Shown here: piece after piece, positions 1-64,000 of the stretch
Layout of the letters: the number at the start of each line of letters is the position of its first letter
How positions within the stretch are numbered: position 1 is the first letter of the stretch
Source: Nitrospirales bacterium
GTDB lineage: Bacteria > Nitrospirota > Nitrospiria > Nitrospirales > UBA8639
Length of the DNA stretch: 64,000 nucleotides
Direction: 5' to 3'
Assembly: GCA_029261355.1 (NCBI GenBank)
Contig: JAJDBM010000058.1
Span: 62,001-126,000 of the forward strand
Notes under the pieces: generated by a model
Databases searched by the model: none
Told to the model about the DNA's origin: nothing
The model's input: only the letters and a program-made list of their open reading frames with translations
Program-made: the position numbers and the translations under genes

Positions 1-3
1 TTT

Positions 4-1758
4 GTGAATGCCATCAGGCTTCAGTTGGAAAAAACACAATTGATTCTCCATCTCTCGGATGAACGGGATAATGCGAAGGTTTTGAATAAGGCCTTGAATG
101 AAGAGGTCAATGCCTGCCAGTTGATGGAACAAGAACTGATTCAACACCGCAATCACTTAGAACAGTTAATTGAAGATCGAACGACTCAACTTCGAACATC
201 TGAGGCACGGTTTCTTTTTCTTGCTGAAAATATTGGAGACCTTATTTGGATGATGGATATTGAAGCCCACCGTTTTAGCTACATGAGCCCTGCCGTTGAA
301 GGTTTGCTGGGATATTCATCCGCGGAGGCCATGTCATTGTCTCTACAAGACATTTTGACTACACGTTCAATGCAGAAGGCACGAGTGATCTTGGAAGAGG
401 AATTAGCGCTTCCTCGTAATCAAGCGCCAGAGTCAACCAGATATCGTAGTATGGAGCTTGAACATCTCTGTAAAGGTGGCTCAACGGTCTGGGCTGAAGT
501 GCGTGCCAGTCTTGTTCGGAATGATCATGGAATAATCATCGGATTTGTTGGTGTCGCCCGTGATATCACCGATCGCAAAAAACTTGACGAAGCCAGGCAC
601 CGATTGGAAACGCAATTATTACGATCGCAGAAGATGGAGGCCATTGGAACCCTTGCCGGTGGTATTGCTCATGATTTTAATAATTTACTGACTGGAGTTC
701 TTGGAAATATTTCACTTGCCAAGGGTTTTTTGTCTGAAGAGTTTCCTGGATTTCGTTTTCTACGAGTAGCGGAGCACGAGGGCATACGTGCCAAGGGGTT
801 GACTCAGCAATTGCTAACCTTCGCGAAGGGGGGTGAGCCCATCAAGAGCCTGGCTTCATTGGAGCTTCTCGTGAAGAATACGGTGGAATTTGCCTTATCG
901 GGGTCTGCCGTGGCTCGTGAATATGTCTATGATGAACCCTTATGGTTAGTCGAAATTGATGCAGGACAGATTAGTCAGGTTGTCCAAAGCCTTGTGACCA
1001 ATGCGGTACAGGCGATGTCAACAGATGGACAATTGACGATTCAATGGGAAAACCTCATTTTTGATAAATCATCAAAATCCTTGGAGATTCCCGTTCCTTT
1101 TGGTTGGTACGTCAAAATTTCTTTTACTGATACTGGTACCGGCATCGCTTCTGGTGACTTGCCTAAAATATTTGATCCCTACTTTACGACGAAATCGGAT
1201 GGTCATGGATTAGGCCTGACGTCTGTCTATGCGATTACTAAAAAACATCATGGACATGTGACGGTGGAATCGGTCTTGGGGAGGGGGACGTGTATTTCGC
1301 TCTATTTTCCTGCTTCTCCAGATAAAGGGACTGACTTGTCGCCGCCTCCCGCGGGAAGGAGAAAGGGGACAGGGAAAATTCTCGTGATGGATGATGAGGC
1401 ATCCATTCGTATGCTTGCGAGTGAAATGTTACAGGAATGCGGGTATTTTTTTGAAATGGCCAAAAATGGAGAAGAGGCGCTGAGATTGTATCAAGAAGCG
1501 CAAAAGGTTGATGAGCCATTTTCTGCTGTTATTCTTGACTTAACCGTACCTGGGGGGCTGGGTGGGAAAGAGACTATGGATCAACTGTTGCAAATTGACC
1601 CAGATGTCAAGGCTGTCGTCACCAGTGGATATTCTAATGATCCGATCATGTCAAAATATCGCACATTTGGCTTTCAAGCGGTCATGACGAAACCCTATAC
1701 TCTCTTAGAGTTGAGCGATGTCATGTATCGTATGGTCATGGAGTCTGAAGAGTCGTAG
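4..1758 (+). CDS. Hybrid histidine kinase (PAS, HisKA/HATPase, receiver), probably 5' truncated by window edge
   Basis: Two-component hybrid kinase of about 584 residues visible here. A coiled coil (about residues 1-65) leads to a PAS domain with PAC motif (about 70-190). A dimerisation segment follows with the phosphoacceptor motif GGIAHDFNNLL (His about residue 221), then a HATPase_c domain (FTDTGTGI, then GHGLGLTSVYAI, about 320-440) and a C-terminal receiver (about 455-580) with LVMDDEA and ILDLTVPG around the phosphoacceptor Asp. The frame is open to the window edge and the first codon is a GTG with no visible ribosome site, so more N-terminal sequence probably lies upstream. No membrane segment is seen in this part. 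The signal sensed is unknown. Confidence 0.85.
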   Translation: MNAIRLQLEKTQLILHLSDERDNAKVLNKALNEEVNACQLMEQELIQHRNHLEQLIEDRTTQLRTSEARFLFLAENIGDLIWMMDIEAHRFSYMSPAVEGLLGYSSAEAMSLSLQDILTTRSMQKARVILEEELALPRNQAPESTRYRSMELEHLCKGGSTVWAEVRASLVRNDHGIIIGFVGVARDITDRKKLDEARHRLETQLLRSQKMEAIGTLAGGIAHDFNNLLTGVLGNISLAKGFLSEEFPGFRFLRVAEHEGIRAKGLTQQLLTFAKGGEPIKSLASLELLVKNTVEFALSGSAVAREYVYDEPLWLVEIDAGQISQVVQSLVTNAVQAMSTDGQLTIQWENLIFDKSSKSLEIPVPFGWYVKISFTDTGTGIASGDLPKIFDPYFTTKSDGHGLGLTSVYAITKKHHGHVTVESVLGRGTCISLYFPASPDKGTDLSPPPAGRRKGTGKILVMDDEASIRMLASEMLQECGYFFEMAKNGEEALRLYQEAQKVDEPFSAVILDLTVPGGLGGKETMDQLLQIDPDVKAVVTSGYSNDPIMSKYRTFGFQAVMTKPYTLLELSDVMYRMVMESEES

Positions 1759-1938
1759 ATTCTATCCTTGGACACCTTCCACAGTCGTCCTTCCTTGCGA
1801 TTTTGGCGTTCCCCTCGTGCTCACATCCCCATGTCAGCGCCTTATACATTACAGTTTTGTGGGTGTGGATTCCTTGCACTCACGAATAAATCCGAATTTT
1901 TAGAGATGTTCAATGCAGCAAATAGGCTGTTCTTGTGA

Positions 1939-2151
1939 CTAATCGCGGATATTCTCTTTCTCTGGTTCTTCCTCGCATCGTTTACAATTCAAATATTCCC
2001 CAAGGTGAGCCGTGCGTCCTTCCTCAGCCATGACCCATGGGCGATTAATCCAGGGTGGATTGTGTCTGACATGTTGCCCATGACCACATGCGAGATCAGC
2101 GACCCAATCCTGTTCTTCGTCGAGATGATAGCCAATGATTGGTTGATTCAT
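1939..2151 (-). CDS. DUF3565 family small protein
   Basis: A 70-residue soluble protein matching the DUF3565 pattern: GYHLDEEQDWVADLACGHGQ near the N-terminus, HVRHNPPW and RPWV in the middle, and a C-terminal CKRC. Two cysteine-bearing motifs (CGHGQH and CKRC) suggest a small metal-binding fold; this is inference. The family is common beside unrelated genes in Proteobacteria and Nitrospirota and has no defined function. It lies alone, transcribed in the same direction as the peptide transporter downstream, about 100 bp away. Confidence 0.8.
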   Translation of the reverse strand: MNQPIIGYHLDEEQDWVADLACGHGQHVRHNPPWINRPWVMAEEGRTAHLGEYLNCKRCEEEPEKENIRD

Positions 2152-2247
2152 GTTGATACCTGATGACTACGCAGCGCATTGTAACTGGAGAAGTTTAAGC
2201 AGTGTCTTTGCAGTGAGACTAACATCTCATGTCTGGTATTTCTATGC

Positions 2248-3051
2248 TCACATATGACGAATATTTTTCACATCAAGCCAGTCCCGCATCCAGTCCCCAA
2301 GAATATTGACGGCGAGCACAACCAGCATGAGTGCAACGCCGGGAGCGATGACGACATGAGGTGCCACAAGCATGTAGCGTGTACCGTCGCGAATCATACT
2401 TCCCCATGAGGCATCGGGAGGTTGTACTCCCAGACCTAAAAATGAGAGGCCTGCTTCAGCGACGACAATGCCAGCAATTCCAAAGCTCATTTCAACAATT
2501 AACGGAGCACTGAGTAACGGGAGGAGGTGATAGATCATGATACGGCTAGACGTCGCGCCAAGTGCACGTGCAGCGGTGACATGGTCTGTCTTTTTGATCG
2601 TTAGCACTTGTGCTCGTGCGAGACGGGCATAGCCAACCCATCCAACACAAGTGAGGGCGAGTACGACATTTTTGATGCCGGGTCCCATGATACCCGCTAA
2701 GGTAATGGCTAGTAAGATTCCAGGAAAGGCTAGAAAGACATCAATGATCCTGGTGAGTAGGTGATCGATCCATCCGCCCCAAAAGGCCCCGGCGATTCCT
2801 AAGATTGTGCCAACTAGTGAGGAGAAAAGAATAACAAAAATAGCAACAAGGAAAGACGTTTGGGCACCGATAATCAGTCGATCACTGATAGAGCGACCGA
2901 GTTCATCGTGTCCGAACCATACGTCAGTTGATGGTTGAGATAAAATGTTTGTCAAATCTATGTGATTAGGTGCAAGAGAGAAAGTGGAGCCTAGTAGAGC
3001 CAATAGGCACCAGATACAAAGAAGAATGAGAGGTAGCCACAGACGTATCAT
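2248..3051 (-). CDS. Dipeptide/oligopeptide ABC transporter permease, DppC/OppC type
   Basis: Inner-membrane permease of 267 residues with an N-terminal membrane anchor followed by five or more hydrophobic segments. The BPD_transp_1 coupling region is visible as ARALGATSSRIMIYHLLP (about residues 160-178), with the C-terminal FLGLGVQPPDASWG typical of DppC. The start overlaps the end of the DppB-type gene by 4 bp (ATGA), so the two are translationally coupled. Together with the upstream permease and the binding lipoprotein it should form a peptide importer, but no DppD/DppF ATPase lies in the window; those must be encoded elsewhere. Confidence 0.9.
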   Translation of the reverse strand: MIRLWLPLILLCIWCLLALLGSTFSLAPNHIDLTNILSQPSTDVWFGHDELGRSISDRLIIGAQTSFLVAIFVILFSSLVGTILGIAGAFWGGWIDHLLTRIIDVFLAFPGILLAITLAGIMGPGIKNVVLALTCVGWVGYARLARAQVLTIKKTDHVTAARALGATSSRIMIYHLLPLLSAPLIVEMSFGIAGIVVAEAGLSFLGLGVQPPDASWGSMIRDGTRYMLVAPHVVIAPGVALMLVVLAVNILGDWMRDWLDVKNIRHM

Positions 3052-3983
3052 GAGGCGTCTCGTATACGAATTCGAGGGTCAAGCCAGGCATAGAGGATAT
3101 CAGTGAGGAGATTGACTCCGATATAGATGAGACTGATGCACAAGATTGCGGCCTGCACGATGGGGTAGTCTCGCTGTTGAATGGCCTCGATCATTAACGA
3201 GCCGATTCCTGGCCATGCAAAGACTGTTTCAGTGATGACCGCGCCACTTAGTAAGGAGCCAAGTTGGAGTCCAAGCAATGTCATCACTGGCAACATTGCG
3301 TTACGAAGTGCGTGACGAATAATTGTACGAGACTCTGTCAAGCCCTTGGCTTGAGCTGTTCGAATGTAGTCTTCATGAATAACTTCGAGTACTGCACTCC
3401 GAATCATCCGAGAGAGGATGGCGGCCATAGCTGTCCCTAGGGTGAGAGCGGGAAGGATTAAGGACAAAACCCCATCTCGCCCACTCACAGGAAACCATCC
3501 TAACCATAACGATCCAACCATGATCAGCATGGGCCCTAACCAAAAATTTGGAATGGAGACGCCTGCTAAGGCGAAGGTCATCGCGCTGAAATCGATCAAG
3601 GTTTTTTGGCGTATAGCTGAGAGAATCCCAAGAGGAAATGCCAGAGTCAGTGCGACAATCGTTGCCCCTAATCCTAATTCAACAGTTGCAGGGAATCGTT
3701 CGAGGAAAATATCAGTAATCGCTCGACCTGAATGAATGGAGGTCCCAAGATCAAATTGAATGAGTCGTTGAAGGTAGTTCAGCAGTTGGCTGTGGATAGG
3801 AAGATGAAGGCCAAGTGCTTGACGGAGAGATTCTTTATCAGTTGCATGAGCAGTTTCTCCTAACATCACATCGATGGGATCTCCTGGAGTCAGGTGGAGA
3901 AGAATGAAGACTAAACAGGTGACACCAAGAATGACGACTATGGCGCTGAAGAGTCTTGAGAGAATGAATGTGAACTTGTTCAA
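3048..3983 (-). CDS. Dipeptide/oligopeptide ABC transporter permease, DppB/OppB type
   Basis: Inner-membrane permease of 311 residues. The N-terminal helix is followed by a GDPIDVMLGE segment (about residues 34-43) typical of DppB. The permease coupling loop is seen as RTAQAKGLTESRTIIRHALRNA (written in two parts: RTAQAKGL about residue 213, then IIRHALRNA), and the family motif VFAWPGIGSLM is near residue 260. It overlaps the preceding binding-protein gene by 4 bp and the following permease by 4 bp, so the order is A-B-C in one operon. Confidence 0.9.
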   Translation of the reverse strand: MNKFTFILSRLFSAIVVILGVTCLVFILLHLTPGDPIDVMLGETAHATDKESLRQALGLHLPIHSQLLNYLQRLIQFDLGTSIHSGRAITDIFLERFPATVELGLGATIVALTLAFPLGILSAIRQKTLIDFSAMTFALAGVSIPNFWLGPMLIMVGSLWLGWFPVSGRDGVLSLILPALTLGTAMAAILSRMIRSAVLEVIHEDYIRTAQAKGLTESRTIIRHALRNAMLPVMTLLGLQLGSLLSGAVITETVFAWPGIGSLMIEAIQQRDYPIVQAAILCISLIYIGVNLLTDILYAWLDPRIRIRDAS

Positions 3984-5524
3984 TGTTCTTCGTGCTCAGG
4001 TTGGGAGGTCAAGTTGGATGAGGTTCGTTGTACGCTGAGTAACCCATCATAGTTTCCATCATTGGAAAGTGTATATCCCGTAATAGAGCGACGGGCAATA
4101 AAGACATGTTCTTCAAACCACAGGGGTACATACGGAAGCGCCTCGAGTAAGTGCGTTTGAAGGCGTTGATAGATGTCACGCTTCTCCTGAATATTTTGAG
4201 TTGACTGTGCCTGGTCAATTAAGAGGTCAGTGCGATCATCGACGAATTTTCCACGATTGGCACCCTGAGGTGGAATGGAGTCACTATGAAACGCGTAGTG
4301 AAATATATTTGGGGTTTTCAGTCCTACCCAGGCGAGACTGTACATCTGAAAGCGTCCAGCTTTGATATCGCCATAAAATGTCCCCCAATCATGACTGTGA
4401 ATAGATGTCCGAATGCCAACTTGTGCGAGCTGATGTTGAAGAATGGTGGCCAGTCTTAAACGAAAGGGATCGGTGGATGTTTTGTAGTTGATCTGGGCTG
4501 GGTGCATGTCTGTAAACCCAGCTTGACGTAAAAGGGTTCGTGCTTGTTGGGGATCATAGGAATATTCTGACAAGGTTGAGGGACCAGTCCAATGCGTGGG
4601 GGGAAACAACGCATTGGCAGGATGAGCCGTATCACCAAACACATAATGGATGATGCTGCTTCGATCAATTGCATGGGCAATGGCTTGTCGGACCTCGTGT
4701 TTTCCGACAACTGGATCTTGAAGGTTAAAGCCCAGATAGGAAAAGTTTGAACCTGCTCGTCGTTGAATCTGGACCATGTGTTCTTTGGCAAGATAGGGAA
4801 TCAGCTCAGGTGGAAGATCATTTTGCAGCATGTCAATTTCACCCGCTAATAACTTGAGGGTTCGGACAGTTGGGTCAGGAATACGCAAAAACTCGAATAA
4901 TTGTTCATCAAAGATCCTCATCAGGCGCCAACGTGTGTCATCTGGCCGATCGACAAAGGTGAAAGGCCCACTTCCTATTGGATGTTCGTGAAACGGGTGC
5001 TGGTTGTGGATAAGGTTCGCTGAGAGAATACCGATAACAAGGTAACTAGGAAACAGCCCATCTGGATGAGAGAGATAAAAATCGACACTATCATTGGAGG
5101 ATGTCTGTATCTCGGATATCAAAGAGAGCGTGCTGCGATGTGGCGATTGATTGTCTGGATTCAAGATAAATTCATAGGTAGCTTTCACGTCATTGGACGT
5201 TAATTTGGGTCCATGGTGAAATGTCTGGCGATTGTCCTGTAAATGAAAACGATACTGCGTTGGGGATATCTGTTCCCATGTTGCAAGGGATGGGATCGGC
5301 TGAGCGGTTTCGTCAAAATCAACAAGGCGTGCATACAAGAGGCGATTCATTCGAGCTGATGTGGCATCAGTCGCAAATCGTGGGTCAAGGTTCGTTGGCC
5401 TATTGGCCAGACCAAAGCGTAGCACATTGTTTGGCTGTGTCTCGCTGCAACCTACGATGAAGCTAGTAAGAATCAGGAATACAAGAAGCTGAAGTTGTCT
5501 AGTTGTTCGCGAGTGATGAATCAT
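3980..5524 (-). CDS. Extracellular solute-binding lipoprotein, DppA/OppA family (SBP_bac_5)
   Basis: Periplasmic peptide-binding lipoprotein of 514 residues. I prefer the start at 5524 because it gives a normal lipoprotein signal: MIHHSRTT, a hydrophobic core and the lipobox IVGC followed by SETQ. The longer open frame to 5650 adds an unlikely soluble leader, and no clear ribosome site is seen for either start. Family motifs are present: FGLANRPTNLDPRFATDAT at the mature N-terminus, QFRFHLQDN-type and LTSNDVKATYEF around residues 105-130, and a VRQAIAHAIDR helix near residue 290. It is the first gene of the A-B-C operon. Substrate is presumably peptides, but related proteins bind nickel or heme. 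Confidence 0.88.
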   Translation of the reverse strand: MIHHSRTTRQLQLLVFLILTSFIVGCSETQPNNVLRFGLANRPTNLDPRFATDATSARMNRLLYARLVDFDETAQPIPSLATWEQISPTQYRFHLQDNRQTFHHGPKLTSNDVKATYEFILNPDNQSPHRSTLSLISEIQTSSNDSVDFYLSHPDGLFPSYLVIGILSANLIHNQHPFHEHPIGSGPFTFVDRPDDTRWRLMRIFDEQLFEFLRIPDPTVRTLKLLAGEIDMLQNDLPPELIPYLAKEHMVQIQRRAGSNFSYLGFNLQDPVVGKHEVRQAIAHAIDRSSIIHYVFGDTAHPANALFPPTHWTGPSTLSEYSYDPQQARTLLRQAGFTDMHPAQINYKTSTDPFRLRLATILQHQLAQVGIRTSIHSHDWGTFYGDIKAGRFQMYSLAWVGLKTPNIFHYAFHSDSIPPQGANRGKFVDDRTDLLIDQAQSTQNIQEKRDIYQRLQTHLLEALPYVPLWFEEHVFIARRSITGYTLSNDGNYDGLLSVQRTSSNLTSQPEHEEH

Positions 5525-5672
5525 CTTGAAGTATGACTCTAAGAATACCGTATCTTGAGTCTTTCTCCAACTGTCATACGGTCTGTGGTCCATGAAGATG
5601 GAAAAGGTGCCCGCAGCATCTATTTTGAGGGTGATGCATGTGTATTTCAATTAATCGCCAGGAGATATCTCT

Positions 5673-7061
5673 ATGAATGATGCTGTTGCAGCCTTGCCTA
5701 GACCCGAAGTCGGCTCTGCTCTTGTTCAATCTCAATCGCCTCAGGTACCTCCTCAAGGTCCTGTGACAATTCAAGAGACGGGGTTATCTGAAGAACTCTT
5801 AGTGCAATTGCTGATTAAGACATTGGTTGCGACAGGAGAACTCACTGAAGCGACTGGCGGAGAGCATCTGAAGCTTCCCTATAGTGTGATGAAAGAATTG
5901 TTTACGATTCTCCAGAGAGAAAAACTCTGTGAAGTTCGAGGTCATGGAGAACCACTAGGGGTCTTGTATCGGTACACCTTAACAGAAGAAGGTCGTAGAA
6001 GGGCCCAAGCCTATTTTGAACTCAGTCGCTATGTCGGTCCCGCACCGGTCACTCTCTCGCAATACACTGACATGATTAATCGTCAGCCTGTTGGTAACCT
6101 GACTATTACGCGAAGCATCGTCGAAAAAGCCACTGCTCACTTAGTCCTTCCTGAAAAGACGGTGGAGCAAATTGGTGAAGCCATCAATTCTGGATGGCCT
6201 ATCTTCCTCTATGGTCCTCCTGGAAATGGGAAGACGGTTATTGCTGAAGCGATTGGACACATGTTGAAGATGGTGGGAGGAGGAGATATCTATATTCCTC
6301 ATGCGGTTGAAGTTGACGGACAAATCATCCAAGTGTTTGATCCCATTTCGCATATTATTGTCGATGCTGTTTCTGAACCCTCAAAGTCTTTCATCGAAAC
6401 AAAGGTTGAACGAGATGCACGATGGGAACTATGCCATAGGCCTGTTGAGTTTGCTGGTGGAGAGTTAACGATGGCGATGCTGGATTTGTCTTTTAACCCG
6501 ATTTCCAAATATTACAAGGCACCTCCACATATTAAAGCCAATGGAGGCGTTTTCCTAATTGACGACTTCGGCCGACAACTCATGCGACCTCGAGATTTGT
6601 TGAATCGATGGATTGTCCCTTTGGAGAAGCGCGTGGATTATTTAACGCTTCATACTGGAAAGGTCTTTCAGATACCCTTTGATACGATCGTGATTTTTGC
6701 CACAAATTTGGAACCGCAGAAGCTTGCGGATGAAGCATTTCTTCGCCGTATTCGCAATAAAGTGTACATTACCGACCCCACGCCTGAACGGTTTCGATTT
6801 ATATTCAAAGAAGTGTGTCTACAGAAAGGAGTACCCTATACGCCTGAGGCTGTCGACTATCTCTTTGAGCATGTGTATGGGAAGTATCAATTGAACATGA
6901 GGAGTTGTCATCCCAGAGACTTGGTTGAGCAAATTCTGAGTATTGCCAAATTCAAGGATATTCCACCATCCCTGGATAAGGTTCTGCTGGACCGTGCCTG
7001 TCATACCTATTTCTTTGTTGAAGAAAAGGACGACGACCTTGGAGGGGATGGGGTTGATTGA
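5673..7061 (+). CDS. MoxR-like AAA ATPase with N-terminal winged-helix-like region
   Basis: Soluble ATPase of 462 residues. The first 130 residues are rich in helices (LSEELLVQLLIKTL, LPYSVMKELFTILQREKLCEV) and resemble a winged-helix module. The AAA core has Walker A GPPGNGKT near residue 180, Walker B GGVFLIDDFGRQ near residue 290, and a sensor-like IFATNLEP near residue 345. The C-terminal part carries RDLVEQILSIAKF. Proteins of this type occur in Nitrospirota, deltaproteobacteria and gammaproteobacteria without an assigned substrate. It is divergent from the peptide operon and has a plausible ribosome site (CAGGAGATATCT) before the ATG. Its partner is not visible. Confidence 0.85.
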   Translation: MNDAVAALPRPEVGSALVQSQSPQVPPQGPVTIQETGLSEELLVQLLIKTLVATGELTEATGGEHLKLPYSVMKELFTILQREKLCEVRGHGEPLGVLYRYTLTEEGRRRAQAYFELSRYVGPAPVTLSQYTDMINRQPVGNLTITRSIVEKATAHLVLPEKTVEQIGEAINSGWPIFLYGPPGNGKTVIAEAIGHMLKMVGGGDIYIPHAVEVDGQIIQVFDPISHIIVDAVSEPSKSFIETKVERDARWELCHRPVEFAGGELTMAMLDLSFNPISKYYKAPPHIKANGGVFLIDDFGRQLMRPRDLLNRWIVPLEKRVDYLTLHTGKVFQIPFDTIVIFATNLEPQKLADEAFLRRIRNKVYITDPTPERFRFIFKEVCLQKGVPYTPEAVDYLFEHVYGKYQLNMRSCHPRDLVEQILSIAKFKDIPPSLDKVLLDRACHTYFFVEEKDDDLGGDGVD

Positions 7062-7524
7062 TGGGTATCTTTCGTATCAATACTTTCCTCAAGAGTCATT
7101 CCTGTATTTTCACTTAGTGTGCAGTTTGATTTTTTGTCGCTCATTGTTTTGCCTGCCTATATTCTATTTCATGGTTCCTTCTTTCCAATGTTGGCCATTT
7201 TTTATCCCGAAGCGATCCTGATACACTTGTATGCAGTGTATGATTGAATTGGAATAATTAGGTCTTCTCTTTCCTCAATCTTATTTCCTACGTTATTCCC
7301 GGCTTGAGGTGTCGACCGTACAAATCGTATGAGGACTTTCCTCCTGCTGTTGAGGGTTCAAGCTTTCCTCACGTCATGTATTGCGTGAATCTATATTCAA
7401 ATAGATGAAAATTGATGATATGACTATCCAGGAGAGTCGGGCATTTGTCGTTCGACAGTCTCAGGGAAGAAAAATTACAATAGGCCGTGAGCCTATACAT
7501 ACTGAAACACAGGGGAGTGGCGTC
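7062..7524. other. Intergenic region before phoB
   Basis: About 460 bases with no convincing gene. An open frame from 7405 runs in phase into phoB, but it adds a 40-residue leader unlike any response regulator, so I treat it as untranslated. I see no phased GTNAC repeats here, in contrast to the phosphate genes downstream. Confidence 0.5.
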
Positions 7525-8214
7525 ATGGCACAGAAAGTTTTAATCGTTGATGATGAGCCCGATATTCTGGAGCTGGTTCGATTTCATATCGAGAAAGAAG
7601 GGCTACATTGTTATTCTGCAACAGATGGAGAGGCCGCTCTCCGCCTTGCTCGATCAGAGAGACCTGATCTCATTATTTTAGACTTAATGTTACCTGGGAT
7701 TGATGGGCTAGAAATTTGTCGACTCCTTCGGAGGGAGCCCAACACTTCACATATTGCTATTATCATGCTGACAGCCAAAGCTGAAGAAGTGGATCGGATT
7801 GTTGGATTGGAAGTGGGGGCTGATGATTATATTGTTAAGCCATTTAGTCCACGTGAACTGGTTGCACGGGTGAAGGCCGTATTACGTCGTGGGCGAGCAC
7901 CTGACGAGAGTCAGCTTAAAAAGGTTGGGGCCTTGGAGGTTGATGAAGCGAAGCACCAGGTGAGAGTTGCGGAGAAAGTCGTAGAGCTCACTGTGAAAGA
8001 ATTTGACTTACTCTGTGCGTTGATGGCAGCGAAAGGGAGAGTGTTGAGTCGTGATCAGATATTAGAATCAGTGTGGGGGTACACGAATGCGATAGATATT
8101 GAATCTCGAACGGTGGATGTCCATGTTCGGCGTCTTCGAGAAAAGCTTGGTGTTGAGCAGGTGCGGATTGCTACGGTGAAAGGCGTTGGGTACCGATTTG
8201 ATGGGGAATCCTAA
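7525..8214 (+). CDS. phoB: Phosphate regulon response regulator PhoB
   Basis: OmpR/PhoB-family regulator of 229 residues that would activate phosphate-starvation promoters when phosphorylated by PhoR. The receiver occupies about residues 1-120 (VLIVDDEPDI, phosphoacceptor in LIILDLMLPGIDG, conserved Thr in IIMLTAKAEE, Lys in DDYIVKPFSP). The winged-helix effector domain (about 130-228) carries LTVKEFDLLCALM and RTVDVHVRRLREKLG, ending in GVGYRFDG. Start chosen at 7525 because MAQKVLIVDDE is the usual N-terminus and GGGGAG lies just upstream. It is followed 23 bp later by phoR. Its target sites are probably the phased repeats described elsewhere in this window. Confidence 0.93.
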   Translation: MAQKVLIVDDEPDILELVRFHIEKEGLHCYSATDGEAALRLARSERPDLIILDLMLPGIDGLEICRLLRREPNTSHIAIIMLTAKAEEVDRIVGLEVGADDYIVKPFSPRELVARVKAVLRRGRAPDESQLKKVGALEVDEAKHQVRVAEKVVELTVKEFDLLCALMAAKGRVLSRDQILESVWGYTNAIDIESRTVDVHVRRLREKLGVEQVRIATVKGVGYRFDGES

Positions 8215-8237
8215 CATGGAAAATGTAATGTAGGCTG

Positions 8238-9629
8238 ATGAGTCGTCAATTTACCATAAGGCTATCACTGGCACTGGTCGTGAGTTTTGCCATCGGAATA
8301 GTGAGTGGTTCGTTCCTTATTGGGACGACCATGTCCGTGAGTCTTGTCCTTCTGTGTTTGGGAGTCAGTGCGATCGTTGTCTTCTGGATAGGGAACGGGA
8401 TCGTGAATAGATGGCTCCATCCAGTGCGTGAGGCTCAACGTGTGGCAGAAGAATTAGTGTTGTTATTAGGCCCGAATGAACAGGTTGAGAGAACTGGGGA
8501 TGAATTAGAAGAATTGCAGAAAATTCTCAGATATCTGTCGCTGCGTCTGTTAGAACGTCTGCATGTACTGGAAGAAGAACGAGCCAAGGTCACGGCCATT
8601 CTGGATAGCATGGTGGAAGGCGTTATGGCTCTCGATTCCCAAGGGCGTATTGTGGTGGTTAACCCCAGCGCACGGCGTATTTTTGATTTAGCTGATGAAC
8701 CGGTAGAGGGCCGACCTTTGTTAGAGGCCATTCGAAATCGTGAACTGACTGAATTTGTTGAATGGTGTCAATCTCACACTAGTTCGGAGCGTTGTGGGCG
8801 AGAAATTGTGCTGACCATGCCGCAGCGTCGTGTCCTTGATATTAATGCGATGCCGCTGGTCGTATCTGGTCAACCCCGTGGCCTTGTATTGGTACTGCAT
8901 GATATTTCTAAAATTCGGCAATTGGAGCAAGTGCGAGCAGAGTTTGTGGCGAATGTCTCGCATGAGCTTCGCACGCCGTTGACAGCTATAAAAGGATACT
9001 TAGAAACCTTGCTGGATGAACCGTCGAGCGATCCCGTTATGTATCGGCGTTTCTTGGGAGTGGCTCATACGCATGCCGATCGGTTGGGGCGTTTGGTCAA
9101 TGATTTAATGAACCTTTCCGATATTGAGACGGGAAAAATCTCTTTCAACCCAGATCAGTTGTTATTGATGGAAGTCGTCAATGAAGTTTCAGGGATCTAT
9201 GAGCCTGAGGCGCTCAAGAAAGGGATCGTGCTCGTAAATCAGGTTCCTTCTGATGTCCAGGTGTTTGCTGATCGAGATCGTGTGAGTCAAATCATCGTGA
9301 ATCTTGTCGATAATGCTTTAAAATATACGTCGCGTGATGGGAACATTACGTTTATGACCTTACCCACAAATGGAAAGCCCGAGCATGTGACGTTACAAAT
9401 ACGCGATACTGGCCAAGGTATTCCCCCAGCAGATCTTTCTCGTATCACTGAACGATTTTACCGTGTCGATAAGGCTCGGTCTCGTGAAGAGGGAGGGACA
9501 GGGCTTGGGCTCGCTATCGTCAAGCACCTTGTTCATCTACATAGTGGTACCATTCAGATTACAAGCGAACTTGGAAAAGGTACGACAGTAGAAGTGGTCT
9601 TACCTGCCAGAATGTTGTCCCTAACTTAA
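8238..9629 (+). CDS. phoR: Phosphate regulon sensor histidine kinase PhoR
   Basis: Membrane histidine kinase of 463 residues, partner of PhoB. Two N-terminal hydrophobic segments (about residues 10-60) with almost no periplasmic loop, as in PhoR, are followed by a HAMP-like/linker helix, a PAS domain (ILDSMVEGVMALDSQGRIVVVN, about 115-230, given here as two overlapping motifs ILDSMVEGVM and GRIVVVN), HisKA with FVANVSHELRTPLTAIKGY (His about residue 243), and HATPase_c (NLVDNALKYT, DTGQGI, GTGLGLAIVKHL). The lack of a large sensor domain agrees with signalling through PstSCAB-PhoU rather than direct ligand binding. It forms an operon with phoB. Confidence 0.92.
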   Translation: MSRQFTIRLSLALVVSFAIGIVSGSFLIGTTMSVSLVLLCLGVSAIVVFWIGNGIVNRWLHPVREAQRVAEELVLLLGPNEQVERTGDELEELQKILRYLSLRLLERLHVLEEERAKVTAILDSMVEGVMALDSQGRIVVVNPSARRIFDLADEPVEGRPLLEAIRNRELTEFVEWCQSHTSSERCGREIVLTMPQRRVLDINAMPLVVSGQPRGLVLVLHDISKIRQLEQVRAEFVANVSHELRTPLTAIKGYLETLLDEPSSDPVMYRRFLGVAHTHADRLGRLVNDLMNLSDIETGKISFNPDQLLLMEVVNEVSGIYEPEALKKGIVLVNQVPSDVQVFADRDRVSQIIVNLVDNALKYTSRDGNITFMTLPTNGKPEHVTLQIRDTGQGIPPADLSRITERFYRVDKARSREEGGTGLGLAIVKHLVHLHSGTIQITSELGKGTTVEVVLPARMLSLT

Positions 9630-9680
9630 TTTACTCTTATCAGCATTTTTTTCTGCTACACACCCTTGAAGGAGAAAGGA

Positions 9681-10331
9681 TCATGTGACTCTTGGTCCTT
9701 TGGACATATCAGAAAATGATTGGATCAGAATGGGAATAAAAGTGAGGAGTGCTGGGAGGGCCGCACGAAATTCTTGTTGGGTGTTTAAGAAAAAGAGCAG
9801 AAGACTACCCAGAACTATCGTCAATGGTCGTTTAATGGCGCTCCAGGCACTACTTGTTTTTTCCGTTTCTTTGTTTTCGAGTCTATCTTCGACAGCGGCG
9901 TTCCTGACAAAGTCACGAAAAGTTGTATTCATCAATCGAAGATCAGGATCAAATCGGATAATCCCTCTTTGTAAGAGTGAAGGAATGCCTGGATGGTGAA
10001 TGTGGATGAATCGGTCTCGAGCTAAGTGAAATAATGCTAATTGTTCATTGACGGATAACGAATGCCAGATGCTCTCATAGTGGGGGCGAGCTAGCGTTGA
10101 AAAATGGTGAATGAATTTCTCGTCGTCTAACTTATTAGCATGTTCTTTTCCTCTGAGCCACTCTTTGAGATTGTCTAAGGTTTGATTTCCCTGACAAGCT
10201 TCTTGAATGATAGCACTTCTTTTTCTTTGCGATGTATTCTTCTTGGATGCTGTTGTGTCACTGTAGTAGACGACTGAGAAATTTTCCAATAGGGTTTGCC
10301 AGCGTGATGAAAGAAGCGAGTCCGTTTCCAA
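9681..10331 (-). CDS. Downstream out-of-frame part of the membrane P-loop NTPase (C-terminal region)
   Basis: An open frame of up to 216 codons beginning with a TTG inside the end of the preceding NTPase gene, in a different frame. Residues 8-25 (SSRWQTLLENFSVVYY) look like the continuation of a P-loop NTPase core. A helical region follows (NEQLALFHLARDRF, GIIRFDPDLRLMNTTFRDFVRNA), then one or two C-terminal membrane helices (TIVLGSLLLFFL, LPALLTFIPILIQSF). No ribosome site is evident. The most likely reading is that this was once the C-terminus of the 1213-residue protein upstream and is now separated by a frameshift or small deletion. Programmed frameshifting or a sequencing error would look the same. 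Confidence 0.6.
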   Translation of the reverse strand: METDSLLSSRWQTLLENFSVVYYSDTTASKKNTSQRKRSAIIQEACQGNQTLDNLKEWLRGKEHANKLDDEKFIHHFSTLARPHYESIWHSLSVNEQLALFHLARDRFIHIHHPGIPSLLQRGIIRFDPDLRLMNTTFRDFVRNAAVEDRLENKETEKTSSAWSAIKRPLTIVLGSLLLFFLNTQQEFRAALPALLTFIPILIQSFSDMSKGPRVT

Positions 10332-13300
10332 TTCAGAAGCTTTTCTAGAAAGTCGAGTTTTGACTGAGTCATTTCGTGTTCGTCAGAGCCCCATTCAAAG
10401 TGATCTAGCACCACGACGTTTGTGTGTTTCGTTATTCTATCCTCATTAATTTTGGGTTCCCATTCTGTGGACGGCGTGTCTCTTAGATCGAGATATGCGG
10501 AATTCGGTGCCTGTGTTATTTGGGTATCTTGAAATAGTGAGGTTTTTCCCTGACCCGGATATCCTAAAATAATGAGGTTTGGAGTATGGCTATTGCCGTT
10601 TCGCAGCAATTGAGGAAGAAAGGTTCCCATAACGGGTATTGTATAGGACAAAAACAACACTTCATCAGCAATGAATCTGGGGATTTTGTATAAAATCGTA
10701 GCATATCCTGTAAAGAGTAATAGTACTGACAACCACCACGGTATATCTGTAGGAGACAGCGTGGGCCAACTAGAGAGTAGGATCCAGGGCTCTAGAGGTA
10801 ATTCCGCCGAAATCCTCATATAGGATAAGCTTTGCTGTTTTCGATCTGTCCGATATCGAAGAGGTCCGTCTAATGTAATCGTTGATTCTTGCTGTGTTAT
10901 TAATGGAAGTTCAGGGTGAATGCCTGCAGGAGTTTTCTTTGTGGAGTCTTGTTCCGAAATCTTTTTTTCTGAGTAATAATTGGTGAGGAATCCCCATTCT
11001 TGTATCCCTTTTCTGTGTGGCACAAAGGGTTCGCTTACTGATCGATAGAATGTGTCAAATAGTGGAGGTTTCTCAACGTTGGATTTTTCAGAATGTGTGC
11101 ACCGATTTGTTGCTAGAAATGCATTAGGATACATCCCGTAAGGTAATGAGGGTTTAACTTTTATTTTCTTGTTGTCAACTATGCTGCATTTGTCTAATGT
11201 TTTGGTATCGGTGCTCGAATATATAGCATCGGATGCGTTGATCGCGTCCTCATGTAAGTTTCTGGAACGAGAGTCTTGGTAGAGGTCCATCAGTTGGTGT
11301 TTGGCCACCAAATTCATTTCTTGGAAAAAGACTGCTTTAAAAATAAAGACTGCTGGTAGGATTGCGCCTAATACGAGAAAGGAAACAATCATGAATGTAT
11401 AGCTCCGTGAGAAGCTTTTCATTGAAGAAGATTGATCTATTGTATTCGAATAAGGTTTTTCTTCTGATGCGCGAATTACAATGTAAATCATAGCTGCTAA
11501 TATCGACATACTGAAAATTGGAAATATGAGGCCAGCGAGCAATAGTGGTCCAGGTGAGTTTCCAAGCTCCCCAAGCACCATCATTCCGATTAAGCAAATG
11601 AGTGCTGTGGTTACAGCAATTCCGTTATAACGTTCCTGGTGTTCCTTCTGCGGCCACAGCCACTCCGCCTTACGGTGTTTTTGCCAGCGAAATAACCCCA
11701 TGAGAAATCCTGCGCCAAGCAAAGCAATGATTGAGTATGCGCCAAAGATTCCTCCTGAAATGAGAAGTATCACGAAATTCACCGATCGCAGCATCTCCCG
11801 TTTCTGATATACCACGATAGACCAGGGCATCGGTGAGATTGGCATGACGTAGAAGTGGGCATCTTCGCCCCAATATTTCCCATCAAAGTGTCCTTGTGTG
11901 CGAGCAAAGACCAGGTCTCGGAGAAGTGGGTCGTAGTCGGTTTCAGCTAAAAAGTCTTCTCGAAGATTTTTAGTCATGGTTGAATGAAACAGGACTTGGT
12001 AATTATCGTTGCGAATGATCGCAAATCCAGCCTCCGGTGGTAGCACCAAGTTTTTCATGAGTGAGCGAAATCGGAATTCTATTGCTGCGACTCCAGGGAT
12101 GTCTGGCCCATGGACGTTTTGGCTAGTAATCGAAGCTACCACCGAATTCATTCCGGTCGTCCAGGAGGTGATCGGTTCTAGATAAAACTGGAATTGTTGT
12201 TCATCTGCATCTAAATGCCACAAGGTATTTTTGTGATGTAGGACTTGCTCGACGTATTGGCGTTTCTGGAGATCGACATTGTCGATCACACCTTTCCACG
12301 CATGACCTTGTTTATTGCTGTTTGTCCAATTGATAAGAAGTTTCCCTCTGTCATCAGTCCAAAATGCATATAAATAGTCTTGGTAACATTTTTTAAATGT
12401 ACCTCTATTGCATGGGGCCTTAATGCCTTCTTCTAAAATGACTGTATTGCTTGAACCTACTGGTTCAAGCAACTCAACCTGCTTCCCAAGGTTTGTACTG
12501 GTATCATAGCTTTTCAATGTATTGAGAATTTGACGCAACTCCTGGAGCATTGAGTTTCGTATGTTGTCAGCAGTTGTTTCAATCTGTGCATTAATGTTCT
12601 CTTTGGCTTCTTTGTATATCACAAAATCGAGAAAAAGGAATGTCAGAAGGCCTGCTCCTAAAAATGAGGAAAAAACCAACGTAAATGTATGACTTAATCG
12701 AAGAGGGTCGGTGGGTCCAATCATCTTGAGTCGAAGCAGTGGAAGCCCAAGGACGAGAACACTGAGAATTACCATGATAAGAAGAAGGGCGGTCGATGAG
12801 ACGGCTAACATATCTTGCCTGAATCGATCTGATGCTACGATTCCGCAGACCACTAAGAACTCCTTATTACTGGAAAGATGATCGCTGGCTTGCGCAAAGA
12901 CTTCATAGTCTGTGTCAGATACAGAAATTGTGAAAGAAGCTGGAAGTGGCTTTATGTTGACTATCTTCTTGTTCGAATCGTAGGCATTGTCTTGGGCACG
13001 AGAGACGTCGTCTTTCGGGGTTTGGGAGTTGAATATGTTGAGAAGAGAAGAAGACGATTGAGAAATGGTATGCCGCCAAAGTTGTCCCCAGTTATTCCAG
13101 TTAAATGTAATTTTTGACTTTTGGTAGATGACCTTGTCGGTAGAATCAAAAATAAGTACATCATCGAATGCTGAACTGTTTGTGTGTTTTGCAAGAAATT
13201 CCTCAAGGTTGAGTTCAGCCAAAATTTCTAGACTTTCAGGGGTGAGACTCGAATGAACTTTCGTGTAGTTGAAAGAAAATGTTGGGTCATGATCATTTTT

Positions 13301-13816
13301 CGGTGCGTTGATTAGCAAAGACTCCCGAGGTTTAGTCCGATCCGTAGGAATTAACGACAGCGAGATATTCGTTAATCCCGTATCACATAAATGTCGATAA
13401 CCCAGGTAGAATGGATTCAATTTGCCGTTCTTTTCAATCGAGGTGTTTTTGAAACAAGACTGATTATTTAACCACAGGCCCTGGCCATCTGCAGGTTTCG
13501 TCGTAGGTCCAAAAACCCCAACATTATTCTGCTTGTCGACATTTGTTTTGAGTTGAGGTGGGTTTTCGTGAGAGGAAATTTTAAAAACCGATTCGAAACT
13601 TTGAATCTTGTTCGTTAATTCATCATTCCATAGTTCCAAAATGCGAAAGTTACGTTGGGTTAAATATTCTTCCTGTGCATTGATGTGAAAAAAGTAGAGT
13701 CCTCCTAACAGTCCAACCAGAACAAATCCGATCAGACTCCAACCTTTGTGCGCTTTTGGCGCATCTGAATCTTTCGAAGACCATGAAGAAAAGAGATTCT
13801 GAAACAGGGCTTTCAT
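10175..13816 (-). CDS. Large multi-spanning membrane protein with Cache-like sensor regions and a C-terminal P-loop NTPase domain
   Basis: A 1213-residue membrane protein. An N-terminal helix (about 27-47) leads to an extracytoplasmic region of about 290 residues. Two close helices (about 345-410) lead to a second extracytoplasmic region with double-Cache features (EFRFRSLMKNLVLP, EAGFAIIRNDNYQVLFHS, FYVMPISPMPWSIVVYQKREML). More membrane helices follow around 675-810, then a third outside segment. The final cytoplasmic domain has Walker A LGYPGQGKTSLF near residue 1100 and a Walker-B-like VVVLDHFEW near residue 1150. The last 30 residues after about 1180 do not look like an NTPase, while the overlapping frame does, so the reading frame is probably broken there. 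It is divergent from the pst operon. A membrane sensor coupled to a STAND-like NTPase is my inference; no exact family is recognised. Confidence 0.75.
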   Translation of the reverse strand: MKALFQNLFSSWSSKDSDAPKAHKGWSLIGFVLVGLLGGLYFFHINAQEEYLTQRNFRILELWNDELTNKIQSFESVFKISSHENPPQLKTNVDKQNNVGVFGPTTKPADGQGLWLNNQSCFKNTSIEKNGKLNPFYLGYRHLCDTGLTNISLSLIPTDRTKPRESLLINAPKNDHDPTFSFNYTKVHSSLTPESLEILAELNLEEFLAKHTNSSAFDDVLIFDSTDKVIYQKSKITFNWNNWGQLWRHTISQSSSSLLNIFNSQTPKDDVSRAQDNAYDSNKKIVNIKPLPASFTISVSDTDYEVFAQASDHLSSNKEFLVVCGIVASDRFRQDMLAVSSTALLLIMVILSVLVLGLPLLRLKMIGPTDPLRLSHTFTLVFSSFLGAGLLTFLFLDFVIYKEAKENINAQIETTADNIRNSMLQELRQILNTLKSYDTSTNLGKQVELLEPVGSSNTVILEEGIKAPCNRGTFKKCYQDYLYAFWTDDRGKLLINWTNSNKQGHAWKGVIDNVDLQKRQYVEQVLHHKNTLWHLDADEQQFQFYLEPITSWTTGMNSVVASITSQNVHGPDIPGVAAIEFRFRSLMKNLVLPPEAGFAIIRNDNYQVLFHSTMTKNLREDFLAETDYDPLLRDLVFARTQGHFDGKYWGEDAHFYVMPISPMPWSIVVYQKREMLRSVNFVILLISGGIFGAYSIIALLGAGFLMGLFRWQKHRKAEWLWPQKEHQERYNGIAVTTALICLIGMMVLGELGNSPGPLLLAGLIFPIFSMSILAAMIYIVIRASEEKPYSNTIDQSSSMKSFSRSYTFMIVSFLVLGAILPAVFIFKAVFFQEMNLVAKHQLMDLYQDSRSRNLHEDAINASDAIYSSTDTKTLDKCSIVDNKKIKVKPSLPYGMYPNAFLATNRCTHSEKSNVEKPPLFDTFYRSVSEPFVPHRKGIQEWGFLTNYYSEKKISEQDSTKKTPAGIHPELPLITQQESTITLDGPLRYRTDRKQQSLSYMRISAELPLEPWILLSSWPTLSPTDIPWWLSVLLLFTGYATILYKIPRFIADEVLFLSYTIPVMGTFLPQLLRNGNSHTPNLIILGYPGQGKTSLFQDTQITQAPNSAYLDLRDTPSTEWEPKINEDRITKHTNVVVLDHFEWGSDEHEMTQSKLDFLEKLLNWKRTRFFHHAGKPYWKISQSSTTVTQQHPRRIHRKEKEVLSFKKLVREIKP

Positions 13817-14115
13817 CGTGTCCTTTTGGGATCTTCACAAAATCATTGTTTCTCGATACGAAATGCATTAGTGCAAATCAGAGGCCCATGTATGGTCTTT
13901 CAGATGAATAGAATGTCCAGTTTTTTGTTGAAGGGTATTTTGTCGAGTAATGAAAGCGGATGCAAATGGAAGGTATTAGTCGTATTGAATGGAACATGAT
14001 GACTCTGATGCATGACAATTATCTAAAGAGATACCCGGCGTATCATTTTAGATACAAAGGGACAAATGCATGAGGTCAGAATAAACGAGATTTGTTTTCT
14101 CATATCTCTTGTGAA
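13817..14115. other. Intergenic region between the NTPase gene and the pst locus
   Basis: About 300 bases without a gene. It holds the presumed promoter of the divergent membrane NTPase gene, but no motif in it is strong enough to name. Confidence 0.4.
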
Positions 14116-14170
14116 ATTTACGGGAATGTAACGTTCCTCAGGTTGATCTGTAACATGGCTTGTTTATGAT
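14116..14170 (+). promoter_or_regulatory. Putative Pho box and -10 for the small gene at 14223
   Basis: Hexamers in 11-bp register: ATTTAC at 14116, TGTAAC at 14127 and TGTAAC at 14149 (22 bp on; the 14138 unit is degenerate). The last hexamer is followed by exactly 10 bp and TATGAT at 14165-14170. This is the geometry of a PhoB-activated promoter, where the box replaces the -35 element. Confidence 0.65.
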
Positions 14171-14222
14171 TCAATCAGGTTACACGCCAATCTTTCATCA
14201 ATTCTGGAGGGAGCTGAAGCTT

Positions 14223-14537
14223 ATGAAATTCTCTCAATGCACACATAATGAAGAGCTATTTGACCCTACTCTTGAATTTCTTCATGAGGAACTCCTGACA
14301 ACGCTGAAATTATCGGGACCTCTGCCTGTCGAGGAACTTGTTACGCAATTGTCGAAATTTCGATGGGTCGATGTTTTGAAAGGGATTAGTTGGTTGTGGG
14401 GGAAAGGTCAGCTTGAATTGGGTCAGGACTCTGGACGATTGAAGCTCTGGTCTTTAGAGAATGATGAAACTATGCGGTGTATCGATGGCGAGACTATAAA
14501 AAAGTCGCACAATATTGCTGAGTTAACAGTTTCGTAA
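14223..14537 (+). CDS. Small winged-helix-like protein upstream of pstS
   Basis: A 104-residue soluble protein of no family I recognise. The start at 14223 follows GGAGGG; an in-frame ATG at 14160 sits inside the putative Pho promoter and is less likely. The sequence EELLTTLKLSGPLPVEELVTQL, followed by VDVLKGISWLWGKGQLELG (quoted as separate motifs), has the helix-turn-helix-strand rhythm of a small winged helix. It lies 68 bp before pstS and has its own Pho-box-like promoter, so it may be co-regulated with phosphate uptake. A role in regulation is inference only. Confidence 0.6.
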   Translation: MKFSQCTHNEELFDPTLEFLHEELLTTLKLSGPLPVEELVTQLSKFRWVDVLKGISWLWGKGQLELGQDSGRLKLWSLENDETMRCIDGETIKKSHNIAELTVS

Positions 14538-14576
14538 CATGGGCGTTACATATAAGAAATACGGTTTCTCTATAAT
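14522..14576 (+). promoter_or_regulatory. Putative Pho box upstream of pstS
   Basis: Three units in 11-bp register: GTTAAC at 14522, CGTAAC at 14533 and CGTTAC at 14544. A hexamer TACGGT lies 10 bp after the last unit (14560-14565), and a perfect TATAAT lies at 14571-14576. Either could serve as -10. The units overlap the end of the preceding gene, and pstS starts 30 bp beyond the TATAAT. Confidence 0.72.
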
Positions 14577-14605
14577 TCATCATTCATTAGATTGGAGGGT
14601 TCGTC

Positions 14606-15643
14606 ATGAAACAGCAAAAAGTCGTTGCTCTCGATAGCAACAACGGCAGTTGGAGTTTTCCATTGCCGGTTGTGAGTACGATTGGTCTCTCTCTTGGTTT
14701 AATCTTGGCAGTTGCTTCGTCGACGTTTGCAGCGAGCGATTCCATGACTGATCCTAATTGGACGTCATATACACGAGTGAGTGGGGTTTCCGGAAATGTG
14801 AATAGCATTGGCTCGGATACGCTCAATAATTTAATGACATTGTGGGCTGAAGGGTTTCGGAAGCAGTATCCCAATGTCAAAATTCAGATCGAAGGGAAGG
14901 GTTCAAGTACGGCCCCACCGGCATTAATTGAAGGAACGGCGCAATTGGCCCCAATGTCCCGGAAGATGAAAGGCAAGGAACAGGACAAGTTTGAGGCGAA
15001 GTTTGGATACAAAGCGACAGCTTTTCCTGTGGCCATCGACGCGTTAGCAGTCTATGTGAATAAGGACAATCCTATTGAAGGGATGACCATGGAGCAGGTC
15101 GATGCGGCTTTTTCAAAAACCCGTCGGAGAGGCTATAGCAACGATGTGAACAAGTGGGAAGATCTTGGAATGAATGGTGCGTGGAAGACAACACCATTGA
15201 GTCTCTATGGTCGGAATTCTGCATCGGGGACCTATGGGTTTTTTAAGAAGGTAGTATTGAAGAATGGTGACTATAAAGATCAGGTGAAAGAACAGCCTGG
15301 CTCTGCGTCCGTGGTCCAGGGTGTGACGGAAGATCGTGCCGGGATGGGCTATAGTGGGATTGGGTATATGACTTCAGGGGTTCGAGTGGTACCATTGGCT
15401 GCCAAACAAGGGAAACCTTTCGTTGAGCCTACATTCACGAACGCCGCTAAAGGGGCCTATCCCTTGGCTCGATTTCTCTATGTGTATGTGAATAAAGCTC
15501 CAGGCAAACCCTTGACTCCATTAGTTCAAGAATATCTGAAATACATCTATAGTAAAGAAGGTCAAGCCGTTGTCATAAAGGATGGTTATTTCCCACTGTC
15601 CGCAAAGTTGATTGGAGCGCAGGGTAAGAATTTTAAAAAGTAA
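14606..15643 (+). CDS. pstS: Phosphate ABC transporter periplasmic binding protein PstS
   Basis: Periplasmic phosphate receptor of 345 residues, delivering phosphate to PstC/PstA. The signal peptide has an unusually long n-region (about 28 residues), a hydrophobic stretch ([17 protein letters not shown]) and a likely cleavage at TFA-AS near residue 43. Phosphate-binding loops are visible as [20 protein letters not shown] and [12 protein letters not shown]. The start follows GGAGG 9 bp upstream. It is the first gene of pstSCAB-phoU and has the Pho-box series at 14522 in front. A second, unrelated PstS lipoprotein is encoded at 61126. Confidence 0.93.
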
Positions 15644-15724
15644 GTTGATTGTTAGAAGTTAGACAGAGAAGATCTCATCACTATTCTTTATTTGAATCAG
15701 TAGTCAAGACTTTCATACTGCATT

Positions 15725-18028
15725 ATGCCACCTCCTAATGTTACTGCCCACATAGATGACCCCCCTTCTCGGCCACCTGCGAAGACCGTGTTCATGGCTA
15801 GAGGTCGCACGCATAGAAAACTTCGATCTCTGGCTGACCATGTTGCAGCGGGGGTTGTGTGGGTTGGAGGATTGGCAACAATTGTTAGTATTCTGGGGAT
15901 CTTTGTTTATCTGTTGCTTGAAGTTGCCCCGCTGTTTGTGAGCCCTGAAACGGAATCACAATCCAACGTTTCATTGAAGCCTATCGCTCCCGATTCTCAA
16001 GGTTCCTTGATGGTGGGCATTGATCAATATCAAGAAGTGGCTTACCTCATTCACAAGGGAGAGATCAAGTTTTATACAATTCCTGGCGGAGAGCCTATTC
16101 CGTATACCTCTACCGAAGACGGTTCTAGCTATGATGTGGTAGCAGTTGAACGGTCTCATGGACGAGGGCATCATTTCGCACTTGGGACACAAAATGGATA
16201 TATCGTGCCTATAGATGTGGAGTTAACTCCCACGTTTCAGGATGGGATTCGAACGGTTATTCCAACCTTGAGGAAGAGCGAGCCCCTTCTGGTTGATCCT
16301 ACTCACACAGGGATTACTCGATTAGCCTATCAGGAAACAGAGGAAGGCATGGCAACCGTTGTATTAAGCAACTCAGGAGAATTGTGGTTGACGAAAAGTG
16401 CAGAAGGCGAAGGTTTGATGTTTTCAGATGAACCCACGGTGACTCAGACGATGCTTGCCAAGTATCCAGCCAATGAGGTGTCGACATTACTCATTGATAG
16501 TCTTGGTGAAACTCTGATGTTGGGGACCAAAGATGGTCGGCTCGTACAGTGGAATATCTTGGATCCAACTGAACCTGAATTCATTCATTCCTACGCACTG
16601 CCAGAGTCCGATGATTTTATTACGTCTCTGGCTTTTCTCATTGGTGATCGAAGTGTCGCAGTGGGTACCTATCAAGGAAACGTATCTGTATGGATGCCAG
16701 TTCCGAACCCAGGTCGAACGGGAACGCCGTTGTATCAGGAAATACGGTCATTCGATTCCCATCACGGTGCTGTCACGAAACTTTCTTCTTCCCGACGCGA
16801 TAAGGGATTTGTTTCGGCAGATTCAACTGGTGAGATTTTTCTCCATCATTCAACGTCAAGCCAAACGCTCTTGCGGATGAAAATAAGTGACGCATCGATT
16901 CAAGGACTGATGTTTGCTCCAAAAGCCAATGGGGTCGTTGCGTTTGATGCTGGAGGACAACTTCATTCCATAGAGATCAATAGTCCTCATCCTGAAATAA
17001 CCACGCAGTCCCTTTTCCGTCCCATGTTGTATGAGGGCTATGCTGAATCGAAACATATTTGGCAATCGTCTAGTGGGTCAGATGACTTTGAGCCAAAATT
17101 TGGGATGTGGCCGCTTATTTTTGGAACGCTCAAGGGGACGATATATGCCATGTTATTAGCCGTTCCCCTAGCTGTCATGGGGGCAGTTTATACCGGTATG
17201 TTTATGAGTCCGAGGCTTCGAGGTGTGATCAAACCGGCGATTGAAACCATGGCTGCACTTCCTTCTGTAGTTCTTGGGTTTCTTGCTGGATTATGGCTCG
17301 CACCACTTCTGGAGCAAATTTTCCCGGCAGTGATTGGCATGGTGATACTCATGCCAGTGACTGTGGTCCTGGCCTGTATCTCCTGGCAAGCCATGCCGCG
17401 GTCGATACAAGCACGAGGACCGTTAGGTATTGATTTGGGCGTGCTGACGGTTGTGGTCTTGGCAACAGGGATTGGATGTTTAATGGCGAATCATACCATT
17501 GAATCCTGGTTTTTTGGCGCAGACTATAAAGGGTGGCTGCAGTCTGTTTTTGGTTTACAATATGACCAACGAAACGCCTTAGTGATTAGCTTGGCAATGG
17601 GGTTTGCGGTTATTCCTATAATTTTCAGCATTTCCGAAGACTCGATTTCGAATGTTCCTAAACACCTGATTGCAGGATCCTTGGCCATGGGAGCGACTCA
17701 ATGGCAAACCTTGACCAAATTAGTGTTGGTGTCAGCAAGCCCTGGTATTTTCTCTGCATTGATGATTGGGTTTGGTCGGGCGGTGGGAGAAACCATGATT
17801 GTATTGATGGCCACTGGCAATACACCCATACTCGATTGGAGTGTCTTTAACGGGTTTCGTACGATGTCTGCCAATATTGCGGTTGAGATGCCAGAAGCTC
17901 CGCATGGGGGAACCCTCTATCGTATCCTCTTTCTCTCTGGTCTCCTGCTTTTCGCGTTCACGTTTGTGATTAATACCATCGCCGAAGTTGTCCGTCAGCG
18001 GTTGCGGACAAAATATAGTCAATATTGA
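15725..18028 (+). CDS. pstC: Phosphate ABC transporter permease PstC, large form with periplasmic propeller-like domain
   Basis: Inner-membrane permease of 767 residues, more than twice the size of E. coli PstC. After the first membrane helix (about 45-68) comes a periplasmic region of about 370 residues. It shows repeated strand patterns like a beta-propeller (LMLGTKDGRLVQWNI, SVAVGTYQGNVSVWMP, GFVSADSTGEIFLHH). The transporter domain follows (about 455-765) with MAALPSVVLGFLAGLWL, a further cytoplasmic coupling loop (GSLAMGATQWQTLTKLVL) and GFGRAVGETMIVLMATGN. Large PstC proteins are known in gammaproteobacteria and others. Its neighbour PstA is also enlarged. Confidence 0.92.
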   Translation: MPPPNVTAHIDDPPSRPPAKTVFMARGRTHRKLRSLADHVAAGVVWVGGLATIVSILGIFVYLLLEVAPLFVSPETESQSNVSLKPIAPDSQGSLMVGIDQYQEVAYLIHKGEIKFYTIPGGEPIPYTSTEDGSSYDVVAVERSHGRGHHFALGTQNGYIVPIDVELTPTFQDGIRTVIPTLRKSEPLLVDPTHTGITRLAYQETEEGMATVVLSNSGELWLTKSAEGEGLMFSDEPTVTQTMLAKYPANEVSTLLIDSLGETLMLGTKDGRLVQWNILDPTEPEFIHSYALPESDDFITSLAFLIGDRSVAVGTYQGNVSVWMPVPNPGRTGTPLYQEIRSFDSHHGAVTKLSSSRRDKGFVSADSTGEIFLHHSTSSQTLLRMKISDASIQGLMFAPKANGVVAFDAGGQLHSIEINSPHPEITTQSLFRPMLYEGYAESKHIWQSSSGSDDFEPKFGMWPLIFGTLKGTIYAMLLAVPLAVMGAVYTGMFMSPRLRGVIKPAIETMAALPSVVLGFLAGLWLAPLLEQIFPAVIGMVILMPVTVVLACISWQAMPRSIQARGPLGIDLGVLTVVVLATGIGCLMANHTIESWFFGADYKGWLQSVFGLQYDQRNALVISLAMGFAVIPIIFSISEDSISNVPKHLIAGSLAMGATQWQTLTKLVLVSASPGIFSALMIGFGRAVGETMIVLMATGNTPILDWSVFNGFRTMSANIAVEMPEAPHGGTLYRILFLSGLLLFAFTFVINTIAEVVRQRLRTKYSQY

Positions 18029-18036
18029 GATTCACA

Positions 18037-19671
18037 ATGCCTCACGCAATGAGAAAATTTCTTGATTCAGGCACGCTGTACGTCTGGTTGTGTGGTGGCG
18101 GGTTGGCCCTTTCATTATTGATGATTGCTGGTTTGATGATTCTCATTATGGTCAATGGTTTGGGGTACTTTTGGCCGAAAGACCTTGTGCAATTGACGTT
18201 GAGTGATGGCACGGCTGTGTTAGGTGAAGTGACCGGTCATGAAGTCATCCATAATTCTGTGAATGCCAAGTTTCCTGAAGGCAAAGGTCGTATTCAGCTC
18301 AAGGTTGGCAATCGAGATTTGTACGGTCTTGATTTCCGTTGGGTCGATGAGGACCAAATCCAGTCCCGTTCGAACCCCAAGGATGTGGTGTTCTTAGAAC
18401 GAAGAGAATGGGGGAATTTTTTTGGTCATCTTCAGGCGATCAAACAGGGAGATACTGTTGTGTCTTCTGGAAACCGAGAATCCACACAGGCTCTTTTCCC
18501 CCTGGTTGATCATGCCAATGAGATTCACGAAGAAATTAAATATCTTGAGCAGGATGTCATTGGAGCTATTAATTATCAGATGGAAGAATACCGGTTAAAG
18601 CTTCGGGCGTTACGTCTCAGTGGACAAGAGAGTTCTTCGGAAGCCTCAGACGTGAAGCAGCAAATCGACATTCTCCAGGTGGAATATGAGAAACAAGCTG
18701 ACTTCCTTCGCGCGCGATATGAAAAATTAGGCGAATTTACCGTGGTGTTGGAAGATGTGAATGGGAAGCAAAAGGATTTGGCTGTTGGAGAAATTGTTCG
18801 AGTGCTTCTTCCAAATGATATGGGTCTTATCTCCAAGATGTGGGTGTATTTAGGGAATGTATGGACAGTCCTTAGTGACGAACCGAGAGAAGCCAATACC
18901 GAAGGTGGAATTTTTCCTGCAATCTTTGGCACGGTCCTCATGGTGGTGATCATGAGTATTGCCGTTGTGCCGTTTGGCGTGCTGGCGGCAATCTATCTGA
19001 AGGAATATGCAAAGCAAGGGATGTTAGTCAGAATGGTTCGCATTGCCGTGAATAATCTTGCCGGTGTGCCATCAATTGTGTTTGGTGTGTTTGGCCTCGG
19101 GTTTTTCGTCTACGCCGTTGGTGGGTCGATTGATGCCTTATTGTATCCGGAAGTTTTACCCACTCCGACATTTGGAACTGGTGGGATCTTATGGGCGTCC
19201 TTGACGTTAGCCTTGATGACTGTTCCTGTGGTTATTGTTGCGACTGAAGAAGGCTTATCAGCCGTGCCGCGCGAGTATCGCGAAGGATCGTTGGCGTTGG
19301 GAGCCACAAAGTTAGAATCGCTGTGGAAGGTCGTCATTCCTTGTGCGATGCCTGGTATCTTGACTGGTCTCATTTTGGCCATTTCTCGTGCAACTGGTGA
19401 GGTTGCCCCTTTGATGTTGACTGGGGTGGTGAAGCTTGCCCCGTCGCTACCATTAGATAGTTATTTTCCGTTTCTTCATCTTGATCGAAAGTTTATGCAT
19501 CTCGGATTTCATATTTATGATGTTGGCTTTCAATCTCCCAATGTTGAGGCTGCCAAGCCGATGGTCTATGTAACAACGCTGATTCTCGTCGCTGTCGTGG
19601 TTTTGCTCAATATGGCAGCCATTTCCATCAGAAATCGAATGCGTCGAAAATATGCTGGATCAACAATTTAA
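18037..19671 (+). CDS. pstA: Phosphate ABC transporter permease PstA, large form
   Basis: Inner-membrane permease of 544 residues. The first helix (about 15-42) is followed by a periplasmic insertion of roughly 230 residues containing a coiled coil ([31 protein letters not shown]). The permease core lies at about 285-540 with [21 protein letters not shown], split here as [14 protein letters not shown] and VYAVGG. Also visible are [20 protein letters not shown] (coupling loop) and [17 protein letters not shown] chose ATG 18037; a TTG at 18025 overlapping the pstC stop would add four residues. It pairs with the large PstC; the insertion probably faces the PstC propeller. Confidence 0.9.
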
Positions 19672-19685
19672 ATCAGGTACAATCA

Positions 19686-20573
19686 ATGGAAACATTTTCA
19701 ACTCTTACTTCACATCGTCAGAAAGCTAGTTCGCGGTTACACGTCGATGTCTTACTAGATGGGCAGGATATGATGAAAGAACCAAGTGGTTTCGACCAAA
19801 AAACGGTACCGGCACCGAGTCAGCCGAAAATCGAAATCCAACGCATGAACTTTTTTTATGGAACCAATCAGGCTCTTTTTAACGTAAATTTAACAATTCC
19901 CGAGCATCGAGTGACAGCCTTTATTGGCCCCTCAGGCTGTGGGAAATCGACCTTGCTGCGCTGTCTTAATCGTCTCAATGATTTGGTGATTGATTCGCGA
20001 GTTGAAGGGAAGGTCATGATCGATGGAGAGGACATTTACCGGCCTGAAGTTGATGTGACTGATTTACGAACGCGAGTGGGCATGGTCTTTCAAAAAGTGA
20101 ATCCATTTCCTAAAACTATTTATCAAAATGTGGCCTATGGTCCGAGTTTGCAGAAGGTTAAGAACAAAGCCACATTAGATGAGATCGTGGAGTCGAGTCT
20201 TCAAGGAGCTGGTTTGTGGGAGGAAGTGAAAGATCGACTCCATTCGAGTGCACTCGGAATTTCAGGAGGTCAACAACAGCGGCTCTGTATTGCACGTGCG
20301 CTGGCAGTGAATCCTGATGTTCTGTTAATGGATGAGCCCTGTTCAGCACTTGATCCCATTTCAACTGGAAAGATAGAAGAACTCCTGCATACGCTCAAGG
20401 AGCGATTGACTATTGTGATCGTGACTCACAATATGCAGCAGGCTTCTCGTGTGTCTGATTATACGGGATTCTTTCTACTCGGTGAGTTGGTTGAGTATGA
20501 TGATACGAAACAAATTTTTACTAACCCTGGTGATCGCCGCACAGAAGATTATGTCACTGGACGATTTGGCTAA
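19686..20573 (+). CDS. pstB: Phosphate ABC transporter ATP-binding protein PstB
   Basis: Cytoplasmic ATPase of 295 residues powering the PstCA channel. It has a 45-residue N-terminal extension before the conserved start of the fold ([17 protein letters not shown]). Walker A is GPSGCGKST, the Q-loop is [14 protein letters not shown], the ABC signature is [17 protein letters not shown], Walker B is [13 protein letters not shown] and the H-loop His is in [10 protein letters not shown]. It ends with EDYVTGRFG, the usual PstB C-terminus. It starts 14 bp after pstA and is followed by phoU. Confidence 0.94.
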
Positions 20574-20711
20574 TGACGGACCATATCGTGAGCTTAGGTT
20601 TCTATGAACGAAGGCTGTGTACTCTTAATTCCTTGACCAAAAGGCAGGTGAGCGGCTGCTTGAGCAGTTGATTACTTGCGATTCACCTATTTGCCTATCG
20701 AAGGAGTCCCC

Positions 20712-21377
20712 GTGCAACGTCATTTTGATGAAGAATTAACCGAGCTGAAGCAGAAAATATTGCGCATGGGTGCCTTGGTCGAAGATCAACTGCAACAAGC
20801 GACCAAAGCACTGGTTGACAGAGATGTGGTCTTGGCGCAGCAGGTCATCGATAATGATCGACGTGTGAATACGATTGATGTCGAAGTCGATGAAGCCTGC
20901 CTTGAGTTATTAGCGCTGTTTCAACCGGCTGCCCGCGATCTTCGATTTATTACCACGGCGATGAAGATTTCCACTGACTTAGAGCGGATGAGTGATTTGG
21001 CTGAGAATATTTGTGAGCGGACCATCGAGCTCAATGATGAGCCTCAATTAAAACCATATATTGATATCCCAGCAATGGGGGAAAAAGCCTTGTCGATGGT
21101 AAGGGAAGCGTTGGATGCCTTTGTCCGAGGTGACTCGGTTTTAGCTCGAAAAGTGCTTGATGACGATGATGAAGTGGATGAATTGAACGAACAGATTTTT
21201 CGGGAACTCCTGTCCTATATGATCGAAAACCCTAAAACGATCTCGAGAGCGATTCGCTTATCCTTCATCTCAAAATATATTGAACGGATAGCAGATCATG
21301 CAACCAACATTGCCGAACTCGTGGTCTATCTTGTTGAAGGCAAGATCATTCGCCACACTCTTCCAGCTGAATCCTAG
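20712..21377 (+). CDS. phoU: Phosphate signalling protein PhoU
   Basis: Cytoplasmic helical protein of 221 residues linking PstSCAB to PhoR and repressing the Pho response when phosphate is sufficient. It contains two PhoU three-helix repeats: about 5-95 (LKQKILRMGALVEDQLQQA, then FITTAMKISTDLERMSD) and about 110-205 (ISKYIERIADHATNIAE). Metal-binding DLERMSDLAENI and ERIADHATNI motifs are intact. I chose GTG 20712 because QRHFDEEL is the normal N-terminus and GAAGGAG precedes it; an upstream TTG in frame adds 12 unlikely residues. It is the last gene of the pst operon. Confidence 0.93.
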   Translation: MQRHFDEELTELKQKILRMGALVEDQLQQATKALVDRDVVLAQQVIDNDRRVNTIDVEVDEACLELLALFQPAARDLRFITTAMKISTDLERMSDLAENICERTIELNDEPQLKPYIDIPAMGEKALSMVREALDAFVRGDSVLARKVLDDDDEVDELNEQIFRELLSYMIENPKTISRAIRLSFISKYIERIADHATNIAELVVYLVEGKIIRHTLPAES

Positions 21378-21675
21378 CCACGATCGGTTTATTCTCTGTG
21401 GGAATTTCAGCTGGCTGATGTAGAGTCCTCCTACCTCTTTGAGAAGCAAATATATATCAAAACATGAAAAATTAGGCCTGCCGCGTTTTGCTTGACTATA
21501 GGGAAATTAACGTGGGTTCCAGGGAATATTTTTGGACACGATTGTTGAATTAGCCAACGTACTTCCGATGCAACTTATGTTGAACTCTAATATCGTCTGA
21601 TATTTCATTACAGATGTTCAGGGTCACCCAGAGTGGGGCATCATTGTATTGCTATAGAAGGTTATTGGAACGGCT
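21378..21675. other. Intergenic region between convergent phoU and the DUF2235-PilZ gene
   Basis: About 300 bases with no gene and no clear hairpin terminator that I can point to. Confidence 0.4.
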
Positions 21676-23148
21676 TTAGGCAGTTTTTTGTAGAAATTTC
21701 AATCCCATGCTAAATTTGTTTTGCCAAACTACTTCCCCTCGATATTCTGTTCCAAAGTATTCCGAATCGTGAATTCTAAGATTGAGCGTCTGTCCTATGC
21801 GGTTTTGTAGGTCAGACATTTGAAGTTTTGCACCCCCATCCTGAGCAAAATCAATAATACGACATTCTTCGGTGTGGTGAGAGAGGACAACTTGTCCATT
21901 GGCATTCAGCTGTCTCCTGAAGAGATGGCGTTTACGATAATATTTTTCACGAAACACCGAGAGTTTATTGATGGCTGGCGTGAGATTGCTGGGTTGGTAG
22001 CAATTCCCTTTTTCTGATATTTCGCATGCCACATACTTTTGAAACGCGCTTTCATGAATCATTTCATTTACGGCAAGATGTGGGTGTGTGAAAAAACCTT
22101 GAGTAAAGTTCTTTAAAGCTGGAGAAGTATTTGGTGTCTTATCAAGAAGTCTTTCAATCTTTGGTCGATTTCCAATGACTCGTTGGTGTGGAAGAACGCC
22201 AAGGGGGATTAACCCTTTATAGAAGAAGCTCAATGAATTCTCGGGCTTACTAGTTTCTCTATTGATATGTCGCTGAATCTCCTGTTGAAAGTTCTGCTGA
22301 AAGTGTAATCCACAAGCAATGGCTCGATTAACCATCCATAGCAGTGCCTCGTTGGACAGAGTGGGGTCATATGCACCTCCACCGACATCAGAATGCGATC
22401 CGGGAAACCAGACCTGGCAGACATCTTTTGTACTGGAAGATTGTTCGGGGTTGTGCTCTAATTTCGACCATAAGTTTGGTTTAAACGGACCGCGACGTTC
22501 GTCAATTGCCAAAGCATGATACCCATATTCGATGTGGCTACCAATTTCCGTATTAAAAAACCCTACCCATTTCCTCGTTAACGGTTGTAGATATGGAATG
22601 GGAAGCCCTAAGGCTCCAACTGTATCCCATACTCCAAGAAACTTAATCGTGACTTGCTGTGTATTGTGATTGGCAATAAATTCGTCATAGAATGATAGCT
22701 GTTTTCTCTTTTTCGGATGTGTGTTGTAATAATGAAAAGCTGTCGGCAACGTATGAAGGTTTTCAGTCTTCAATAAGCCAACTGCCCCAATCATACCGGC
22801 TAACGCCCTGACTGAGTATGCTCCACGACTAAAGCCAAAGAAGTACAGCTCATCCCCTTTGACATAATTATGACAGACAAATCGGTAGGCTTTGATGATG
22901 CGGGAGGATAACCCATAACCTGTTGCCCCTCCTACGATTCGATGTCCTATTCCGCCATCTGTTCCGACCCCTGAATCATAGTAGATCACCTGATGACGGC
23001 CGTCGTTGTCGGCCGTTAGCACGGATCTGGCAAGGCGTAGCACGTTTGTTGGCCGATACCGTTTTGGATTGCGGATGACTTCAGGTTTATTCCAGGTCCC
23101 GTCACAGCAGATGACGATTTTCTTGGGTATGTACGTGGCAGATTTCAT
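21676..23148 (-). CDS. DUF2235 alpha/beta hydrolase with C-terminal PilZ domain
   Basis: A 490-residue soluble protein. Residues about 7-335 match DUF2235 (the Tle1-like hydrolase group): VICCDGTWNKPE, the nucleophile elbow GFSRGAYSVRALAG (Ser about residue 107) and WFPGSHSDVGGGA (catalytic Asp/His region, about 245). The last 100 residues look like a PilZ domain: RHLFR fits the RxxxR motif, and about 25 residues later DFAQDGG fits the (D/N)xSxxG motif with Ala for Ser; the domain ends in the strand WQNKFSMGLKFL. PilZ domains bind cyclic di-GMP, so this hydrolase may be controlled by that messenger. No export signal is seen. It lies alone between phoU and ppk. Confidence 0.85.
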   Translation of the reverse strand: MKSATYIPKKIVICCDGTWNKPEVIRNPKRYRPTNVLRLARSVLTADNDGRHQVIYYDSGVGTDGGIGHRIVGGATGYGLSSRIIKAYRFVCHNYVKGDELYFFGFSRGAYSVRALAGMIGAVGLLKTENLHTLPTAFHYYNTHPKKRKQLSFYDEFIANHNTQQVTIKFLGVWDTVGALGLPIPYLQPLTRKWVGFFNTEIGSHIEYGYHALAIDERRGPFKPNLWSKLEHNPEQSSSTKDVCQVWFPGSHSDVGGGAYDPTLSNEALLWMVNRAIACGLHFQQNFQQEIQRHINRETSKPENSLSFFYKGLIPLGVLPHQRVIGNRPKIERLLDKTPNTSPALKNFTQGFFTHPHLAVNEMIHESAFQKYVACEISEKGNCYQPSNLTPAINKLSVFREKYYRKRHLFRRQLNANGQVVLSHHTEECRIIDFAQDGGAKLQMSDLQNRIGQTLNLRIHDSEYFGTEYRGEVVWQNKFSMGLKFLQKTA

Positions 23149-23532
23149 CTGGCCTCAATAAGACGGTAAATACGTTTTATCGTAAAACTTTTCTCTTGAA
23201 ACGTAACCTTGAATATGTCCGTGCTCATTTTAATGAAACGTACCACTGAAATATTCTTTTATAAGGTTGTTATCAAAAGCATAACAGGAATTTTGTAGAT
23301 GACTACTCATTGGTTGAGGAAAATAACAAATGCATTGTATGTGCACAATATCTGTACATACCTGATCTTCTCGGTTTTCAACGTCGAACTGAGGGCGACA
23401 TGTATGTTTAGCCTTGACATTCCTCAGATTGCGAGGCGCAGGTGAATAGATCAGAGGTCAAGGGGAATCCTGTGAACATACGAGTATGAGCAAGAGGTGA
23501 CGAAAAAATGATCGGATACAGTATTGATTAGA
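23149..23532. other. Intergenic region between ppk and the DUF2235-PilZ gene
   Basis: About 380 bases with no supported gene. It is the presumed promoter region of the DUF2235-PilZ gene, but I see no phased Pho-box pattern in it. Confidence 0.4.
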
Positions 23533-25671
23533 TCAATGTGACTGTGGGGGGGATGGGTTGATTTCGAGTATGGTGCGATCTTTCCAATTTTTCAGAAACC
23601 ATTCTTGTGAGTTGAACGCGGCTTCATCTGAGGTTGGAGTGAGACGTTTGTAGGTGCCGACTGACGTGAGTTGACGGGCTTTGACGTTATCGCGGAGATG
23701 AATTTGCAGGGCATTTTGGATGAGGAGGTCTTTCAATGACTGATTCTCTATTGGAAATAGTACTTCAACACGGCCATCTAGGTTTCGACTCATGAGGTCG
23801 GCGCTTCCCAAAAATAGTTCGTCTTTTCCTCCATTGCGAAAATAGTACATTCGAGAATGTTCTAAAAATCTTCCAACGATAGAAGTGACGGAAATGGTAT
23901 CGCTAATTCCCTCGATGCCAGGTCGTAAACCACAGACTCCGCGAATCATGAGATCAATTTTGACGCCAGCCTGAGACGCTCGATAAAGCGCACGAATGCA
24001 ATGTTGATCGACGAGTGCATTCATTTTAAATGCCAGATATCCATCCTTGAATTGTTGGTGACGATTAATTTCCCGATCAATTCTTCTGAGTAATTCACTG
24101 CGCATGGCATGAGGGGCTACGAGAAGTTTTTCGTAGGATTCTTTGCGTGAATAGCCAGTGAGCGCATTGAACAAATCTGATACATCGGCGCCAATGGCTG
24201 CGTCGCATGTAAAGAAGCTAAAGTCTGTATAGATTCGACTGGTAATTGGATTATAATTTCCCGTTCCTAAATGCAAATAACGGCGAAGACCATCGGGGTC
24301 TTTTCGAACGACCATGCAGAGTTTGGCATGTGTTTTTAGTCCACGGACACCATACACAACATGGACCCCTTCATCTTCTAACTTTCTTGCCCACTCAATA
24401 TTATTTTCCTCGTCGAATCTAGCCTGCAATTCGAACAGCACCGCTACTTGCTTTCCATTCTCTCTGGCTTCCATAAGCGCTTCAACAATCAAGGAATTGG
24501 ATCCCACTCGGTATAGCGTTTGTTTGATGGCTAAGACATGGGGATCGTTCGCTGCCTCGCGCACAAAATCAACAATCGGAAGGAAATTATCATAGGGGTG
24601 AAACAGTAGGTGGTCTTCCTGTTGAATAGCTGAAAAGATATTGTCCCTGTTGGCAAGGCGTTCTGGAATACTGTGTAAATATGGTGGAAATTTTAATTCA
24701 GGTTCCTCAATCTGTAGTAACTCCATAAGATTCGATAATCCCAAGGGGAACTGATACGTGAAGACCTGATAGGGGGCCAGCTTGAGGTTTCTGACTAAAA
24801 TATTTCGAATATGATCCGGGGTATGTTGATCTAACTCCATGCGCACTACCGACCCGAAATGCCGAAGATCAACCTGTTCTTCAATGGTAGACAGTAGGTC
24901 TGCAGCTTCGTCTTCTTCGATGGCTAGGTCTGCGTCACGGGTAATGCGAAAGAGATAGGAAGCTTGAATCCTGAGTCCCGGGAACAGTAAGTCTAGGTTG
25001 GCGGTAATGATATCTTCGAGCCAAACAAAGTGATAACCGATTGGAGATGCCGGATTTTTACCTTTTTGCTTCTTGGTGGGAATTTCATCATCAGGGATTT
25101 TGATTATGCGTGGGAAATTGTTGGGGACTTTTACCCGGGCAAAACATTCACCTCTTTCAGGATCATGTGCAACAACCGCGAGGTTGAGTGTGAGATTTGA
25201 TATATGTGGGAAAGGATGGGACGGATCGAAGGCCAGTGGGGTTAATGCTGGGAATACCTCCTGAGAAAAGTATTGTCGCAAGCTGTCACGTTGTGTCGAA
25301 GTAAGTTGTTCGTAGGTGAAAATACGAATATTGGCATCATGAAGTTTGTCGAAGAGGTCTTTTTCCCAGCATTTGGTCACTCGAGCAAGCTGTCCGAGTA
25401 GTTTTTGTCGAACGGCACTCAATTGCTCAGACGGAGCCATGCCATCCGGGGCACTTTCAAGGATACCGCTCGTTACCTGTTCGCGGAGACCAGAAATGCG
25501 AACCATGAAAAACTCATCTAAGTTGGTGAAGAAAATGGCGAGGAATTTTGCACGTTCCAAAAGTGGTTGGGTTTGATCTTCCGCTTCCTCGAGCACTCGG
25601 CCGTTGAATTCGAGCCAACTTAATTCACGGTTGAGGTAGAGCTTGGGGTCTTGAAGGTCGATTTCTGGCAT
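23533..25671 (-). CDS. ppk1: Polyphosphate kinase PPK1
   Basis: A 712-residue enzyme that polymerises the gamma-phosphate of ATP into polyphosphate. The order of domains is normal: N-terminal helical domain (YLNRELSWLEFNGRVLEEA), head domain, and two phospholipase-D-like catalytic domains. The autophosphorylated His is in GLKTHAKLCMVV (about residue 445), the second conserved His is in FLEHSRMYYFRNGG (about 600), and HLGTGNYNP and GSADLMSRNLDGRVEVLFP are intact. Together with the Ppx encoded at 51865 it gives a storage and release cycle for phosphate. I see no clear Pho box in the 280 bases upstream. Confidence 0.95.
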   Translation of the reverse strand: MPEIDLQDPKLYLNRELSWLEFNGRVLEEAEDQTQPLLERAKFLAIFFTNLDEFFMVRISGLREQVTSGILESAPDGMAPSEQLSAVRQKLLGQLARVTKCWEKDLFDKLHDANIRIFTYEQLTSTQRDSLRQYFSQEVFPALTPLAFDPSHPFPHISNLTLNLAVVAHDPERGECFARVKVPNNFPRIIKIPDDEIPTKKQKGKNPASPIGYHFVWLEDIITANLDLLFPGLRIQASYLFRITRDADLAIEEDEAADLLSTIEEQVDLRHFGSVVRMELDQHTPDHIRNILVRNLKLAPYQVFTYQFPLGLSNLMELLQIEEPELKFPPYLHSIPERLANRDNIFSAIQQEDHLLFHPYDNFLPIVDFVREAANDPHVLAIKQTLYRVGSNSLIVEALMEARENGKQVAVLFELQARFDEENNIEWARKLEDEGVHVVYGVRGLKTHAKLCMVVRKDPDGLRRYLHLGTGNYNPITSRIYTDFSFFTCDAAIGADVSDLFNALTGYSRKESYEKLLVAPHAMRSELLRRIDREINRHQQFKDGYLAFKMNALVDQHCIRALYRASQAGVKIDLMIRGVCGLRPGIEGISDTISVTSIVGRFLEHSRMYYFRNGGKDELFLGSADLMSRNLDGRVEVLFPIENQSLKDLLIQNALQIHLRDNVKARQLTSVGTYKRLTPTSDEAAFNSQEWFLKNWKDRTILEINPSPPQSH

Positions 25672-25955
25672 GTCGTTGTTTCTCGGAGTAAAGATTCTAT
25701 TTCGTCTTGTCTATTTACCCTATTAATTAAATTATGTCCTACCTTTTCCCGTTTGTCGAATGTTTACGGTTTCAGGGATTGGTTCGCAGGATATATGTGC
25801 ATACTGCGCAGGAGTCGTCTATAGGGGCTCTTAGGTTGAATAGTTGCCACGTCATTTAGAAATAGTAGTAAGACTATCTCGAAAATTGCTATTATTATCA
25901 TACTCCTATTGATGGAAAGTGTGAAGTTTTCATTTCGATAACCGGAACAAATCAA

Positions 25956-27251
25956 ATGCAACAGTTTGGATGTCGTGTTTTCTTAGTTTTCGCGTCTATG
26001 GCGTTTTTGTCATGTTCGACCGTCGAGATAAAGCCCTCAGACCTTGAATCGCTCGCATTTACTCCACTGTCACAATCTGCTCAATCGGGAAGCCGGTTGT
26101 CTTGTGTCCCTGTTGAGTTGCCAATAGAGTTTACGCAATCAATTGTCATTCAAGAATTACCGCATTGTTTCCCGTCGATGGTTACTCTGGATGCCATTGC
26201 TAAATCTAGTGATCGGACAGATATGAATACCCTGAACGAAACGGGAGCTGCACCAGGTCGATATCTCTATCGAACACATGAAACGAATAAGGGCCGAGCT
26301 GGGATATCGGTCCTTGATCTTCTGACTGGTCAAACTGCTGTGTATTCCGGCGAGAAATTTGGCGGTTGGGAAAACCTTGATGGTATCGAATGGACTCCCT
26401 GGGGGACGTTGCTCATTGCGGAGGAAGCAGGTGTTTCCGGTCGTCTCTTTGAATGTCAGGTCGACGGATTAGGTTTGACATGTGAGGATCGTCCAGCTGT
26501 AGGGAGAATGTCCCATGAAGGAATCGCTGTAGCATCAGATGGTACGGTGTATCTTGGGGATGAATTCGATGGTGGGTCCATCTATAAATTTGTCCCAGAC
26601 CATTATGGCAATCTTTCCTCAGGTCAGGTCTTTGCGCTCAATATTATCAATGGTGGTGAGACTGTGTGTTCCGGTGAGTCTGGGATTGGTTTTACGCCTA
26701 CAGGTCAAGGGGAATGGGTTGATCTGACTCCTGGTTACCATTCTGTTGTGACTCATCCGGCTGACAATGCGCGTGCCGCAGCAGCAGAGGCTGGAGTGAC
26801 GAAGTTCTGTCGACCTGAAGATGTAGAGATTATGGATGGGAACTTATATGTGGCCACGACGACAACGAATACGGTCTACCAAATTCCAATGACGACGGAT
26901 CAACCAGTGATCACCGAATACGCCGGCATCAACACGAACATGAATAATGAGCGTGATGTCCCGGCCTATGGGTTACAGAGTCCAGATAATTTGGCCTCGG
27001 ATCATGAAGGGAATCTCTACATCGTTGAAGACAACGATGGGAAGAGTGATATTTGGGTGGCGAAGCCAGATAAGAATCATGATGGGATTGCCGATAGTGT
27101 CGAGCTGTTTGGGACATTGACGACTCCCGGTGCTGAGGGTTCTGGTCTCTATATTACATCAAGTTCTCCTGTCACCATGTATTTGAACGTTCAGCATGCA
27201 TATAGTGGGAATGACATGACCTTGATGATTCGTCGATTGAGCCGTGAGTAG
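25956..27251 (+). CDS. PhoX-family (DUF839) lipoprotein, putative phosphatase
   Basis: A 431-residue lipoprotein (signal MQQFGCRVFLVFASMAFLSC, lipidated Cys20) of the PhoX/DUF839 beta-propeller family. Family motifs are WTPWGTLLIAEE (about 147-157), GDEFDGGSIYKF (201-212), CRPEDVE (285-291) and YIVEDNDG (about 355). Where the PhoX encoded at 42974 has GCDGI just before the TPWG motif, this protein has NLDGI, so the cysteine that binds iron in PhoX is absent. It also lacks Tat-type arginines. It may be a phosphatase with altered metal use, or an inactive phosphate-ester binder. It stands alone with no evident Pho box. Confidence 0.82.
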   Translation: MQQFGCRVFLVFASMAFLSCSTVEIKPSDLESLAFTPLSQSAQSGSRLSCVPVELPIEFTQSIVIQELPHCFPSMVTLDAIAKSSDRTDMNTLNETGAAPGRYLYRTHETNKGRAGISVLDLLTGQTAVYSGEKFGGWENLDGIEWTPWGTLLIAEEAGVSGRLFECQVDGLGLTCEDRPAVGRMSHEGIAVASDGTVYLGDEFDGGSIYKFVPDHYGNLSSGQVFALNIINGGETVCSGESGIGFTPTGQGEWVDLTPGYHSVVTHPADNARAAAAEAGVTKFCRPEDVEIMDGNLYVATTTTNTVYQIPMTTDQPVITEYAGINTNMNNERDVPAYGLQSPDNLASDHEGNLYIVEDNDGKSDIWVAKPDKNHDGIADSVELFGTLTTPGAEGSGLYITSSSPVTMYLNVQHAYSGNDMTLMIRRLSRE

Positions 27252-27413
27252 GCATGCGGAATGAATTCTTGTACATTACGTTGTTTCAGTCTCTGACCTT
27301 TCCTTCCTATCAGCGTAGTACTCCAAGTCAAGGAACCAGTATAAGGCGATGGATTTTTAGGAATTGTGAATTAATGATTGAGTTCTGTGTTCTGTCTTTT
27401 GAAGGGGGTGGTG

Positions 27414-28214
27414 GTGCCAGTAGATAATCCTGACCAAGCGGACTTATCAATATTGCTTCAGGTGGCTATTGAGGCAGCTCAAGACCCGTCAGAAGTTATC
27501 CTCAATTATTTTAATCAGAAATCACTACAGGTTGAGATAAAGCAGGACCATTCTCCGGTGACCGAGGCCGATATAGAGGCTGAACGACGTATCCGGAAAA
27601 TATTGGAGGAACATGCTTCGTTAGAAACGATTGACATTCTTGGAGAGGAACATGGATATCAAGGGACAGGTGCACGCCTTCGATGGACGATCGATCCGAT
27701 TGATGGAACGAGATCTTTTGTTCGTGGGATTCCCTTATTCGGCACAATCGTGGCACTAGAGGATACACTTGCTCAACGTGCGTTGATTGGGGTGATCCAT
27801 TTGCCAGTTTTTAATACGACGTATTCAGCTGCACGAGGATTAGGGAGTTGGTCCAACGGCATCCGTCTCAATGTTTCTGCAACAACACAATTAGATCAAT
27901 CCATTATTTCGGTCGGAGACCCACTCCAATTTGCTCAGGCTAAATGTGAATTGATGTATCGACGCCTCGGAGAATTGTGTTCGTGTTTGCGTGGATATAC
28001 GGATTGTTTTGGACATGTCCTTGTTGCAAGTGGTGCGGTTGATGTAATGGCTGATCCTGACCTTAATCCGTGGGATGTACTTGCTACGCAAGTATTAGTA
28101 GAAGAAGCTGGTGGAACAGTCATGTTGAGACCGTCTACAACTCACGGTAAGGTCGATGCGTTGTTCGGGAACGGTGAATTGGTCCAAATGCTTTCGCAAA
28201 CATTGAAGTTCTAA
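27414..28214 (+). CDS. Inositol monophosphatase family phosphatase (HisN/CysQ-like)
   Basis: A 266-residue Mg2+-dependent phosphatase of the inositol monophosphatase superfamily. Metal-binding motifs are intact: ILGEEHG (about residue 80), WTIDPIDGTRSFVRG (about 95-109) and NPWDVLATQVLVEEAGG (about 215). The GT-R-SF variant of the DPIDGT motif and the overall length resemble histidinol-phosphate phosphatase HisN more than CysQ, but I cannot separate these with certainty. Start taken at GTG 27414 after GAAGGGG; two further GTG codons directly upstream are possible. No operon partner. Confidence 0.85.
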   Translation: MPVDNPDQADLSILLQVAIEAAQDPSEVILNYFNQKSLQVEIKQDHSPVTEADIEAERRIRKILEEHASLETIDILGEEHGYQGTGARLRWTIDPIDGTRSFVRGIPLFGTIVALEDTLAQRALIGVIHLPVFNTTYSAARGLGSWSNGIRLNVSATTQLDQSIISVGDPLQFAQAKCELMYRRLGELCSCLRGYTDCFGHVLVASGAVDVMADPDLNPWDVLATQVLVEEAGGTVMLRPSTTHGKVDALFGNGELVQMLSQTLKF

Positions 28215-28253
28215 GTGAAAAGGAGGGAAGGCCAGTCGCTTCGTCTTTTGAGA

Positions 28254-28397
28254 TCATACGCGGATAATCAAGGCTGGCGGGGCCTGATGTACAGCGATTG
28301 GGCGAGTCTCGCCGTTCCGGGTATACACATCCTGGACGATGACTTGCTACCAGGTTGATGCTAGATTGGTGAAGAAGACGGAGTACCCACCGTTCAT
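28254..28397 (-). pseudogene. Possible remnant of a short gene with an internal stop
   Basis: Reading the minus strand from ATG 28397 gives MNGGYSVFFTNLASTW, a TAG stop, then QVIVQDVYTRNGETRP and on to a natural stop. The phase is kept on both sides of the TAG and the downstream part has a protein-like composition. Without a homologue in hand this could be chance. It fills most of the gap between the phosphatase and the zinc-ribbon gene. Confidence 0.25.
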
Positions 28398-28461
28398 GAT
28401 CAATGCCTCTTTAGCAAGAAATATTGCTGGCCTTCCCCAGCAGATTGAAAATAGTTGCAGC

Positions 28462-28818
28462 TCAGTAGTGCGGTTTATATTGGCCCTTCAGTTTTTCTTC
28501 TCCTTCTATCTGCATGGTCCCTTTACGAATAGGATTCATGCGTTGGGAGCCTCTGCGTCGCCTGGGTTGAGGGAAAGATGTATCTGTGGGTGCCATGGTG
28601 CGGTGAAATTGAACGAGTTCGTCTCCGATAAAGCCACAGTTTGTACAGCGAACTCCAACAATCCATAATGGACTGCAGGAATCTTTGGTGTCACAAAAAT
28701 CTTCCCGAATAACGAATCCTCGACAACGTGGACATGCGTGGGAGTGAGAATCTATCTCAACAGGTTCCCGGTGTATCGTTCTAGTCTTTTTTCCTTTTAG
28801 TAGTGCAGACGAATGCAT
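28462..28818 (-). CDS. Zinc-ribbon protein
   Basis: A 118-residue cytoplasmic protein with two CxxC knuckles (CPRCRG about residue 29, RCTNCG about residue 59), separated by VIREDFCDTKDSCSPLW, which also has cysteines. The C-terminal half is basic (PRRRRGSQRM). Start at 28818 follows AAAGGAG; an upstream ATG at 28854 adds 12 residues with no ribosome site. Small zinc ribbons of this form are common unnamed proteins in Nitrospira-like genomes. A related but frameshifted gene occurs at 51041. Role unknown. Confidence 0.75.
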   Translation of the reverse strand: MHSSALLKGKKTRTIHREPVEIDSHSHACPRCRGFVIREDFCDTKDSCSPLWIVGVRCTNCGFIGDELVQFHRTMAPTDTSFPQPRRRRGSQRMNPIRKGTMQIEGEEKLKGQYKPHY

Positions 28819-28894
28819 CTGATTGCTCCTTTTATTCTGCGGTTCTAGAAACATGACGAAAGTTTCGCGGTTTCAATGTCTGTAATATAGAGTC

Positions 28895-28938
28895 CCGATA
28901 TGTCAGTTTTGTTAGAGTCAGATTAACAGTATGTAAAG
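28895..28938 (-). promoter_or_regulatory. Weak Pho-box-like series before the zinc-ribbon gene
   Basis: On the minus strand CTTTAC, GTTAAT and TCTAAC fall in 11-bp register (plus-strand starts 28933, 28922, 28911), and TATCGG follows after 10 bp. Only one unit fits the strong consensus, so this may be chance. Confidence 0.3.
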
Positions 28939-28970
28939 ATCGTCGAATACTCGAAATATGTCAGAATGAT

Positions 28971-29773
28971 CTAGGCCGTTGAGGTGAGCCCTGAGACGCA
29001 ACCAGTTGCCTGTTCGTAAGAATCTGTTTCAAAGTCTGTTGTTGTGGTCCTGAGGTTTCTCTGACGCAAGGGAAGAAACAACAAGAAATCGACTGTGTTG
29101 AAATTGGGTTCCCATGCTGGAGGTCCACAGAGCAACGAGCCACGTCGCATCGCCTCGCTCATCAGTGATGGTCGGACTGGGAAATCGATGGACGTTTGCG
29201 CATGGACTGGGAATGGGTGTAATGGAAACGCACGCCAATGAAGTGGGCACAGATGGGTGTTCAGTATCTGGACGTAAATATTCGCGGCATTGGTTCCACC
29301 ATCTGCGAGAGTGATGCTGGCGCAGCTCATGAGATATTCATAGCCGTGGTAGATCATATACATTTCTAATTCAGACCAAATGAGTGACAGAACGGATTCT
29401 TGGCGGTAGTCCGGATGGACACAAATCCGTCCAACTTCGATAAGCCGTGATTTGAGTGCTTGCAGTGTACGGAGGTTAAACGCAGTGTCTAAATACCACC
29501 CGCCAATCTGCCCAGCTTGCGTCGGGTTGCGGATCCGGCATGTCCCTACGACTTTTCTGGTATCCCTGTCGCGAACCAGTAGATGTTCGCAATAGAGATC
29601 GACCCAATCTCGTTCGAGACGATCAGGACTTTTTAGTAATTGCGCGCCGCATTCCTCAACAAAAACGGAATACCGTAATCGTTGGGCTTCGTGGATGTCG
29701 TGAGCAGATTGGGCAAGGTTAACGTGAAAGGCTGCCGGAGTGTCAGGCGATTCAATAAGCGTGTTTCAGACAT
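28971..29773 (-). pseudogene. GNAT-like N-acyltransferase, OlsB type (Acetyltransf_5), with a 5' frameshift
   Basis: Read from 29756 down to 28971 this frame encodes a near-complete acyltransferase. Key stretches are HDIHEAQRLRYSVFVEE, VGTCRIRNP, LIEVGRICVHPDYRQES, SCASITLADGGTNAAN, CPLHWRAFPLHPFPV and CGPPAWEPNFNTVDFL. These match the family of ornithine acyl-ACP N-acyltransferases (OlsB), which make phosphorus-free ornithine lipids, and related autoinducer-like enzymes. The only good start, ATG 29773 after GAGGAG, is in another frame. An in-frame TGA lies just upstream of the acyltransferase frame, so a one-base shift within the first ten codons is needed, or an ATT start at 29756. Inside the window there is no OlsA. 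Possibly a true recent pseudogene or an assembly error. Confidence 0.7.
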
Positions 29774-29865
29774 AAGGTGCTCTCCTCTGACTGAAAGTGA
29801 AGAACTGTGTATGATTGTTTAGAAATTGTATCGAGAGGGTATGACATGCTGATGAAGAATGGGTA

Positions 29866-29890
29866 AATGAGAGGTAAATTACCTTTCATT
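29866..29890. promoter_or_regulatory. 25-bp near-perfect palindrome upstream of the OlsB-like gene
   Basis: AATGAGAGGTAA, a central A, then TTACCTTTCATT: twelve-base arms with one mismatch. It lies about 95 bp upstream of the ATG at 29773, suited to an operator or a promoter-proximal binding site. It also contains GTAAAT twice, 11 bp apart, but this does not fit the Pho-box spacing seen elsewhere. Confidence 0.45.
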
Positions 29891-29912
29891 AAATTTTCTC
29901 CAGTACCTCAAT

Positions 29913-30240
29913 GGCATCTCTCAAAACCGTCCTTTTCCGTGATTGCGGCGTCAGCCGCATTCTCAAATCAACCTGTATGTGCCTCTCGCTGGTTTGATCA
30001 CTTAGCGAATTTTGGGTGGTGCATGACGTCGTGGCAGTCCTTCTTGCCCGATTGAGCGTGATCTGGATTCGCCTCTAGCCGCGTTGAACAACGTGCGAAG
30101 CTTGAGATGGTGTCTGGCGCCGTAGCCATCCTTCTTGCTCGACTGAAAGTAATGTGGATACGTTAGAGACACTCCGGTTTTCCGTACGCAGCTTCCTGGC
30201 ATGCACACACACTTCTATCTTCATGCGTTCCTTAGTCATT
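29913..30240. repeat. Dispersed repeat, diverged relative of the MITE-like element at 51272
   Basis: Bases 29913-29950 match 51273-51310 at 30 of 38 positions without gaps, including GATTGCGGCGTCAGC, and similarity continues to about 30000. A second block near 30163-30200 (CCGGTTTTCCG, CAGCTTCCTGGCATGCACAC) matches the right half of the 51272 element. Between them sits extra sequence with an internal duplication: TCCTTCTTGC repeats at 30038-30071 and 30129-30162, 91 bp apart. No gene is supported here or in the rest of 29774-30393. Confidence 0.6.
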
Positions 30241-30393
30241 GGCCGGCGCGAATTCACGTCGGTAGAACGTGAGCAAGCATGATATTGAGGGTCGGTACGC
30301 AGGGTCATCATCAATCAATGTTTTTCGTATTTCGAGAAGCTGTTGGACTGCCGCCGGAAGGCAGCAACCCAGCAACCCAGAGGGTACTCGTAT

Positions 30394-32700
30394 TTAACGA
30401 TGAAAAATTTTACCGATATTCATCAATTGCGTTTCTCCACTTGCATTGTCGACGCCGTCGTTATCAGTCACGATGTAGGTCTTGCCATTTCGAAACACGG
30501 CCAATCCTTCAACTTTTTCCAACACGAAACCGTTGTCCTTTGTGAGGTCAGGAATAAGATCCCGGACGAATGTCTTACTCAGAACTGGAAAGGTCTCCCC
30601 TTGCGGCTTCGGTTCGATTCCGTCAACGGAGAATTCATAGATCTTTTTAATCCTTGCATCAGGGCCGCCCTGATTATCCCGCTCTATTACGGCAAAGCGA
30701 TCATGGTCTAGGGCCACGATCTCAGAGAGCCCCACCCATCCACCGTTTGGCGAGGTTGGACCATCAATCGGATAGTAGAAAAATGTCCAAGTTCCGGTTG
30801 CCGTGTCGTAACGGCCAATTCGGACATGATCATCAGGGTCGCTTATCCATTCGCGCTGGAAGGCAACATAGACAAGCTCACTATCAGTATAGTGGTTGTT
30901 GACTGCTGCGACACCTTCAAATCCAAACCGACGTTGCAAGTTATTGACAGAATCTGGTAGTTGAATTTCCTTTACAATTCTTCCGTTTTTCTTCACATTT
31001 AACAGCAAGTTTTTCGAGGTGACAGGACGATTGTCGTCATCAACACTCCCTGCCCCTTCCGAAACAACCCAAAACCCTTTGTTGTATGAACGTACCGTAA
31101 GACCCTCAATGTCTAGATTGACGGTGTCGCCTCGTGTATCCCGTAACACAATTTCCTTCCTGATGATGGCTGGATGTTTAGGGTGCACAATCATCTCGAA
31201 AATTCGGCTTTGTTCATAGAAGCTATCGTAGGCGGTATACATTCGATTGATAAAAGATCGCTTGGTATCCGCAGCTAAGGCAGATAGCGCTCCCCATGGA
31301 ATCGGCGTACCATTGCGACGATTTTTCGACACGATGGTTGGATAGGTAGGTTTGCCATGCTTCAGTTTATAAATACTGATGGAGGATCGAATCTTGTCAC
31401 CACGATCGTCAACCTCACTTGCGACGATAAATAGGTTCCGTTTGGGAATGGCCAGTAGGCCTTCGGGGCCTACGCCAGCTGGGAGAACTTGTACGAGGTG
31501 CGGTTTTCCTTTTAGCAATTTGTACACCAGGACCACATTGGATCGTTCTGAGCCAACAAATAGAAATTTATCTTTTCCGTATTGACCAAATTCAATACCC
31601 TCTGGTTCATTGCCTTTATTTTCTGAGCGATTTTCAGAGTAATGTCCGATTCGTGCCACGACGTGTTCGACAGAGTTCCCAGGCTTAAACAGAACCTTTC
31701 CTCTCTTATTGAAAATCGTGAATCCACGGCTTCCTCCATCTAGATCTCCTTCGTCAGCTGTCGCAAGTTTTTTGTTTGAAATCCACGTCACAGCATCTGG
31801 TTCTCGTGGAACATCGGTAAGCGATCCATCAAGTTGGATGAGGTCATTTTCTAGGACATCGATGTTCATTAAATCTTCAGTTCCGGCATTCCAATGACGA
31901 ACAACTGTCCCTTTTCTTAAATTAATCAACACAATGTGATTATTTTCTTGCAGGGTGACGGCTGCGATGTCTTTGTTGTTGATGTCAATGTATTCAACTT
32001 CAGGGTCAGTAGGGAAAAAATCAGGTACGCCAACCAGGTCAACGGTTCTCGTTGTCCAATTAGCCGGTGTTCCGTTCAAATCCACGATCATCAAGAATCC
32101 TGGGGGGAGTTGTGGAGGGCGGCCGTCTCCCAGATCTTCATTGCGTTCATTCTCGATGGCAATCGCTGCATACTTGCCACTAGGACTAACGGCAATGCTG
32201 TCTGGTTGTCCATTCAAATCGATGGACCGAACAATTTTTCGCGTGTTGATGTTAATCACCTGCAATAGCCCAGACGGGTTAATGAAATCTTGGCTCGTAT
32301 TGACACTGGCTAATGCGTATTTTCCCTTTACGGCAACCGAGGTTGGTTCTCCTGGGACTGGAACGACTCCATCCGGTTGAGGATTCGAGGGATCTTGAAT
32401 GTTCACGAAACCGATGTTTTTTGTCTTACCGTCGGTGTAGATGAGGTGTTTGCCACTTTTGCTAGCAACAACGATCTCGGCCACAGTCTCTTTATTCACA
32501 TCGGTATTCAAAAAAATCGGAAATGTTGCGATTCTTTCAAATGTTCTTTGGTGATGATGGCGATTGTTGTTAGACTTTGCTGGGAGTGGTGTAGCGACAA
32601 TCGTGATTGTCCAAGCTATTAGGACAAAGGTGGAATATCTATGCCATTGACTGCTTTGACGCAGTTGCAAAACTCTTCGTACATGATGAAAGAATAACAT
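30394..32700 (-). CDS. Secreted beta-propeller protein with phytase-like esterase domain
   Basis: A 768-residue exported protein. After an N-terminal hydrophobic segment (FVLIAWTITIVATPL, about residues 26-40) comes a seven-bladed-propeller-like region (GEPTSVAVKGKYALASV, GQPDSIAVSPSGKYAAIAI, PEGLLAIPKRNLFIVA). The C-terminal 300 residues match the esterase-like phytase domain (PF13449 type): LDIEGLTVRS, FGFEGVAAVNN, ALDHDRFAVIERDNQGG and KVEGLAVFRNGKTYIVTDND. Such proteins are thought to release phosphate from phytate or other esters outside the cytoplasm. GGAGGGAG sits directly before the ATG, and a Pho-box-like series lies about 100 bp upstream. Confidence 0.85.
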   Translation of the reverse strand: MLFFHHVRRVLQLRQSSQWHRYSTFVLIAWTITIVATPLPAKSNNNRHHHQRTFERIATFPIFLNTDVNKETVAEIVVASKSGKHLIYTDGKTKNIGFVNIQDPSNPQPDGVVPVPGEPTSVAVKGKYALASVNTSQDFINPSGLLQVININTRKIVRSIDLNGQPDSIAVSPSGKYAAIAIENERNEDLGDGRPPQLPPGFLMIVDLNGTPANWTTRTVDLVGVPDFFPTDPEVEYIDINNKDIAAVTLQENNHIVLINLRKGTVVRHWNAGTEDLMNIDVLENDLIQLDGSLTDVPREPDAVTWISNKKLATADEGDLDGGSRGFTIFNKRGKVLFKPGNSVEHVVARIGHYSENRSENKGNEPEGIEFGQYGKDKFLFVGSERSNVVLVYKLLKGKPHLVQVLPAGVGPEGLLAIPKRNLFIVASEVDDRGDKIRSSISIYKLKHGKPTYPTIVSKNRRNGTPIPWGALSALAADTKRSFINRMYTAYDSFYEQSRIFEMIVHPKHPAIIRKEIVLRDTRGDTVNLDIEGLTVRSYNKGFWVVSEGAGSVDDDNRPVTSKNLLLNVKKNGRIVKEIQLPDSVNNLQRRFGFEGVAAVNNHYTDSELVYVAFQREWISDPDDHVRIGRYDTATGTWTFFYYPIDGPTSPNGGWVGLSEIVALDHDRFAVIERDNQGGPDARIKKIYEFSVDGIEPKPQGETFPVLSKTFVRDLIPDLTKDNGFVLEKVEGLAVFRNGKTYIVTDNDGVDNASGETQLMNIGKIFHR

Positions 32701-32788
32701 TCTCCCTCCTTACTCGTTGTGGTGAATAGAGAATAAGGTCCACATGTGTGGAGATTTGGTGAAAAGATTTTCACGTGTTTATAACAAT

Positions 32789-32832
32789 CCATTAAAGAGT
32801 TTGGGTTACCGGGGAATTACGTTGCTGTTAAT
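32789..32832 (-). promoter_or_regulatory. Pho-box-like series before the phytase-like gene
   Basis: Plus-strand GTTACC at 32805, ATTACG at 32816 and GTTAAT at 32827 are in exact 11-bp register. Read on the minus strand the proximal unit is GGTAAC, followed after 10 bp by TAATGG (32794-32789). The repeat phasing is strong; the -10 is poor. Confidence 0.5.
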
Positions 32833-32884
32833 TTTTTCTATCGAAGGCTGTGGAATTGTTGTGTCAGGTAGGCTGAGGGGGTGT

Positions 32885-33606
32885 CTATTCTTTTTCTAGG
32901 AATCTGAGAAGGCTTTGGGCTTCTGGGAGAAAGCGATGAGCCCAGGCATAAGGATAGTGAGGATGTTGGGAGTGAATAATAGCAAGTAGCTGTTCTATTA
33001 ACAGCTTGGCCAAAAGAATTCTGGCATTCGTGTAGTTGGCATCGAGCGCAATGGCACGCACAAGATGTGTTTTGGCGGCTTCTGTGTTTCCATCAAGAAA
33101 CCATGGGAGTTCTGCCAAGAGTCCGCCAAGCATTTGAGGCGCGGGAGCGTGCTTGGGGTCGAGTGTTATTGTTCTTCAAACATGCCTCAGAATCTGATTG
33201 ATTTTCATGGCCCCGCTCGCGAGATTCTTTAGTTGGGTGGGATTCCCCAGTGTGAGGGCACAGAGCAAATGTGCTTCGGCATTGTGTTCGTCGAGTTCTA
33301 GGGCCCGTTTGGCATGGTTCATCCCCATCTCCTAAGCATATATCCGATCTTCTTGCTCGATAAAAAGTCGTCGCCCATATTGAGATCTACATTGGCCACT
33401 TGTAATAACAGGGGTATGTCACGTGGATTGCAGTCAAGTTTTGTGGAAATGGATACCATGTCTTTTCGAAGAGATCCAGGGTAACCTACTGGGATACTGT
33501 CTCGCTGACCCCAAACAGGGAGATCGAAAAACAGAAGGGTAAGGAGAACTGGGATCATGAATGTGAACGCGGTTTTACGCGCAATCTTGACGGACATAAA
33601 ATTCAA
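32885..33606 (-). pseudogene. TPR-repeat protein, pseudogene
   Basis: Three pieces of one exported TPR protein. Piece one (from 33606): signal sequence KTAFTFMIPVLLTLLFF and the start of the repeats, running off frame near 33340. Piece two: MNHAKRALELDEHNAEAHLL, preceded in frame by a TAG. Piece three after a TGA near 33178: ITLDPKHAP, MLGGLLAELPWFLDGNTEAA and LVRAIALDANYTNARILLAK. The second and third pieces share one frame. With a frameshift and two nonsense codons it cannot be functional. The repeats resemble those of TRAP-transporter-associated TatT proteins. Confidence 0.7.
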
Positions 33607-34513
33607 TCGATGAACTTGTAATTTGACTTCTTCCAGTAAAAAGAAAAATCAACAACCACAAAATTTGAAGCATGAATAAAAATTCCATAGTTCATACCAT
33701 CGTTAATCCATCTAAGATGTGTGACGCTGCTATAAACTATTCGAGCTCTGTTCCCAACGTATTTGGGTATAAACCTGAGGCTGATTGGCGGACTATATTT
33801 TTGAAGAAATTCGATGAATTCAAACTGATTGGCAGATCAACCGAATTCTTTGATCCAACGACGACAGCTTGATATTCGTTTTCAGGTCCAGCGGTAATGT
33901 TTTGAGAATGAAATGGTAACGAATATGAATTGGCATTAAGGGATCCCTTTGTGGATGAAATTTTTTTCAGGAACTGATCAATGATTAGATGATGCTCTTC
34001 TTGTGAGAAGAATAATTGATCATTTGACGGTTTTGGGAAGATTTTCGAATGATAGGTAGACAATAGGTGTCTCCATCTACAGGTCAATTGAAAGAATAAT
34101 TCAGCGTAGGTTTTTTGTTTCTCCAGATTATGCAGGATACGTTGGTCTCAATTGTTGTATTCTAGCAAGGCTTATCGGTTTGCTGTGTTATCTGTGGGTT
34201 ACTTTTTAGCAAACAGTTTGTACCCAACGGGGATGGTGTTTTTCATTGATCGTGTTGTTGCTTCGGTGCCATGTATATATTCTATGAAATGAGTTTTCCT
34301 GTCGTCCCAGAATACTAACCGACACAGAGTTCCCTGCTTTTCCTCTCAATTCTTCAACAAACGACTCCCAACCTGCGATTTGAAAAAGGCCGGGCAGTGC
34401 TAACGGCTTCGCAACTTACTCGTATTCTCGTCGATATAGTTGGTCTTACATTCAGCCTTTCTTTCTACTGCTGACATTGCTAAGTCGTGGGTGTCAAGGT
34501 GGAAAGTTAGAGA
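33607..34513. other. Gene-poor stretch before the insertion sequence
   Basis: About 900 bases of AT-rich sequence. The longest open frame, minus strand 34087-33737 (116 codons, containing EYQAVVVGSKNSVDLP), has no ribosome site and no family I recognise; it may be a gene remnant. Nothing else is supported. Confidence 0.4.
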
Positions 34514-34596
34514 TGGACCCCACTGATTGGACAGAATACTTTGAGTGTTCAGTGAAATCTTCTGCGGTATATTGCTTAATAACAAAGGAGCAGAAG

Positions 34597-34886
34597 ATGG
34601 CACGACGATCCCGACGGAATCATTCCCCAGCCTTTAAAGCCAAGGTTGCCTTAGCCGCGGTGAAGGGCGAGCGCACCTTGGCCGAATTAGCCGAGTACTT
34701 TGATGTCCATCCCAATCAGATTCAAGATTGGAAGAAGCAGTTGCTGAGCAAGGCTGAACATGTGTTTGGCGCGAGCCTCGTCGCGGCTGCCGACCATGAA
34801 CAGGTGCAGCAGAAGCTGCATGCCAAGATTGGATAGCTGACAATGGAGAAGGATTTTTTAGCCAACGCGCTCGGACCCGGCCGATG
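34597..34886 (+). pseudogene. IS3-family orfA, helix-turn-helix protein, interrupted by a nonsense codon
   Basis: Transposase DNA-binding subunit beginning MARRSRRNHSPAFKAKVALA with an HTH (ERTLAELAEYFDVHPNQIQDW) given here in two parts, ERTLAELAEYF and DVHPNQIQDW, and a leucine-zipper helix. A TAG at 34834-34836 replaces the glutamine expected in the zipper; in frame beyond it the sequence continues LTMEKDFLANALG and ends overlapping the orfB start. AAAGGAG precedes the ATG. Confidence 0.8.
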
Positions 34887-35728
34887 ACTGAGCGCAAAGC
34901 GTTGATCAAGGCCAAGCCAGGTCTCTCGGTCACCCGCCAGTGTCAGCTGTTGGCTGTACCCCGGTCGAGTGCCTATGCAGGCCCCCAGAATGTCTCAGCG
35001 GCCGACATTGGTTTGATGCGCCAGCTCGACGCGCTCTATCTGAAATGGCCGTTCTATGGGAGCCGTCGCCTGTGTGTGGAGCTGCACCACCAGGGGTATC
35101 GGGTGAATCGTAAACGCATTCAACGGTTGATGGGCAAGATGGGGCTCCGAGCAATTTACCCGAAGCCACGCACCAGTCACCCAGGCAAAGGGCACAAGAT
35201 TTATCCCTACTTACTGAGAGGCCTAAGCATTGAGCAGTCGAACCAGGTGTGGGCGAGTGATATTTGTTATATCCCGATGGCCAAGGGCTTCATGTATCTC
35301 ACAGCCATCATCGACTGGTACTCACGTCGAGTGTTGGCGTGGCGCGTCTCCAATACGCTAGAGACGGACGCCTGTGTGGAGGCGCTGGAAGAGGCCCTCT
35401 TGCACTATGGCGCGCAGAGATCTTTAATATGGACCAGGGTGCCCAATATACGAGTGAGGCATTCATCGCTGTACTCAAAGAGTACGAGGTCAAAATTAGT
35501 ATGGATGGTAAAGGCCGCTGGGTCGACAATGTCATCGTTGAACGACTGTGGCGCAGCGTGAAGGACGAGGATGTCTACTTACACGCCCATGAGACTCCAG
35601 CCGCACTCCGTGCCGGGCTGACGGCCTATGTACAATTTTATAATACGGAACGCCGTCACCAGGCGTTGAATCGACAGACGCCTGATACGGTGTATTGGGC
35701 TAGTTCTATGACGAAGAAGGCTGCATAA
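34884..35728 (+). pseudogene. IS3-family orfB, DDE transposase, frameshifted
   Basis: Transposase catalytic subunit. The N-terminal HTH_21 region (WPFYGSRRLCVELHHQGYRV) and the first catalytic Asp (QVWASDICYIPM) are in one frame. The second Asp (IFNMDQGAQYTS) and the catalytic Glu (DNVIVERLWRSVKDEDVYLH) are in the next frame. The break is at about 35415, where comparison with relatives (YG-P-EIFN) implies loss of a single base. Start ATG 34884 overlaps the orfA stop (ATGA), as expected for this family. Confidence 0.82.
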
Positions 35729-35840
35729 TCACGAGCAGAGATTTCACTTAGCGAGCAGTCCAAAAATTAGGGTCCACTTCTGTTGATGGCCTAGAATCTC
35801 ACCTAATCTTCATACTCTCTTTACATATCAGCGATCTTCC

Positions 35841-35873
35841 TGCAATCCAACTGTAACCTGCCTGTTCTATTTT
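35841..35873 (+). promoter_or_regulatory. Putative Pho box and -10 for the phosphoesterase-phoD pair
   Basis: TGCAAT at 35841 and TGTAAC at 35852 are 11 bp apart, and TGTTCT follows at 35863 in the same register. TATTTT lies at 35868-35873, exactly 10 bp after TGTAAC. The gene starts about 100 bp downstream. Confidence 0.6.
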
Positions 35874-35974
35874 CATGGTCATTATGAATCGATTGGGGAA
35901 TCTCCCAATTACTTACTGTAAGAGATGGTGTCGAATGAAATGCCATTGTTTATCTACTTAACCAAGGAGGGGCG

Positions 35975-37039
35975 ATGTCACGAAGAATGTTGGTACTGAG
36001 TGTGATCGGGCTTCTGGTAATGAGCCAGATAGGTCTGACTGAGGCAAGAAACGTCAAGCCTGCCCAAGGGGAGCAATCATTTTCATTCGCGCTGATCGGC
36101 GACGTTCCGTATGACGAACGGCAAGTCAAAGAACTCGACAACGTCATTAGAGAAGTGAACCGTGATAAGGATGTGAAGTTTGTGATGCATGCAGGTGATA
36201 TCAAGGGAGGTGGAGCGCGTTGTGATGACCAAGTCTATTTTGATCGATTTGCCCAATATCAAAAGTTTAAACGAGCCTTTATTTACACTCCAGGAGACAA
36301 TGAGTGGACTGATTGCCATCGAGAAAGTAATGGGCAATTTTATCCGATAGAACGTCTGTCTTTTTTACGAGGCGTATTTTTTTCAAACCCTTATCGTTCC
36401 ACTGGACGGCATCCTATCAAAGTCCGACCACAGAGCCGATTCCCTGCATATGAGCAGTATGTTGAAAATGTGTTATTTAAGAAAAAACACGTCGTCTTTT
36501 CAACCATTCATGTCGTTGGAAGCAACAATAATTTAGCGCCGTGGAGTGGCATCGATTCGAATGATTCATTCCAACGCCCACGTCCAGATCGGCTAGCAGA
36601 ATTTCAAGATCGTGAAGCGGCGGCTCTTCATTGGCTCAATCATACATTTGATGTGGCGGAACGCCGTGATAGTCCCGGTGTGTTCATTATGATACATGGT
36701 AATCCTCGATTTGATCTAGAAGAAACAGAGGATGGTCGAGCTGGGTTTAATCGATTTATCAATACATTACGGGAGCGGGCCCTCGAATTTACAAAGCCCG
36801 TGGTTCTTGTTCATGGCGATTTTCATGTCTTCTTTATTGATAAACCCATGTTTGGAGTCCCACTCGGTGGTTTTCGAGTTACGGCAGACGGGAGGCCGGC
36901 TATGCTCGGGAATATGACGCGAAGTCAAACAATTGGAAGTCCTGATGTTCATTGGTTGAAAGTTACGGTGAAGCCACATTCACGTGATGTTTTCACGATT
37001 CAAGAGCGCATTGTTGAACAAAATGCCGTGTTTCCTTGA
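35975..37039 (+). CDS. Secreted calcineurin-like metallophosphoesterase
   Basis: A 354-residue exported phosphoesterase. The signal peptide is MSRRMLVLSVIGLLVMSQIG with likely cleavage at TEA-RN. Two-metal-centre motifs are in the usual order: FALIGDVPYD (about 38), VMHAGDIKGGG (about 70), YTPGDNEWTDCH (about 108), FIMIHGNPRFD (about 230) and LVHGDFHVFF (about 275). It would cleave phosphate mono- or diesters in the periplasm; the substrate is unknown. A strong AAGGAGG precedes the ATG, a Pho box lies upstream and phoD follows after 56 bp, so the two form a probable PhoB-controlled operon. Confidence 0.88.
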   Translation: MSRRMLVLSVIGLLVMSQIGLTEARNVKPAQGEQSFSFALIGDVPYDERQVKELDNVIREVNRDKDVKFVMHAGDIKGGGARCDDQVYFDRFAQYQKFKRAFIYTPGDNEWTDCHRESNGQFYPIERLSFLRGVFFSNPYRSTGRHPIKVRPQSRFPAYEQYVENVLFKKKHVVFSTIHVVGSNNNLAPWSGIDSNDSFQRPRPDRLAEFQDREAAALHWLNHTFDVAERRDSPGVFIMIHGNPRFDLEETEDGRAGFNRFINTLRERALEFTKPVVLVHGDFHVFFIDKPMFGVPLGGFRVTADGRPAMLGNMTRSQTIGSPDVHWLKVTVKPHSRDVFTIQERIVEQNAVFP

Positions 37040-37095
37040 TAGCCCATACTCCCAACCTACTTCTAACCGTTTGAATATACAAAAGGAGAATCGAG

Positions 37096-38616
37096 ATGGA
37101 TATGTTGTCGTGTTGTCAGTCGAAAAAGGTTCTGATCCTCATAATGCTACTCACACTGACCATCCTTCTTCCTAGTGCAGTGTTGTCTCATAGGGAGTCC
37201 CGGCTGGTCCCGGTGACTCATGGCGTCATGGCTGGTGATGTCAATTCGACGAGTGCCGTTATCTGGGCCAGAACCAATAGACCCTCCACGATGCATGTGT
37301 TGATCAAACCAAAGAATGGATTTGGCGGGTCTATTCGGAAACATACATCCGTTGACCTCGCACGAGACTTCACGGGAAAGATCCGTGTCAGAGGCCTTCA
37401 CCCCGATACAAAATACAAGTATTTCGTCTGGTTTGGCGACGAGTCTCAACGCTTTCGTCCACATCGGGCTATAAAGGGGAAATTTCGAACAGCTCCCCAA
37501 AGAAATCGAGTGCAACCGATTCGTTTCGCGTGGGGCGGTGACGTGGCTGGTCAAAATGTCTGTCGAGATCAAAATGAAGGGTTTCCGATTTTTAACGCGA
37601 TCAAAAAGTTACCGTTAGATTTTTTTGTTGGCCTTGGTGACATGATCTATGCTGATGGTGTCTGCGAACCAGTCGGTCGGTATGGTAACGCCCAAGTACC
37701 TGGAACTTTTACTCAAGCGGCAGATCTTCCTAATTTCTGGGCGCATTGGAAGTATGTGCGCGAGGATCACAAGTTGCAAACGTTACTCTCCAAAGTTCCA
37801 TATTACGCTGTATGGGATGATCATGAAGTGGTAAATGACTTTGGGCCGTTGCATGACACCCGAGATGTTCCACCCTACATGGCTGGAGAACATCTTCTCC
37901 CTAATGGCCTACAGGCATTCCTCGCGTATAACCCTATTCTTGAGCGAAATCTGACCCCCAAACGATTGTACCGCCATGCACGGTGGGGTAAGCATGTTGA
38001 CATGATTTTCCTCGACAACCGCCAATATCGTGATGCGAACCTCAAAGAGGATGATCCACAGTTCGTGAAAACGATGCTTGGGCGAGAACAGTTGACCTGG
38101 CTGAAGAAGAAACTTCAGGAATCAGATGCGACCTGGAAAGTCATTGTCTCCAGTGTTCCAATCTCAATACCGACTGGGTTCCCACCAGAGCTCGGCCGAG
38201 ATGGTTGGGGGAATTTTGAGCAAGAGACAGGGTTTGAACATGAGATCGTTGATATCTTGGAAACGATTCGAACTCAGAAGCTTCGGAATGTGATTTTTAT
38301 CACGACCGACGTGCATTTTGCGGAAGTTTTCCGGTATACCCCTTCGTTTGCTGATCCAAACTTTCAGGTCCATGAATTTGTGACTGGTCCCATGAATGCG
38401 GGGCTTTTTCCAAACAGAGACTTTGATGACTCACTCGGCACCGAAAGCCTGTTCTTTTATGGACCGGAGAATGCTGGGGCCGTATCCACGTGGGAAGAAG
38501 CCAAGCCCTGGATGAATTTTGGGTATGCAGAGGTGGATCGCTTCGGAAACTTAACGGTTTCAATCAGAAATATTGAAGGCGATGTAGAGTATGAAACCAC
38601 GTTGTTGCCGAACTGA
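37096..38616 (+). CDS. phoD: PhoD-family alkaline phosphatase
   Basis: A 506-residue exported phosphatase/phosphodiesterase. The N-terminus (about 10-32) is hydrophobic like a Sec signal; the twin arginine found in many PhoD precursors is not seen. A fibronectin-like PhoD_N domain begins VTHGVMAGDVNSTSAVIWAR. The metallophosphatase core has FAWGGDVAG, VGLGDMIYADG, YAVWDDHEVVNDFG, IFLDNRQYRD and FITTDVHFAEVF, including the Fe/Ca ligands of the family. AAAGGAGAA precedes the ATG. It follows the calcineurin-like gene and probably shares its Pho-box promoter. Confidence 0.9.
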   Translation: MDMLSCCQSKKVLILIMLLTLTILLPSAVLSHRESRLVPVTHGVMAGDVNSTSAVIWARTNRPSTMHVLIKPKNGFGGSIRKHTSVDLARDFTGKIRVRGLHPDTKYKYFVWFGDESQRFRPHRAIKGKFRTAPQRNRVQPIRFAWGGDVAGQNVCRDQNEGFPIFNAIKKLPLDFFVGLGDMIYADGVCEPVGRYGNAQVPGTFTQAADLPNFWAHWKYVREDHKLQTLLSKVPYYAVWDDHEVVNDFGPLHDTRDVPPYMAGEHLLPNGLQAFLAYNPILERNLTPKRLYRHARWGKHVDMIFLDNRQYRDANLKEDDPQFVKTMLGREQLTWLKKKLQESDATWKVIVSSVPISIPTGFPPELGRDGWGNFEQETGFEHEIVDILETIRTQKLRNVIFITTDVHFAEVFRYTPSFADPNFQVHEFVTGPMNAGLFPNRDFDDSLGTESLFFYGPENAGAVSTWEEAKPWMNFGYAEVDRFGNLTVSIRNIEGDVEYETTLLPN

Positions 38617-38796
38617 TTAACCGCGTTCAATCAAAAATGGGTGGAAGGGATGAATGACGGCGGAGCATCTAGATGGGGATGATAAGCTTCTTCGCACGGT
38701 AGCTGGTTATCCTTGTTGGGTGTCGCGTCATTGTCACTTCGCCATCGTAAGTTAAGAATTCATCACTATGCCCCTAGGGAGAATAAGGAGAATCAT

Positions 38797-40193
38797 ATGA
38801 CGAATGGCTTCATTATAAGGCTTAATATCGCGTTTTCAGAATTCACTAACTCTTTGTACCCCAGACATGGGCTAGGTCAGGTGAAGTTGTATTTTTTGAT
38901 CGTTTTCTCTTTCGTGATGCTCGTTTATGCCTCCGTCCCTACCGCGTTGGCGTTCGATAACGCATTCGCGATCTCCTATTTTTCTGAGAACGATTTTTGA
39001 TTACATGCGCACTTCTTCAAGAAGGAATTCCGCAAAAACTGCTTCAATAGAAAATTTGAGAAGCGATATTCTTCTGTTCGATTTGCCACGTTTAACGTCT
39101 CATTGAATTGAAATAATGCCTAGCAACTTGTCACCGATCTGTCAACACCAGATAACGCTCAGGCCAAATCCATCGCCGAGATCATTCAGCTGGTGAATCC
39201 CGATGTGTTGCTGATCAACGAGTTTGATTTTGATGAAGAAGGACATGCCGCGTTGCTCTTTCAACTCAATTATTTGTCTGTCAGTCAAAACGGGACCAAC
39301 CCAGTTGACTACCCGTTTGTCTTCTTAGCGCCACCCAATACAGGAATACCATCAGGATTCAACCTTGATAATGATCAGAACGGATCCACGATCGGGCCTG
39401 GTGATGCGTATGGGTTTGGGTGTTTCCCTGGGCAGTTCGCGATGGTGGTGTTTTCCAAGTATTCAATTATCGAGTCTGATACGCGAACGTTTCAGCGATT
39501 CTTATGGAAGGATATGCCCATAGCTTTATTGCCTGATGATCCAACAACCATGACTCCTGTTGACTGGTTACCGCCGAAGAACTCCAGGTCGTTCGGTTTT
39601 CTTCTAAAAGCCATTGGGATGTGCCAATCGACATTCACGGTAAAGTCATTCATGTCCTAGCTGGTCATCCCACGCCTCCGGTGTTTGACGGACCGGAAGA
39701 TCGAAATGGCCGAAGGAACCATGATGAAATTCGATTCTGGGCTGATTACATTCAACCCTATCGAAGTGGGTATGTTTACGATGATCAGGGCCATGTTGGG
39801 GGACTTGATCGGTGGGAGAAATTTGTCATCATGGGAGACCTGAATACTGATCCGTTCGATGGAGATAGTAGTAACGATGCGGCGTTACTACTCCTTAATC
39901 ATCATCGGATTAACACGAAGAACACTCTGAAAAGCAGGGATGGACGGGAAGCCGCCAAATTACAAAGAGAAGTGAATCGTACTCACTTTGGGAAGTCAAA
40001 ATTTGATACATCTGATTTTGGGGACGTTTCTCCAATCCCTGGCAATCTCCGTGTCGATTATGTACTTCCCTCGAGAAACCTTCAGATAAAACGCTCGGGT
40101 GTGTTTTGGTCAAAAACACATAGCCCTTTGTCGACATTAGTAGGGAATTCGGATCACCGTTTAGTGTGGGTTGATATTCGTGTGAGAAGGTAA
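38797..40193 (+). pseudogene. Secreted endonuclease/exonuclease/phosphatase-family protein, pseudogene
   Basis: The ATG at 38797 (after AATAAGGAG) begins a signal sequence (FLIVFSFVMLVYASVPTALA) that ends at a TGA near 39000. After about 75 bases the EEP fold appears: VRFATFNVSLN, then TGA, NNA, TAG, QLVTDLSTPDNAQAK and IIQLVNPDVLLINEFDFD. The frame shifts near 39580; the following frame gives SHWDVPIDIHGKVIHVLAGH and, after ATG 39621, GPEDRNGRRNHDEIRFWADY, FVIMGDLNTDPFDG and a final SDHRLVWVDI. The catalytic GDLN and SDH motifs survive, but at least three stops and one frameshift destroy the gene. Its place among phosphatases suggests a former phosphodiesterase. Confidence 0.78.
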
Positions 40194-40284
40194 ATCTCCC
40201 ATAAATTCACAACATACTCGTTAGTGGGCATGTAAATTTCTTGAATCGTTATGATGCTTGAGAGGCAATTCGACCTAATGGAAG

Positions 40285-40339
40285 ATTTACCGAAATGTAA
40301 CAGAGTCATCATTTGACCGTAACGCATTTGAACTATCTT
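40285..40339 (+). promoter_or_regulatory. Putative Pho box and -10 for the Na+/phosphate transporter operon
   Basis: Hexamers in 11-bp register: ATTTAC 40285, TGTAAC 40296, CATCAT 40307 and CGTAAC 40318. TATCTT at 40334-40339 follows the last unit after exactly 10 bp. The layout is the same as at 14116, including the leading ATTTAC. The gene starts 46 bp after the -10. Confidence 0.75.
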
Positions 40340-40384
40340 GAGCATCTTTCTAGTCGGGGTATTTAAACGAGAGGAAGATCTCTT

Positions 40385-41554
40385 ATGTCAGCAACCGTTT
40401 CAGTTGAACAACATTCCATAAGCACATCATCTGCAAATTTCCAGCAATGGTTGATTGTCGCTGGCCTGATCTACCTGTTACTCGTTGCCATTGGCATGAT
40501 TGGGAGTGGCTTCAAAGCTGCGACAGGTGGGCAAGCGAAGGAGCTCTTTTCCTTTGCGAGCAATCCACTCACGGCCTTGGTGATTGGTACGGTCGCGACA
40601 GCTCTGATTCAATCATCAAGTACCGTCACGTCCATTATTGTTGGTCTTGTCGCTGGAGGGTTGCCGGTGACGATTGCTATTCCAATGGTCATGGGTGCCA
40701 ATATTGGGACTACGATTACGAATACGATTGTGAGTCTCGGGCATGTGAAGCAGGGTGAAGAATTTAAGCGCGCCTTTGCTGCGGCTACTGTTCATGATTT
40801 TTTTAATCTTATTAGTGTCGTTATTTTTTTACCATTGGAAATTATATTTGGAATCCTTCAAAAAATCGGTGGAGTTCTCAGCAATTTAATGATCGGTGGT
40901 GATTCGATGTCGATTAAGGGGCTAAACTTCATGAAGCCTCTGATTAAACCACCCATTAAAGCTATGCAAGGAGGTTTGGGTAATCTTGGATTATCAGAGG
41001 TCATTGCGGGGACAGTGCTTATCATTCTTGGTATCGCGTTGATCTTTTTCGTCATTACTTTTATTGGAAAACTCCTCAAGGTGTTGATGGTGGGGCGTGC
41101 AAAAGAAATTCTCCATAATGCGATTGGTCGAGGACCGATATCTGGTATTGCTACGGGAACCGTGATCACGGTCCTGGTCCAATCTTCCTCAACGACGACG
41201 AGTCTTATTGTCCCATTGGCGGGGAATGGCGTGTTTAGTTTACGACAAGTCTATCCCTTTACCCTTGGTGCCAATATTGGCACATGTATCACCGCCTTGC
41301 TGGCGGCGACCGCTGTCACAGGTGTGAATGCGATCTTTGCCCTGCAAGTTGCGTTAGTCCATTTGGTTTATAATATTCTTGGGGTGGTCGTGATTTACGG
41401 AATTCCATTTTTACGAAATATACCGATTCGTGCATCTGAATCATTAGCGGAGATGGCGATGAAGAAGAAGCTGTATGTGGCCCTGTATATCAGTTTCCTA
41501 TTCTTCCTTGTTCCACTGCTTCTTATCGGTGCCAGTCAATCACTTGGATGGTAA
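40385..41554 (+). CDS. Na+/phosphate cotransporter, NptA/PNaS family
   Basis: A 389-residue membrane protein with two Na_Pi_cotrans repeats, each bearing the signature QSSS: ALIQSSSTVTSIIVGLVAGG with MGANIGTTITNTI (about 75-115), and VLVQSSSTTTSLIV with LGANIGTCITALLA (about 260-310). It would import phosphate with sodium at the inner membrane. Unlike many relatives it has no C-terminal PhoU-like domain; a small coiled-coil protein is encoded 23 bp downstream instead. A Pho box upstream suggests induction by phosphate limitation, giving a secondary uptake route beside two Pst systems. Confidence 0.9.
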   Translation: MSATVSVEQHSISTSSANFQQWLIVAGLIYLLLVAIGMIGSGFKAATGGQAKELFSFASNPLTALVIGTVATALIQSSSTVTSIIVGLVAGGLPVTIAIPMVMGANIGTTITNTIVSLGHVKQGEEFKRAFAAATVHDFFNLISVVIFLPLEIIFGILQKIGGVLSNLMIGGDSMSIKGLNFMKPLIKPPIKAMQGGLGNLGLSEVIAGTVLIILGIALIFFVITFIGKLLKVLMVGRAKEILHNAIGRGPISGIATGTVITVLVQSSSTTTSLIVPLAGNGVFSLRQVYPFTLGANIGTCITALLAATAVTGVNAIFALQVALVHLVYNILGVVVIYGIPFLRNIPIRASESLAEMAMKKKLYVALYISFLFFLVPLLLIGASQSLGW

Positions 41555-41577
41555 GCCGAAATTGAGGGGGAGTTATC

Positions 41578-41820
41578 ATGGCCAACATCATTTCTCGGAA
41601 GCAAATCTTAGAACAAAAAGTTGCGGAACTTGAAGAGACCCTTACACAACTGAAACGACAATTGCAACGTGAGATTGAAGCAGAACAGCATGAAGCAATA
41701 GATGAGCTTGAGAATTATCTTGACATGGTGAATAATCGCTTTGCCAACTTGCAAGGTTTCTGGCAGTTATTGCGCGAGGAAGTGTCTGAATTATTAAAAA
41801 GTAAAAACAAAAAGAATTAG
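41578..41820 (+). CDS. Small coiled-coil protein in the Na+/phosphate transporter operon
   Basis: An 80-residue soluble, charged protein, almost entirely helical: a heptad-like region (ILEQKVAELEETLTQLKRQL) followed by a second helix (ELENYLDMVNNRFANLQGFW). GGGGGAG precedes the ATG. It is tightly spaced between the transporter and the PepSY-like gene. No family is recognised; it may serve as the cytoplasmic partner that other NptA proteins carry as a PhoU domain, which is inference. Confidence 0.7.
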   Translation: MANIISRKQILEQKVAELEETLTQLKRQLQREIEAEQHEAIDELENYLDMVNNRFANLQGFWQLLREEVSELLKSKNKKN

Positions 41821-41832
41821 AGGCCTTCACTA

Positions 41833-42321
41833 ATGTTAACCTACATTATGCGATTGATATGTGTTGTGTCTGTTTTTGTGATGACACCTGTTGTTCTTGT
41901 TTGGGCCGGGCTAGAGAAACCTATCCAACTGAGCGATATACCTCAAGCCATTCTCAAGGCGGCACAAGAAAAATTCCCTGATGCAATATACAAGAGTTCC
42001 AATACCGAATTTGAAGAAGAGGGAACGTTCGTGTATGAGATTCAAGGTACTTTGAAAGATGGACGTCAATTTGAATATGACGTATATCCTACTGGGGATA
42101 TTCAGGAGATTGAAGTTGAATTTCCAGACTATATGGTGCCGGGAGCGGTGTTAAAGGCTATACAAAGACAAATGCCGGGGTTTCGGCCTACCTATATTGA
42201 AGCCAGTCATTCCGCAAGTATGAAGGTCGTTGGTTATGAGTTTGTCGGTCTGTATAGTGGTGAGACCATAGACATTAATGTATCAGCAGATGGGAATACT
42301 ATCGAGATTTCTGATAAGTGA
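41833..42321 (+). CDS. Periplasmic PepSY-like (DUF2874/BLIP-like) protein
   Basis: A 162-residue exported protein with signal sequence MLTYIMRLICVVSVFVMTPV, probable cleavage near VWA-GL. Two tandem PepSY-like repeats follow: IPQAILKAAQEKFPDA with YEIQGTLKDGRQFEYDVYPTGD, split here as YEIQGTLKDGR and FEYDVYPTGD, and VPGAVLKAIQRQMPGF with YEFVGLYSGETIDINVSADG. Such domains bind or inhibit other proteins at the envelope. It starts 12 bp after the coiled-coil gene, so it is the third gene of the transporter operon. Confidence 0.78.
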   Translation: MLTYIMRLICVVSVFVMTPVVLVWAGLEKPIQLSDIPQAILKAAQEKFPDAIYKSSNTEFEEEGTFVYEIQGTLKDGRQFEYDVYPTGDIQEIEVEFPDYMVPGAVLKAIQRQMPGFRPTYIEASHSASMKVVGYEFVGLYSGETIDINVSADGNTIEISDK

Positions 42322-42650
42322 TTATTCATGTCTATTGGGCACTAACTATCATATCATGTTCCACTTCAAAAGTTGGAGTATCACATCGGTTCATAGTTGT
42401 CGGTGCGTTTCATTTTTGATTTCACAACTGACCTCTCTTTTTCTTTCCTTGAAAATCCCTCTCTAAGTTTTTGTCCTAACTCTAAGCATATCTCTGGATA
42501 GTTTTATCCCTTCCTGGTTTTTTGGGAATTGTACCGTTGTATTAAATGGAGCGGTACATTGTTCATGTTTCAGGATACGAAATTAAATTCTTGATCATAA
42601 TACCGAGTCCAGCTTGAATGTTGATATGTGAATCAGTAGTTCTTTGAGAA
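42322..42650. other. Intergenic region upstream of the phoX promoter
   Basis: About 330 AT-rich bases between the transporter operon and the phoX Pho box. I see no gene, and no hairpin strong enough to call a terminator. Confidence 0.4.
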
Positions 42651-42716
42651 CGTCACACTTTTGTTACGAGAATTCAAAATAAACGAAACCGAACTGTCAC
42701 ACCATGTTTCTATTAT
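42651..42716 (+). promoter_or_regulatory. Putative Pho box and -10 for phoX
   Basis: CGTCAC 42651, TGTTAC 42662 and TGTCAC 42695 all fall on one 11-bp register (42695 is three steps from 42662). TATTAT at 42711-42716 follows the last hexamer after exactly 10 bp. The phoX ATG is about 260 bp downstream, leaving a long leader in which I see no second gene. Confidence 0.65.
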
Positions 42717-42973
42717 TACGTTGCTCATCGCGCGACATCTATCTTTTTCAGGAGGCAAGCTGTTGTGAAACGATTTTACATGGACAACATGAATATAAAG
42801 AGAAAGGAGGGAATGGTGGTATGTGCGGAACACGAGGAGAGGATTTGGACATAGATGCGTATGAGCAATGAGGGTGCTAAGCGAGTTCTCACGAGTTTTT
42901 TACCTCACTGTTGATGAACACCGGTCTGTTCTCTATTGGAAATGTTGGTAATGAATAGAAATTAGGAGGGACA

Positions 42974-44446
42974 ATGAAAAGACAGTCATTCGCTCAAACA
43001 GTAGGGTTTTTGGGTTTTGGCGCGATCCTGCTCTCTAGCCAAATGGCGGGAGCTAACGATTTCGGTAAGTTTATTGAAAAAAATCTAAAGAAGAATTCCT
43101 GGGAGTTGTATGGCATTGAGAAGCCAATCAAGAATTCTGCTCCTGCAACGTTGTCAGGATATCGTATGCCTGGCCAGCCAGCAAACAAACAGGTCAAACT
43201 TGCAAAAGGCCTGCACGTGGAATATGTCACAAGAGAGGCGGCACGCCATGCTGATCAATTTGCCTTTTGGCCAAATGATCGCAATCCCAAATGGCTCGTG
43301 TTCTGTAATGAGATATTTCCCGGTAGTCCATTGAATACTGGTGATCATCCGTCCGTTCAGGCCATTAGGATTCGGGATGGAAAAGTGAAGACCATTCTTC
43401 GTGGCTTGGATGGTTGTGATGGGATTCGACGAACCCCGTGGGGAACCATCTTGGCGACAGAAGAAACGTCTGATGGGTATGCCTGGGAGATCATCAAGCC
43501 TATTAGAGTGAACAATCATCGAGTCTCAAATCGCACGGCCGGGACGATCGTCAATCGAAAAGGAAATCCATCTAAGAGAGTCGTGCGACGTGATGCATTA
43601 CCGACAATGTCTTGGGAAGGCATTCATATTACATCTGAAGGTGTTGTGTACGCTGGGGATGAACTCAGACCTGGAACGGGCACAGACGATGCCGATGGTG
43701 GGGCCCTGTATAAGTTTATTCCCAATAACTTTCACACGGGTGGACGTATCAAGAATCTCAATGATTCCCCGTTGACAGCTGGAAGTGTCTATGCAGCACA
43801 AGTCTCCTGCCGCGATAGTGGCCAACAGTATGGCCAAGGCTGTGAAGTTGGGAACGGTGCCTGGGTGTCGGTCAATGCGGCTTCTGCACGTTTCGATGCC
43901 GATGCCAATGGCGCGACCGGTTATTATCGCCCAGAAGATATGGATCCTGATCCTAAATTTGAAGGACCAGGTGTCAAGGTCTGTTGGGCTAATACCCAGA
44001 ATCGGTCAGCTCAGTTGTTCGGGGAAATTCAATGTATCGTCGATTTGAAGCCAATGGAAGCTTCAGATGACCGAACCATTGTCATCAATCGACTTGTTGA
44101 AGGAGACAGAGATTTCAATGCGTTTGATAACGTTGCCTTTCAACCTCACACTGGGAATCTCTATGTCATTGAAGATAATCCAAACGGTGATATCTTTGCC
44201 TGCCTTCCTGATGGAAAAGATCGAAATATTAAGTCTGATGGATGCGTGAAAATTTTGTCTGTGAAAGACTCTTCCGCTGAGCCGACAGGTTTCAAGTTTG
44301 ACGCGTCTGGGGAGACGGCCTATTTAGCCATTCAACATAGTGATGATACCAATATGCCACTTGTTGATACGAATGGTGACGGGACACCGGATTTTCCGAG
44401 TGATGATATTTTGAAAATCACTGGGTTTGCCGTTCCTCACGAATAG
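42974..44446 (+). CDS. phoX: PhoX-family alkaline phosphatase
   Basis: A 490-residue exported phosphatase of the PhoX/DUF839 family, a calcium- and iron-dependent enzyme that frees phosphate from many esters. The signal is MKRQSFAQTVGFLGFGAILL; PhoX is normally a Tat substrate, and here only KR is present, so the route is uncertain. Active-site stretches are complete: GCDGIRRTPWGTILATEE (147-164, with Cys148), AGDELRPGTG (227-236), YYRPEDMD (317-324) and LYVIEDNPNGD (396-406). AGGAGGG precedes the ATG. Of the three PhoX-like proteins in the window this one best keeps the expected catalytic residues. Confidence 0.9.
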   Translation: MKRQSFAQTVGFLGFGAILLSSQMAGANDFGKFIEKNLKKNSWELYGIEKPIKNSAPATLSGYRMPGQPANKQVKLAKGLHVEYVTREAARHADQFAFWPNDRNPKWLVFCNEIFPGSPLNTGDHPSVQAIRIRDGKVKTILRGLDGCDGIRRTPWGTILATEETSDGYAWEIIKPIRVNNHRVSNRTAGTIVNRKGNPSKRVVRRDALPTMSWEGIHITSEGVVYAGDELRPGTGTDDADGGALYKFIPNNFHTGGRIKNLNDSPLTAGSVYAAQVSCRDSGQQYGQGCEVGNGAWVSVNAASARFDADANGATGYYRPEDMDPDPKFEGPGVKVCWANTQNRSAQLFGEIQCIVDLKPMEASDDRTIVINRLVEGDRDFNAFDNVAFQPHTGNLYVIEDNPNGDIFACLPDGKDRNIKSDGCVKILSVKDSSAEPTGFKFDASGETAYLAIQHSDDTNMPLVDTNGDGTPDFPSDDILKITGFAVPHE

Positions 44447-44469
44447 AGACGTTGCGAGAGAAGATAAGG

Positions 44470-44498
44470 CCCCCGGTTCTGTTGAAATGGAACCGGGG
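44470..44498 (+). terminator. Hairpin after phoX
   Basis: CCCCGGTTC (44471-44479) pairs with GAACCGGGG (44490-44498) around a 10-base loop, 24 bases beyond the phoX stop. A T-tract is missing, so it may be a weak terminator or an mRNA-end stabiliser. Confidence 0.6.
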
Positions 44499-44535
44499 AT
44501 ACCTTGAACGTGTTAACCAATAAGCTATATCGATA

Positions 44536-45327
44536 ATGTTGAACGATGTGATGTACGGACAGGCAGTAGCAGGTTTAGTCACACTAGGTCGAATGTGTTG
44601 TCTATTGTTTGTGGTCACGTTTTGTCAGGTTGCATGGCCCTATGATATCTATGCCGATTGGAAAAAAGATGCACTCGACCTGGATTTTGATAAGGTTCAA
44701 AGTTTTGCTGATCATAAAGGACACGTTCCCTATGTTGTGTTCAGTAACACGATCGAAGATTTCCTAAATACGACGGGCTTCCAGACTCAAAAAAGTTGCC
44801 AGGTTACGGGACGAGTCACAGGGGCAAGCTCATTGTTCTACCAGGTTGGGGTGCATTCAAATGATTATCGCGTCGTGCTGTATTCCTCGAAGATCGATCA
44901 GGATGGGAGTTTTGATGTTACGAATGTTTTTCCTGGCACGTATAGAGTAGCCCCTCTTTCACAAGATGGAGGGAAGCTTATTTTTGGTCCACCAATGGGG
45001 CATTTGATTGCGTGTAACGATGGTCAATCAATCCACGTCGATTTTACAATCCAGGGTCGTCGAAACCAGAAAAAACAAGCAAAAGTTCACGAAAGTTCAA
45101 CCAATTCAAATACTCGTGAGCAAATGGGAATACAGCGAAACGTCATTAAGCAGAGCACGACATCCTGGCCCAGTCATCGTCGGCAACAATTGATACTCCA
45201 AATGTTAAGAGGACAAGTCTCTATTGAGGAGACTGCACGAACATACCGCTTGTCTGTTGAGCGACTTCAACAATGGCGTGAAGAATTCTTGATGAGAGCT
45301 GAGCAAGCTTTAGAGCGTATTGAGTGA
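44536..45327 (+). CDS. Exported beta-sandwich domain fused to a transposase-type helix-turn-helix
   Basis: A 263-residue open frame with two unlike halves. Residues 1-35 hold a hydrophobic segment (MCCLLFVVTFCQVAW from Met20 is a plausible signal). Residues about 90-175 resemble a carboxypeptidase-regulatory-like beta-sandwich (CQVTGRVTG, YRVVLYSSKIDQDGSFDVTN, FPGTYRVAPL). After a polar linker, residues 215-263 form an HTH like those of IS orfA proteins: RRQQLILQMLRGQVSIEETA and YRLSVERLQQWREEFL. DNA-binding and export signals in one chain are contradictory. A gene fusion by deletion or insertion is likely, with uncertain function for either half. It sits between phoX and the GDPD gene. Confidence 0.6.
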   Translation: MLNDVMYGQAVAGLVTLGRMCCLLFVVTFCQVAWPYDIYADWKKDALDLDFDKVQSFADHKGHVPYVVFSNTIEDFLNTTGFQTQKSCQVTGRVTGASSLFYQVGVHSNDYRVVLYSSKIDQDGSFDVTNVFPGTYRVAPLSQDGGKLIFGPPMGHLIACNDGQSIHVDFTIQGRRNQKKQAKVHESSTNSNTREQMGIQRNVIKQSTTSWPSHRRQQLILQMLRGQVSIEETARTYRLSVERLQQWREEFLMRAEQALERIE

Positions 45328-45400
45328 TATATCTAGTTGGGTGTCTCGAACCCGTACTGAACGACCTCTCGTATTCCTATGTACAGAGAGGAGGCTACTG

Positions 45401-45475
45401 ATGTTTACTGATAAAGGGGTAACGTATTCTATTTTTCTTGTCGTCATGATTGGTCTGGTTACGATGGTCGGGTAG
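45401..45475 (+). CDS. Possible 24-residue membrane microprotein
   Basis: ATG 45401 preceded by AGAGGAGG (8-base spacing) encodes MFTDKGVTYSIFLVVMIGLV followed by TMVG and a stop. It would be a single hydrophobic helix with a short charged N-terminus. The ribosome site is strong for so short a frame. It lies between the fusion gene and the GDPD gene; conservation would be needed to be sure. Confidence 0.4.
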   Translation: MFTDKGVTYSIFLVVMIGLVTMVG

Positions 45476-45613
45476 TTGGGAGCCATCAAAAGAGGTTCAG
45501 CTGTTTCGATTGAAGGAAATGTACATGATGGCAACAAAAATGAGCTGTCCCTTGTTGTTGCCTTATTCGCATGACCCTTAACCTTGAACGTGCAAGATGG
45601 TAAGGAGATACAT

Positions 45614-46954
45614 ATGCATGCAAAAATGTCGGTGCTATTGATAGTATTTCTGGTGATGTTTGCTGACCTAGTCAATGTCCATGCCGTGGGCCTTGATCGC
45701 TTTTCGAATGACAAGGTTCAGCTTGGCGTTCGCCCATTTTACCTTGTTGATCAAATGGAAGAGAGTAAGTTGAAACGAGAGCTTCAGCAATGCACGAAAA
45801 AAAAGCGGTTTCAACAAAGCGATTTTTCTATAGGGCATCGGGGCGCGCCAATGCAGTTCCCAGAGCATACGAAGGAGTCGTACGAGGCCGCTCATCGCAT
45901 GGGTGCAGGTATCCAGGAATGCGATGTGACTTTCACGAATGACGGGGAGTTGGTGTGTCGGCATGCACAGTGCGATTTGCATACCACGACGAATGTGGTT
46001 GCCCGAGAAGACCTTCGACATCAATGCAAGTTTCCACCGGAATTTGATGCACAAGGGAATCTTACCAATGCATCAACCATTACGTGCTGTGCTTCAGACT
46101 TTACCTTGGAGCAGTTTAAATCTCTCAAAGGCAAAATGGATGCAGCTGATAAGAACGCGACGACGGTTAAAGGGTACCTTGGGGGAACGGCAGATTACCG
46201 AACAGATTTGTATGCGACAGGTGGTACGCTTCTCACCCATGCAGAGAGTATCGCATTATTCAATCGTATGGGTGCCAAGTTCACGCCAGAACTCAAAGAA
46301 GGAAATGAGGATGACATTATGGCCATCTTTGGTAGCCAAGAGAACTATGCGTTGAAGATGATCGATGAATATCGTCACGCTGGAATCTCTCCGAGGCGCG
46401 TGTTTGCTCAATCATTCAACCTAGACGACGTATTGACCTGGGTGAATAAAAGACCTCGTTTTGGCAAGCAAGCCGTATTTCTCGATGGTGGGCCCATCCC
46501 TCGACCTAATCCAGGCCGATTTCTGAATGATCTCGCGGCCAAAGGTGTGAAGATTGTTGCGCCACCGATGCCGATGTTATTGAAGGTCAATCAAAATGGA
46601 AAAATCAAATCATCCAAGTATGCGAAGAAGGCCAAAAAAGCAGGTCTCAAAATCATCACCTGGACAACTGAACGGTCCGGTCGGATCGTCGAGGATGTGT
46701 TAACAGGAGGAAATACCTTTTATTATCAGACCATTCTTGATGCTCTCCAGAATGACGGCGATATTTTGAAGACCATTGATGTGCTTGCGCAAAAGGTTGG
46801 TGTTATAGGAATTTTTTCAGATTGGCCAGCCACCACCACATTTTATGCCAACTGCAAAGGATTAGGTTTGCGTCATCCTTATCATCTGCGGTGGAAGCAA
46901 GACCGATTATTTGATGACCTTTCCTTTAATAGCCAATTGCTTGATTATCAATAA
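45614..46954 (+). CDS. Exported glycerophosphodiester phosphodiesterase
   Basis: A 446-residue periplasmic enzyme of the GDPD TIM-barrel family, hydrolysing glycerophosphodiesters to an alcohol and glycerol-3-phosphate. Start at 45614 (six bases after AAGGAG) gives the signal MHAKMSVLLIVFLVMFADLV; an upstream in-frame start at 45584 is less likely. Catalytic motifs: SIGHRGAPMQFPEHTKESY (both conserved His/Arg and Glu), ECDVTFTNDGELVCRHAQC (Asp and second His), and FTPELKEGNED. The C-terminal half contains LKIITWTTER. It fits lipid-derived phosphorus scavenging. Confidence 0.9.
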   Translation: MHAKMSVLLIVFLVMFADLVNVHAVGLDRFSNDKVQLGVRPFYLVDQMEESKLKRELQQCTKKKRFQQSDFSIGHRGAPMQFPEHTKESYEAAHRMGAGIQECDVTFTNDGELVCRHAQCDLHTTTNVVAREDLRHQCKFPPEFDAQGNLTNASTITCCASDFTLEQFKSLKGKMDAADKNATTVKGYLGGTADYRTDLYATGGTLLTHAESIALFNRMGAKFTPELKEGNEDDIMAIFGSQENYALKMIDEYRHAGISPRRVFAQSFNLDDVLTWVNKRPRFGKQAVFLDGGPIPRPNPGRFLNDLAAKGVKIVAPPMPMLLKVNQNGKIKSSKYAKKAKKAGLKIITWTTERSGRIVEDVLTGGNTFYYQTILDALQNDGDILKTIDVLAQKVGVIGIFSDWPATTTFYANCKGLGLRHPYHLRWKQDRLFDDLSFNSQLLDYQ

Positions 46955-46966
46955 TATATGTTTAGG

Positions 46967-47004
46967 CTCAGTGAAGGTAGAGGTGTCCCTCTACTTTCAC
47001 TGAG
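46967..47004 (+). terminator. Strong hairpin after the GDPD gene
   Basis: CTCAGTGAAGGTAGAGG (46967-46983) pairs with CCTCTACTTTCACTGAG (46988-47004) with one G-T pair and a four-base loop, followed by a T-rich TTCTCTTGTT. It sits 12 bases beyond the stop codon. Confidence 0.8.
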
Positions 47005-47119
47005 TTCTCTTGTTGCGAAATATCGTTGAGTCATAACTTTCATGTTGTGACGTTTCAGTGATGAGTATGAGCCATTCTTGAAGAAGTTGGACTGAGTTTG
47101 GCAGATAAGGATGTAGAAT

Positions 47120-48616
47120 ATGAGAAAGTTGGCCTTGTGTTTTCTTGTAATGGGAATAGTCATGTACGGGTTGGAGAACATTCAGCCTCATTCCAATATC
47201 TCTTTAATGATAGCAGAATCTCTTGCTGAGACTGTCAAAGACCCCACACTACTACATACAGTTTCTGATTCTTCCTTATCACCGCTTTCGCCTCATATTG
47301 GCATGACGGGGAAGGTGGGTCTTGAGGATCGTTTGCATCGTACATTGGCAGGGAGTGTCACGTTAGCAGATGGTTTAGAGTCCGACTCTGTGGCTCAGAG
47401 AGTCAATGGTCTGGTGGGGCAGTTTATATTCTGGCCGAATGAACAGGATCCTACGCATCTCATTGTTTGCATGGAAGGTTCTCGGAAATTGGTTGGAACT
47501 GATGTCTCAGGAGACGATACATTCAATGCGTCCGTTCAACGTCTTTCTTTATCCAACAATATTTCAGAAACGATCTTGCGTGGTCTCGATCGTTGCGATG
47601 TGATCGAGCGAACACCATGGGGAACGGTCTTAGCTGCCGAAGAGGTTGAAGATGGTTCTGTCTATGAAATACTCCGTCCCTTACTTGTGACAAATCACGT
47701 TGTGCAAGATCGCTCTCGTGGACACGTAACGAATCGTAACGATCAGCCTTCAGCATTTGTGGCAAAACGTCCTGCTCTTCCGATCATGGCATGGGAAGGA
47801 TTAGCGGTTCTAGAGAATGGAGCGATACTTGGCATTGAGGAAAAACACACTCCCAATATTCATCCGCGTCAGCGAGGAGGGGTGTTGTTTAAATTTATTC
47901 CTGCTCACTCCCGTGTTAATGGTGCCGTGATCGAGAACTTAGACGAATCACCTTTGGTCGCGGGACGAGTCAATGCCATGCAGGTATATTGTCAACATGG
48001 GACAAAAGGGTTTGATGATTCCAGATGTTCGGGGATGATTAGTTGGCTTTCCGTTCGCGCGAGGAATGCTTCTCATGACGCTTTTGAAATGGGAACGGTG
48101 GGGTATAGGAGTCCTGAAGATCTCTATCTCGATACCTTTTACAAAGAGGAGGGTAGTCGTTTTTGTTGGACCAGCCTCACTCATAAAGACGTATTTCCAA
48201 TGGCTCAGGTACATTGTGCCATTGACTATGACCTACTTGGTGATGAAATTGATGTTCAAGGTATGGTGGCCACCAATTTCTTGAAAGGGAATCCATTATT
48301 TCGTTCACACGATGGAACTATCATACATCCAGAGACCGAGATGCTATTGACACTTGTTCATGGTCAAGACGAGATGTTGTTAGCTTGTGGGCTGACTCGA
48401 AAGAACATGCATTCGAAGACTTCGAAGTGTACGAATGTGTTGACTGTTCCAGGGACGCTTGCTGAACTGAAAAGTGTGCGAATGACAAAAGATGGAAAGA
48501 CGGTATTTCTTGCGCTTCAAAAACGGACAACGGGTGACCCATCGGATGTGGACAATTTTGAAGCCTATGAGATATTGAAAGTTGGTAATTTCTCTTCCTT
48601 ACTTTTCATTCATTAA
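47120..48616 (+). CDS. Diverged PhoX-family protein
   Basis: A 498-residue paralogue of the PhoX at 42974, with an N-terminal hydrophobic signal (LALCFLVMGIVMYGL). The front half is kept: FWPNEQDPTHLIVCMEG, RCDVIERTPWGTVLAAEE (158-175, Cys159 kept) and MAWEGLAVLENGAILGIEE. Two sites differ: RPED of PhoX is SPED here (Ser331), and the C-terminal VIEDN motif is replaced by LVHGQDE. It may have lost activity or changed substrate. AAGGAT lies before the ATG; the Pho-box geometry is not convincing upstream. It ends about 500 bases before the sigma factor gene. Confidence 0.82.
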   Translation: MRKLALCFLVMGIVMYGLENIQPHSNISLMIAESLAETVKDPTLLHTVSDSSLSPLSPHIGMTGKVGLEDRLHRTLAGSVTLADGLESDSVAQRVNGLVGQFIFWPNEQDPTHLIVCMEGSRKLVGTDVSGDDTFNASVQRLSLSNNISETILRGLDRCDVIERTPWGTVLAAEEVEDGSVYEILRPLLVTNHVVQDRSRGHVTNRNDQPSAFVAKRPALPIMAWEGLAVLENGAILGIEEKHTPNIHPRQRGGVLFKFIPAHSRVNGAVIENLDESPLVAGRVNAMQVYCQHGTKGFDDSRCSGMISWLSVRARNASHDAFEMGTVGYRSPEDLYLDTFYKEEGSRFCWTSLTHKDVFPMAQVHCAIDYDLLGDEIDVQGMVATNFLKGNPLFRSHDGTIIHPETEMLLTLVHGQDEMLLACGLTRKNMHSKTSKCTNVLTVPGTLAELKSVRMTKDGKTVFLALQKRTTGDPSDVDNFEAYEILKVGNFSSLLFIH

Positions 48617-48983
48617 TTTCACGTTATGGAATGACAAGTCAGGTTGAAGGGGTATATTCAAAGGGGGAACTGAGTTAAAAGAATTTTCTTTCAACTGCGT
48701 CTGCCGGTCTTACCTACATCTTTGTTCCTTCCTAACTATCTTCAAGTCCAACTATACAATTTCTATCGTGTTGGAAGAAGACGTCTCTACATACTGGCGA
48801 AACTTTCGCTCGTCATATAAAACGAATACTCGGTCTCGACTTCCAGCACTCACGGTTGTGTCTTGTTGATTATCCTAGTAACGGCAGTTGGATGCGTGAA
48901 GAGGTAGTGCAGATTTTCGTGATCAACTGCTGTTTCCAAGATTATTCATTGTCTGGGATATTCGTCTGTATTTGTGATCAAAC
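48617..48983. other. Intergenic region after the diverged PhoX gene
   Basis: About 370 bases without a supported gene, leading into the Pho-box-like promoter of the sigma factor. Confidence 0.4.
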
Positions 48984-49027
48984 AGTTACGTAGTTGATAC
49001 AGGATTGTCATGTGATCTGGTTATGGT
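48984..49027 (+). promoter_or_regulatory. Putative Pho box and -10 before the sigma factor gene
   Basis: AGTTAC 48984, TGATAC 48995 and TGTCAT 49006 are in 11-bp register. TATGGT at 49022-49027 follows the last after exactly 10 bp. The start codon (TTG 49182) lies about 150 bp beyond. Confidence 0.55.
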
Positions 49028-49089
49028 TGTGTCTACATAATACATTTCTAATCTTCTGTTAGCTCGAATAATTCTAGTCTTTCAATGTT

Positions 49090-49125
49090 GACTCCTCACG
49101 CACTGTAGAAAGTGTGTGAGGAGTC
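49090..49125 (+). terminator. Long hairpin in the sigma factor leader
   Basis: GACTCCTCACGCACT (49090-49104) pairs with AGTGTGTGAGGAGTC (49111-49125) with one G-T pair and a six-base loop. No T-tract follows, so it is more likely an mRNA structure in the leader, 57 bases before the start codon, than a simple terminator. Confidence 0.5.
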
Positions 49126-49181
49126 ATAATTCAGTTGTCACCATTATATCTTCTAGGCACATTTTACAAAGGAGTCCTACG

Positions 49182-50768
49182 TTGTCACATAAAAAGATTA
49201 TTGATACTTGTCAATTAGGTGACGAATTAAGATTGTCAGGTGCTTCTAGTACTCAACGAGTAGAAAATCGAGAGACAAGTAATGTTATGGACATGTACAT
49301 GCAGGAGCTCAAATCTTTTCCAGTCCCCACGCATGAGACTCAAACTTGTCTTGCAAAGAATATTCAGAAATGGAAACGTCGACGTGATGTCCTCTTGTTC
49401 ACGAATCCGATGTGCGTCAATTGGTTATTTCAATGGTTCGTTCTGGTTGAGAACGGTAATTTGGTATTAAACGATATTATTGACTACCGAAGAGAAAATG
49501 TGACTCGGCAAAACATGAAACCCAAAGTCGATGAGACGAACAAATATGTTCAACGAAATAAACTCATAGGCAAACTGTCAGTTGCACTGAAGACATTTCT
49601 AGTCTTGGATGAAAAGCGCAGAAGAGGATGGTGTGTGCCCAAAAGACAGAAACAGGTCATGCGAGACTTTAAGAAGTCACGGCAAGAGATGTTGAGTCTC
49701 ATTCGCTTAGTAGCATTGAAGTCTCAAGCAGTTACACGTCTATCAGAAGAATTGAACGCGATATATCGTGAACTATCAGTCATCCACGAAACAGCGTTGA
49801 GTCTCTTTCAGAAACTGAACAGGCCTGTATCCTCCGAGTTAACATTCGAAGCTATGCAGGCTATGCTCAATGCCGCTCTGAAATCCCAAGAGATAACGTC
49901 CAGTTCACGAGTATTGATCGGAGAAGTAGAGATTTTCTTGAATCGGCTGAGATATCTCACCGAGCATGTCACGTACATGCCATTGGATGAGTTTAGTAAG
50001 GTGATTACTCAAGTTAATTACGCTGACAGACAGATGAACTGTACTAAGTGTGACTTAGTTCAATCCAATCAAAGATTGGTCCTGACATTAGCCAGGAAAT
50101 ATAGTGGAAAACATTTAGATTTAATGGATTTTATTCAAGAAGGAAATATCGGGCTCATTAAAGCCGCGGAACGGTTTGACTATCGACATGGGAGTAAGTT
50201 TAGTACCTACGCTGTCTGGTGGATTCGTCAGGCCATGACGAGGGCGTTAGAAGATCAGGACTCTGGAGTCAGAATACCTGTGCATATGATTCATGCTAAA
50301 CGCTTCATCCAACGTGCAAAGCGGAATCTGACACAACAATTGGGTAGGCACCCTTCCACCGTGGAATTGTCAAATTTTTCAGGAACTTCACTCACACATG
50401 TTCAACAGATAGGGGGGCTGATCCAAGAACCAGCTTCTTTTGACGCGTTGCCCTCGACCTCAGCTAGCTCACAGCCACCGTATCGTTGGCTTCAATCTAA
50501 TGATTCTAGTCCATTAGATAATGTTGTCTATCGGCAAATGCATGAACGGATTTTTCCAATTTTCGGAATATTAAACCCAAAAGAGCAAGACATTGTACGT
50601 CGCCATTATGGTTTAGGGGCTGAGATGGAGGAATCCGATCGTACCAAAATAGGAAAGACTTACGGCGTGACTCGTGAACGAATCCGGCAGATCGAAAATA
50701 AGGCATTTGAAAAACTACGGCGTTCCCGGTATGTCCGCGGGCTTCGGAGTTATGTCCAATCCGATTGA
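49182..50768 (+). CDS. RNA polymerase sigma-70 family factor, RpoD-like with a large non-conserved region
   Basis: A 528-residue sigma factor. Region 1.2 begins MDMYMQELKSFPVPTHETQ. It is followed by about 230 residues of basic, helical, poorly conserved sequence. Region 2 has NQRLVLTLARKYSGKHLDLM, DFIQEGNIGLIKAAERFDYR and FSTYAVWWIRQAMTRAL; region 3 and region 4 end with GVTRERIRQIENKAFEKLR. I chose TTG 49182 because AAAGGAG sits eight bases before it; an in-frame ATG at 49116 lies inside the leader hairpin. The size suggests a group 2-like factor rather than the primary RpoD. With a Pho-box-like promoter it may link phosphate starvation to a wider programme. Confidence 0.88.
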   Translation: MSHKKIIDTCQLGDELRLSGASSTQRVENRETSNVMDMYMQELKSFPVPTHETQTCLAKNIQKWKRRRDVLLFTNPMCVNWLFQWFVLVENGNLVLNDIIDYRRENVTRQNMKPKVDETNKYVQRNKLIGKLSVALKTFLVLDEKRRRGWCVPKRQKQVMRDFKKSRQEMLSLIRLVALKSQAVTRLSEELNAIYRELSVIHETALSLFQKLNRPVSSELTFEAMQAMLNAALKSQEITSSSRVLIGEVEIFLNRLRYLTEHVTYMPLDEFSKVITQVNYADRQMNCTKCDLVQSNQRLVLTLARKYSGKHLDLMDFIQEGNIGLIKAAERFDYRHGSKFSTYAVWWIRQAMTRALEDQDSGVRIPVHMIHAKRFIQRAKRNLTQQLGRHPSTVELSNFSGTSLTHVQQIGGLIQEPASFDALPSTSASSQPPYRWLQSNDSSPLDNVVYRQMHERIFPIFGILNPKEQDIVRRHYGLGAEMEESDRTKIGKTYGVTRERIRQIENKAFEKLRRSRYVRGLRSYVQSD

Positions 50769-50862
50769 GTCATGTCGTGATCATATCCCAATTCAGCATA
50801 TCAGGTCATGATTTGGCCTAGGCTATTTTAATAGGTCTCTTACTCTTGTTTATTCATTTTTA

Positions 50863-50909
50863 ATTAACGTGAATGTTACATGCCTCTAACACCTCAGCAA
50901 TTTTATCCT
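50863..50909 (+). promoter_or_regulatory. Weak Pho-box-like series upstream of the broken zinc-ribbon gene
   Basis: ATTAAC 50863, TGTTAC 50874 and TCTAAC 50885 are in 11-bp register, and TATCCT is at 50904-50909, 13 bp rather than 10 bp after the last unit. The phasing is good; the promoter spacing is not. Confidence 0.4.
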
Positions 50910-51040
50910 GATAGTCTGCAGTCCATGAACGGTTTTTGTTTGCAAGGGTTTCTCGATTATCGGGTCTTAAGTGAAACGTTCCATTGTTCTCTTATCGTGT
51001 TTAAGTCAGGCGCGAGGATGTGCTGGTAAGGAGCAAACTC

Positions 51041-51236
51041 ATGAGACTTTCAACGGTAAACCCTAGAGCTCTTTTATCTGATGGCATCTGTCCACAGTGC
51101 TGTGATGTCATGGTATTGGCTGACAGTACTGATGTTAATGAAGTAGGTAGATCGGAATATTGGATTCGGCTTGCGTTGCACGGAATGTGAGGCAGTGCGT
51201 GATCCATTTCTGAAGTACCTACATATCTCGCATTAA
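51041..51236 (+). pseudogene. Frameshifted small zinc-ribbon gene
   Basis: ATG 51041 after AAGGAG encodes MRLSTVNPRALLSDGICPQC and on to SEYW, then drifts and stops at 51190. From about 51165 the next frame gives GFGLRCTECEAVRDPF and stops at 51236. Joined across a one-base shift, the CPQC and CTEC knuckles would form a zinc ribbon of about 65 residues, similar in layout to the intact gene at 28462. Confidence 0.6.
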
Positions 51237-51271
51237 GACATATGGTCTTTCGAGTGTGAGCACTTTCTCTT

Positions 51272-51410
51272 GGGCTCCTCTAAAAACTGTCATCTTTCAT
51301 GATTGCGGCGTCAGCTACGTGCTCGAATCCACATGTATTCGCCCATGCACTGCGGTTTTGCACTCTCAGCTTCCTTGCCCTCACAAAAATGATAGTTTTT
51401 AGAGGTGCCC
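51272..51410. repeat. MITE-like element with 26-bp terminal inverted repeats
   Basis: Left end 51272-51297 and right end 51385-51410 are inverted repeats matching at 23 of 26 positions (left begins GGGCTCCTCTAAAAACTGTC; the right, inverted, begins GGGCACCTCTAAAAACTATC). Both ends are flanked by TCTT, a possible 4-bp target duplication. The 87-bp centre, GATTGCGGCGTCAGC onwards, has no open frame of note and is shared with the repeat at 29913. A non-autonomous mobile element is the simplest reading; its parent transposase is not in the window. Confidence 0.7.
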
Positions 51411-51449
51411 TCTTCTTTCTCTACATTATAGTTTAAAGTAATTAATACA

Positions 51450-51776
51450 GTGACGCTTCAAGCTTATGCCAAAAATGTCCTCTCTTTCCAGGAAAAAACA
51501 TTAAGTGTTTCTTGTCAGAGTGACATTGTCTGGTTGACACGAAAGGAATTTCAAATTTTATTACACTTGTATTCGGCTATCGGGTTCGTGTGTTCGCGAG
51601 AGGAACTTCTCGCTAAAGTATGGGGGCGTGATGTGTTTGTGGATTTAAGAACGATTGACCGACATGTGGTGCAGCTTCGCCGAAAAATAAAGAACCTGGG
51701 TCAATGGGAGCTTAGCCTGGATACTGTCTGGGGAGTTGGATATCGCCTTCGAAAATCTGGATCCCTCCGAAGTTAA
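51450..51776 (+). CDS. Stand-alone OmpR/PhoB-type winged-helix DNA-binding protein
   Basis: A 108-residue protein consisting only of a Trans_reg_C winged helix: VWLTRKEFQILLHLYSAIGF, CSREELLAKVWGRD, the recognition helix RTIDRHVVQLRRKIK, and the closing VWGVGYRLRKS. There is no receiver domain and none in another frame upstream. The start is a GTG without an obvious ribosome site. It precedes ppx by about 90 bp on the same strand. It may compete with or assist PhoB, or be the remnant of a response regulator cut off by the MITE-like element 39 bp upstream. Confidence 0.72.
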   Translation: MTLQAYAKNVLSFQEKTLSVSCQSDIVWLTRKEFQILLHLYSAIGFVCSREELLAKVWGRDVFVDLRTIDRHVVQLRRKIKNLGQWELSLDTVWGVGYRLRKSGSLRS

Positions 51777-51864
51777 TCAGTTGTCCTTCTTTTTTTTCAG
51801 TTTCAAGACCTTCCCCAAATTTTTTATCTCTGTTAGTGTAACACTTTTTATCAGAGGGACAATC

Positions 51865-53418
51865 ATGAGTAAGCTTGCCGTTATTGATATTGGGACAAAC
51901 TCCATTCATATGATTTTGGTCGAGATCGGCACGGATTTCTCTTGTAAAGTGATGGATCGCTTTAAAGATATGGTTCGATTGGGTGATGGCACCTTTATGA
52001 ATCGTTCACTGTCGGAAGCGGCCATGATGCGAGGAACAGATGCTCTTCGAAATTTGACGAACCTCGCTCGAAATAAAGGATTTGATCGAATTGTTGCCAC
52101 GGCGACTAGCGCCGTTCGTGAAGCAAAGAATGGAGGAGAGTTTCTTCAGCTTGTTGAAGCTGAGACAGGACTTGAGGTTCAAGTTATTACGGGAAAGGAA
52201 GAAGCACGATTGATCTATATTGGTGTCCGCAATGGTATGGAATTATCAAGGACGCCGTCGTTGATCGCCGATGTTGGGGGTGGATCTGTAGAAGTCATCG
52301 CCTGCAACCAAAAGCAAATGTTCTTTGGTCGCAGTCTGAAGCTTGGTACGATTCGCTTGAAAGATCTTTGTCTCAAGGAAGATCCTCCGACAAAGGGAAT
52401 GATTAAAGAACTTGAAAAGACGATCAACGCTGGACTAGATGCTGGTCTTAAATCTTCACGCGATTTCAAGTTTTCAAGTGTCGTGGCCACATCTGGAACT
52501 GCAGGAAATTTAACAGAGATCATTTATCTTCGTCGATCAGGGAAACCCGTTCCTCAACTCAACCTAGCAACGATTGGGATAACCGAAATTCGGGAGATTG
52601 AAGCAGAATTAGCATTAGGTGATGTGAATGCTCGACTTGCGATTCCAGGTCTTGATCCAAAGCGCGTCGATACCTTACTTCCTGGGACGATGTTTTTTCG
52701 ATGTCTGCTTGAGCATGCTGGTCACAAAACTTTAACGATTAGTGATAAAGCGCTTCGTGAAGGAGTGATCTTTGATTTTATTGAACGGCATCGAGCAGGA
52801 CTGCAGGCAGAGCAAGAAATCCCGAATACTCGACGACGAAATGTGATGTTGTTTGGACGGCGTTGCCATTATGAGGAGTCACATGCCATTCATGTGGCGA
52901 TGCTCTCGCTTCGGTTATTTGATGAATGTATTCCATTGCACGATCTTGGAGATCAAGAGCGTGAGTGGTTAGAATATGCTGCCTTACTTCATGACGTGGG
53001 ATACGTCATTCGGCGGCGACAGCATCATAAACATACTTATTATCTGATTAAGCATGGTGATCTTTCTGGTTTGACCGCCGAAGAGGTGAATGTTGTCGCG
53101 CTTGTAGCTCGCTATCATCGGAGGGCTGTGCCCAAGGATAAGCATGATGACTTCAAGTCATTATCAGGACGACAGAGGAAGATAGTTCGAATTCTTAGTG
53201 CGATTCTTCGTCTTGCAGATGGATTAGATCGGAGTCAATTTTCAGTCGTTCAGCAGGTTCATGTCTCAATAGGAGATATGATTGAACTTGAATTGACATG
53301 TACGTCTGACCCCGAACTTGAGCTGTGGGCGGCACGGAAGCGCGTCTCTCTATTCGAGAAAGTATTCCATCGGCCGGTAGAATTCCTGTGTGTCTATTCT
53401 AATGGGCAACAAGAGTAA
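51865..53418 (+). CDS. ppx: Exopolyphosphatase/guanosine pentaphosphatase Ppx/GppA with HD domain
   Basis: A 517-residue enzyme releasing phosphate from polyphosphate or hydrolysing pppGpp. Residues 1-300 have the actin-like ASKHA fold: AVIDIGTNSIHMILVEI, ATATSAVREAKNG, IADVGGGSVEVIAC and ATSGTAGNL. The C-terminal part (about 330-510) is an HD-type domain with AALLHDVGYVI and ILRLADGLDRSQFS. ATG 51865 follows GAGGGA; the longer frame from 51736 overlaps the preceding gene in another frame and is rejected. It balances the PPK1 encoded at 23533. Confidence 0.92.
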   Translation: MSKLAVIDIGTNSIHMILVEIGTDFSCKVMDRFKDMVRLGDGTFMNRSLSEAAMMRGTDALRNLTNLARNKGFDRIVATATSAVREAKNGGEFLQLVEAETGLEVQVITGKEEARLIYIGVRNGMELSRTPSLIADVGGGSVEVIACNQKQMFFGRSLKLGTIRLKDLCLKEDPPTKGMIKELEKTINAGLDAGLKSSRDFKFSSVVATSGTAGNLTEIIYLRRSGKPVPQLNLATIGITEIREIEAELALGDVNARLAIPGLDPKRVDTLLPGTMFFRCLLEHAGHKTLTISDKALREGVIFDFIERHRAGLQAEQEIPNTRRRNVMLFGRRCHYEESHAIHVAMLSLRLFDECIPLHDLGDQEREWLEYAALLHDVGYVIRRRQHHKHTYYLIKHGDLSGLTAEEVNVVALVARYHRRAVPKDKHDDFKSLSGRQRKIVRILSAILRLADGLDRSQFSVVQQVHVSIGDMIELELTCTSDPELELWAARKRVSLFEKVFHRPVEFLCVYSNGQQE

Positions 53419-53857
53419 TGTTCTCTTTCCACCTTTCACACTAATCACATACTCCCCCCACTCAGATATGTCGGTGAGATGATCACGAGAAGAATTCTCA
53501 GTGGGGAGTCTCCTTCTATGGCTCACCTATTCGCCTGAGCCTAACAAACCGTTTAATATAATCAACTTCATGCTAGTTAATTAGTGCATGATACTGTCCG
53601 ATGTCTGAATCCGCGTATCCTCGTTCTACTCTCCCTGTAAGCCTCGTCCTTGTTTCGCCCGTACCATTAAGAGTCAGCCTATCTTCAGTCTATCCCTACT
53701 CTTTCCCCCTCAAACGGGTAATTGTTGCGAGACATGACGCATATCTATTCTTCTTTACTATGACAGATTCGACAAAATTTTTCTGCCTAAGAATTGCCTG
53801 AATCTACAACCGATTAATTACCCCCTGTGTTGTTGTCTGGTAAAAAGGAGTCGTGTT
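53419..53857. other. Intergenic region between ppx and the bactofilin gene
   Basis: About 440 bases without a supported gene. An imperfect inverted repeat of CTCCCC and GGGGAG with long spacing lies near 53450-53510; it might mark the end of the ppx transcript but is too irregular to name. A 66-codon frame at 53601 shows no protein-like features. Confidence 0.4.
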
Positions 53858-54265
53858 ATGAGTCAGGATATCTCTCACAATCTCGCACATCGTAAGGTTA
53901 CTTCATGTGATGATCAAGAATTCGAACTCTATGTTAGTCAGGGGTCTCGTATTCAAGGAGTCTTCCATGTTCGAGGTCCGATTCGGATTGACGGCTATGT
54001 TGAAGGGGCAATTCATACAGATCATACTGTGCAAGTAGGAAAAGATGCGGTCATTGTGGCCAATATTTATGCAAATTATCTTGTTTCCCAAGGGCCTATT
54101 CGTGGAGACGTCAAAGTTCGTGGACGGGTAGAGCTGTTAGCGCCTGCGAGGGTAGAGGGCTCAATTTCAGCTCCTAAGTTTACACTGGAGCAAGGAGTGC
54201 AAGTGACGGGGATGATTACAATGGAGCAGCACAAAGACGGATTGAAGAATCAGAAAATGTCGTGA
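53858..54265 (+). CDS. Bactofilin (polymer-forming cytoskeletal protein)
   Basis: A 135-residue protein with the bactofilin beta-helix: a repeated pattern of short strands (GSRIQGVFHVRGPIRIDG, VEGAIHTDHTVQVG, IRGDVKVRGRVELLA, ARVEGSISAPKFTLEQG) flanked by short disordered ends. Bactofilins form nucleotide-independent filaments at the membrane and often organise envelope or stalk growth. AAAGGAG precedes the ATG. It converges on sixA with only 11 bp between the stops. No link to phosphate is evident, though stalk-forming bacteria combine the two. Confidence 0.88.
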   Translation: MSQDISHNLAHRKVTSCDDQEFELYVSQGSRIQGVFHVRGPIRIDGYVEGAIHTDHTVQVGKDAVIVANIYANYLVSQGPIRGDVKVRGRVELLAPARVEGSISAPKFTLEQGVQVTGMITMEQHKDGLKNQKMS

Positions 54266-54276
54266 ACCGTCATCGT

Positions 54277-54780
54277 CTAGCTGTTCGCTAATTGTCGCAG
54301 CAGCCCAGGACGTACCCACCAATCTAAGTTACCACATCCAATTTTTGGTTTTTCCTCAAACTGCACCGCACAGGCTCCTGCTTTCTTAAGAGTGAGACCA
54401 GGAATATATCTTCCTGAAATCATCATGGCGGCAAGCTGCCCTAGATGAGGTTCATGTCCGATGCACATGACGCAGGCATCTTCAGGAAATTTCGTTAAGA
54501 TGGGAAAGGTGTCCATGGGAGAGTGCGTCAAGACGAGTTCTTGGCACACGTGCATATTTCCCTCTAGTGTAAAGACGTCTTCCACAATTTGTGCTGTTTC
54601 TAAGGCCCGCGTATAGGGACTAGAAAGCAAGTGTATTGGCTGGTCGGCTATATTCAAAAGGCCTTCTATTGCGCCGCGAGTTTTGTCCACTCCCTCACTC
54701 GTTAAGGGACGTTCGCTGTCGAGGCCGAGCCAGGCCTCCCGGGATACAGCAATTCCATGTCTAACGAGAATGCATTTCAT
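54277..54780 (-). CDS. sixA: Phosphohistidine phosphatase SixA
   Basis: A 167-residue histidine-phosphatase-superfamily enzyme beginning with the catalytic LVRHGIAV (His8). It also has SERPLTSEGV, LLSSPYTRALETAQI (second Arg) and the second catalytic His in CIGHEPHLGQL. SixA dephosphorylates phosphohistidine on signalling or phosphotransfer proteins, in E. coli including PtsO/NPr. The C-terminal RPGLLRQLANS is usual for the family. It forms a convergent pair with the bactofilin gene. Confidence 0.9.
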   Translation of the reverse strand: MKCILVRHGIAVSREAWLGLDSERPLTSEGVDKTRGAIEGLLNIADQPIHLLSSPYTRALETAQIVEDVFTLEGNMHVCQELVLTHSPMDTFPILTKFPEDACVMCIGHEPHLGQLAAMMISGRYIPGLTLKKAGACAVQFEEKPKIGCGNLDWWVRPGLLRQLANS

Positions 54781-54986
54781 TGATGTCTCGGCATAGTGTC
54801 TTGTGAGGATTCATGATTCGCACCCTATCAGAAAAGGGAAGAATGTGAAACGGTAATGAGGAAATGACAGAAGAATGTAGGGGAGGTAAGAGATGGTTGA
54901 GAGGTCGATGGATAGATATAAAAGTGGGAAAATATATTATACTTCTTGGGGGATTTCCTTAAAATCAATACATAATGTTGCGCATG
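54781..54986. other. Intergenic region between psiE and sixA
   Basis: About 200 AT-rich bases with no supported gene. It should hold the sixA promoter. Confidence 0.35.
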
Positions 54987-55469
54987 CTATGAGGCGGGAG
55001 CCTCATAGTCAACGCTGGTTTCAGATTTGGTTGGTGACCATTGGACTGCAACGACACGCGTGATGGCCAAGGTGATAATAATTCCGCCTAGTATGCCCCA
55101 CTGTGTCAGATGGGCTTCTTTGAACCATTGAGCAATGACTTCCGTGAGCATGACGACAAGAATGGTATCAACGATAAAGGTCACCTTGACTCGACCTTCC
55201 GAAAAGTATGTCAAGGTCGTTTTCAAGACTTCGACAATGGCTAAGAGTATCAGGGTGTTAATAATCACTTGCCGTAGAACGATTTCTAGGGGTTGTGAAA
55301 ATAATAACTCTAATCCAATGAACGTCATAAGTACCCCACCAGCGAGTGCTGTGAGAATGGTGATAATCAATAGGCTCAAAATGAGTTTGACGCCTTGAAC
55401 CCAAAATTGAGTCATGTCAATCGCGAAGGACCTATTGAATGCGGCGATTCCTGTATGGATAACTCTCAT
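54987..55469 (-). CDS. psiE: Phosphate-starvation-inducible PsiE family membrane protein
   Basis: A 160-residue inner-membrane protein with four hydrophobic segments (LILSLLIITILTALAGG, QVIINTLILLAIVEVL, VTFIVDTILVVMLTEVI, GILGGIIITLAITRVVAV) and the family pattern LKTTLTYFSEGRVKVTFIVD, split here as LKTTLTYFSEGR and VKVTFIVD. This matches PsiE, a protein of unknown role that in E. coli is controlled by PhoB. AAAAGGAG precedes the ATG. It lies 39 bp downstream of a CBS-domain gene that carries a Pho box, so it is probably phosphate-regulated here too. Confidence 0.85.
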   Translation of the reverse strand: MRVIHTGIAAFNRSFAIDMTQFWVQGVKLILSLLIITILTALAGGVLMTFIGLELLFSQPLEIVLRQVIINTLILLAIVEVLKTTLTYFSEGRVKVTFIVDTILVVMLTEVIAQWFKEAHLTQWGILGGIIITLAITRVVAVQWSPTKSETSVDYEAPAS

Positions 55470-55508
55470 ATTATTTGCTTTCTCCTTTTCTGTTGGGATG
55501 TGTGATTA

Positions 55509-55895
55509 TTAAAAGTCGTCAACCGCTACCGGGTGTAATAAGTCTCGAACCGAAAGAATTCCAATAATCCCTTCATTGATATTGGCGACAGCCAAATGCC
55601 TAATGTGGGAACGATCCATTAAGTCAGCCGCCTCAAAAATGGGGCGATCTTCATCAATACAGATCACAGGTGAACTCATGATACGTTTCACCGGTGTGTA
55701 TTCCGCGAATCGATGCATGGAAACTACCTTTCTCACAATGTCCGATTCCGTCACAATACCCACGATTTCTCCATCACGTTCAACAAATACACTGCCAATT
55801 TTCTGAATGCGCATCAAATTGGCAACGACTGACACAGATTTTCTGTCATCGACTGTGATGAGTTGGCGTTGCATAACATCTTGAATGTGAACCAT
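55509..55895 (-). CDS. CBS-domain pair protein
   Basis: A 128-residue soluble protein made of two CBS motifs (about 5-60 and 70-125): VADLMRIQKIGSVFV-like VVANLMRIQKIGSVFV, VGIVTESDIVRKVV, then VKRIMSSPVICIDEDRPIFE and HLAVANINEGIIGILSVRDL. CBS pairs bind adenine nucleotides. It heads the operon with psiE, and the Pho-box-like promoter is 57 bp upstream. A similar CBS protein is encoded at 62637. Confidence 0.88.
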   Translation of the reverse strand: MVHIQDVMQRQLITVDDRKSVSVVANLMRIQKIGSVFVERDGEIVGIVTESDIVRKVVSMHRFAEYTPVKRIMSSPVICIDEDRPIFEAADLMDRSHIRHLAVANINEGIIGILSVRDLLHPVAVDDF

Positions 55896-55951
55896 GATAC
55901 TCTCCCTTCATTGAATGAATAGATGTGAATTGACCGATTTCTATAATGGTA

Positions 55952-55984
55952 AGACTAAACGACCAATGTTACTATTGCGTCACG
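55952..55984 (-). promoter_or_regulatory. Putative Pho box and -10 for the CBS-psiE operon
   Basis: On the minus strand CGTGAC (plus 55979-55984) and AGTAAC (55968-55973) are 11 bp apart. TAGTCT (plus 55952-55957) follows the proximal unit after exactly 10 bp. Confidence 0.6.
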
Positions 55985-56217
55985 GGTATGTATTGTTTTG
56001 GTAAATTGTGAGGAGTCTTGAACCAGATCTTTGCTCGGCTTGCAGGACATTCACTATAGTGTCCTCGTTGTTTTGCTTGCGGATGATCGTAGGAGTTTTT
56101 GAGATCTACAGAAAATAAACTTTTGAATTTCTAGGAGGTTAGGGCTAATAGTTGGTTCCGAATGTCTTCAGTGTTTGAACATTTCGGTAATTACTTATCA
56201 AGAAGTGAAGGAGTCCC

Positions 56218-56889
56218 ATGAGTAGAAAAATCGTGAATATGATGATGCTTTTGAGCGGTATGATGTTTGTGAGTTGTGCGGCACCTCAGTTTTTTACCGT
56301 CACTATCTATGAAAGTCCTTCGAAGAATGTGAGGCTTCAAACGATGGCAGTCGTGGACGAAGGAAAGGCCTATTCTCATCCTGTTTCTCTTTCTGAAGAG
56401 CAAATGACTCAGGTGCTGAAGGGCCTGTACGTGGAAGTGGATACCACGGCGATATCGCTACCGTTTACTCAGAACTCAGGAAGTGATTCGCGGCGTAGAG
56501 CTTTTAGTGACAGGGAAGTACAGTTTTTTGCACCATTGTTTGTGAAAGGACTTCAGCAAGCGACGCCTGAAGAAATTGTCACATTTTTCGAAACCGCAGA
56601 AGTTTCAGATCTTCATGAAGCGACAACATCTGGTGGGATCTTTGTCAGAGAGGAGGAGCTGCATATTATTTTAAGTAATCTCAGTGTCAAAACGTTGATT
56701 TGGCAAGATAATGCTGAATACCAAGCTCCCTATCGATTAGCGCCTCTCGAGCCGATCAATCCAGAGCCTGGACGTTTAATTTTCGAACCAGAGATATTTA
56801 TGGTTCCTGCTCAGTCGACAGGGTGGCTGACGGACCTGAAGGGGAAGCCATGGCAGGCAGCGGTGCTCTACAAGGAGTTGCAACCATAG
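56218..56889 (+). CDS. Lipoprotein of unknown function
   Basis: A 223-residue lipoprotein: signal MSRKIVNMMMLLSGMMFVSC with lipobox VSC-A. The mature part has no family I recognise. It contains SLSEEQMTQVLKGLYVEV, LFVKGLQQATPEEIVTFF and GGIFVREEELHIILSNL, a pattern seen in other unnamed envelope lipoproteins. It stands alone, converging on the porin gene, with a shared hairpin between them. Confidence 0.7.
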   Translation: MSRKIVNMMMLLSGMMFVSCAAPQFFTVTIYESPSKNVRLQTMAVVDEGKAYSHPVSLSEEQMTQVLKGLYVEVDTTAISLPFTQNSGSDSRRRAFSDREVQFFAPLFVKGLQQATPEEIVTFFETAEVSDLHEATTSGGIFVREEELHIILSNLSVKTLIWQDNAEYQAPYRLAPLEPINPEPGRLIFEPEIFMVPAQSTGWLTDLKGKPWQAAVLYKELQP

Positions 56890-56910
56890 ATGATTCATTT
56901 GACATGAAGC

Positions 56911-56950
56911 AAAAAATCGACCGTCTCTCTAGATGGGTAGAGAGACGGTC
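56911..56950 (-). terminator. Intrinsic terminator for the porin gene
   Basis: Twelve-base stem: GACCGTCTCTCT (56919-56930) with AGAGAGACGGTC (56939-56950), loop of eight. Read on the minus strand it is followed by GATTTTTT, a classic T-tract. On the plus strand it may also end the lipoprotein transcript. Confidence 0.85.
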
Positions 56951-57030
56951 ATGAGAAATAAGCGGAGGAGTGCGCCGCCTATGGCCGTTCCTATAACGTT
57001 GAAACGGCTGTCGTGTAATGTCGCACTATC

Positions 57031-58425
57031 TTAGAACGAAACATCCCATTGTAATCGAAAGCGTTGTTCCGTAAGATCTTTGCTAGCAGGTCGATCTAAG
57101 GTTAGATGAGAGACATCCATGGTAATCTTGTTTCGATGTCCAGCAAAAAACCAATTAGTCGCTAGCGTAAATTCTTGTCGTTTGTCGTTTTTCACTGAGA
57201 CATTAGGGTCGACAAATGCATAACGGAATGCAAATTCAAGAGGTTTGGGAACGATAGGAATTAAATAATGAGGAAAGTAGCCAACTTGAGCGTAACTTCC
57301 CATTAAGTTTGTTTTGGACCGACCAACGCCAGGTGCACCACCACCAGAGTCTTTGACTTGCTTCCAATGATATTCATGTTGAATTGATAAGCCTCGCCAT
57401 TTGAGAGCGAATTCCTCCATGATTCCTTCCACGCGAAATTGTCCATTTGCAGCAGTTCCATCTCCCGTAAAGGATCCCCCCGCAGATGTCGTACCTCCTA
57501 AAGTCCCACAACCACTGGACGACCATCGTGTACATTTTCCGGTGGTCGTATAGCCGGCAAATGCTATGCTGGCGGCTGGTTGCTTATGATATTTGATATC
57601 GCTTTGCTGCCATTTGAGATCTCTGCCCAAGAAGTTCCATTGGAAGCGAGCCATGTACATCATTTGATCATCATCATTGGCTTCACCACGCCCTGAACCT
57701 GTGAACACACCGGCGTAGTACCATGAGTCAAATGGAGTTCCTGGAGCTAGGTGTCCATAAGCCATAATTCCGACCTGACGATCGATGCTAAAGACTCGAT
57801 TTACGATTGATCGTTCAACGAACTGTTGTTTCCCGGATGAATCGACTCGCTCCCGATTATAGTTCACTTTCCATTGACCAAGGCGAATTTGAAACCATTT
57901 ATATTTTTCCAACATGATTCGCCAGTCAATGAGACGCGTTGATGATCCGTTTGGATTTGCACCTGAAGAACGTGTTGGTTGCCAATCGACTTCAAAGTAG
58001 TATTTGAGCCATGGCTGATAGCCGTGTCCTCCAACTTTCATACGAACACGACGAAGTTCAAATGTTGACTCATCTTGGTCGTTAAAGTTCCCCACACTTC
58101 GAGGGTCTCCACGTTCTGGGTACGAAAAACGACCTTGAAATCTCCATTGTATTGCAGTTTTAAACAGTCCATCGACCGTGGAGAAGGTAAATCCTTTTTT
58201 GTCCCAGTTGACTCGTACATTAGATTTGTTGTCTTCTTGTTTTTCTCTTTCTTCGACCATTTTTTCTTCATTGGCCTGAATTCTGGTGTAATCTTCTTTA
58301 GAGATTGTTCCTTTTTCACGAAGGACATCCGCAAGTGTGTCTCCAGCATGAGCTGAGAGTGGCGCGATACTCCAACAAATCAGCAACATGATGGGAATGA
58401 ATACTGGTGCAACTTTTTGAAACAT
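57031..58425 (-). CDS. Phosphate-selective porin, OprO/OprP family
   Basis: A 464-residue outer-membrane beta-barrel. Start 58425 follows GGAGGG and gives the signal peptide MFQKVAPVFIPIMLLICWSI with cleavage near AHA-GD; an open frame to 58476 is rejected. A short coiled coil (ISKEDYTRIQANEEKMVEER) leads to VDGLFKTAIQWRFQGRFSYP and FELRRVRMKVGGH, typical of OprO/P. The barrel ends with FRLQWDVSF, closing in Phe as outer-membrane proteins do. It would admit phosphate or polyphosphate to the periplasm. It has its own Pho box and a strong terminator. Confidence 0.9.
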   Translation of the reverse strand: MFQKVAPVFIPIMLLICWSIAPLSAHAGDTLADVLREKGTISKEDYTRIQANEEKMVEEREKQEDNKSNVRVNWDKKGFTFSTVDGLFKTAIQWRFQGRFSYPERGDPRSVGNFNDQDESTFELRRVRMKVGGHGYQPWLKYYFEVDWQPTRSSGANPNGSSTRLIDWRIMLEKYKWFQIRLGQWKVNYNRERVDSSGKQQFVERSIVNRVFSIDRQVGIMAYGHLAPGTPFDSWYYAGVFTGSGRGEANDDDQMMYMARFQWNFLGRDLKWQQSDIKYHKQPAASIAFAGYTTTGKCTRWSSSGCGTLGGTTSAGGSFTGDGTAANGQFRVEGIMEEFALKWRGLSIQHEYHWKQVKDSGGGAPGVGRSKTNLMGSYAQVGYFPHYLIPIVPKPLEFAFRYAFVDPNVSVKNDKRQEFTLATNWFFAGHRNKITMDVSHLTLDRPASKDLTEQRFRLQWDVSF

Positions 58426-58494
58426 GTGACCCTCCAAAATGAGTGATATTGTACGTAACAGTGTTTGTGTGTTCATGTTGTATCCTTGGCTGTG

Positions 58495-58531
58495 AGGATA
58501 GACGAGATCTGTTACGTTCGTGTTACGTCAG
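58495..58531 (-). promoter_or_regulatory. Putative Pho box and -10 for the porin gene
   Basis: Plus-strand TGTTACGTTCG (58510-58520) and TGTTACGTCAG (58521-58531) are an 11-bp direct repeat with 9 of 11 identities. On the minus strand the units read CGTAAC, and TATCCT (58500-58495) follows the proximal one after exactly 10 bp. This is the clearest box in the window. Confidence 0.82.
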
Positions 58532-58604
58532 AGTCAAGACGTGGTTAAAAGTGAAGCAAGACGAAGTGCGTAGGATGAAAAATCGAGGAGGACGTGAGTC
58601 TGAC

Positions 58605-59450
58605 TTACCCTCGTATGCCGTTGATGTAGGCTGTGGTGAGCTCGTGTTGCGGGTTTTCAAATATTTGCTGTGTTGGTCCGAACTCAATGAGTTCGCCGGT
58701 GTGATGCTGATTCCAAAAAATTCCAACATAATCAGCAATGCGTCTGGCTTGAGCGAGATTGTGCGTGACAATGACGACGGTGTATTGCCCTCGTAGGCTA
58801 AAGATTAAATCTTCGACGATCCCGCTAGAGAGAGGGTCGAGCGCACTGCAGGGTTCATCCATCAAGAGGACATCCGGAGAAAGAACGAGGGCGCGTGCGA
58901 TGCATAGACGTTGCTGTTGTCCCCCAGAGAGAGTCAATGCCGATGCCTGGAGGCGGTCTTTCACTTCATTCCAAAGTCCGACATCCATCAATGATTGTTG
59001 TATACGTTCTTCAATGTGTGTGGGAGCAGTGATGCCATGTTCTTTCAGGGGAAAGGCAAGGTTTTTGTGAATTGACATGGGGAATGGGTTGGGGTTTTGA
59101 AAGATCATGCCGACGCGTCGGCGTAGTTGAAGGACATCGATGGTGGGCGAGAGAATATCGAGATCGTGTAACTGGATTTGGCCCGAGACTCGACATTCTG
59201 GCATTAAATCCACGAGCCGATTGATGCACATTAAGAAACTAGATTTTCCACTACCCGAGGGGCCGACAATGGCTGTCAAACACCCACGATTAACGGTGAG
59301 TGAAACATTCTTAAAGGCTGGGATGTGGTTGTATGAGAGAGAAAGATTGGTCGTTTGGATAAATGGGAGTGGGTCACAACAGGGGGCAATCTTTTGGGGT
59401 GACTGGGAGAGTGGTGTCTGTGATGATTCAGGTTTTTTTGTAAAACTCAT
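58605..59450 (-). CDS. pstB: Second phosphate ABC transporter ATPase, PstB type
   Basis: A 281-residue ATPase, paralogue of the one at 19686. Walker A GPSGSGKSS (Ser for the usual final Thr), Q-loop VGMIFQNPNPFPMS, signature [18 protein letters not shown], Walker [14 protein letters not shown] and H-loop VIVTHNLAQA are intact. Start 59450 overlaps the pstA stop (ATGA); the longer frame to 59492 is rejected. It is the last gene of the arsR-pstSCAB operon; no phoU follows. Confidence 0.9.
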   Translation of the reverse strand: MSFTKKPESSQTPLSQSPQKIAPCCDPLPFIQTTNLSLSYNHIPAFKNVSLTVNRGCLTAIVGPSGSGKSSFLMCINRLVDLMPECRVSGQIQLHDLDILSPTIDVLQLRRRVGMIFQNPNPFPMSIHKNLAFPLKEHGITAPTHIEERIQQSLMDVGLWNEVKDRLQASALTLSGGQQQRLCIARALVLSPDVLLMDEPCSALDPLSSGIVEDLIFSLRGQYTVVIVTHNLAQARRIADYVGIFWNQHHTGELIEFGPTQQIFENPQHELTTAYINGIRG

Positions 59451-60301
59451 GTCGTGAGAATCCTTGTTCGAGCCCAGAGTCCTGATATCCAACTCGACAG
59501 ACTATTCAGCATAACAAGACAGGCTATTAATGCTAGGGCTGTAGCATAGGCGGCTTGGTCTCCACCTGGGACGTTCATTGAGAGATCGTAAATATGAATG
59601 GAGAGGGCACGACCTGAGTCGAGTAAAGACTCTGGCATTCGGTCGACATACCCACTGGTAAAGATGAGTGCTGCTGTTTCTGCGATTGCTCGCCCAAGTC
59701 CTAAGATGAAGCCGACGAGAAGGGATGGAATAGCCGCTGGTAACAGTAGGTGAAAGAGCGTGGATTTTTTCGTCAGTCCTAAGGCTGATGCCGATAGACG
59801 ATAGTCTTGTGGCAATGCACGAAATCCTTCTTCAGTCGTACGAATCAATATTGGAAGTACCATACAGGCCAAGGTCAAACCTCCTGAGAGAATTGAAAAT
59901 CCAAGACCAAGGAGTTGGCAAAAGAATGCGTTCCCGAATAGCCCAAAGACGATGGACGGAACACTGGCTAGTACATCTAAGCTTCGTCGAATGAATTGGG
60001 AAAATGGTTGAGACACTGACGTCCATTCAGCAAGAAAGACTGCGGCTCCTAGGCCAATAGGGAGGGAAACAGACATGCATACCAGAAGAATCAGCCCGGT
60101 CGAAACAAGAATAGTACTAATCCCGCCTTGACGACCGGCGTTGGCAGGAGGACTTATTAAGAATTCCCAAGAAAGATAACGTGTGCCTTGCCAGATGACA
60201 TCTCCAATTAACCAAAGAAACGCGCAGCCAACCAATCCTGCCACGGTCCATATCGCCAATGTTGGCAGGAGCGAATCGTTGAGTAATCGAGGTTTATTCA
60301 T
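59447..60301 (-). CDS. pstA: Second phosphate ABC transporter permease, PstA type
   Basis: A 284-residue inner-membrane permease of normal size, unlike the 544-residue PstA of the first operon. It has six hydrophobic segments, the motif DVLASVPSIVFGLFGNAF, the coupling loop EEGFRALPQDYRLSASALG and GLGRAIAETAALIFTSG. It overlaps pstC by 8 bp upstream and pstB by 4 bp downstream, so all are translationally coupled. Confidence 0.9.
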   Translation of the reverse strand: MNKPRLLNDSLLPTLAIWTVAGLVGCAFLWLIGDVIWQGTRYLSWEFLISPPANAGRQGGISTILVSTGLILLVCMSVSLPIGLGAAVFLAEWTSVSQPFSQFIRRSLDVLASVPSIVFGLFGNAFFCQLLGLGFSILSGGLTLACMVLPILIRTTEEGFRALPQDYRLSASALGLTKKSTLFHLLLPAAIPSLLVGFILGLGRAIAETAALIFTSGYVDRMPESLLDSGRALSIHIYDLSMNVPGGDQAAYATALALIACLVMLNSLSSWISGLWARTRILTT

Positions 60302-61169
60302 ATCCTTTAGGTCGAAAGCGTTGCGCGGTGATGATCAAACTTACCACCATGAGTAACAGGAGCAGGCCAGTCAAGAAGAGGGAGGCTCGGTGAGCGTCCG
60401 TGGCATAGGCCATTTCTAAGGCAATATTGGCGGTCAAGGTGCGAATTGGGTCAAAGAGGCTTGATGGGATTTGGACGACATTTCCGCAGACCATCACGAT
60501 AGCCATCGTTTCCCCGATAGCTCGACTCGTTTGCAGTATGACACCGGTGAGAATGCCAGACCATGCTGTTGGCACAATGATGTAACGAATCATACTCCAG
60601 CGTTTGAGCCCGAGAGCGGTGGCGCTTTGGATAATTTCCTTTGGCACTTGTCGTAAAGCGGATTCACTGACCAAGGTCACTGTGGGTAAAATCATGATGG
60701 TTAACACGATGATGCCAGCTATAAGGCTTGGCCCGGGTGGTTGGATGCGCGCAATGAGAGGAACAAGTACGACAAGGCCCCAGAGTCCGTATACCACGGA
60801 AGGTACCCCAGCCAGGAGTTCAATGCCTTTGCGGTAGAGAGACGCGACTATTGGTGGGGCGTAGAACTGACAAAAGATGGCAAGTAGCAGGCCGAGTGGC
60901 GTCGAAAGTACAACGGCTCCACTCGTCACTAGTAATGTGCCGAACAACATGGGAACGAGATTATAGGACTGTTCCGTTGGATGCCACGACGGATCAGTAA
61001 AGAAGGCGATGAGGCCAATATCTCGAATGGCAGGGAATGATTCGACAACAAGGAAGATCAGAATAAAGACCACGATTACTCCTGCAATTCCTGAAAGACT
61101 CTTCAGGATTAAGAAGAGGAGTTGATCAGCCTTGGAGAGGGACGAAGTAGTATTGGGAGACCAGATCAT
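60294..61169 (-). CDS. pstC: Second phosphate ABC transporter permease, PstC type
   Basis: A 291-residue inner-membrane permease. Motifs: GIELLAGVPSVVYGLWGLVV, coupling loop LRQVPKEIIQSATALGLKRW and TSRAIGETMAIVMVCGN. It lacks the large periplasmic insertion of the PstC encoded at 15725. The start overlaps the end of pstS by 44 bp; a shorter start is possible but the first 20 residues look normal. Confidence 0.9.
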   Translation of the reverse strand: MIWSPNTTSSLSKADQLLFLILKSLSGIAGVIVVFILIFLVVESFPAIRDIGLIAFFTDPSWHPTEQSYNLVPMLFGTLLVTSGAVVLSTPLGLLLAIFCQFYAPPIVASLYRKGIELLAGVPSVVYGLWGLVVLVPLIARIQPPGPSLIAGIIVLTIMILPTVTLVSESALRQVPKEIIQSATALGLKRWSMIRYIIVPTAWSGILTGVILQTSRAIGETMAIVMVCGNVVQIPSSLFDPIRTLTANIALEMAYATDAHRASLFLTGLLLLLMVVSLIITAQRFRPKGYE

Positions 61170-61956
61170 AGCTGTCAGAAGATCGTGCGAAATCGATAAA
61201 CATCTTCAATGTGCCAGTTGGGACGGACTTGGTGACCAAGGTTAAAGGACGTGAAAGTGGGAATCGCCCACTCAGGACCTCATCGAGTGATGCTGGGATA
61301 GCTCCAAGCCCCAACAATTTAATCGGGATATCATGAGAGGCACTATAGGCAGCCGTTCCAATGGACACATAGCCAATGGCATGCGGATTTCCTGAGACGA
61401 CTTTGATGCCTTGTTCATTGTCTCCAATGACGACATGGGCTTTAATCTGGGTGCTGTGTAGGTTGAAATGCTTTAGAAAGAGTTCTAGCGTTGCCCGTCC
61501 CTCTGCTTTATTCACGACCGTAATCGGGGCATCGATACCTCCTATCTCTTTCCAATTGCTCACGCTACCTGTGTAAATATTCACGATGGCTTGGTCATCG
61601 AGAGAAGACAGTGGGTTGGACTGATGGACAATAAATCCAATGCCGTCATGAGCAATGACTGTACTATGAAGATCTCTCTCACTATATTTGAGTGAGCGTG
61701 AGGCCATTCCAATATGTGCGATTCCCTGCCGAATATCAGCGATCCCGCGAGATGAGCCCCCGGTCTGCACATCAATACGAGTACCAGGATGTTGCACCTC
61801 AAATCGTTTCCCAATTTCTGAGACAAGAGGGGCAATTGTGCTTGATCCAGTCAGGATCAGTTTAGTATTGGTCGAGTGAGCCGCTGGCGATTCTTGGCAA
61901 GCGGTGGTCGCTAGCATGAATAAGATGATGGAGAAGTATCTGATGATATTGAGCAT
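61126..61956 (-). CDS. pstS: Second phosphate-binding lipoprotein, PstS type
   Basis: A 276-residue lipoprotein, signal MLNIIRYFSIILFMLATTAC with the lipid Cys20. Ligand loops are those of PstS: TGSSTIAPLVSEIG, TGGSSRGIADIRQG and EGRATLELFLKHF (the loop often SGT in other PstS). It is only distantly related to the soluble PstS at 14606. It overlaps the preceding arsR by one base. Regulation by an ArsR protein suggests that arsenate or metal exposure, not phosphate alone, controls it; phosphate/arsenate selectivity cannot be read from the sequence. Confidence 0.88.
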   Translation of the reverse strand: MLNIIRYFSIILFMLATTACQESPAAHSTNTKLILTGSSTIAPLVSEIGKRFEVQHPGTRIDVQTGGSSRGIADIRQGIAHIGMASRSLKYSERDLHSTVIAHDGIGFIVHQSNPLSSLDDQAIVNIYTGSVSNWKEIGGIDAPITVVNKAEGRATLELFLKHFNLHSTQIKAHVVIGDNEQGIKVVSGNPHAIGYVSIGTAAYSASHDIPIKLLGLGAIPASLDEVLSGRFPLSRPLTLVTKSVPTGTLKMFIDFARSSDSYDLVSQYYFVPLQG

Positions 61957-62303
61957 TATCGTGAATTGTGCTTTTTCGTCTGTTTAGGAAATGAGAGTTG
62001 GCAACAGCCAAGGTCAAGCGTTTTTCCCTCTGCTCCTGTGGAGACATTGGGTGCGAGTTGATACAGCATGGCTTTTCCTTCTCGTGTGGCTTGAACGAGT
62101 CCAGCCTCTCGCAATTGTGCTAAATGGTGTGACAGTAAACTTTGCTCTATCTGCAAAGCATGGCTCAGATCACTGACATGTTTGGGGTGGTCTAGTAAGG
62201 ATTCAAGGACAGCCAAGCGAGTGGTGTCGGCAAGAACCTTGAGCTTATTGGCGCACGAGGGAGCGTGAGACTTCATAGTCGTGAAGTCTTCGAACGGAGC
62301 CAT
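61956..62303 (-). CDS. ArsR/SmtB-family repressor leading the second pst operon
   Basis: A winged-helix repressor of up to 115 residues: KLKVLADTTRLAVLESLL, HVSDLSHALQIEQSLLSHHL and LREAGLVQATREGKAMLYQL. The helix-3 metal motif CVC is absent (VSD instead). Cys17 and the vicinal pair Cys100-Cys101 near the C-terminus remain, reminiscent of Acidithiobacillus ArsR, where C-terminal cysteines bind As(III). Start codon ATG 62303 has no ribosome site; ATG 62276 is an alternative that keeps the whole fold and Cys17. It is followed directly by pstSCAB, and its own promoter carries a matching operator. Confidence 0.85.
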   Translation of the reverse strand: MAPFEDFTTMKSHAPSCANKLKVLADTTRLAVLESLLDHPKHVSDLSHALQIEQSLLSHHLAQLREAGLVQATREGKAMLYQLAPNVSTGAEGKTLDLGCCQLSFPKQTKKHNSR

Positions 62304-62310
62304 TCGTTAC

Positions 62311-62326
62311 ATGAATAACAGTTCAT
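62311..62326 (-). promoter_or_regulatory. ArsR/SmtB-type operator
   Basis: ATGAA-N6-TTCAT inverted repeat (perfect five-base arms), read on either strand. It closely resembles the TGAA-N6-TTCA operators of SmtB/CadC/ArsR repressors. It begins 8 bp before the upstream ATG and directly follows the -10 region, so a bound repressor would block transcription. Confidence 0.7.
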
Positions 62327-62334
62327 ATGACAAA

Positions 62335-62363
62335 TTTTTATGGTATTTATGAAAGAATGTCAA
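62335..62363 (-). promoter_or_regulatory. Sigma-70-like promoter of arsR-pstSCAB
   Basis: Minus-strand TTGACA (plus 62358-62363, a perfect -35) and TAAAAA (plus 62335-62340) separated by exactly 17 bp. Transcription would begin near 62327, inside the operator. Confidence 0.7.
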
Positions 62364-62636
62364 TGGACAGATCAATAGGAAAATACTAGGCAGGAAAAAA
62401 GAATGAAATTTTCTCTTGTCATGCTGCATCTTCTCATAGATAAAACAATAGAGAGGCATCGAGGTAGACTATGGGGTGAGATTTCTTCAAAATATAGCGA
62501 ATTCAAATAAGTTCCAGTTGAACTATGCTGACTTTCCCTGCGGTATCAAACACTTCAAGGTACGAAAGTTAACTGAACCGGCTATACGACATTCATGATT
62601 GATCATACCTGGCATCCACAAAAAGGAGGATGTGTT
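62364..62636. other. Intergenic region between arsR and the CBS gene
   Basis: About 270 bases holding the start region of the divergent CBS-domain gene. I see no gene; GTTCCAGTTGAAC at about 62511 is a short inverted repeat of unknown meaning. Confidence 0.4.
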
Positions 62637-63029
62637 ATGGCGACTGTTGGACAACTCATGACCAAAGACTTAAGTGTGATCGGTGAAGAAGCGAGTATTC
62701 AAGAGGCGGCACGGCAGATGCAGAATAGGAAAATTGGTTCGCTTTTAGTTCAGAATGATCAAGAGTACGTAGGAATTATCACTGAGACCGATGTGGTGCG
62801 TGCAGTCGCTGAAGAACAGGAGATCGGACTGTTAACGGTACAAGGTCTCATGTCCAGCCCTATTATCGCGATTGAGACAAAACTTTCGCCACAATATGCA
62901 CGTGATTTGATGGCGGATCGTCACATACGTCATTTGGTCGTGCGAGAAAATGATATTATTGTTGGAATGATTTCTGTGCGTGATCTTTTGGGGTATTTTA
63001 AAACAGTTGCTAAGAATAATGTGGAGTAA
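62637..63029 (+). CDS. CBS-domain pair protein
   Basis: A 130-residue soluble protein of two CBS motifs: LMTKDLSVIGEEASIQEAAR, KIGSLLVQNDQEYVGIITET and VQGLMSSPIIAIETKLSPQY, then RHIRHLVVRENDIIVGMISV. Start 62637 follows AAGGAGG; an upstream in-frame ATG at 62595 is rejected. It is similar in plan to the CBS protein at 55509 and is divergent from the arsR-pst operon. Ligand and partner unknown. Confidence 0.87.
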   Translation: MATVGQLMTKDLSVIGEEASIQEAARQMQNRKIGSLLVQNDQEYVGIITETDVVRAVAEEQEIGLLTVQGLMSSPIIAIETKLSPQYARDLMADRHIRHLVVRENDIIVGMISVRDLLGYFKTVAKNNVE

Positions 63030-63089
63030 GCAGTGTTCACCATCTCGAGTAGTCAGAGAGTTCCCCTGCTACTTCTTGTGTCTTCATGC

Positions 63090-63845
63090 TTAGCTATACT
63101 TCGAGTAGCTGCTCCGTTGTGGGCGTGATTTTAACATCACGCCTAGTAGCAGCCCAAGGAAGACCAGGCCCCCACCGATCATCAGCCAATCGCGTTGAAC
63201 ATTTTCTGTCAACCGGGCCTCTGTCGCTGAGAGCTCTCCTACCTCCTCAGATAAGAGTTTGTTTTGTTGAGTCAGTGCGACATTCTGGTTATGCAGGTTA
63301 ATGGCATCACCAGAAATTCGCTTCAGCTCCGCAAGCTCTTTGGCTAAGGTATCCCCTCGAGAAGTTAATGTCTTGTTCGTCGTTTCGACCTCTTTATGTT
63401 GAGACTGGATGCTCTTACGCGCTTGACGCTCTTTCTCAATCTTGGCTTGGAGGTTCTTTAGACGCTTCTTGGCCGTGGCCAGTTTCATGCGTGCGGTGGG
63501 TTCTCCGATGAGGTATTGCGTTCGTATCCAACCTTCAGTCTCTCCGTTCGTTCGAACCTGTGTGAATTCGGCTTCTTCATTAATTGCAAGCACCGTGAGT
63601 TGTGTTCCGCTGGGTAGGCCGCGATGAATGATGCGATGGGCGGTCGAAGGCCCACTGCGCAACGGTACGTTCAACACATCAGTGATGTAGGCCGCGTCTC
63701 CGACTGCTGCTATGGCCTGTGTAGTCAATGTGAGACTGGGGAGTAAAAGCAAGACGAGATAGATCAAAAATGTCAAAATGATCGTCCTCCTTGTGGTGAG
63801 AGCATTGCTGCAGATAGGAGTGTTCTTTGTGCAAAGATTGCGCAC
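63090..63845 (-). CDS. SH3-domain protein with coiled coil and C-terminal membrane helix (TIGR04211/YgiM type)
   Basis: A 251-residue envelope protein. The N-terminal signal-like helix is IILTFLIYLVLLLLPSLTL; a bacterial SH3 domain (about 50-110: YITDVLNVPLRSGPSTAHRI, WIRTQYLIGEP) follows, then a coiled coil of about 100 residues (RLKNLQAKIEKERQARKSIQ, NVALTQQNKLLSEEVGELSA), and a C-terminal membrane helix (WLMIGGGLVFLGLLLGVML) with a basic tail. This order is that of YgiM/TIGR04211 proteins, whose role is unclear. It converges on the CBS gene with 60 bp between the stops. Confidence 0.88.
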   Translation of the reverse strand: MRNLCTKNTPICSNALTTRRTIILTFLIYLVLLLLPSLTLTTQAIAAVGDAAYITDVLNVPLRSGPSTAHRIIHRGLPSGTQLTVLAINEEAEFTQVRTNGETEGWIRTQYLIGEPTARMKLATAKKRLKNLQAKIEKERQARKSIQSQHKEVETTNKTLTSRGDTLAKELAELKRISGDAINLHNQNVALTQQNKLLSEEVGELSATEARLTENVQRDWLMIGGGLVFLGLLLGVMLKSRPQRSSYSKYS

Positions 63846-64000
63846 AATGACTACTGGGATTTGGAATTACACACGATTGTTGAGATATAGAGATAAGTAG
63901 CAAAGCCATCGCATACTGTCAATCCCGTTAATCTATCGTTCATGATCATGCCTTGGCGATTTCATACCCAATCATCATGAACTTGGGGTGAACGAAAGAT

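Follow-up and report, generated by a model that had tools for sequence, protein, structure and literature searches.

The window, a stretch of 64,000 nucleotides from a 4.63 Mb genome, is a phosphate island (Table 1). This assignment, put forward in the preliminary description, is borne out by phoB, phoR/pnpS, pstS, pstB and phoU within the window; ppk and several PhoX/PhoD-type phosphatases are also encoded there. The genus counts five genomes in our collection, that of the window (G000) and G001 to G004. Upstream of the sigma factor gene studied here lies a diverged PhoX paralog, which matches no Pfam or NCBIfam model and has no ortholog in the island of G001. Two other features of the island are set down as they were seen. 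Directly past PhoX, positions 44536-45327 encode a 263-residue protein that combines, oddly, a secreted-looking N-terminal half and weak fn3_3 similarity with a helix-turn-helix at its C-terminus that recalls SciP or IS66 TnpA. An IS3-like transposase (rve-type by sequence), split in two overlapping frames, is found at 34884-35728.

Table 1. Features of the phosphate island discussed in the text, with the promoter footprint of the sigma gene ortholog.
Feature	Position	Strand	Basis or remark
PhoB response regulator, presumed activator	7405..8214	+	best model PhoB, 261 bits, just below 296 cut-off
PhoR/PnpS-type sensor kinase	8238..9629	+	PnpS model, 392 bits, just below 400 cut-off
pstS Pho box and -10 (reference site)	14522..14565	+	matrix
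pstS-pstC-pstA-pstB-phoU	14606-21377		order as listed
Na/Pi cotransporter Pho box and -10 (reference site)	40296..40339	+	matrix
Na/Pi cotransporter gene	40385
PhoX-type phosphatase, accessory module	42974..44446	+	domain and ortholog comparison
Glycerophosphodiester phosphodiesterase (GDPD), accessory module	45584..46954	+	domain and ortholog comparison
Diverged PhoX paralog, 498 residues	47120..48616	+	34% to PhoX at 42974
Candidate Pho box of sigma gene, three 7-nt repeats AGTTACG / TGATACA / TGTCATG, 11-bp register	48984..49012	+	layout and ortholog footprint
Predicted -10 element of sigma gene, TATGGT	49022..49027	+	9 nt past last 7-nt unit, 10 nt past last hexamer
Leader hairpin, 16-pair stem, 6-nt loop	49089..49126	+	folding; sequence not conserved
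Ribosome-binding site AAAGGAG	49168..49174	+	sequence; serves TTG 49182
Secondary RpoD-like sigma factor, 528 aa, TTG start	49182..50768	+	domain and family profile scores
Pho box and -10 (TAGTCT) of winged-helix gene	50874..50917	+	matrix; footprinted in congeners
PhoB-like winged-helix DNA-binding domain, no receiver	51450..51776	+	profiles; all five congeners
Exopolyphosphatase-like protein (ppx)	51868
Porin gene	58476	-
Porin Pho box and -10 (reference site)	58495..58538	-	matrix; kept in two congeners
Pho box footprint of sigma ortholog	L067, 11941 downward	-

The TTG start of the sigma gene and its ribosome-binding site, named early on as the best available, are confirmed; an alternative longer ORF begins at GTG 49116, within the leader hairpin. 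Pfam Sigma70_r2, r3 and r4 are recognised in the protein with 77, 28 and 42 bits, all past cut-off, as in members of the sigma-70 family. Region 1.2 is marginal, being over the cut-off in the ortholog, and a divergent non-conserved region is present. RpoD is the best overall family match, yet the protein stays far below every RpoD cut-off, with equivalog scores of 277.5 bits (cut-off 555) and 217 bits (cut-off 354), and no match to Sigma70_r1_1 (region 1.1) is found in it; both features set it apart from group 1. The genome encodes a separate RpoD, elsewhere, that scores 648 and 371 bits and has region 1.1, as well as three more RpoD-like factors. Against the rpoS equivalog the window protein reaches 176.6 bits for a cut-off of 378.7, which places it outside RpoS. 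The trees join the two orthologs in a 100/100 clade on a long branch that lies apart from the RpoD clade and from the other secondary factors, its length limiting how exactly the attachment point can be placed. The preliminary description, which called for such a placement, would have been contradicted by the gene being the only RpoD of the genome; this is not the case, and its RpoD-like sigma factor is most likely a secondary (group-2-like) sigma-70 factor beside a true housekeeping one.

Alignment of the window protein and its ortholog shows that Q437, a -10-contact residue, and the helix VTRERIRQIE are kept in both, that T440 is kept in the window protein and replaced by R in the ortholog, and that E458 is changed in both. 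A small insertion of extra residue(s) precedes helix 4.2. Region 2.4 of the window protein resembles that of RpoD, and the promoter contacts, to which Q437, T440, E458 and the VTRERIRQIE helix belong, appear mostly RpoD-like.

The hexamers AGTTAC, TGATAC and TGTCAT, starting at 48984, 48995 and 49006, are spaced by exactly 11 bp and followed after 10 bp by TATGGT, as first described. This is the arrangement of a PhoB-activated promoter, with 7+4-bp direct repeats in an 11-bp register that replace the -35 element; in E. coli the pho box likewise lies near the -10, in the place of the -35 (PMC4971064; PMC3616915). Transcription would be expected to start near 49033-49035. The layout is kept in the ortholog, whose -10 is TACGCT at identical spacing, and recurs upstream of pstS, the Na/Pi cotransporter, the porin and the downstream regulator gene, so that the proposal of a Pho-box-like promoter stands. 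None of these Pho-type promoters has a -35, and their -10 elements fit only the loose pattern TANNNT. A matrix describing three 7-nt units spaced at 11 bp, a 9-nt gap and TANNNT was built from eight such promoters, both sigma sites left out: two from the window (pstS and the Na/Pi cotransporter), three of the porin and three of the winged-helix gene, each from a different genome. These amount to four independent promoters picked by eye. Its training sites score 14 to 31 bits when left out one at a time. The window sigma site, at 10.6 bits, is the lowest of the set, and the ortholog site reaches 19.2 bits. In simulated sequence about 0.67 sites of at least 10 bits are expected per 64 kb on both strands, and about 0.003 on the correct strand of the 565-nt region upstream of the sigma gene. 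Comparison of the two sigma upstream regions (565 x 284 nt) gives as best ungapped match exactly the repeats, a footprint equalled by none of 1000 dinucleotide-shuffled pairs; the similarity between the two leaders is at chance level (24 of 200 shuffles as good). We regard this footprint as stronger evidence than the matrix score for a Pho-type promoter, the predicted control by PhoB resting on the pattern and one ortholog. A strict two-repeat pattern searched over the whole genome matches only at pstS and the porin and is therefore too narrow for a census of the regulon.

The leader hairpin starts 62 nt past the -10 element and consists of 15 Watson-Crick pairs and one G-U (-30 kcal/mol, z -9.2). 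Of what was first said of this locus, the Pho-type promoter, the island and the (secondary) sigma factor hold, as does the existence of the hairpin, with 16 pairs in place of 15; a regulatory role for it is unsupported, the structure being single-copy and different in sequence in the ortholog. A search of the orthologous leader for a conserved counterpart yields instead an unrelated 11-bp stem (z -4.2) with which it shares no sequence, the similarity between leaders being that of chance. Both genomes may favour a structured leader, one conceivable reason being mRNA stability. An intrinsic terminator is rejected by the absence of a U run behind the stem, and a repeat element by the absence of a second copy of the stem genome-wide. 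Pairing of the 5' arm with the ribosome site (GACTCCT with AGGAGTC) is conceivable, but it would compete with a much stronger local stem, which makes a switch unlikely. Rfam recognises no known RNA in positions 40000-60000. The arm GACTCCTCAC has three matches in the window for 0.17 expected, at 49090, at 49116 and at 56008, the last between the genes at 55895 and 56218.

An ortholog of the sigma gene was detected only in G001, another species of the genus, with about 42-43% identity, and, at the threshold applied, nowhere else in a sample of 296 genomes from across the phylum. The N-terminal alignment finds no match in 84,980 species genomes; the full alignment retrieves from the same genomes, among the matches listed, only generic RpoD/SigA-like proteins, the best of these with E 9e-56 and 28% identity. 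Gene order in G001 is that of the window, PhoX-GDPD-sigma-winged-helix-ppx. In G002, G003 (listed as 100% complete) and G004 the winged-helix gene and ppx occupy the same island context without the sigma gene, GDPD and the close PhoX. Sigma and GDPD are thus restricted to G000 and G001, as is, when the genus alone is considered, the closest PhoX. Their co-occurrence in the same two of five species indicates that the sigma gene travels with the organic-phosphate module, and its absence from the three others that it is not universally needed; this patchy distribution suggests that the factor is dispensable under normal growth. The gene has also diverged unusually fast. Between G000 and G001 its product is 43% identical; the corresponding values are 57-83% for its neighbours in the island, 85% for RpoD and 65-82% for another four sigma factors. 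Identity is 69% in region 2, 58% in region 4 and 27% in the non-conserved region, the reading frame being intact and kept in both genomes. Fast evolution in only two carrier genomes could reflect weak constraint.

Bacterial phosphate control usually has one tier, made of PhoB and the housekeeping sigma factor. The locus probably codes for a secondary sigma factor switched by PhoB that forms, with PhoX and GDPD, an accessory organic-phosphate module within the pho island. When phosphate is scarce, signalling by the PhoR-type kinase would activate PhoB, which would bind the three-repeat box in its position of -35 substitute; RNA polymerase carrying the housekeeping RpoD would then transcribe the sigma gene from the -10 at 49022. 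The sigma factor so induced would send part of the polymerase to promoters of its own, adding a second tier to the phosphate response; that there is a second regulon, and what it would contain, we infer. No target promoter emerged: a search upstream of PhoX and GDPD, the only candidate targets, gave no clear shared elements and nothing for GDPD, and the PhoX upstream region has a weak Pho-box-like segment (7 of 200 shuffles as good). If the proposal is true, a Pho-box-switched RpoD-like sigma factor forms a second tier that redirects polymerase, and the joint presence with PhoX and GDPD in two of five species would illustrate how a module for scavenging a nutrient may come with a sigma factor of its own.

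Other readings of the locus have to be weighed against this one. The sigma factor might join PhoB at the Pho promoters and boost the same regulon, with no second one, a feedback that the loose TANNNT elements without -35 and the RpoD-like region 2.4 would accommodate. We hold this to be unlikely: the congeners use the same Pho promoters without the sigma gene, and the position matching E575 of E. coli sigma-70 is K in the window protein (E in the ortholog), so that the PhoB-facing surface is not kept. In E. coli the substitution E575K lowers expression from pho promoters (PMC6384906), and the K counts mildly against the window protein serving PhoB promoters itself. The divergence described above (43% between congeners, where island neighbours have 57-83% and five other sigma factors 65-85%, with 27% in the non-conserved region) and the absence of the gene from three congeners would also suit a phosphate-controlled, nearly functionless relic of a transferred module that retained its promoter under relaxed selection. 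Two intact ORFs, regions 2 and 4 still at 69% and 58%, and a preserved promoter footprint render such a relic rather improbable.

The modest score of the promoter site (10.6 bits) would agree with a sigma factor for starvation in general or for stationary phase, its promoter only looking like a Pho box and being independent of PhoB. This we consider very improbable, since layout and spacing are shared with independent pho promoters and with the ortholog, the gene is embedded in the pho island, and all congeners have other secondary sigma factors for that role. The PhoB-switched secondary factor of an accessory module is accordingly the reading that we favour.

A sigma gene under PhoB has a precedent in vreI of Pseudomonas aeruginosa, an ECF sigma factor gene of the PUMA3 system with a pho box bound by PhoB, which is also required at the targets of sigma-VreI (PMC4971064). 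Both cases join a pho box to a sigma gene and add a second tier to phosphate starvation, PhoB binding being predicted here. VreI, however, belongs to the small ECF factors and is accompanied by an anti-sigma factor, VreR, and a surface receptor, whereas the window protein is RpoD-like with regions 1.2-4, sits inside a pho island and has no anti-sigma or receptor gene adjoining it, its neighbours coding for PhoX-like and winged-helix proteins; it therefore lacks the architecture and gene partners of VreI-type cell-surface signalling. SigE of Mycobacterium tuberculosis is raised in low phosphate downstream of the phosphate two-component system, but it is an ECF factor, and the link described goes through polyphosphate and MprAB instead of a Pho box in the sigE promoter (PMC10100808). 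With group 1 factors the window protein shares regions 2-4 and a non-conserved region; it differs by its score (277 bits versus 555), the lack of a detectable region 1.1, the presence of a proper RpoD in the genome and its 43% identity between congeners, versus 85% for RpoD. It resembles group 2 factors (RpoS, cyanobacterial SigB-SigE) in the lack of a detectable region 1.1, its non-primary status and, apparently, its RpoD-like regions 2-4, but is longer, has a large divergent non-conserved region and forms a two-sequence clade alone on a long stem. No description of an RpoD-like factor with a Pho box was found in the open-access literature, nor did that search return work joining Nitrospira, PhoB, alkaline phosphatase and a sigma factor. 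An RpoD-like PhoB-controlled sigma factor in a pho island would be a new form of the VreI precedent.

The winged-helix gene downstream, which directly precedes ppx, is found in G001 to G004 and, more distantly, in G302. Its promoter has a footprint of the same kind as that of the sigma gene, and its leader exceeds 500 nt. The recognition helix of its product is RTIDRHVVQLRRK in place of RTVDVHVRRLREK in the window PhoB, which might give the protein another binding site or make it a competitor of PhoB. More tentatively, the sigma factor could be a genus-restricted, fast-evolving RpoD-like protein specialised for phosphate starvation that recognises promoters of its own kind and governs its own regulon, forming together with this adjacent, Pho-box-controlled, receiver-less PhoB-like protein a second tier of two regulators. 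An imperfect inverted repeat (GGGCTCCTCTAAAAACTGTCAT ... ATGATAGTTTTTAGAGGTGCCC) that resembles a small mobile element lies at about 51270-51415, downstream of the regulator's Pho-type promoter and ahead of its start.

Follow-up and report, generated by a model that had tools for sequence, protein, structure and literature searches.

A family of MITEs in Nitrospirales with a probable IS5-family partner in related genomes

Introduction

Bacterial MITEs are recognized by their short length without a transposase gene, terminal inverted repeats, a target-site duplication, dispersal in multiple copies, ends in common with a transposase-bearing element, and the presence of filled and empty sites in relatives. 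This kind of element is well known, and several described families resemble the one considered here. BrickBuilt of Porphyromonas gingivalis is noncoding, multicopy, and intergenic, with IS5-like ends and predicted stem-loops, but it is much longer, contains 23-nt direct repeats, and is flanked by duplications of varying length (available portion of PMC4596501); the Nitrospirales MITE instead duplicates a fixed length of 4 bp and forms a predicted hairpin along its whole length. MITEAba12 of Acinetobacter likewise has the ends of a full insertion sequence (IS), its presumed mover, and has duplications in 40% of its copies. It differs in its length (113 bp), its 9-bp duplications, its ISAba12 partner, and the fact that its movement has actually been seen (available portion of PMC6382973). 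Correia elements of Neisseria are also short, present in many copies per genome, and classed as MITEs, but they are neisserial and 204 bp long, and the likeness drawn here is one of description (available portion of PMC10969869).

The particular family described below is absent from a limited search of the nonsubscription literature on Nitrospira, Nitrospirales, and Nitrospirota, although a 2024 survey of prokaryotic MITEs (PMC11602168) may list it. MITEs have been predicted on contigs carrying dioxane genes, which the accessible part of PMC12542641 does not tie to Nitrospira.

The element studied here lies at positions 51272 to 51410 of the window, i.e., the whole 64,000-nt stretch of DNA that was analyzed (G000:C58:62001-126000, where G000 is the window's own genome). 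We propose that it is a MITE, very probably mobilized by a DDE transposase of the IS5 family acting in trans, with duplication of a 4-bp target, as judged from comparison of copies, ends, and flanks among related genomes.

Structure of the element and distribution of its family

The copy at 51272 to 51410 (plus strand) is 139 bp long, compared to a family consensus of 141 bp, and matches the family profile over model positions 1 to 141 (103 bits; E value, 5.9e-31). It is thus short, and it contains no transposase gene; no open reading frame (ORF) of ≥70 amino acids in the ORF list overlaps it. The left terminal inverted repeat (51272 to 51297, plus strand) carries the family end GGGCACCTCTAAAAACC, the outer part of which is common to IS5-family elements of relatives, and the right repeat occupies 51385 to 51410 (minus strand). 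These 26-nt arms are complementary at 23 of 26 positions (88%), and only ∼0.0003 such arm pairs within 300 bp of one another would be expected in the window from its base composition. The element is flanked by the 4-bp sequence TCTT at 51268 to 51271 and again at 51411 to 51414 (both plus strand), a perfect target-site duplication. The limits, inverted ends, and TCTT flanks given by a sequence-only reading of this DNA were therefore exact.

Two further family copies bring the number in the window to three. One, at 1771 to 1909 (plus strand), is nearly full length (75 bits; model positions 2 to 139). The other, at 29913 to 30209 (plus strand), is a decayed copy of a longer form with a recognizable left half (29913 to 29991; 48 bits against the family profile), a degenerate right end with a weak match (30165 to 30209; 12 bits), and a different center; kinship between this repeat and the element at 51272 had already been suggested and is borne out by the profile match of the left half. 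The center of this decayed copy (29990 to 30165) holds two diverged direct repeats of the type CCTTCTTGC...GATCTGGATTCGCC, possibly another repeat family. By eye, stretches resembling this center are also present in the middle of locus L008 and, in G003 (L180), ahead of the winged-helix gene.

With the 139-bp sequence as the query, many diverged relatives were found in G000. Copies were counted with a sequence-only model (R2) built from 33 copies; a structure model (R1) was set aside for this purpose because its four pairs were spurious, deriving from a collapsed fold of the same number of copies. The profile returned 58 rows from G000 at an E value of ≤0.001, with 129 of the 497 to 1,058 first-look candidates per genome being scored. 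Six rows were the opposite strand of a copy already listed, as a consequence of the element being nearly palindromic, and in four cases a pair of rows represented the two ends of a single longer element. Merging these rows reduces the count to ∼48 distinct elements or fragments. The family is thus both dispersed and multicopy, as the sequence-only reading had anticipated in proposing a non-autonomous transposon family, which the copies, their shared ends, and element-free loci all support.

Family matches were found in 10 of 25 genomes searched, representing three genera of one family, and none were found in the other 15. Raw profile rows numbered 12, 5, 81, and 1 in the congeners G001, G002, G003, and G004, respectively; 47, 12, and 82 in G010, G015, and G017 of a second genus; and 14 and 6 in G041 and G044 of a third. 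These counts are inexact, given the limited number of candidates scored, and rows outside G000 were left unmerged. A search of 97 genomes with the consensus gave a match at an E value of ≤0.01 in 13, among them three genomes from outside the family (G055, G059, and G081) with one short match each. The end pattern had 46 matches at ≤3 mismatches, compared to 11 for a reversed control. Other length classes (98 to 106, 180 to 184, 230 to 233, and 322 to 326 bp) have similar ends of ∼60 to 70 bp and different centers.

Ends, target-site duplications, and probable partner insertion sequences

Full-length copies start with GGGCACCTCTAAAAACC and finish in its complement. For analysis of the flanks, 434 profile hits were collected, 147 were removed because they overlapped a better hit, and 197 rows met the length filter, yielding 104 distinct copies (92 of 139 to 143 bp and the others of 106 to 184 bp). 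Six had <300 bp of flank and were left out, so that flank and stop-codon counts refer to 98 copies. The flanking 4-mers were identical in 42 of these, alike at three of four positions in 28, and alike at two or fewer positions in 28; 10 bases further out, by comparison, none of the 98 pairs were identical and two were alike at three positions. Perfect duplications were most often TTAA (nine copies), followed by TTAT (five), and TCTT occurred once in the family, at 51272 to 51410. Correia elements duplicate a TA target. Membership in that group was rejected, since the duplications found here are of 4 bp, with TTAA and TTAT the commonest.

Ends of the MITE type also bound four transposase-bearing elements of 1,251 to 1,256 bp in relatives, two in G002 and one each in G010 and G041. 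One of the G002 elements (G002:C106:3-1257) encodes a 361-amino-acid transposase, but the contig stops within its left flank. In that of G041 (contig C212; L161:1433-2685), the frame is open over 370 codons and the flanks are atta/atta; that of G010 (contig C105; L160:1333-2588) has one in-frame TGA and the flanks taca/taca; and the second G002 element (contig C31; L119:1182-2432) has a broken frame and the flanks ttaa/ttat. The 361-amino-acid transposase scores 280.5 bits against NCBIfam transpos_IS5_4 (NF033581; cutoff, 140) and also matches Pfam DUF772 and DDE_Tnp_1; matches to transpos_IS5_4 above the cutoff were present in 4 of 10 genomes searched. The IS and the MITE have in common a terminal repeat of ∼16 bp and a 4-bp duplication. 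They differ in that the IS is 1.25 kb long and encodes a transposase, whereas the MITE is noncoding, 139 to 141 bp long, and has a different interior.

The expectation that the ends would match those of a full transposon was borne out in relatives only. In G000, the 361-amino-acid transposase had no match at an E value of ≤1e-10, and NF033581 had one hit of 48 bits, below the cutoff. None of the three DDE_Tnp_1 (PF01609) proteins of G000 was accompanied by these ends at ≤4 mismatches in the surrounding DNA examined; two of the three are encoded on contigs of ∼3.4 kb. The idea that G000 itself harbors an autonomous element was rejected, as none of these searches revealed one with these ends.

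The occurrence in relatives of ISs with the same ends and with 4-bp duplications indicates that the element at 51272 to 51410 is a MITE and that its movement most likely took place in trans. The transposase of the 1.25-kb IS would recognize the shared end of ∼16 to 17 bp, GGGCACCTCTAAAAAC(C), and move the MITE, and insertion would duplicate a 4-bp target, mostly rich in A+T (here TCTT). This group of ISs is the transposase source that we infer, and movement would be by cut-and-paste. Descent of the MITE from one particular IS by direct internal deletion would also account for the identity of the terminal 16 to 17 bp with all four ISs and for a duplication length equal to that of the three with readable flanks. 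By eye, however, subterminal sequences of IS and MITE diverge from approximately position 17 inward, and the other length classes share the subterminal sequence of the MITE without any being of transposase size. Such a deletion derivative is therefore unlikely; with interiors that are unlike beyond the ends, the MITE looks cross-mobilized.

Age of the copies and empty sites

Mean pairwise identity was 66.7% among 15 copies of G000, 90.2% among 19 copies of G003, and 96.4% among 14 copies of G017. No pair among the 15 G000 copies exceeded 73.8% identity, and the best match to the copy at 51272 to 51410 was a G003 copy (85.7%). Judged by sequence divergence, some relatives carry a young form of the family, whereas its copies in G000 are old. 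Old copies, together with the failure to find a matching transposase in G000, suggest that the family is no longer moving there and is probably stranded in this genome.

At the orthologous locus, four of four congeners (L177 to L180) had no family match at an E value of ≤1 beside the orthologous gene pair, in line with the idea that element-free loci would be found in relatives. Around the insertion point, the congener sequences are too diverged to be aligned, so this absence holds for the locus and not to the base, and the attempt to place the empty site precisely was dropped for the same reason. Elsewhere, a copy in G003 (G003:C12:76376-76517) lies between two genes with the flanks TAGA/TAGA and has an empty counterpart on contig C24 of G000, to which its flanks align at 339 of 513 bases across the junction. 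This was the one junction-spanning pair of filled and empty sites obtained when the two flanks of each copy were joined and compared with the available loci, which was done for 64 of 67 copies.

Hairpin decay and restored palindromes

The consensus folds over its full length, with predicted free energies of −74 (plus strand) and −83 (minus strand) kcal/mol, and the window copy at 51272 to 51410 folds with −53 (plus) and −57 (minus) kcal/mol. Long hairpins of this kind in single copies, and a stop codon directly preceding 20 of 98 copies, would be compatible with a repeated structured RNA or regulatory hairpin maintained by selection, with a function like that of REP or ERIC sequences. Against this, an Rfam scan of the window gave no match at the gathering score, and the consensus fold of 33 copies collapsed to −1.05 kcal/mol with four unrelated pairs; calculated separately, it was −0.6 for the 15 rows from G000 and −34.6 for the other 18. 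Each of the 15 G000 copies had lost 8 to 21 of the 47 to 50 consensus pairs and gained 0 to 3, a pattern of decay instead of compensation. The loss of pairs without compensation and the vanishing of the fold in the G000 set indicate that selection does not, in general, maintain the hairpin. General selection on the hairpin was thus rejected, as pairing decays with age, and a selected structured RNA is extremely improbable as an explanation of the family.

Two copies depart from this decay. The center of G000:C61:180735-180873 (L284 and L081) is a perfect 15-bp palindrome, and that of G000:C5:86484-86620 (L088) is a perfect 14-bp palindrome of a sequence unlike that of the former, whereas central palindromes in the other 102 of 104 copies measure 3 to 7. 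Random mutation of the consensus gave central palindromes of ≤9 in 5,000 trials, and palindromes of ≥14 arose in 4 of 20,000 draws in which sites were taken independently from the G000 copies, these two included. Template switching at a quasi-palindrome has been described in Escherichia coli (available portion of PMC7202029), as has the rewriting of RNA stems by template switching (available portion of PMC8794818). The two perfect palindromes are most simply explained by a putative rewriting of one arm from the other by this process.

Placement relative to genes and stop codons

Five of 98 copies lie inside an ORF of ≥90 amino acids, and 20 of 98 are situated 0 to 2 nt from a neighboring ORF's stop codon. 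Uniform intergenic sites would give 1.3 or 2.5 such contacts in two versions of the count, and intergenic sites with the same 4-mer would give 7.8 or 9.2 if a copy's own site is counted or 5.4 if it is left out. The contacts can stem largely from a TTAA-like target and selection against broken genes. An excess of two- to fourfold is left over, for which the null model may not account. When the target contains or abuts a stop codon, insertion would leave the neighboring gene whole and add a long 3′ hairpin. A real preference for stop codons, combined with occasional rewriting of the hairpin DNA by replication template switching, is a tentative and somewhat doubtful extension of these observations.

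Neighboring winged-helix and exopolyphosphatase genes

The element ends at 51410, close to a gene with a GTG start at 51450, as had been pointed out from the sequence; this gene (51450 to 51776, plus strand) encodes a stand-alone OmpR/PhoB-type winged-helix protein of 108 amino acids (Pfam Trans_reg_C, 76.1 bits). It is followed by a gene for a Ppx/GppA-type exopolyphosphatase of 517 amino acids (51865 to 53418, plus strand; Pfam Ppx-GppA, 182 bits), and a homologous winged-helix frame with 57 to 64% identity is located upstream of ppx in four congeners. Also kept in four congeners is an upstream box (50861 to 50917, plus strand) with direct repeats of the TTACA/CTAAC type ∼11 bp apart. A search of G000 and G003 for the box pattern, at ≤2 mismatches, gave a single site in each genome, both times at this locus, so that it looks gene specific; a wider Pho-regulon reading was rejected on the same grounds of one site per genome in two genomes. 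The box may be a regulatory site, possibly an OmpR/PhoB-type operator for the regulator paired with the exopolyphosphatase. Window positions 51040 to 51250, located between the MITE and the sigma factor gene, contain a short CPQC frame followed by LRCTEC in another frame, and this region resembles a small gene for a zinc-ribbon protein that a frameshift has disrupted.

The insertion might have changed regulation of the winged-helix and ppx genes by supplying a promoter, a terminator, or an attenuating leader hairpin. The MITE is placed between the conserved box and the gene start, with the reading frame intact; a leader transcript would hold its strong predicted hairpin, and there is a weak terminator-like site at 51401 to 51413. 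Scanning of positions 50700 to 51900, however, gave no plus-strand promoter site, the four predicted sites all being on the minus strand (2.2 expected), and two terminator-like sites, including the weak one, compared to 0.9 expected. In addition, the interval between box and gene varies in congeners without the element (∼217, 265, 317, and 595 bp, as estimated from aligned blocks), compared to 615 bp here. An altered regulation of these genes, which had been raised as a consequence of the insertion, is consequently rather improbable.

Implications

A defined MITE family and a probable IS5-type partner are now available for Nitrospirales. With genomes in which copies are young (90 to 96% mean identity) and a genome in which they are old (67%), it becomes possible to trace a bacterial MITE through its life cycle. 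Landings at stop codons bear on how such elements spread with little damage to genes, and decaying hairpins alongside two perfectly restored palindromes provide natural material for studies of template switching. If the suggested rewriting is real, the dispersed copies would record template-switching mutation in a lineage known here from genomes only.
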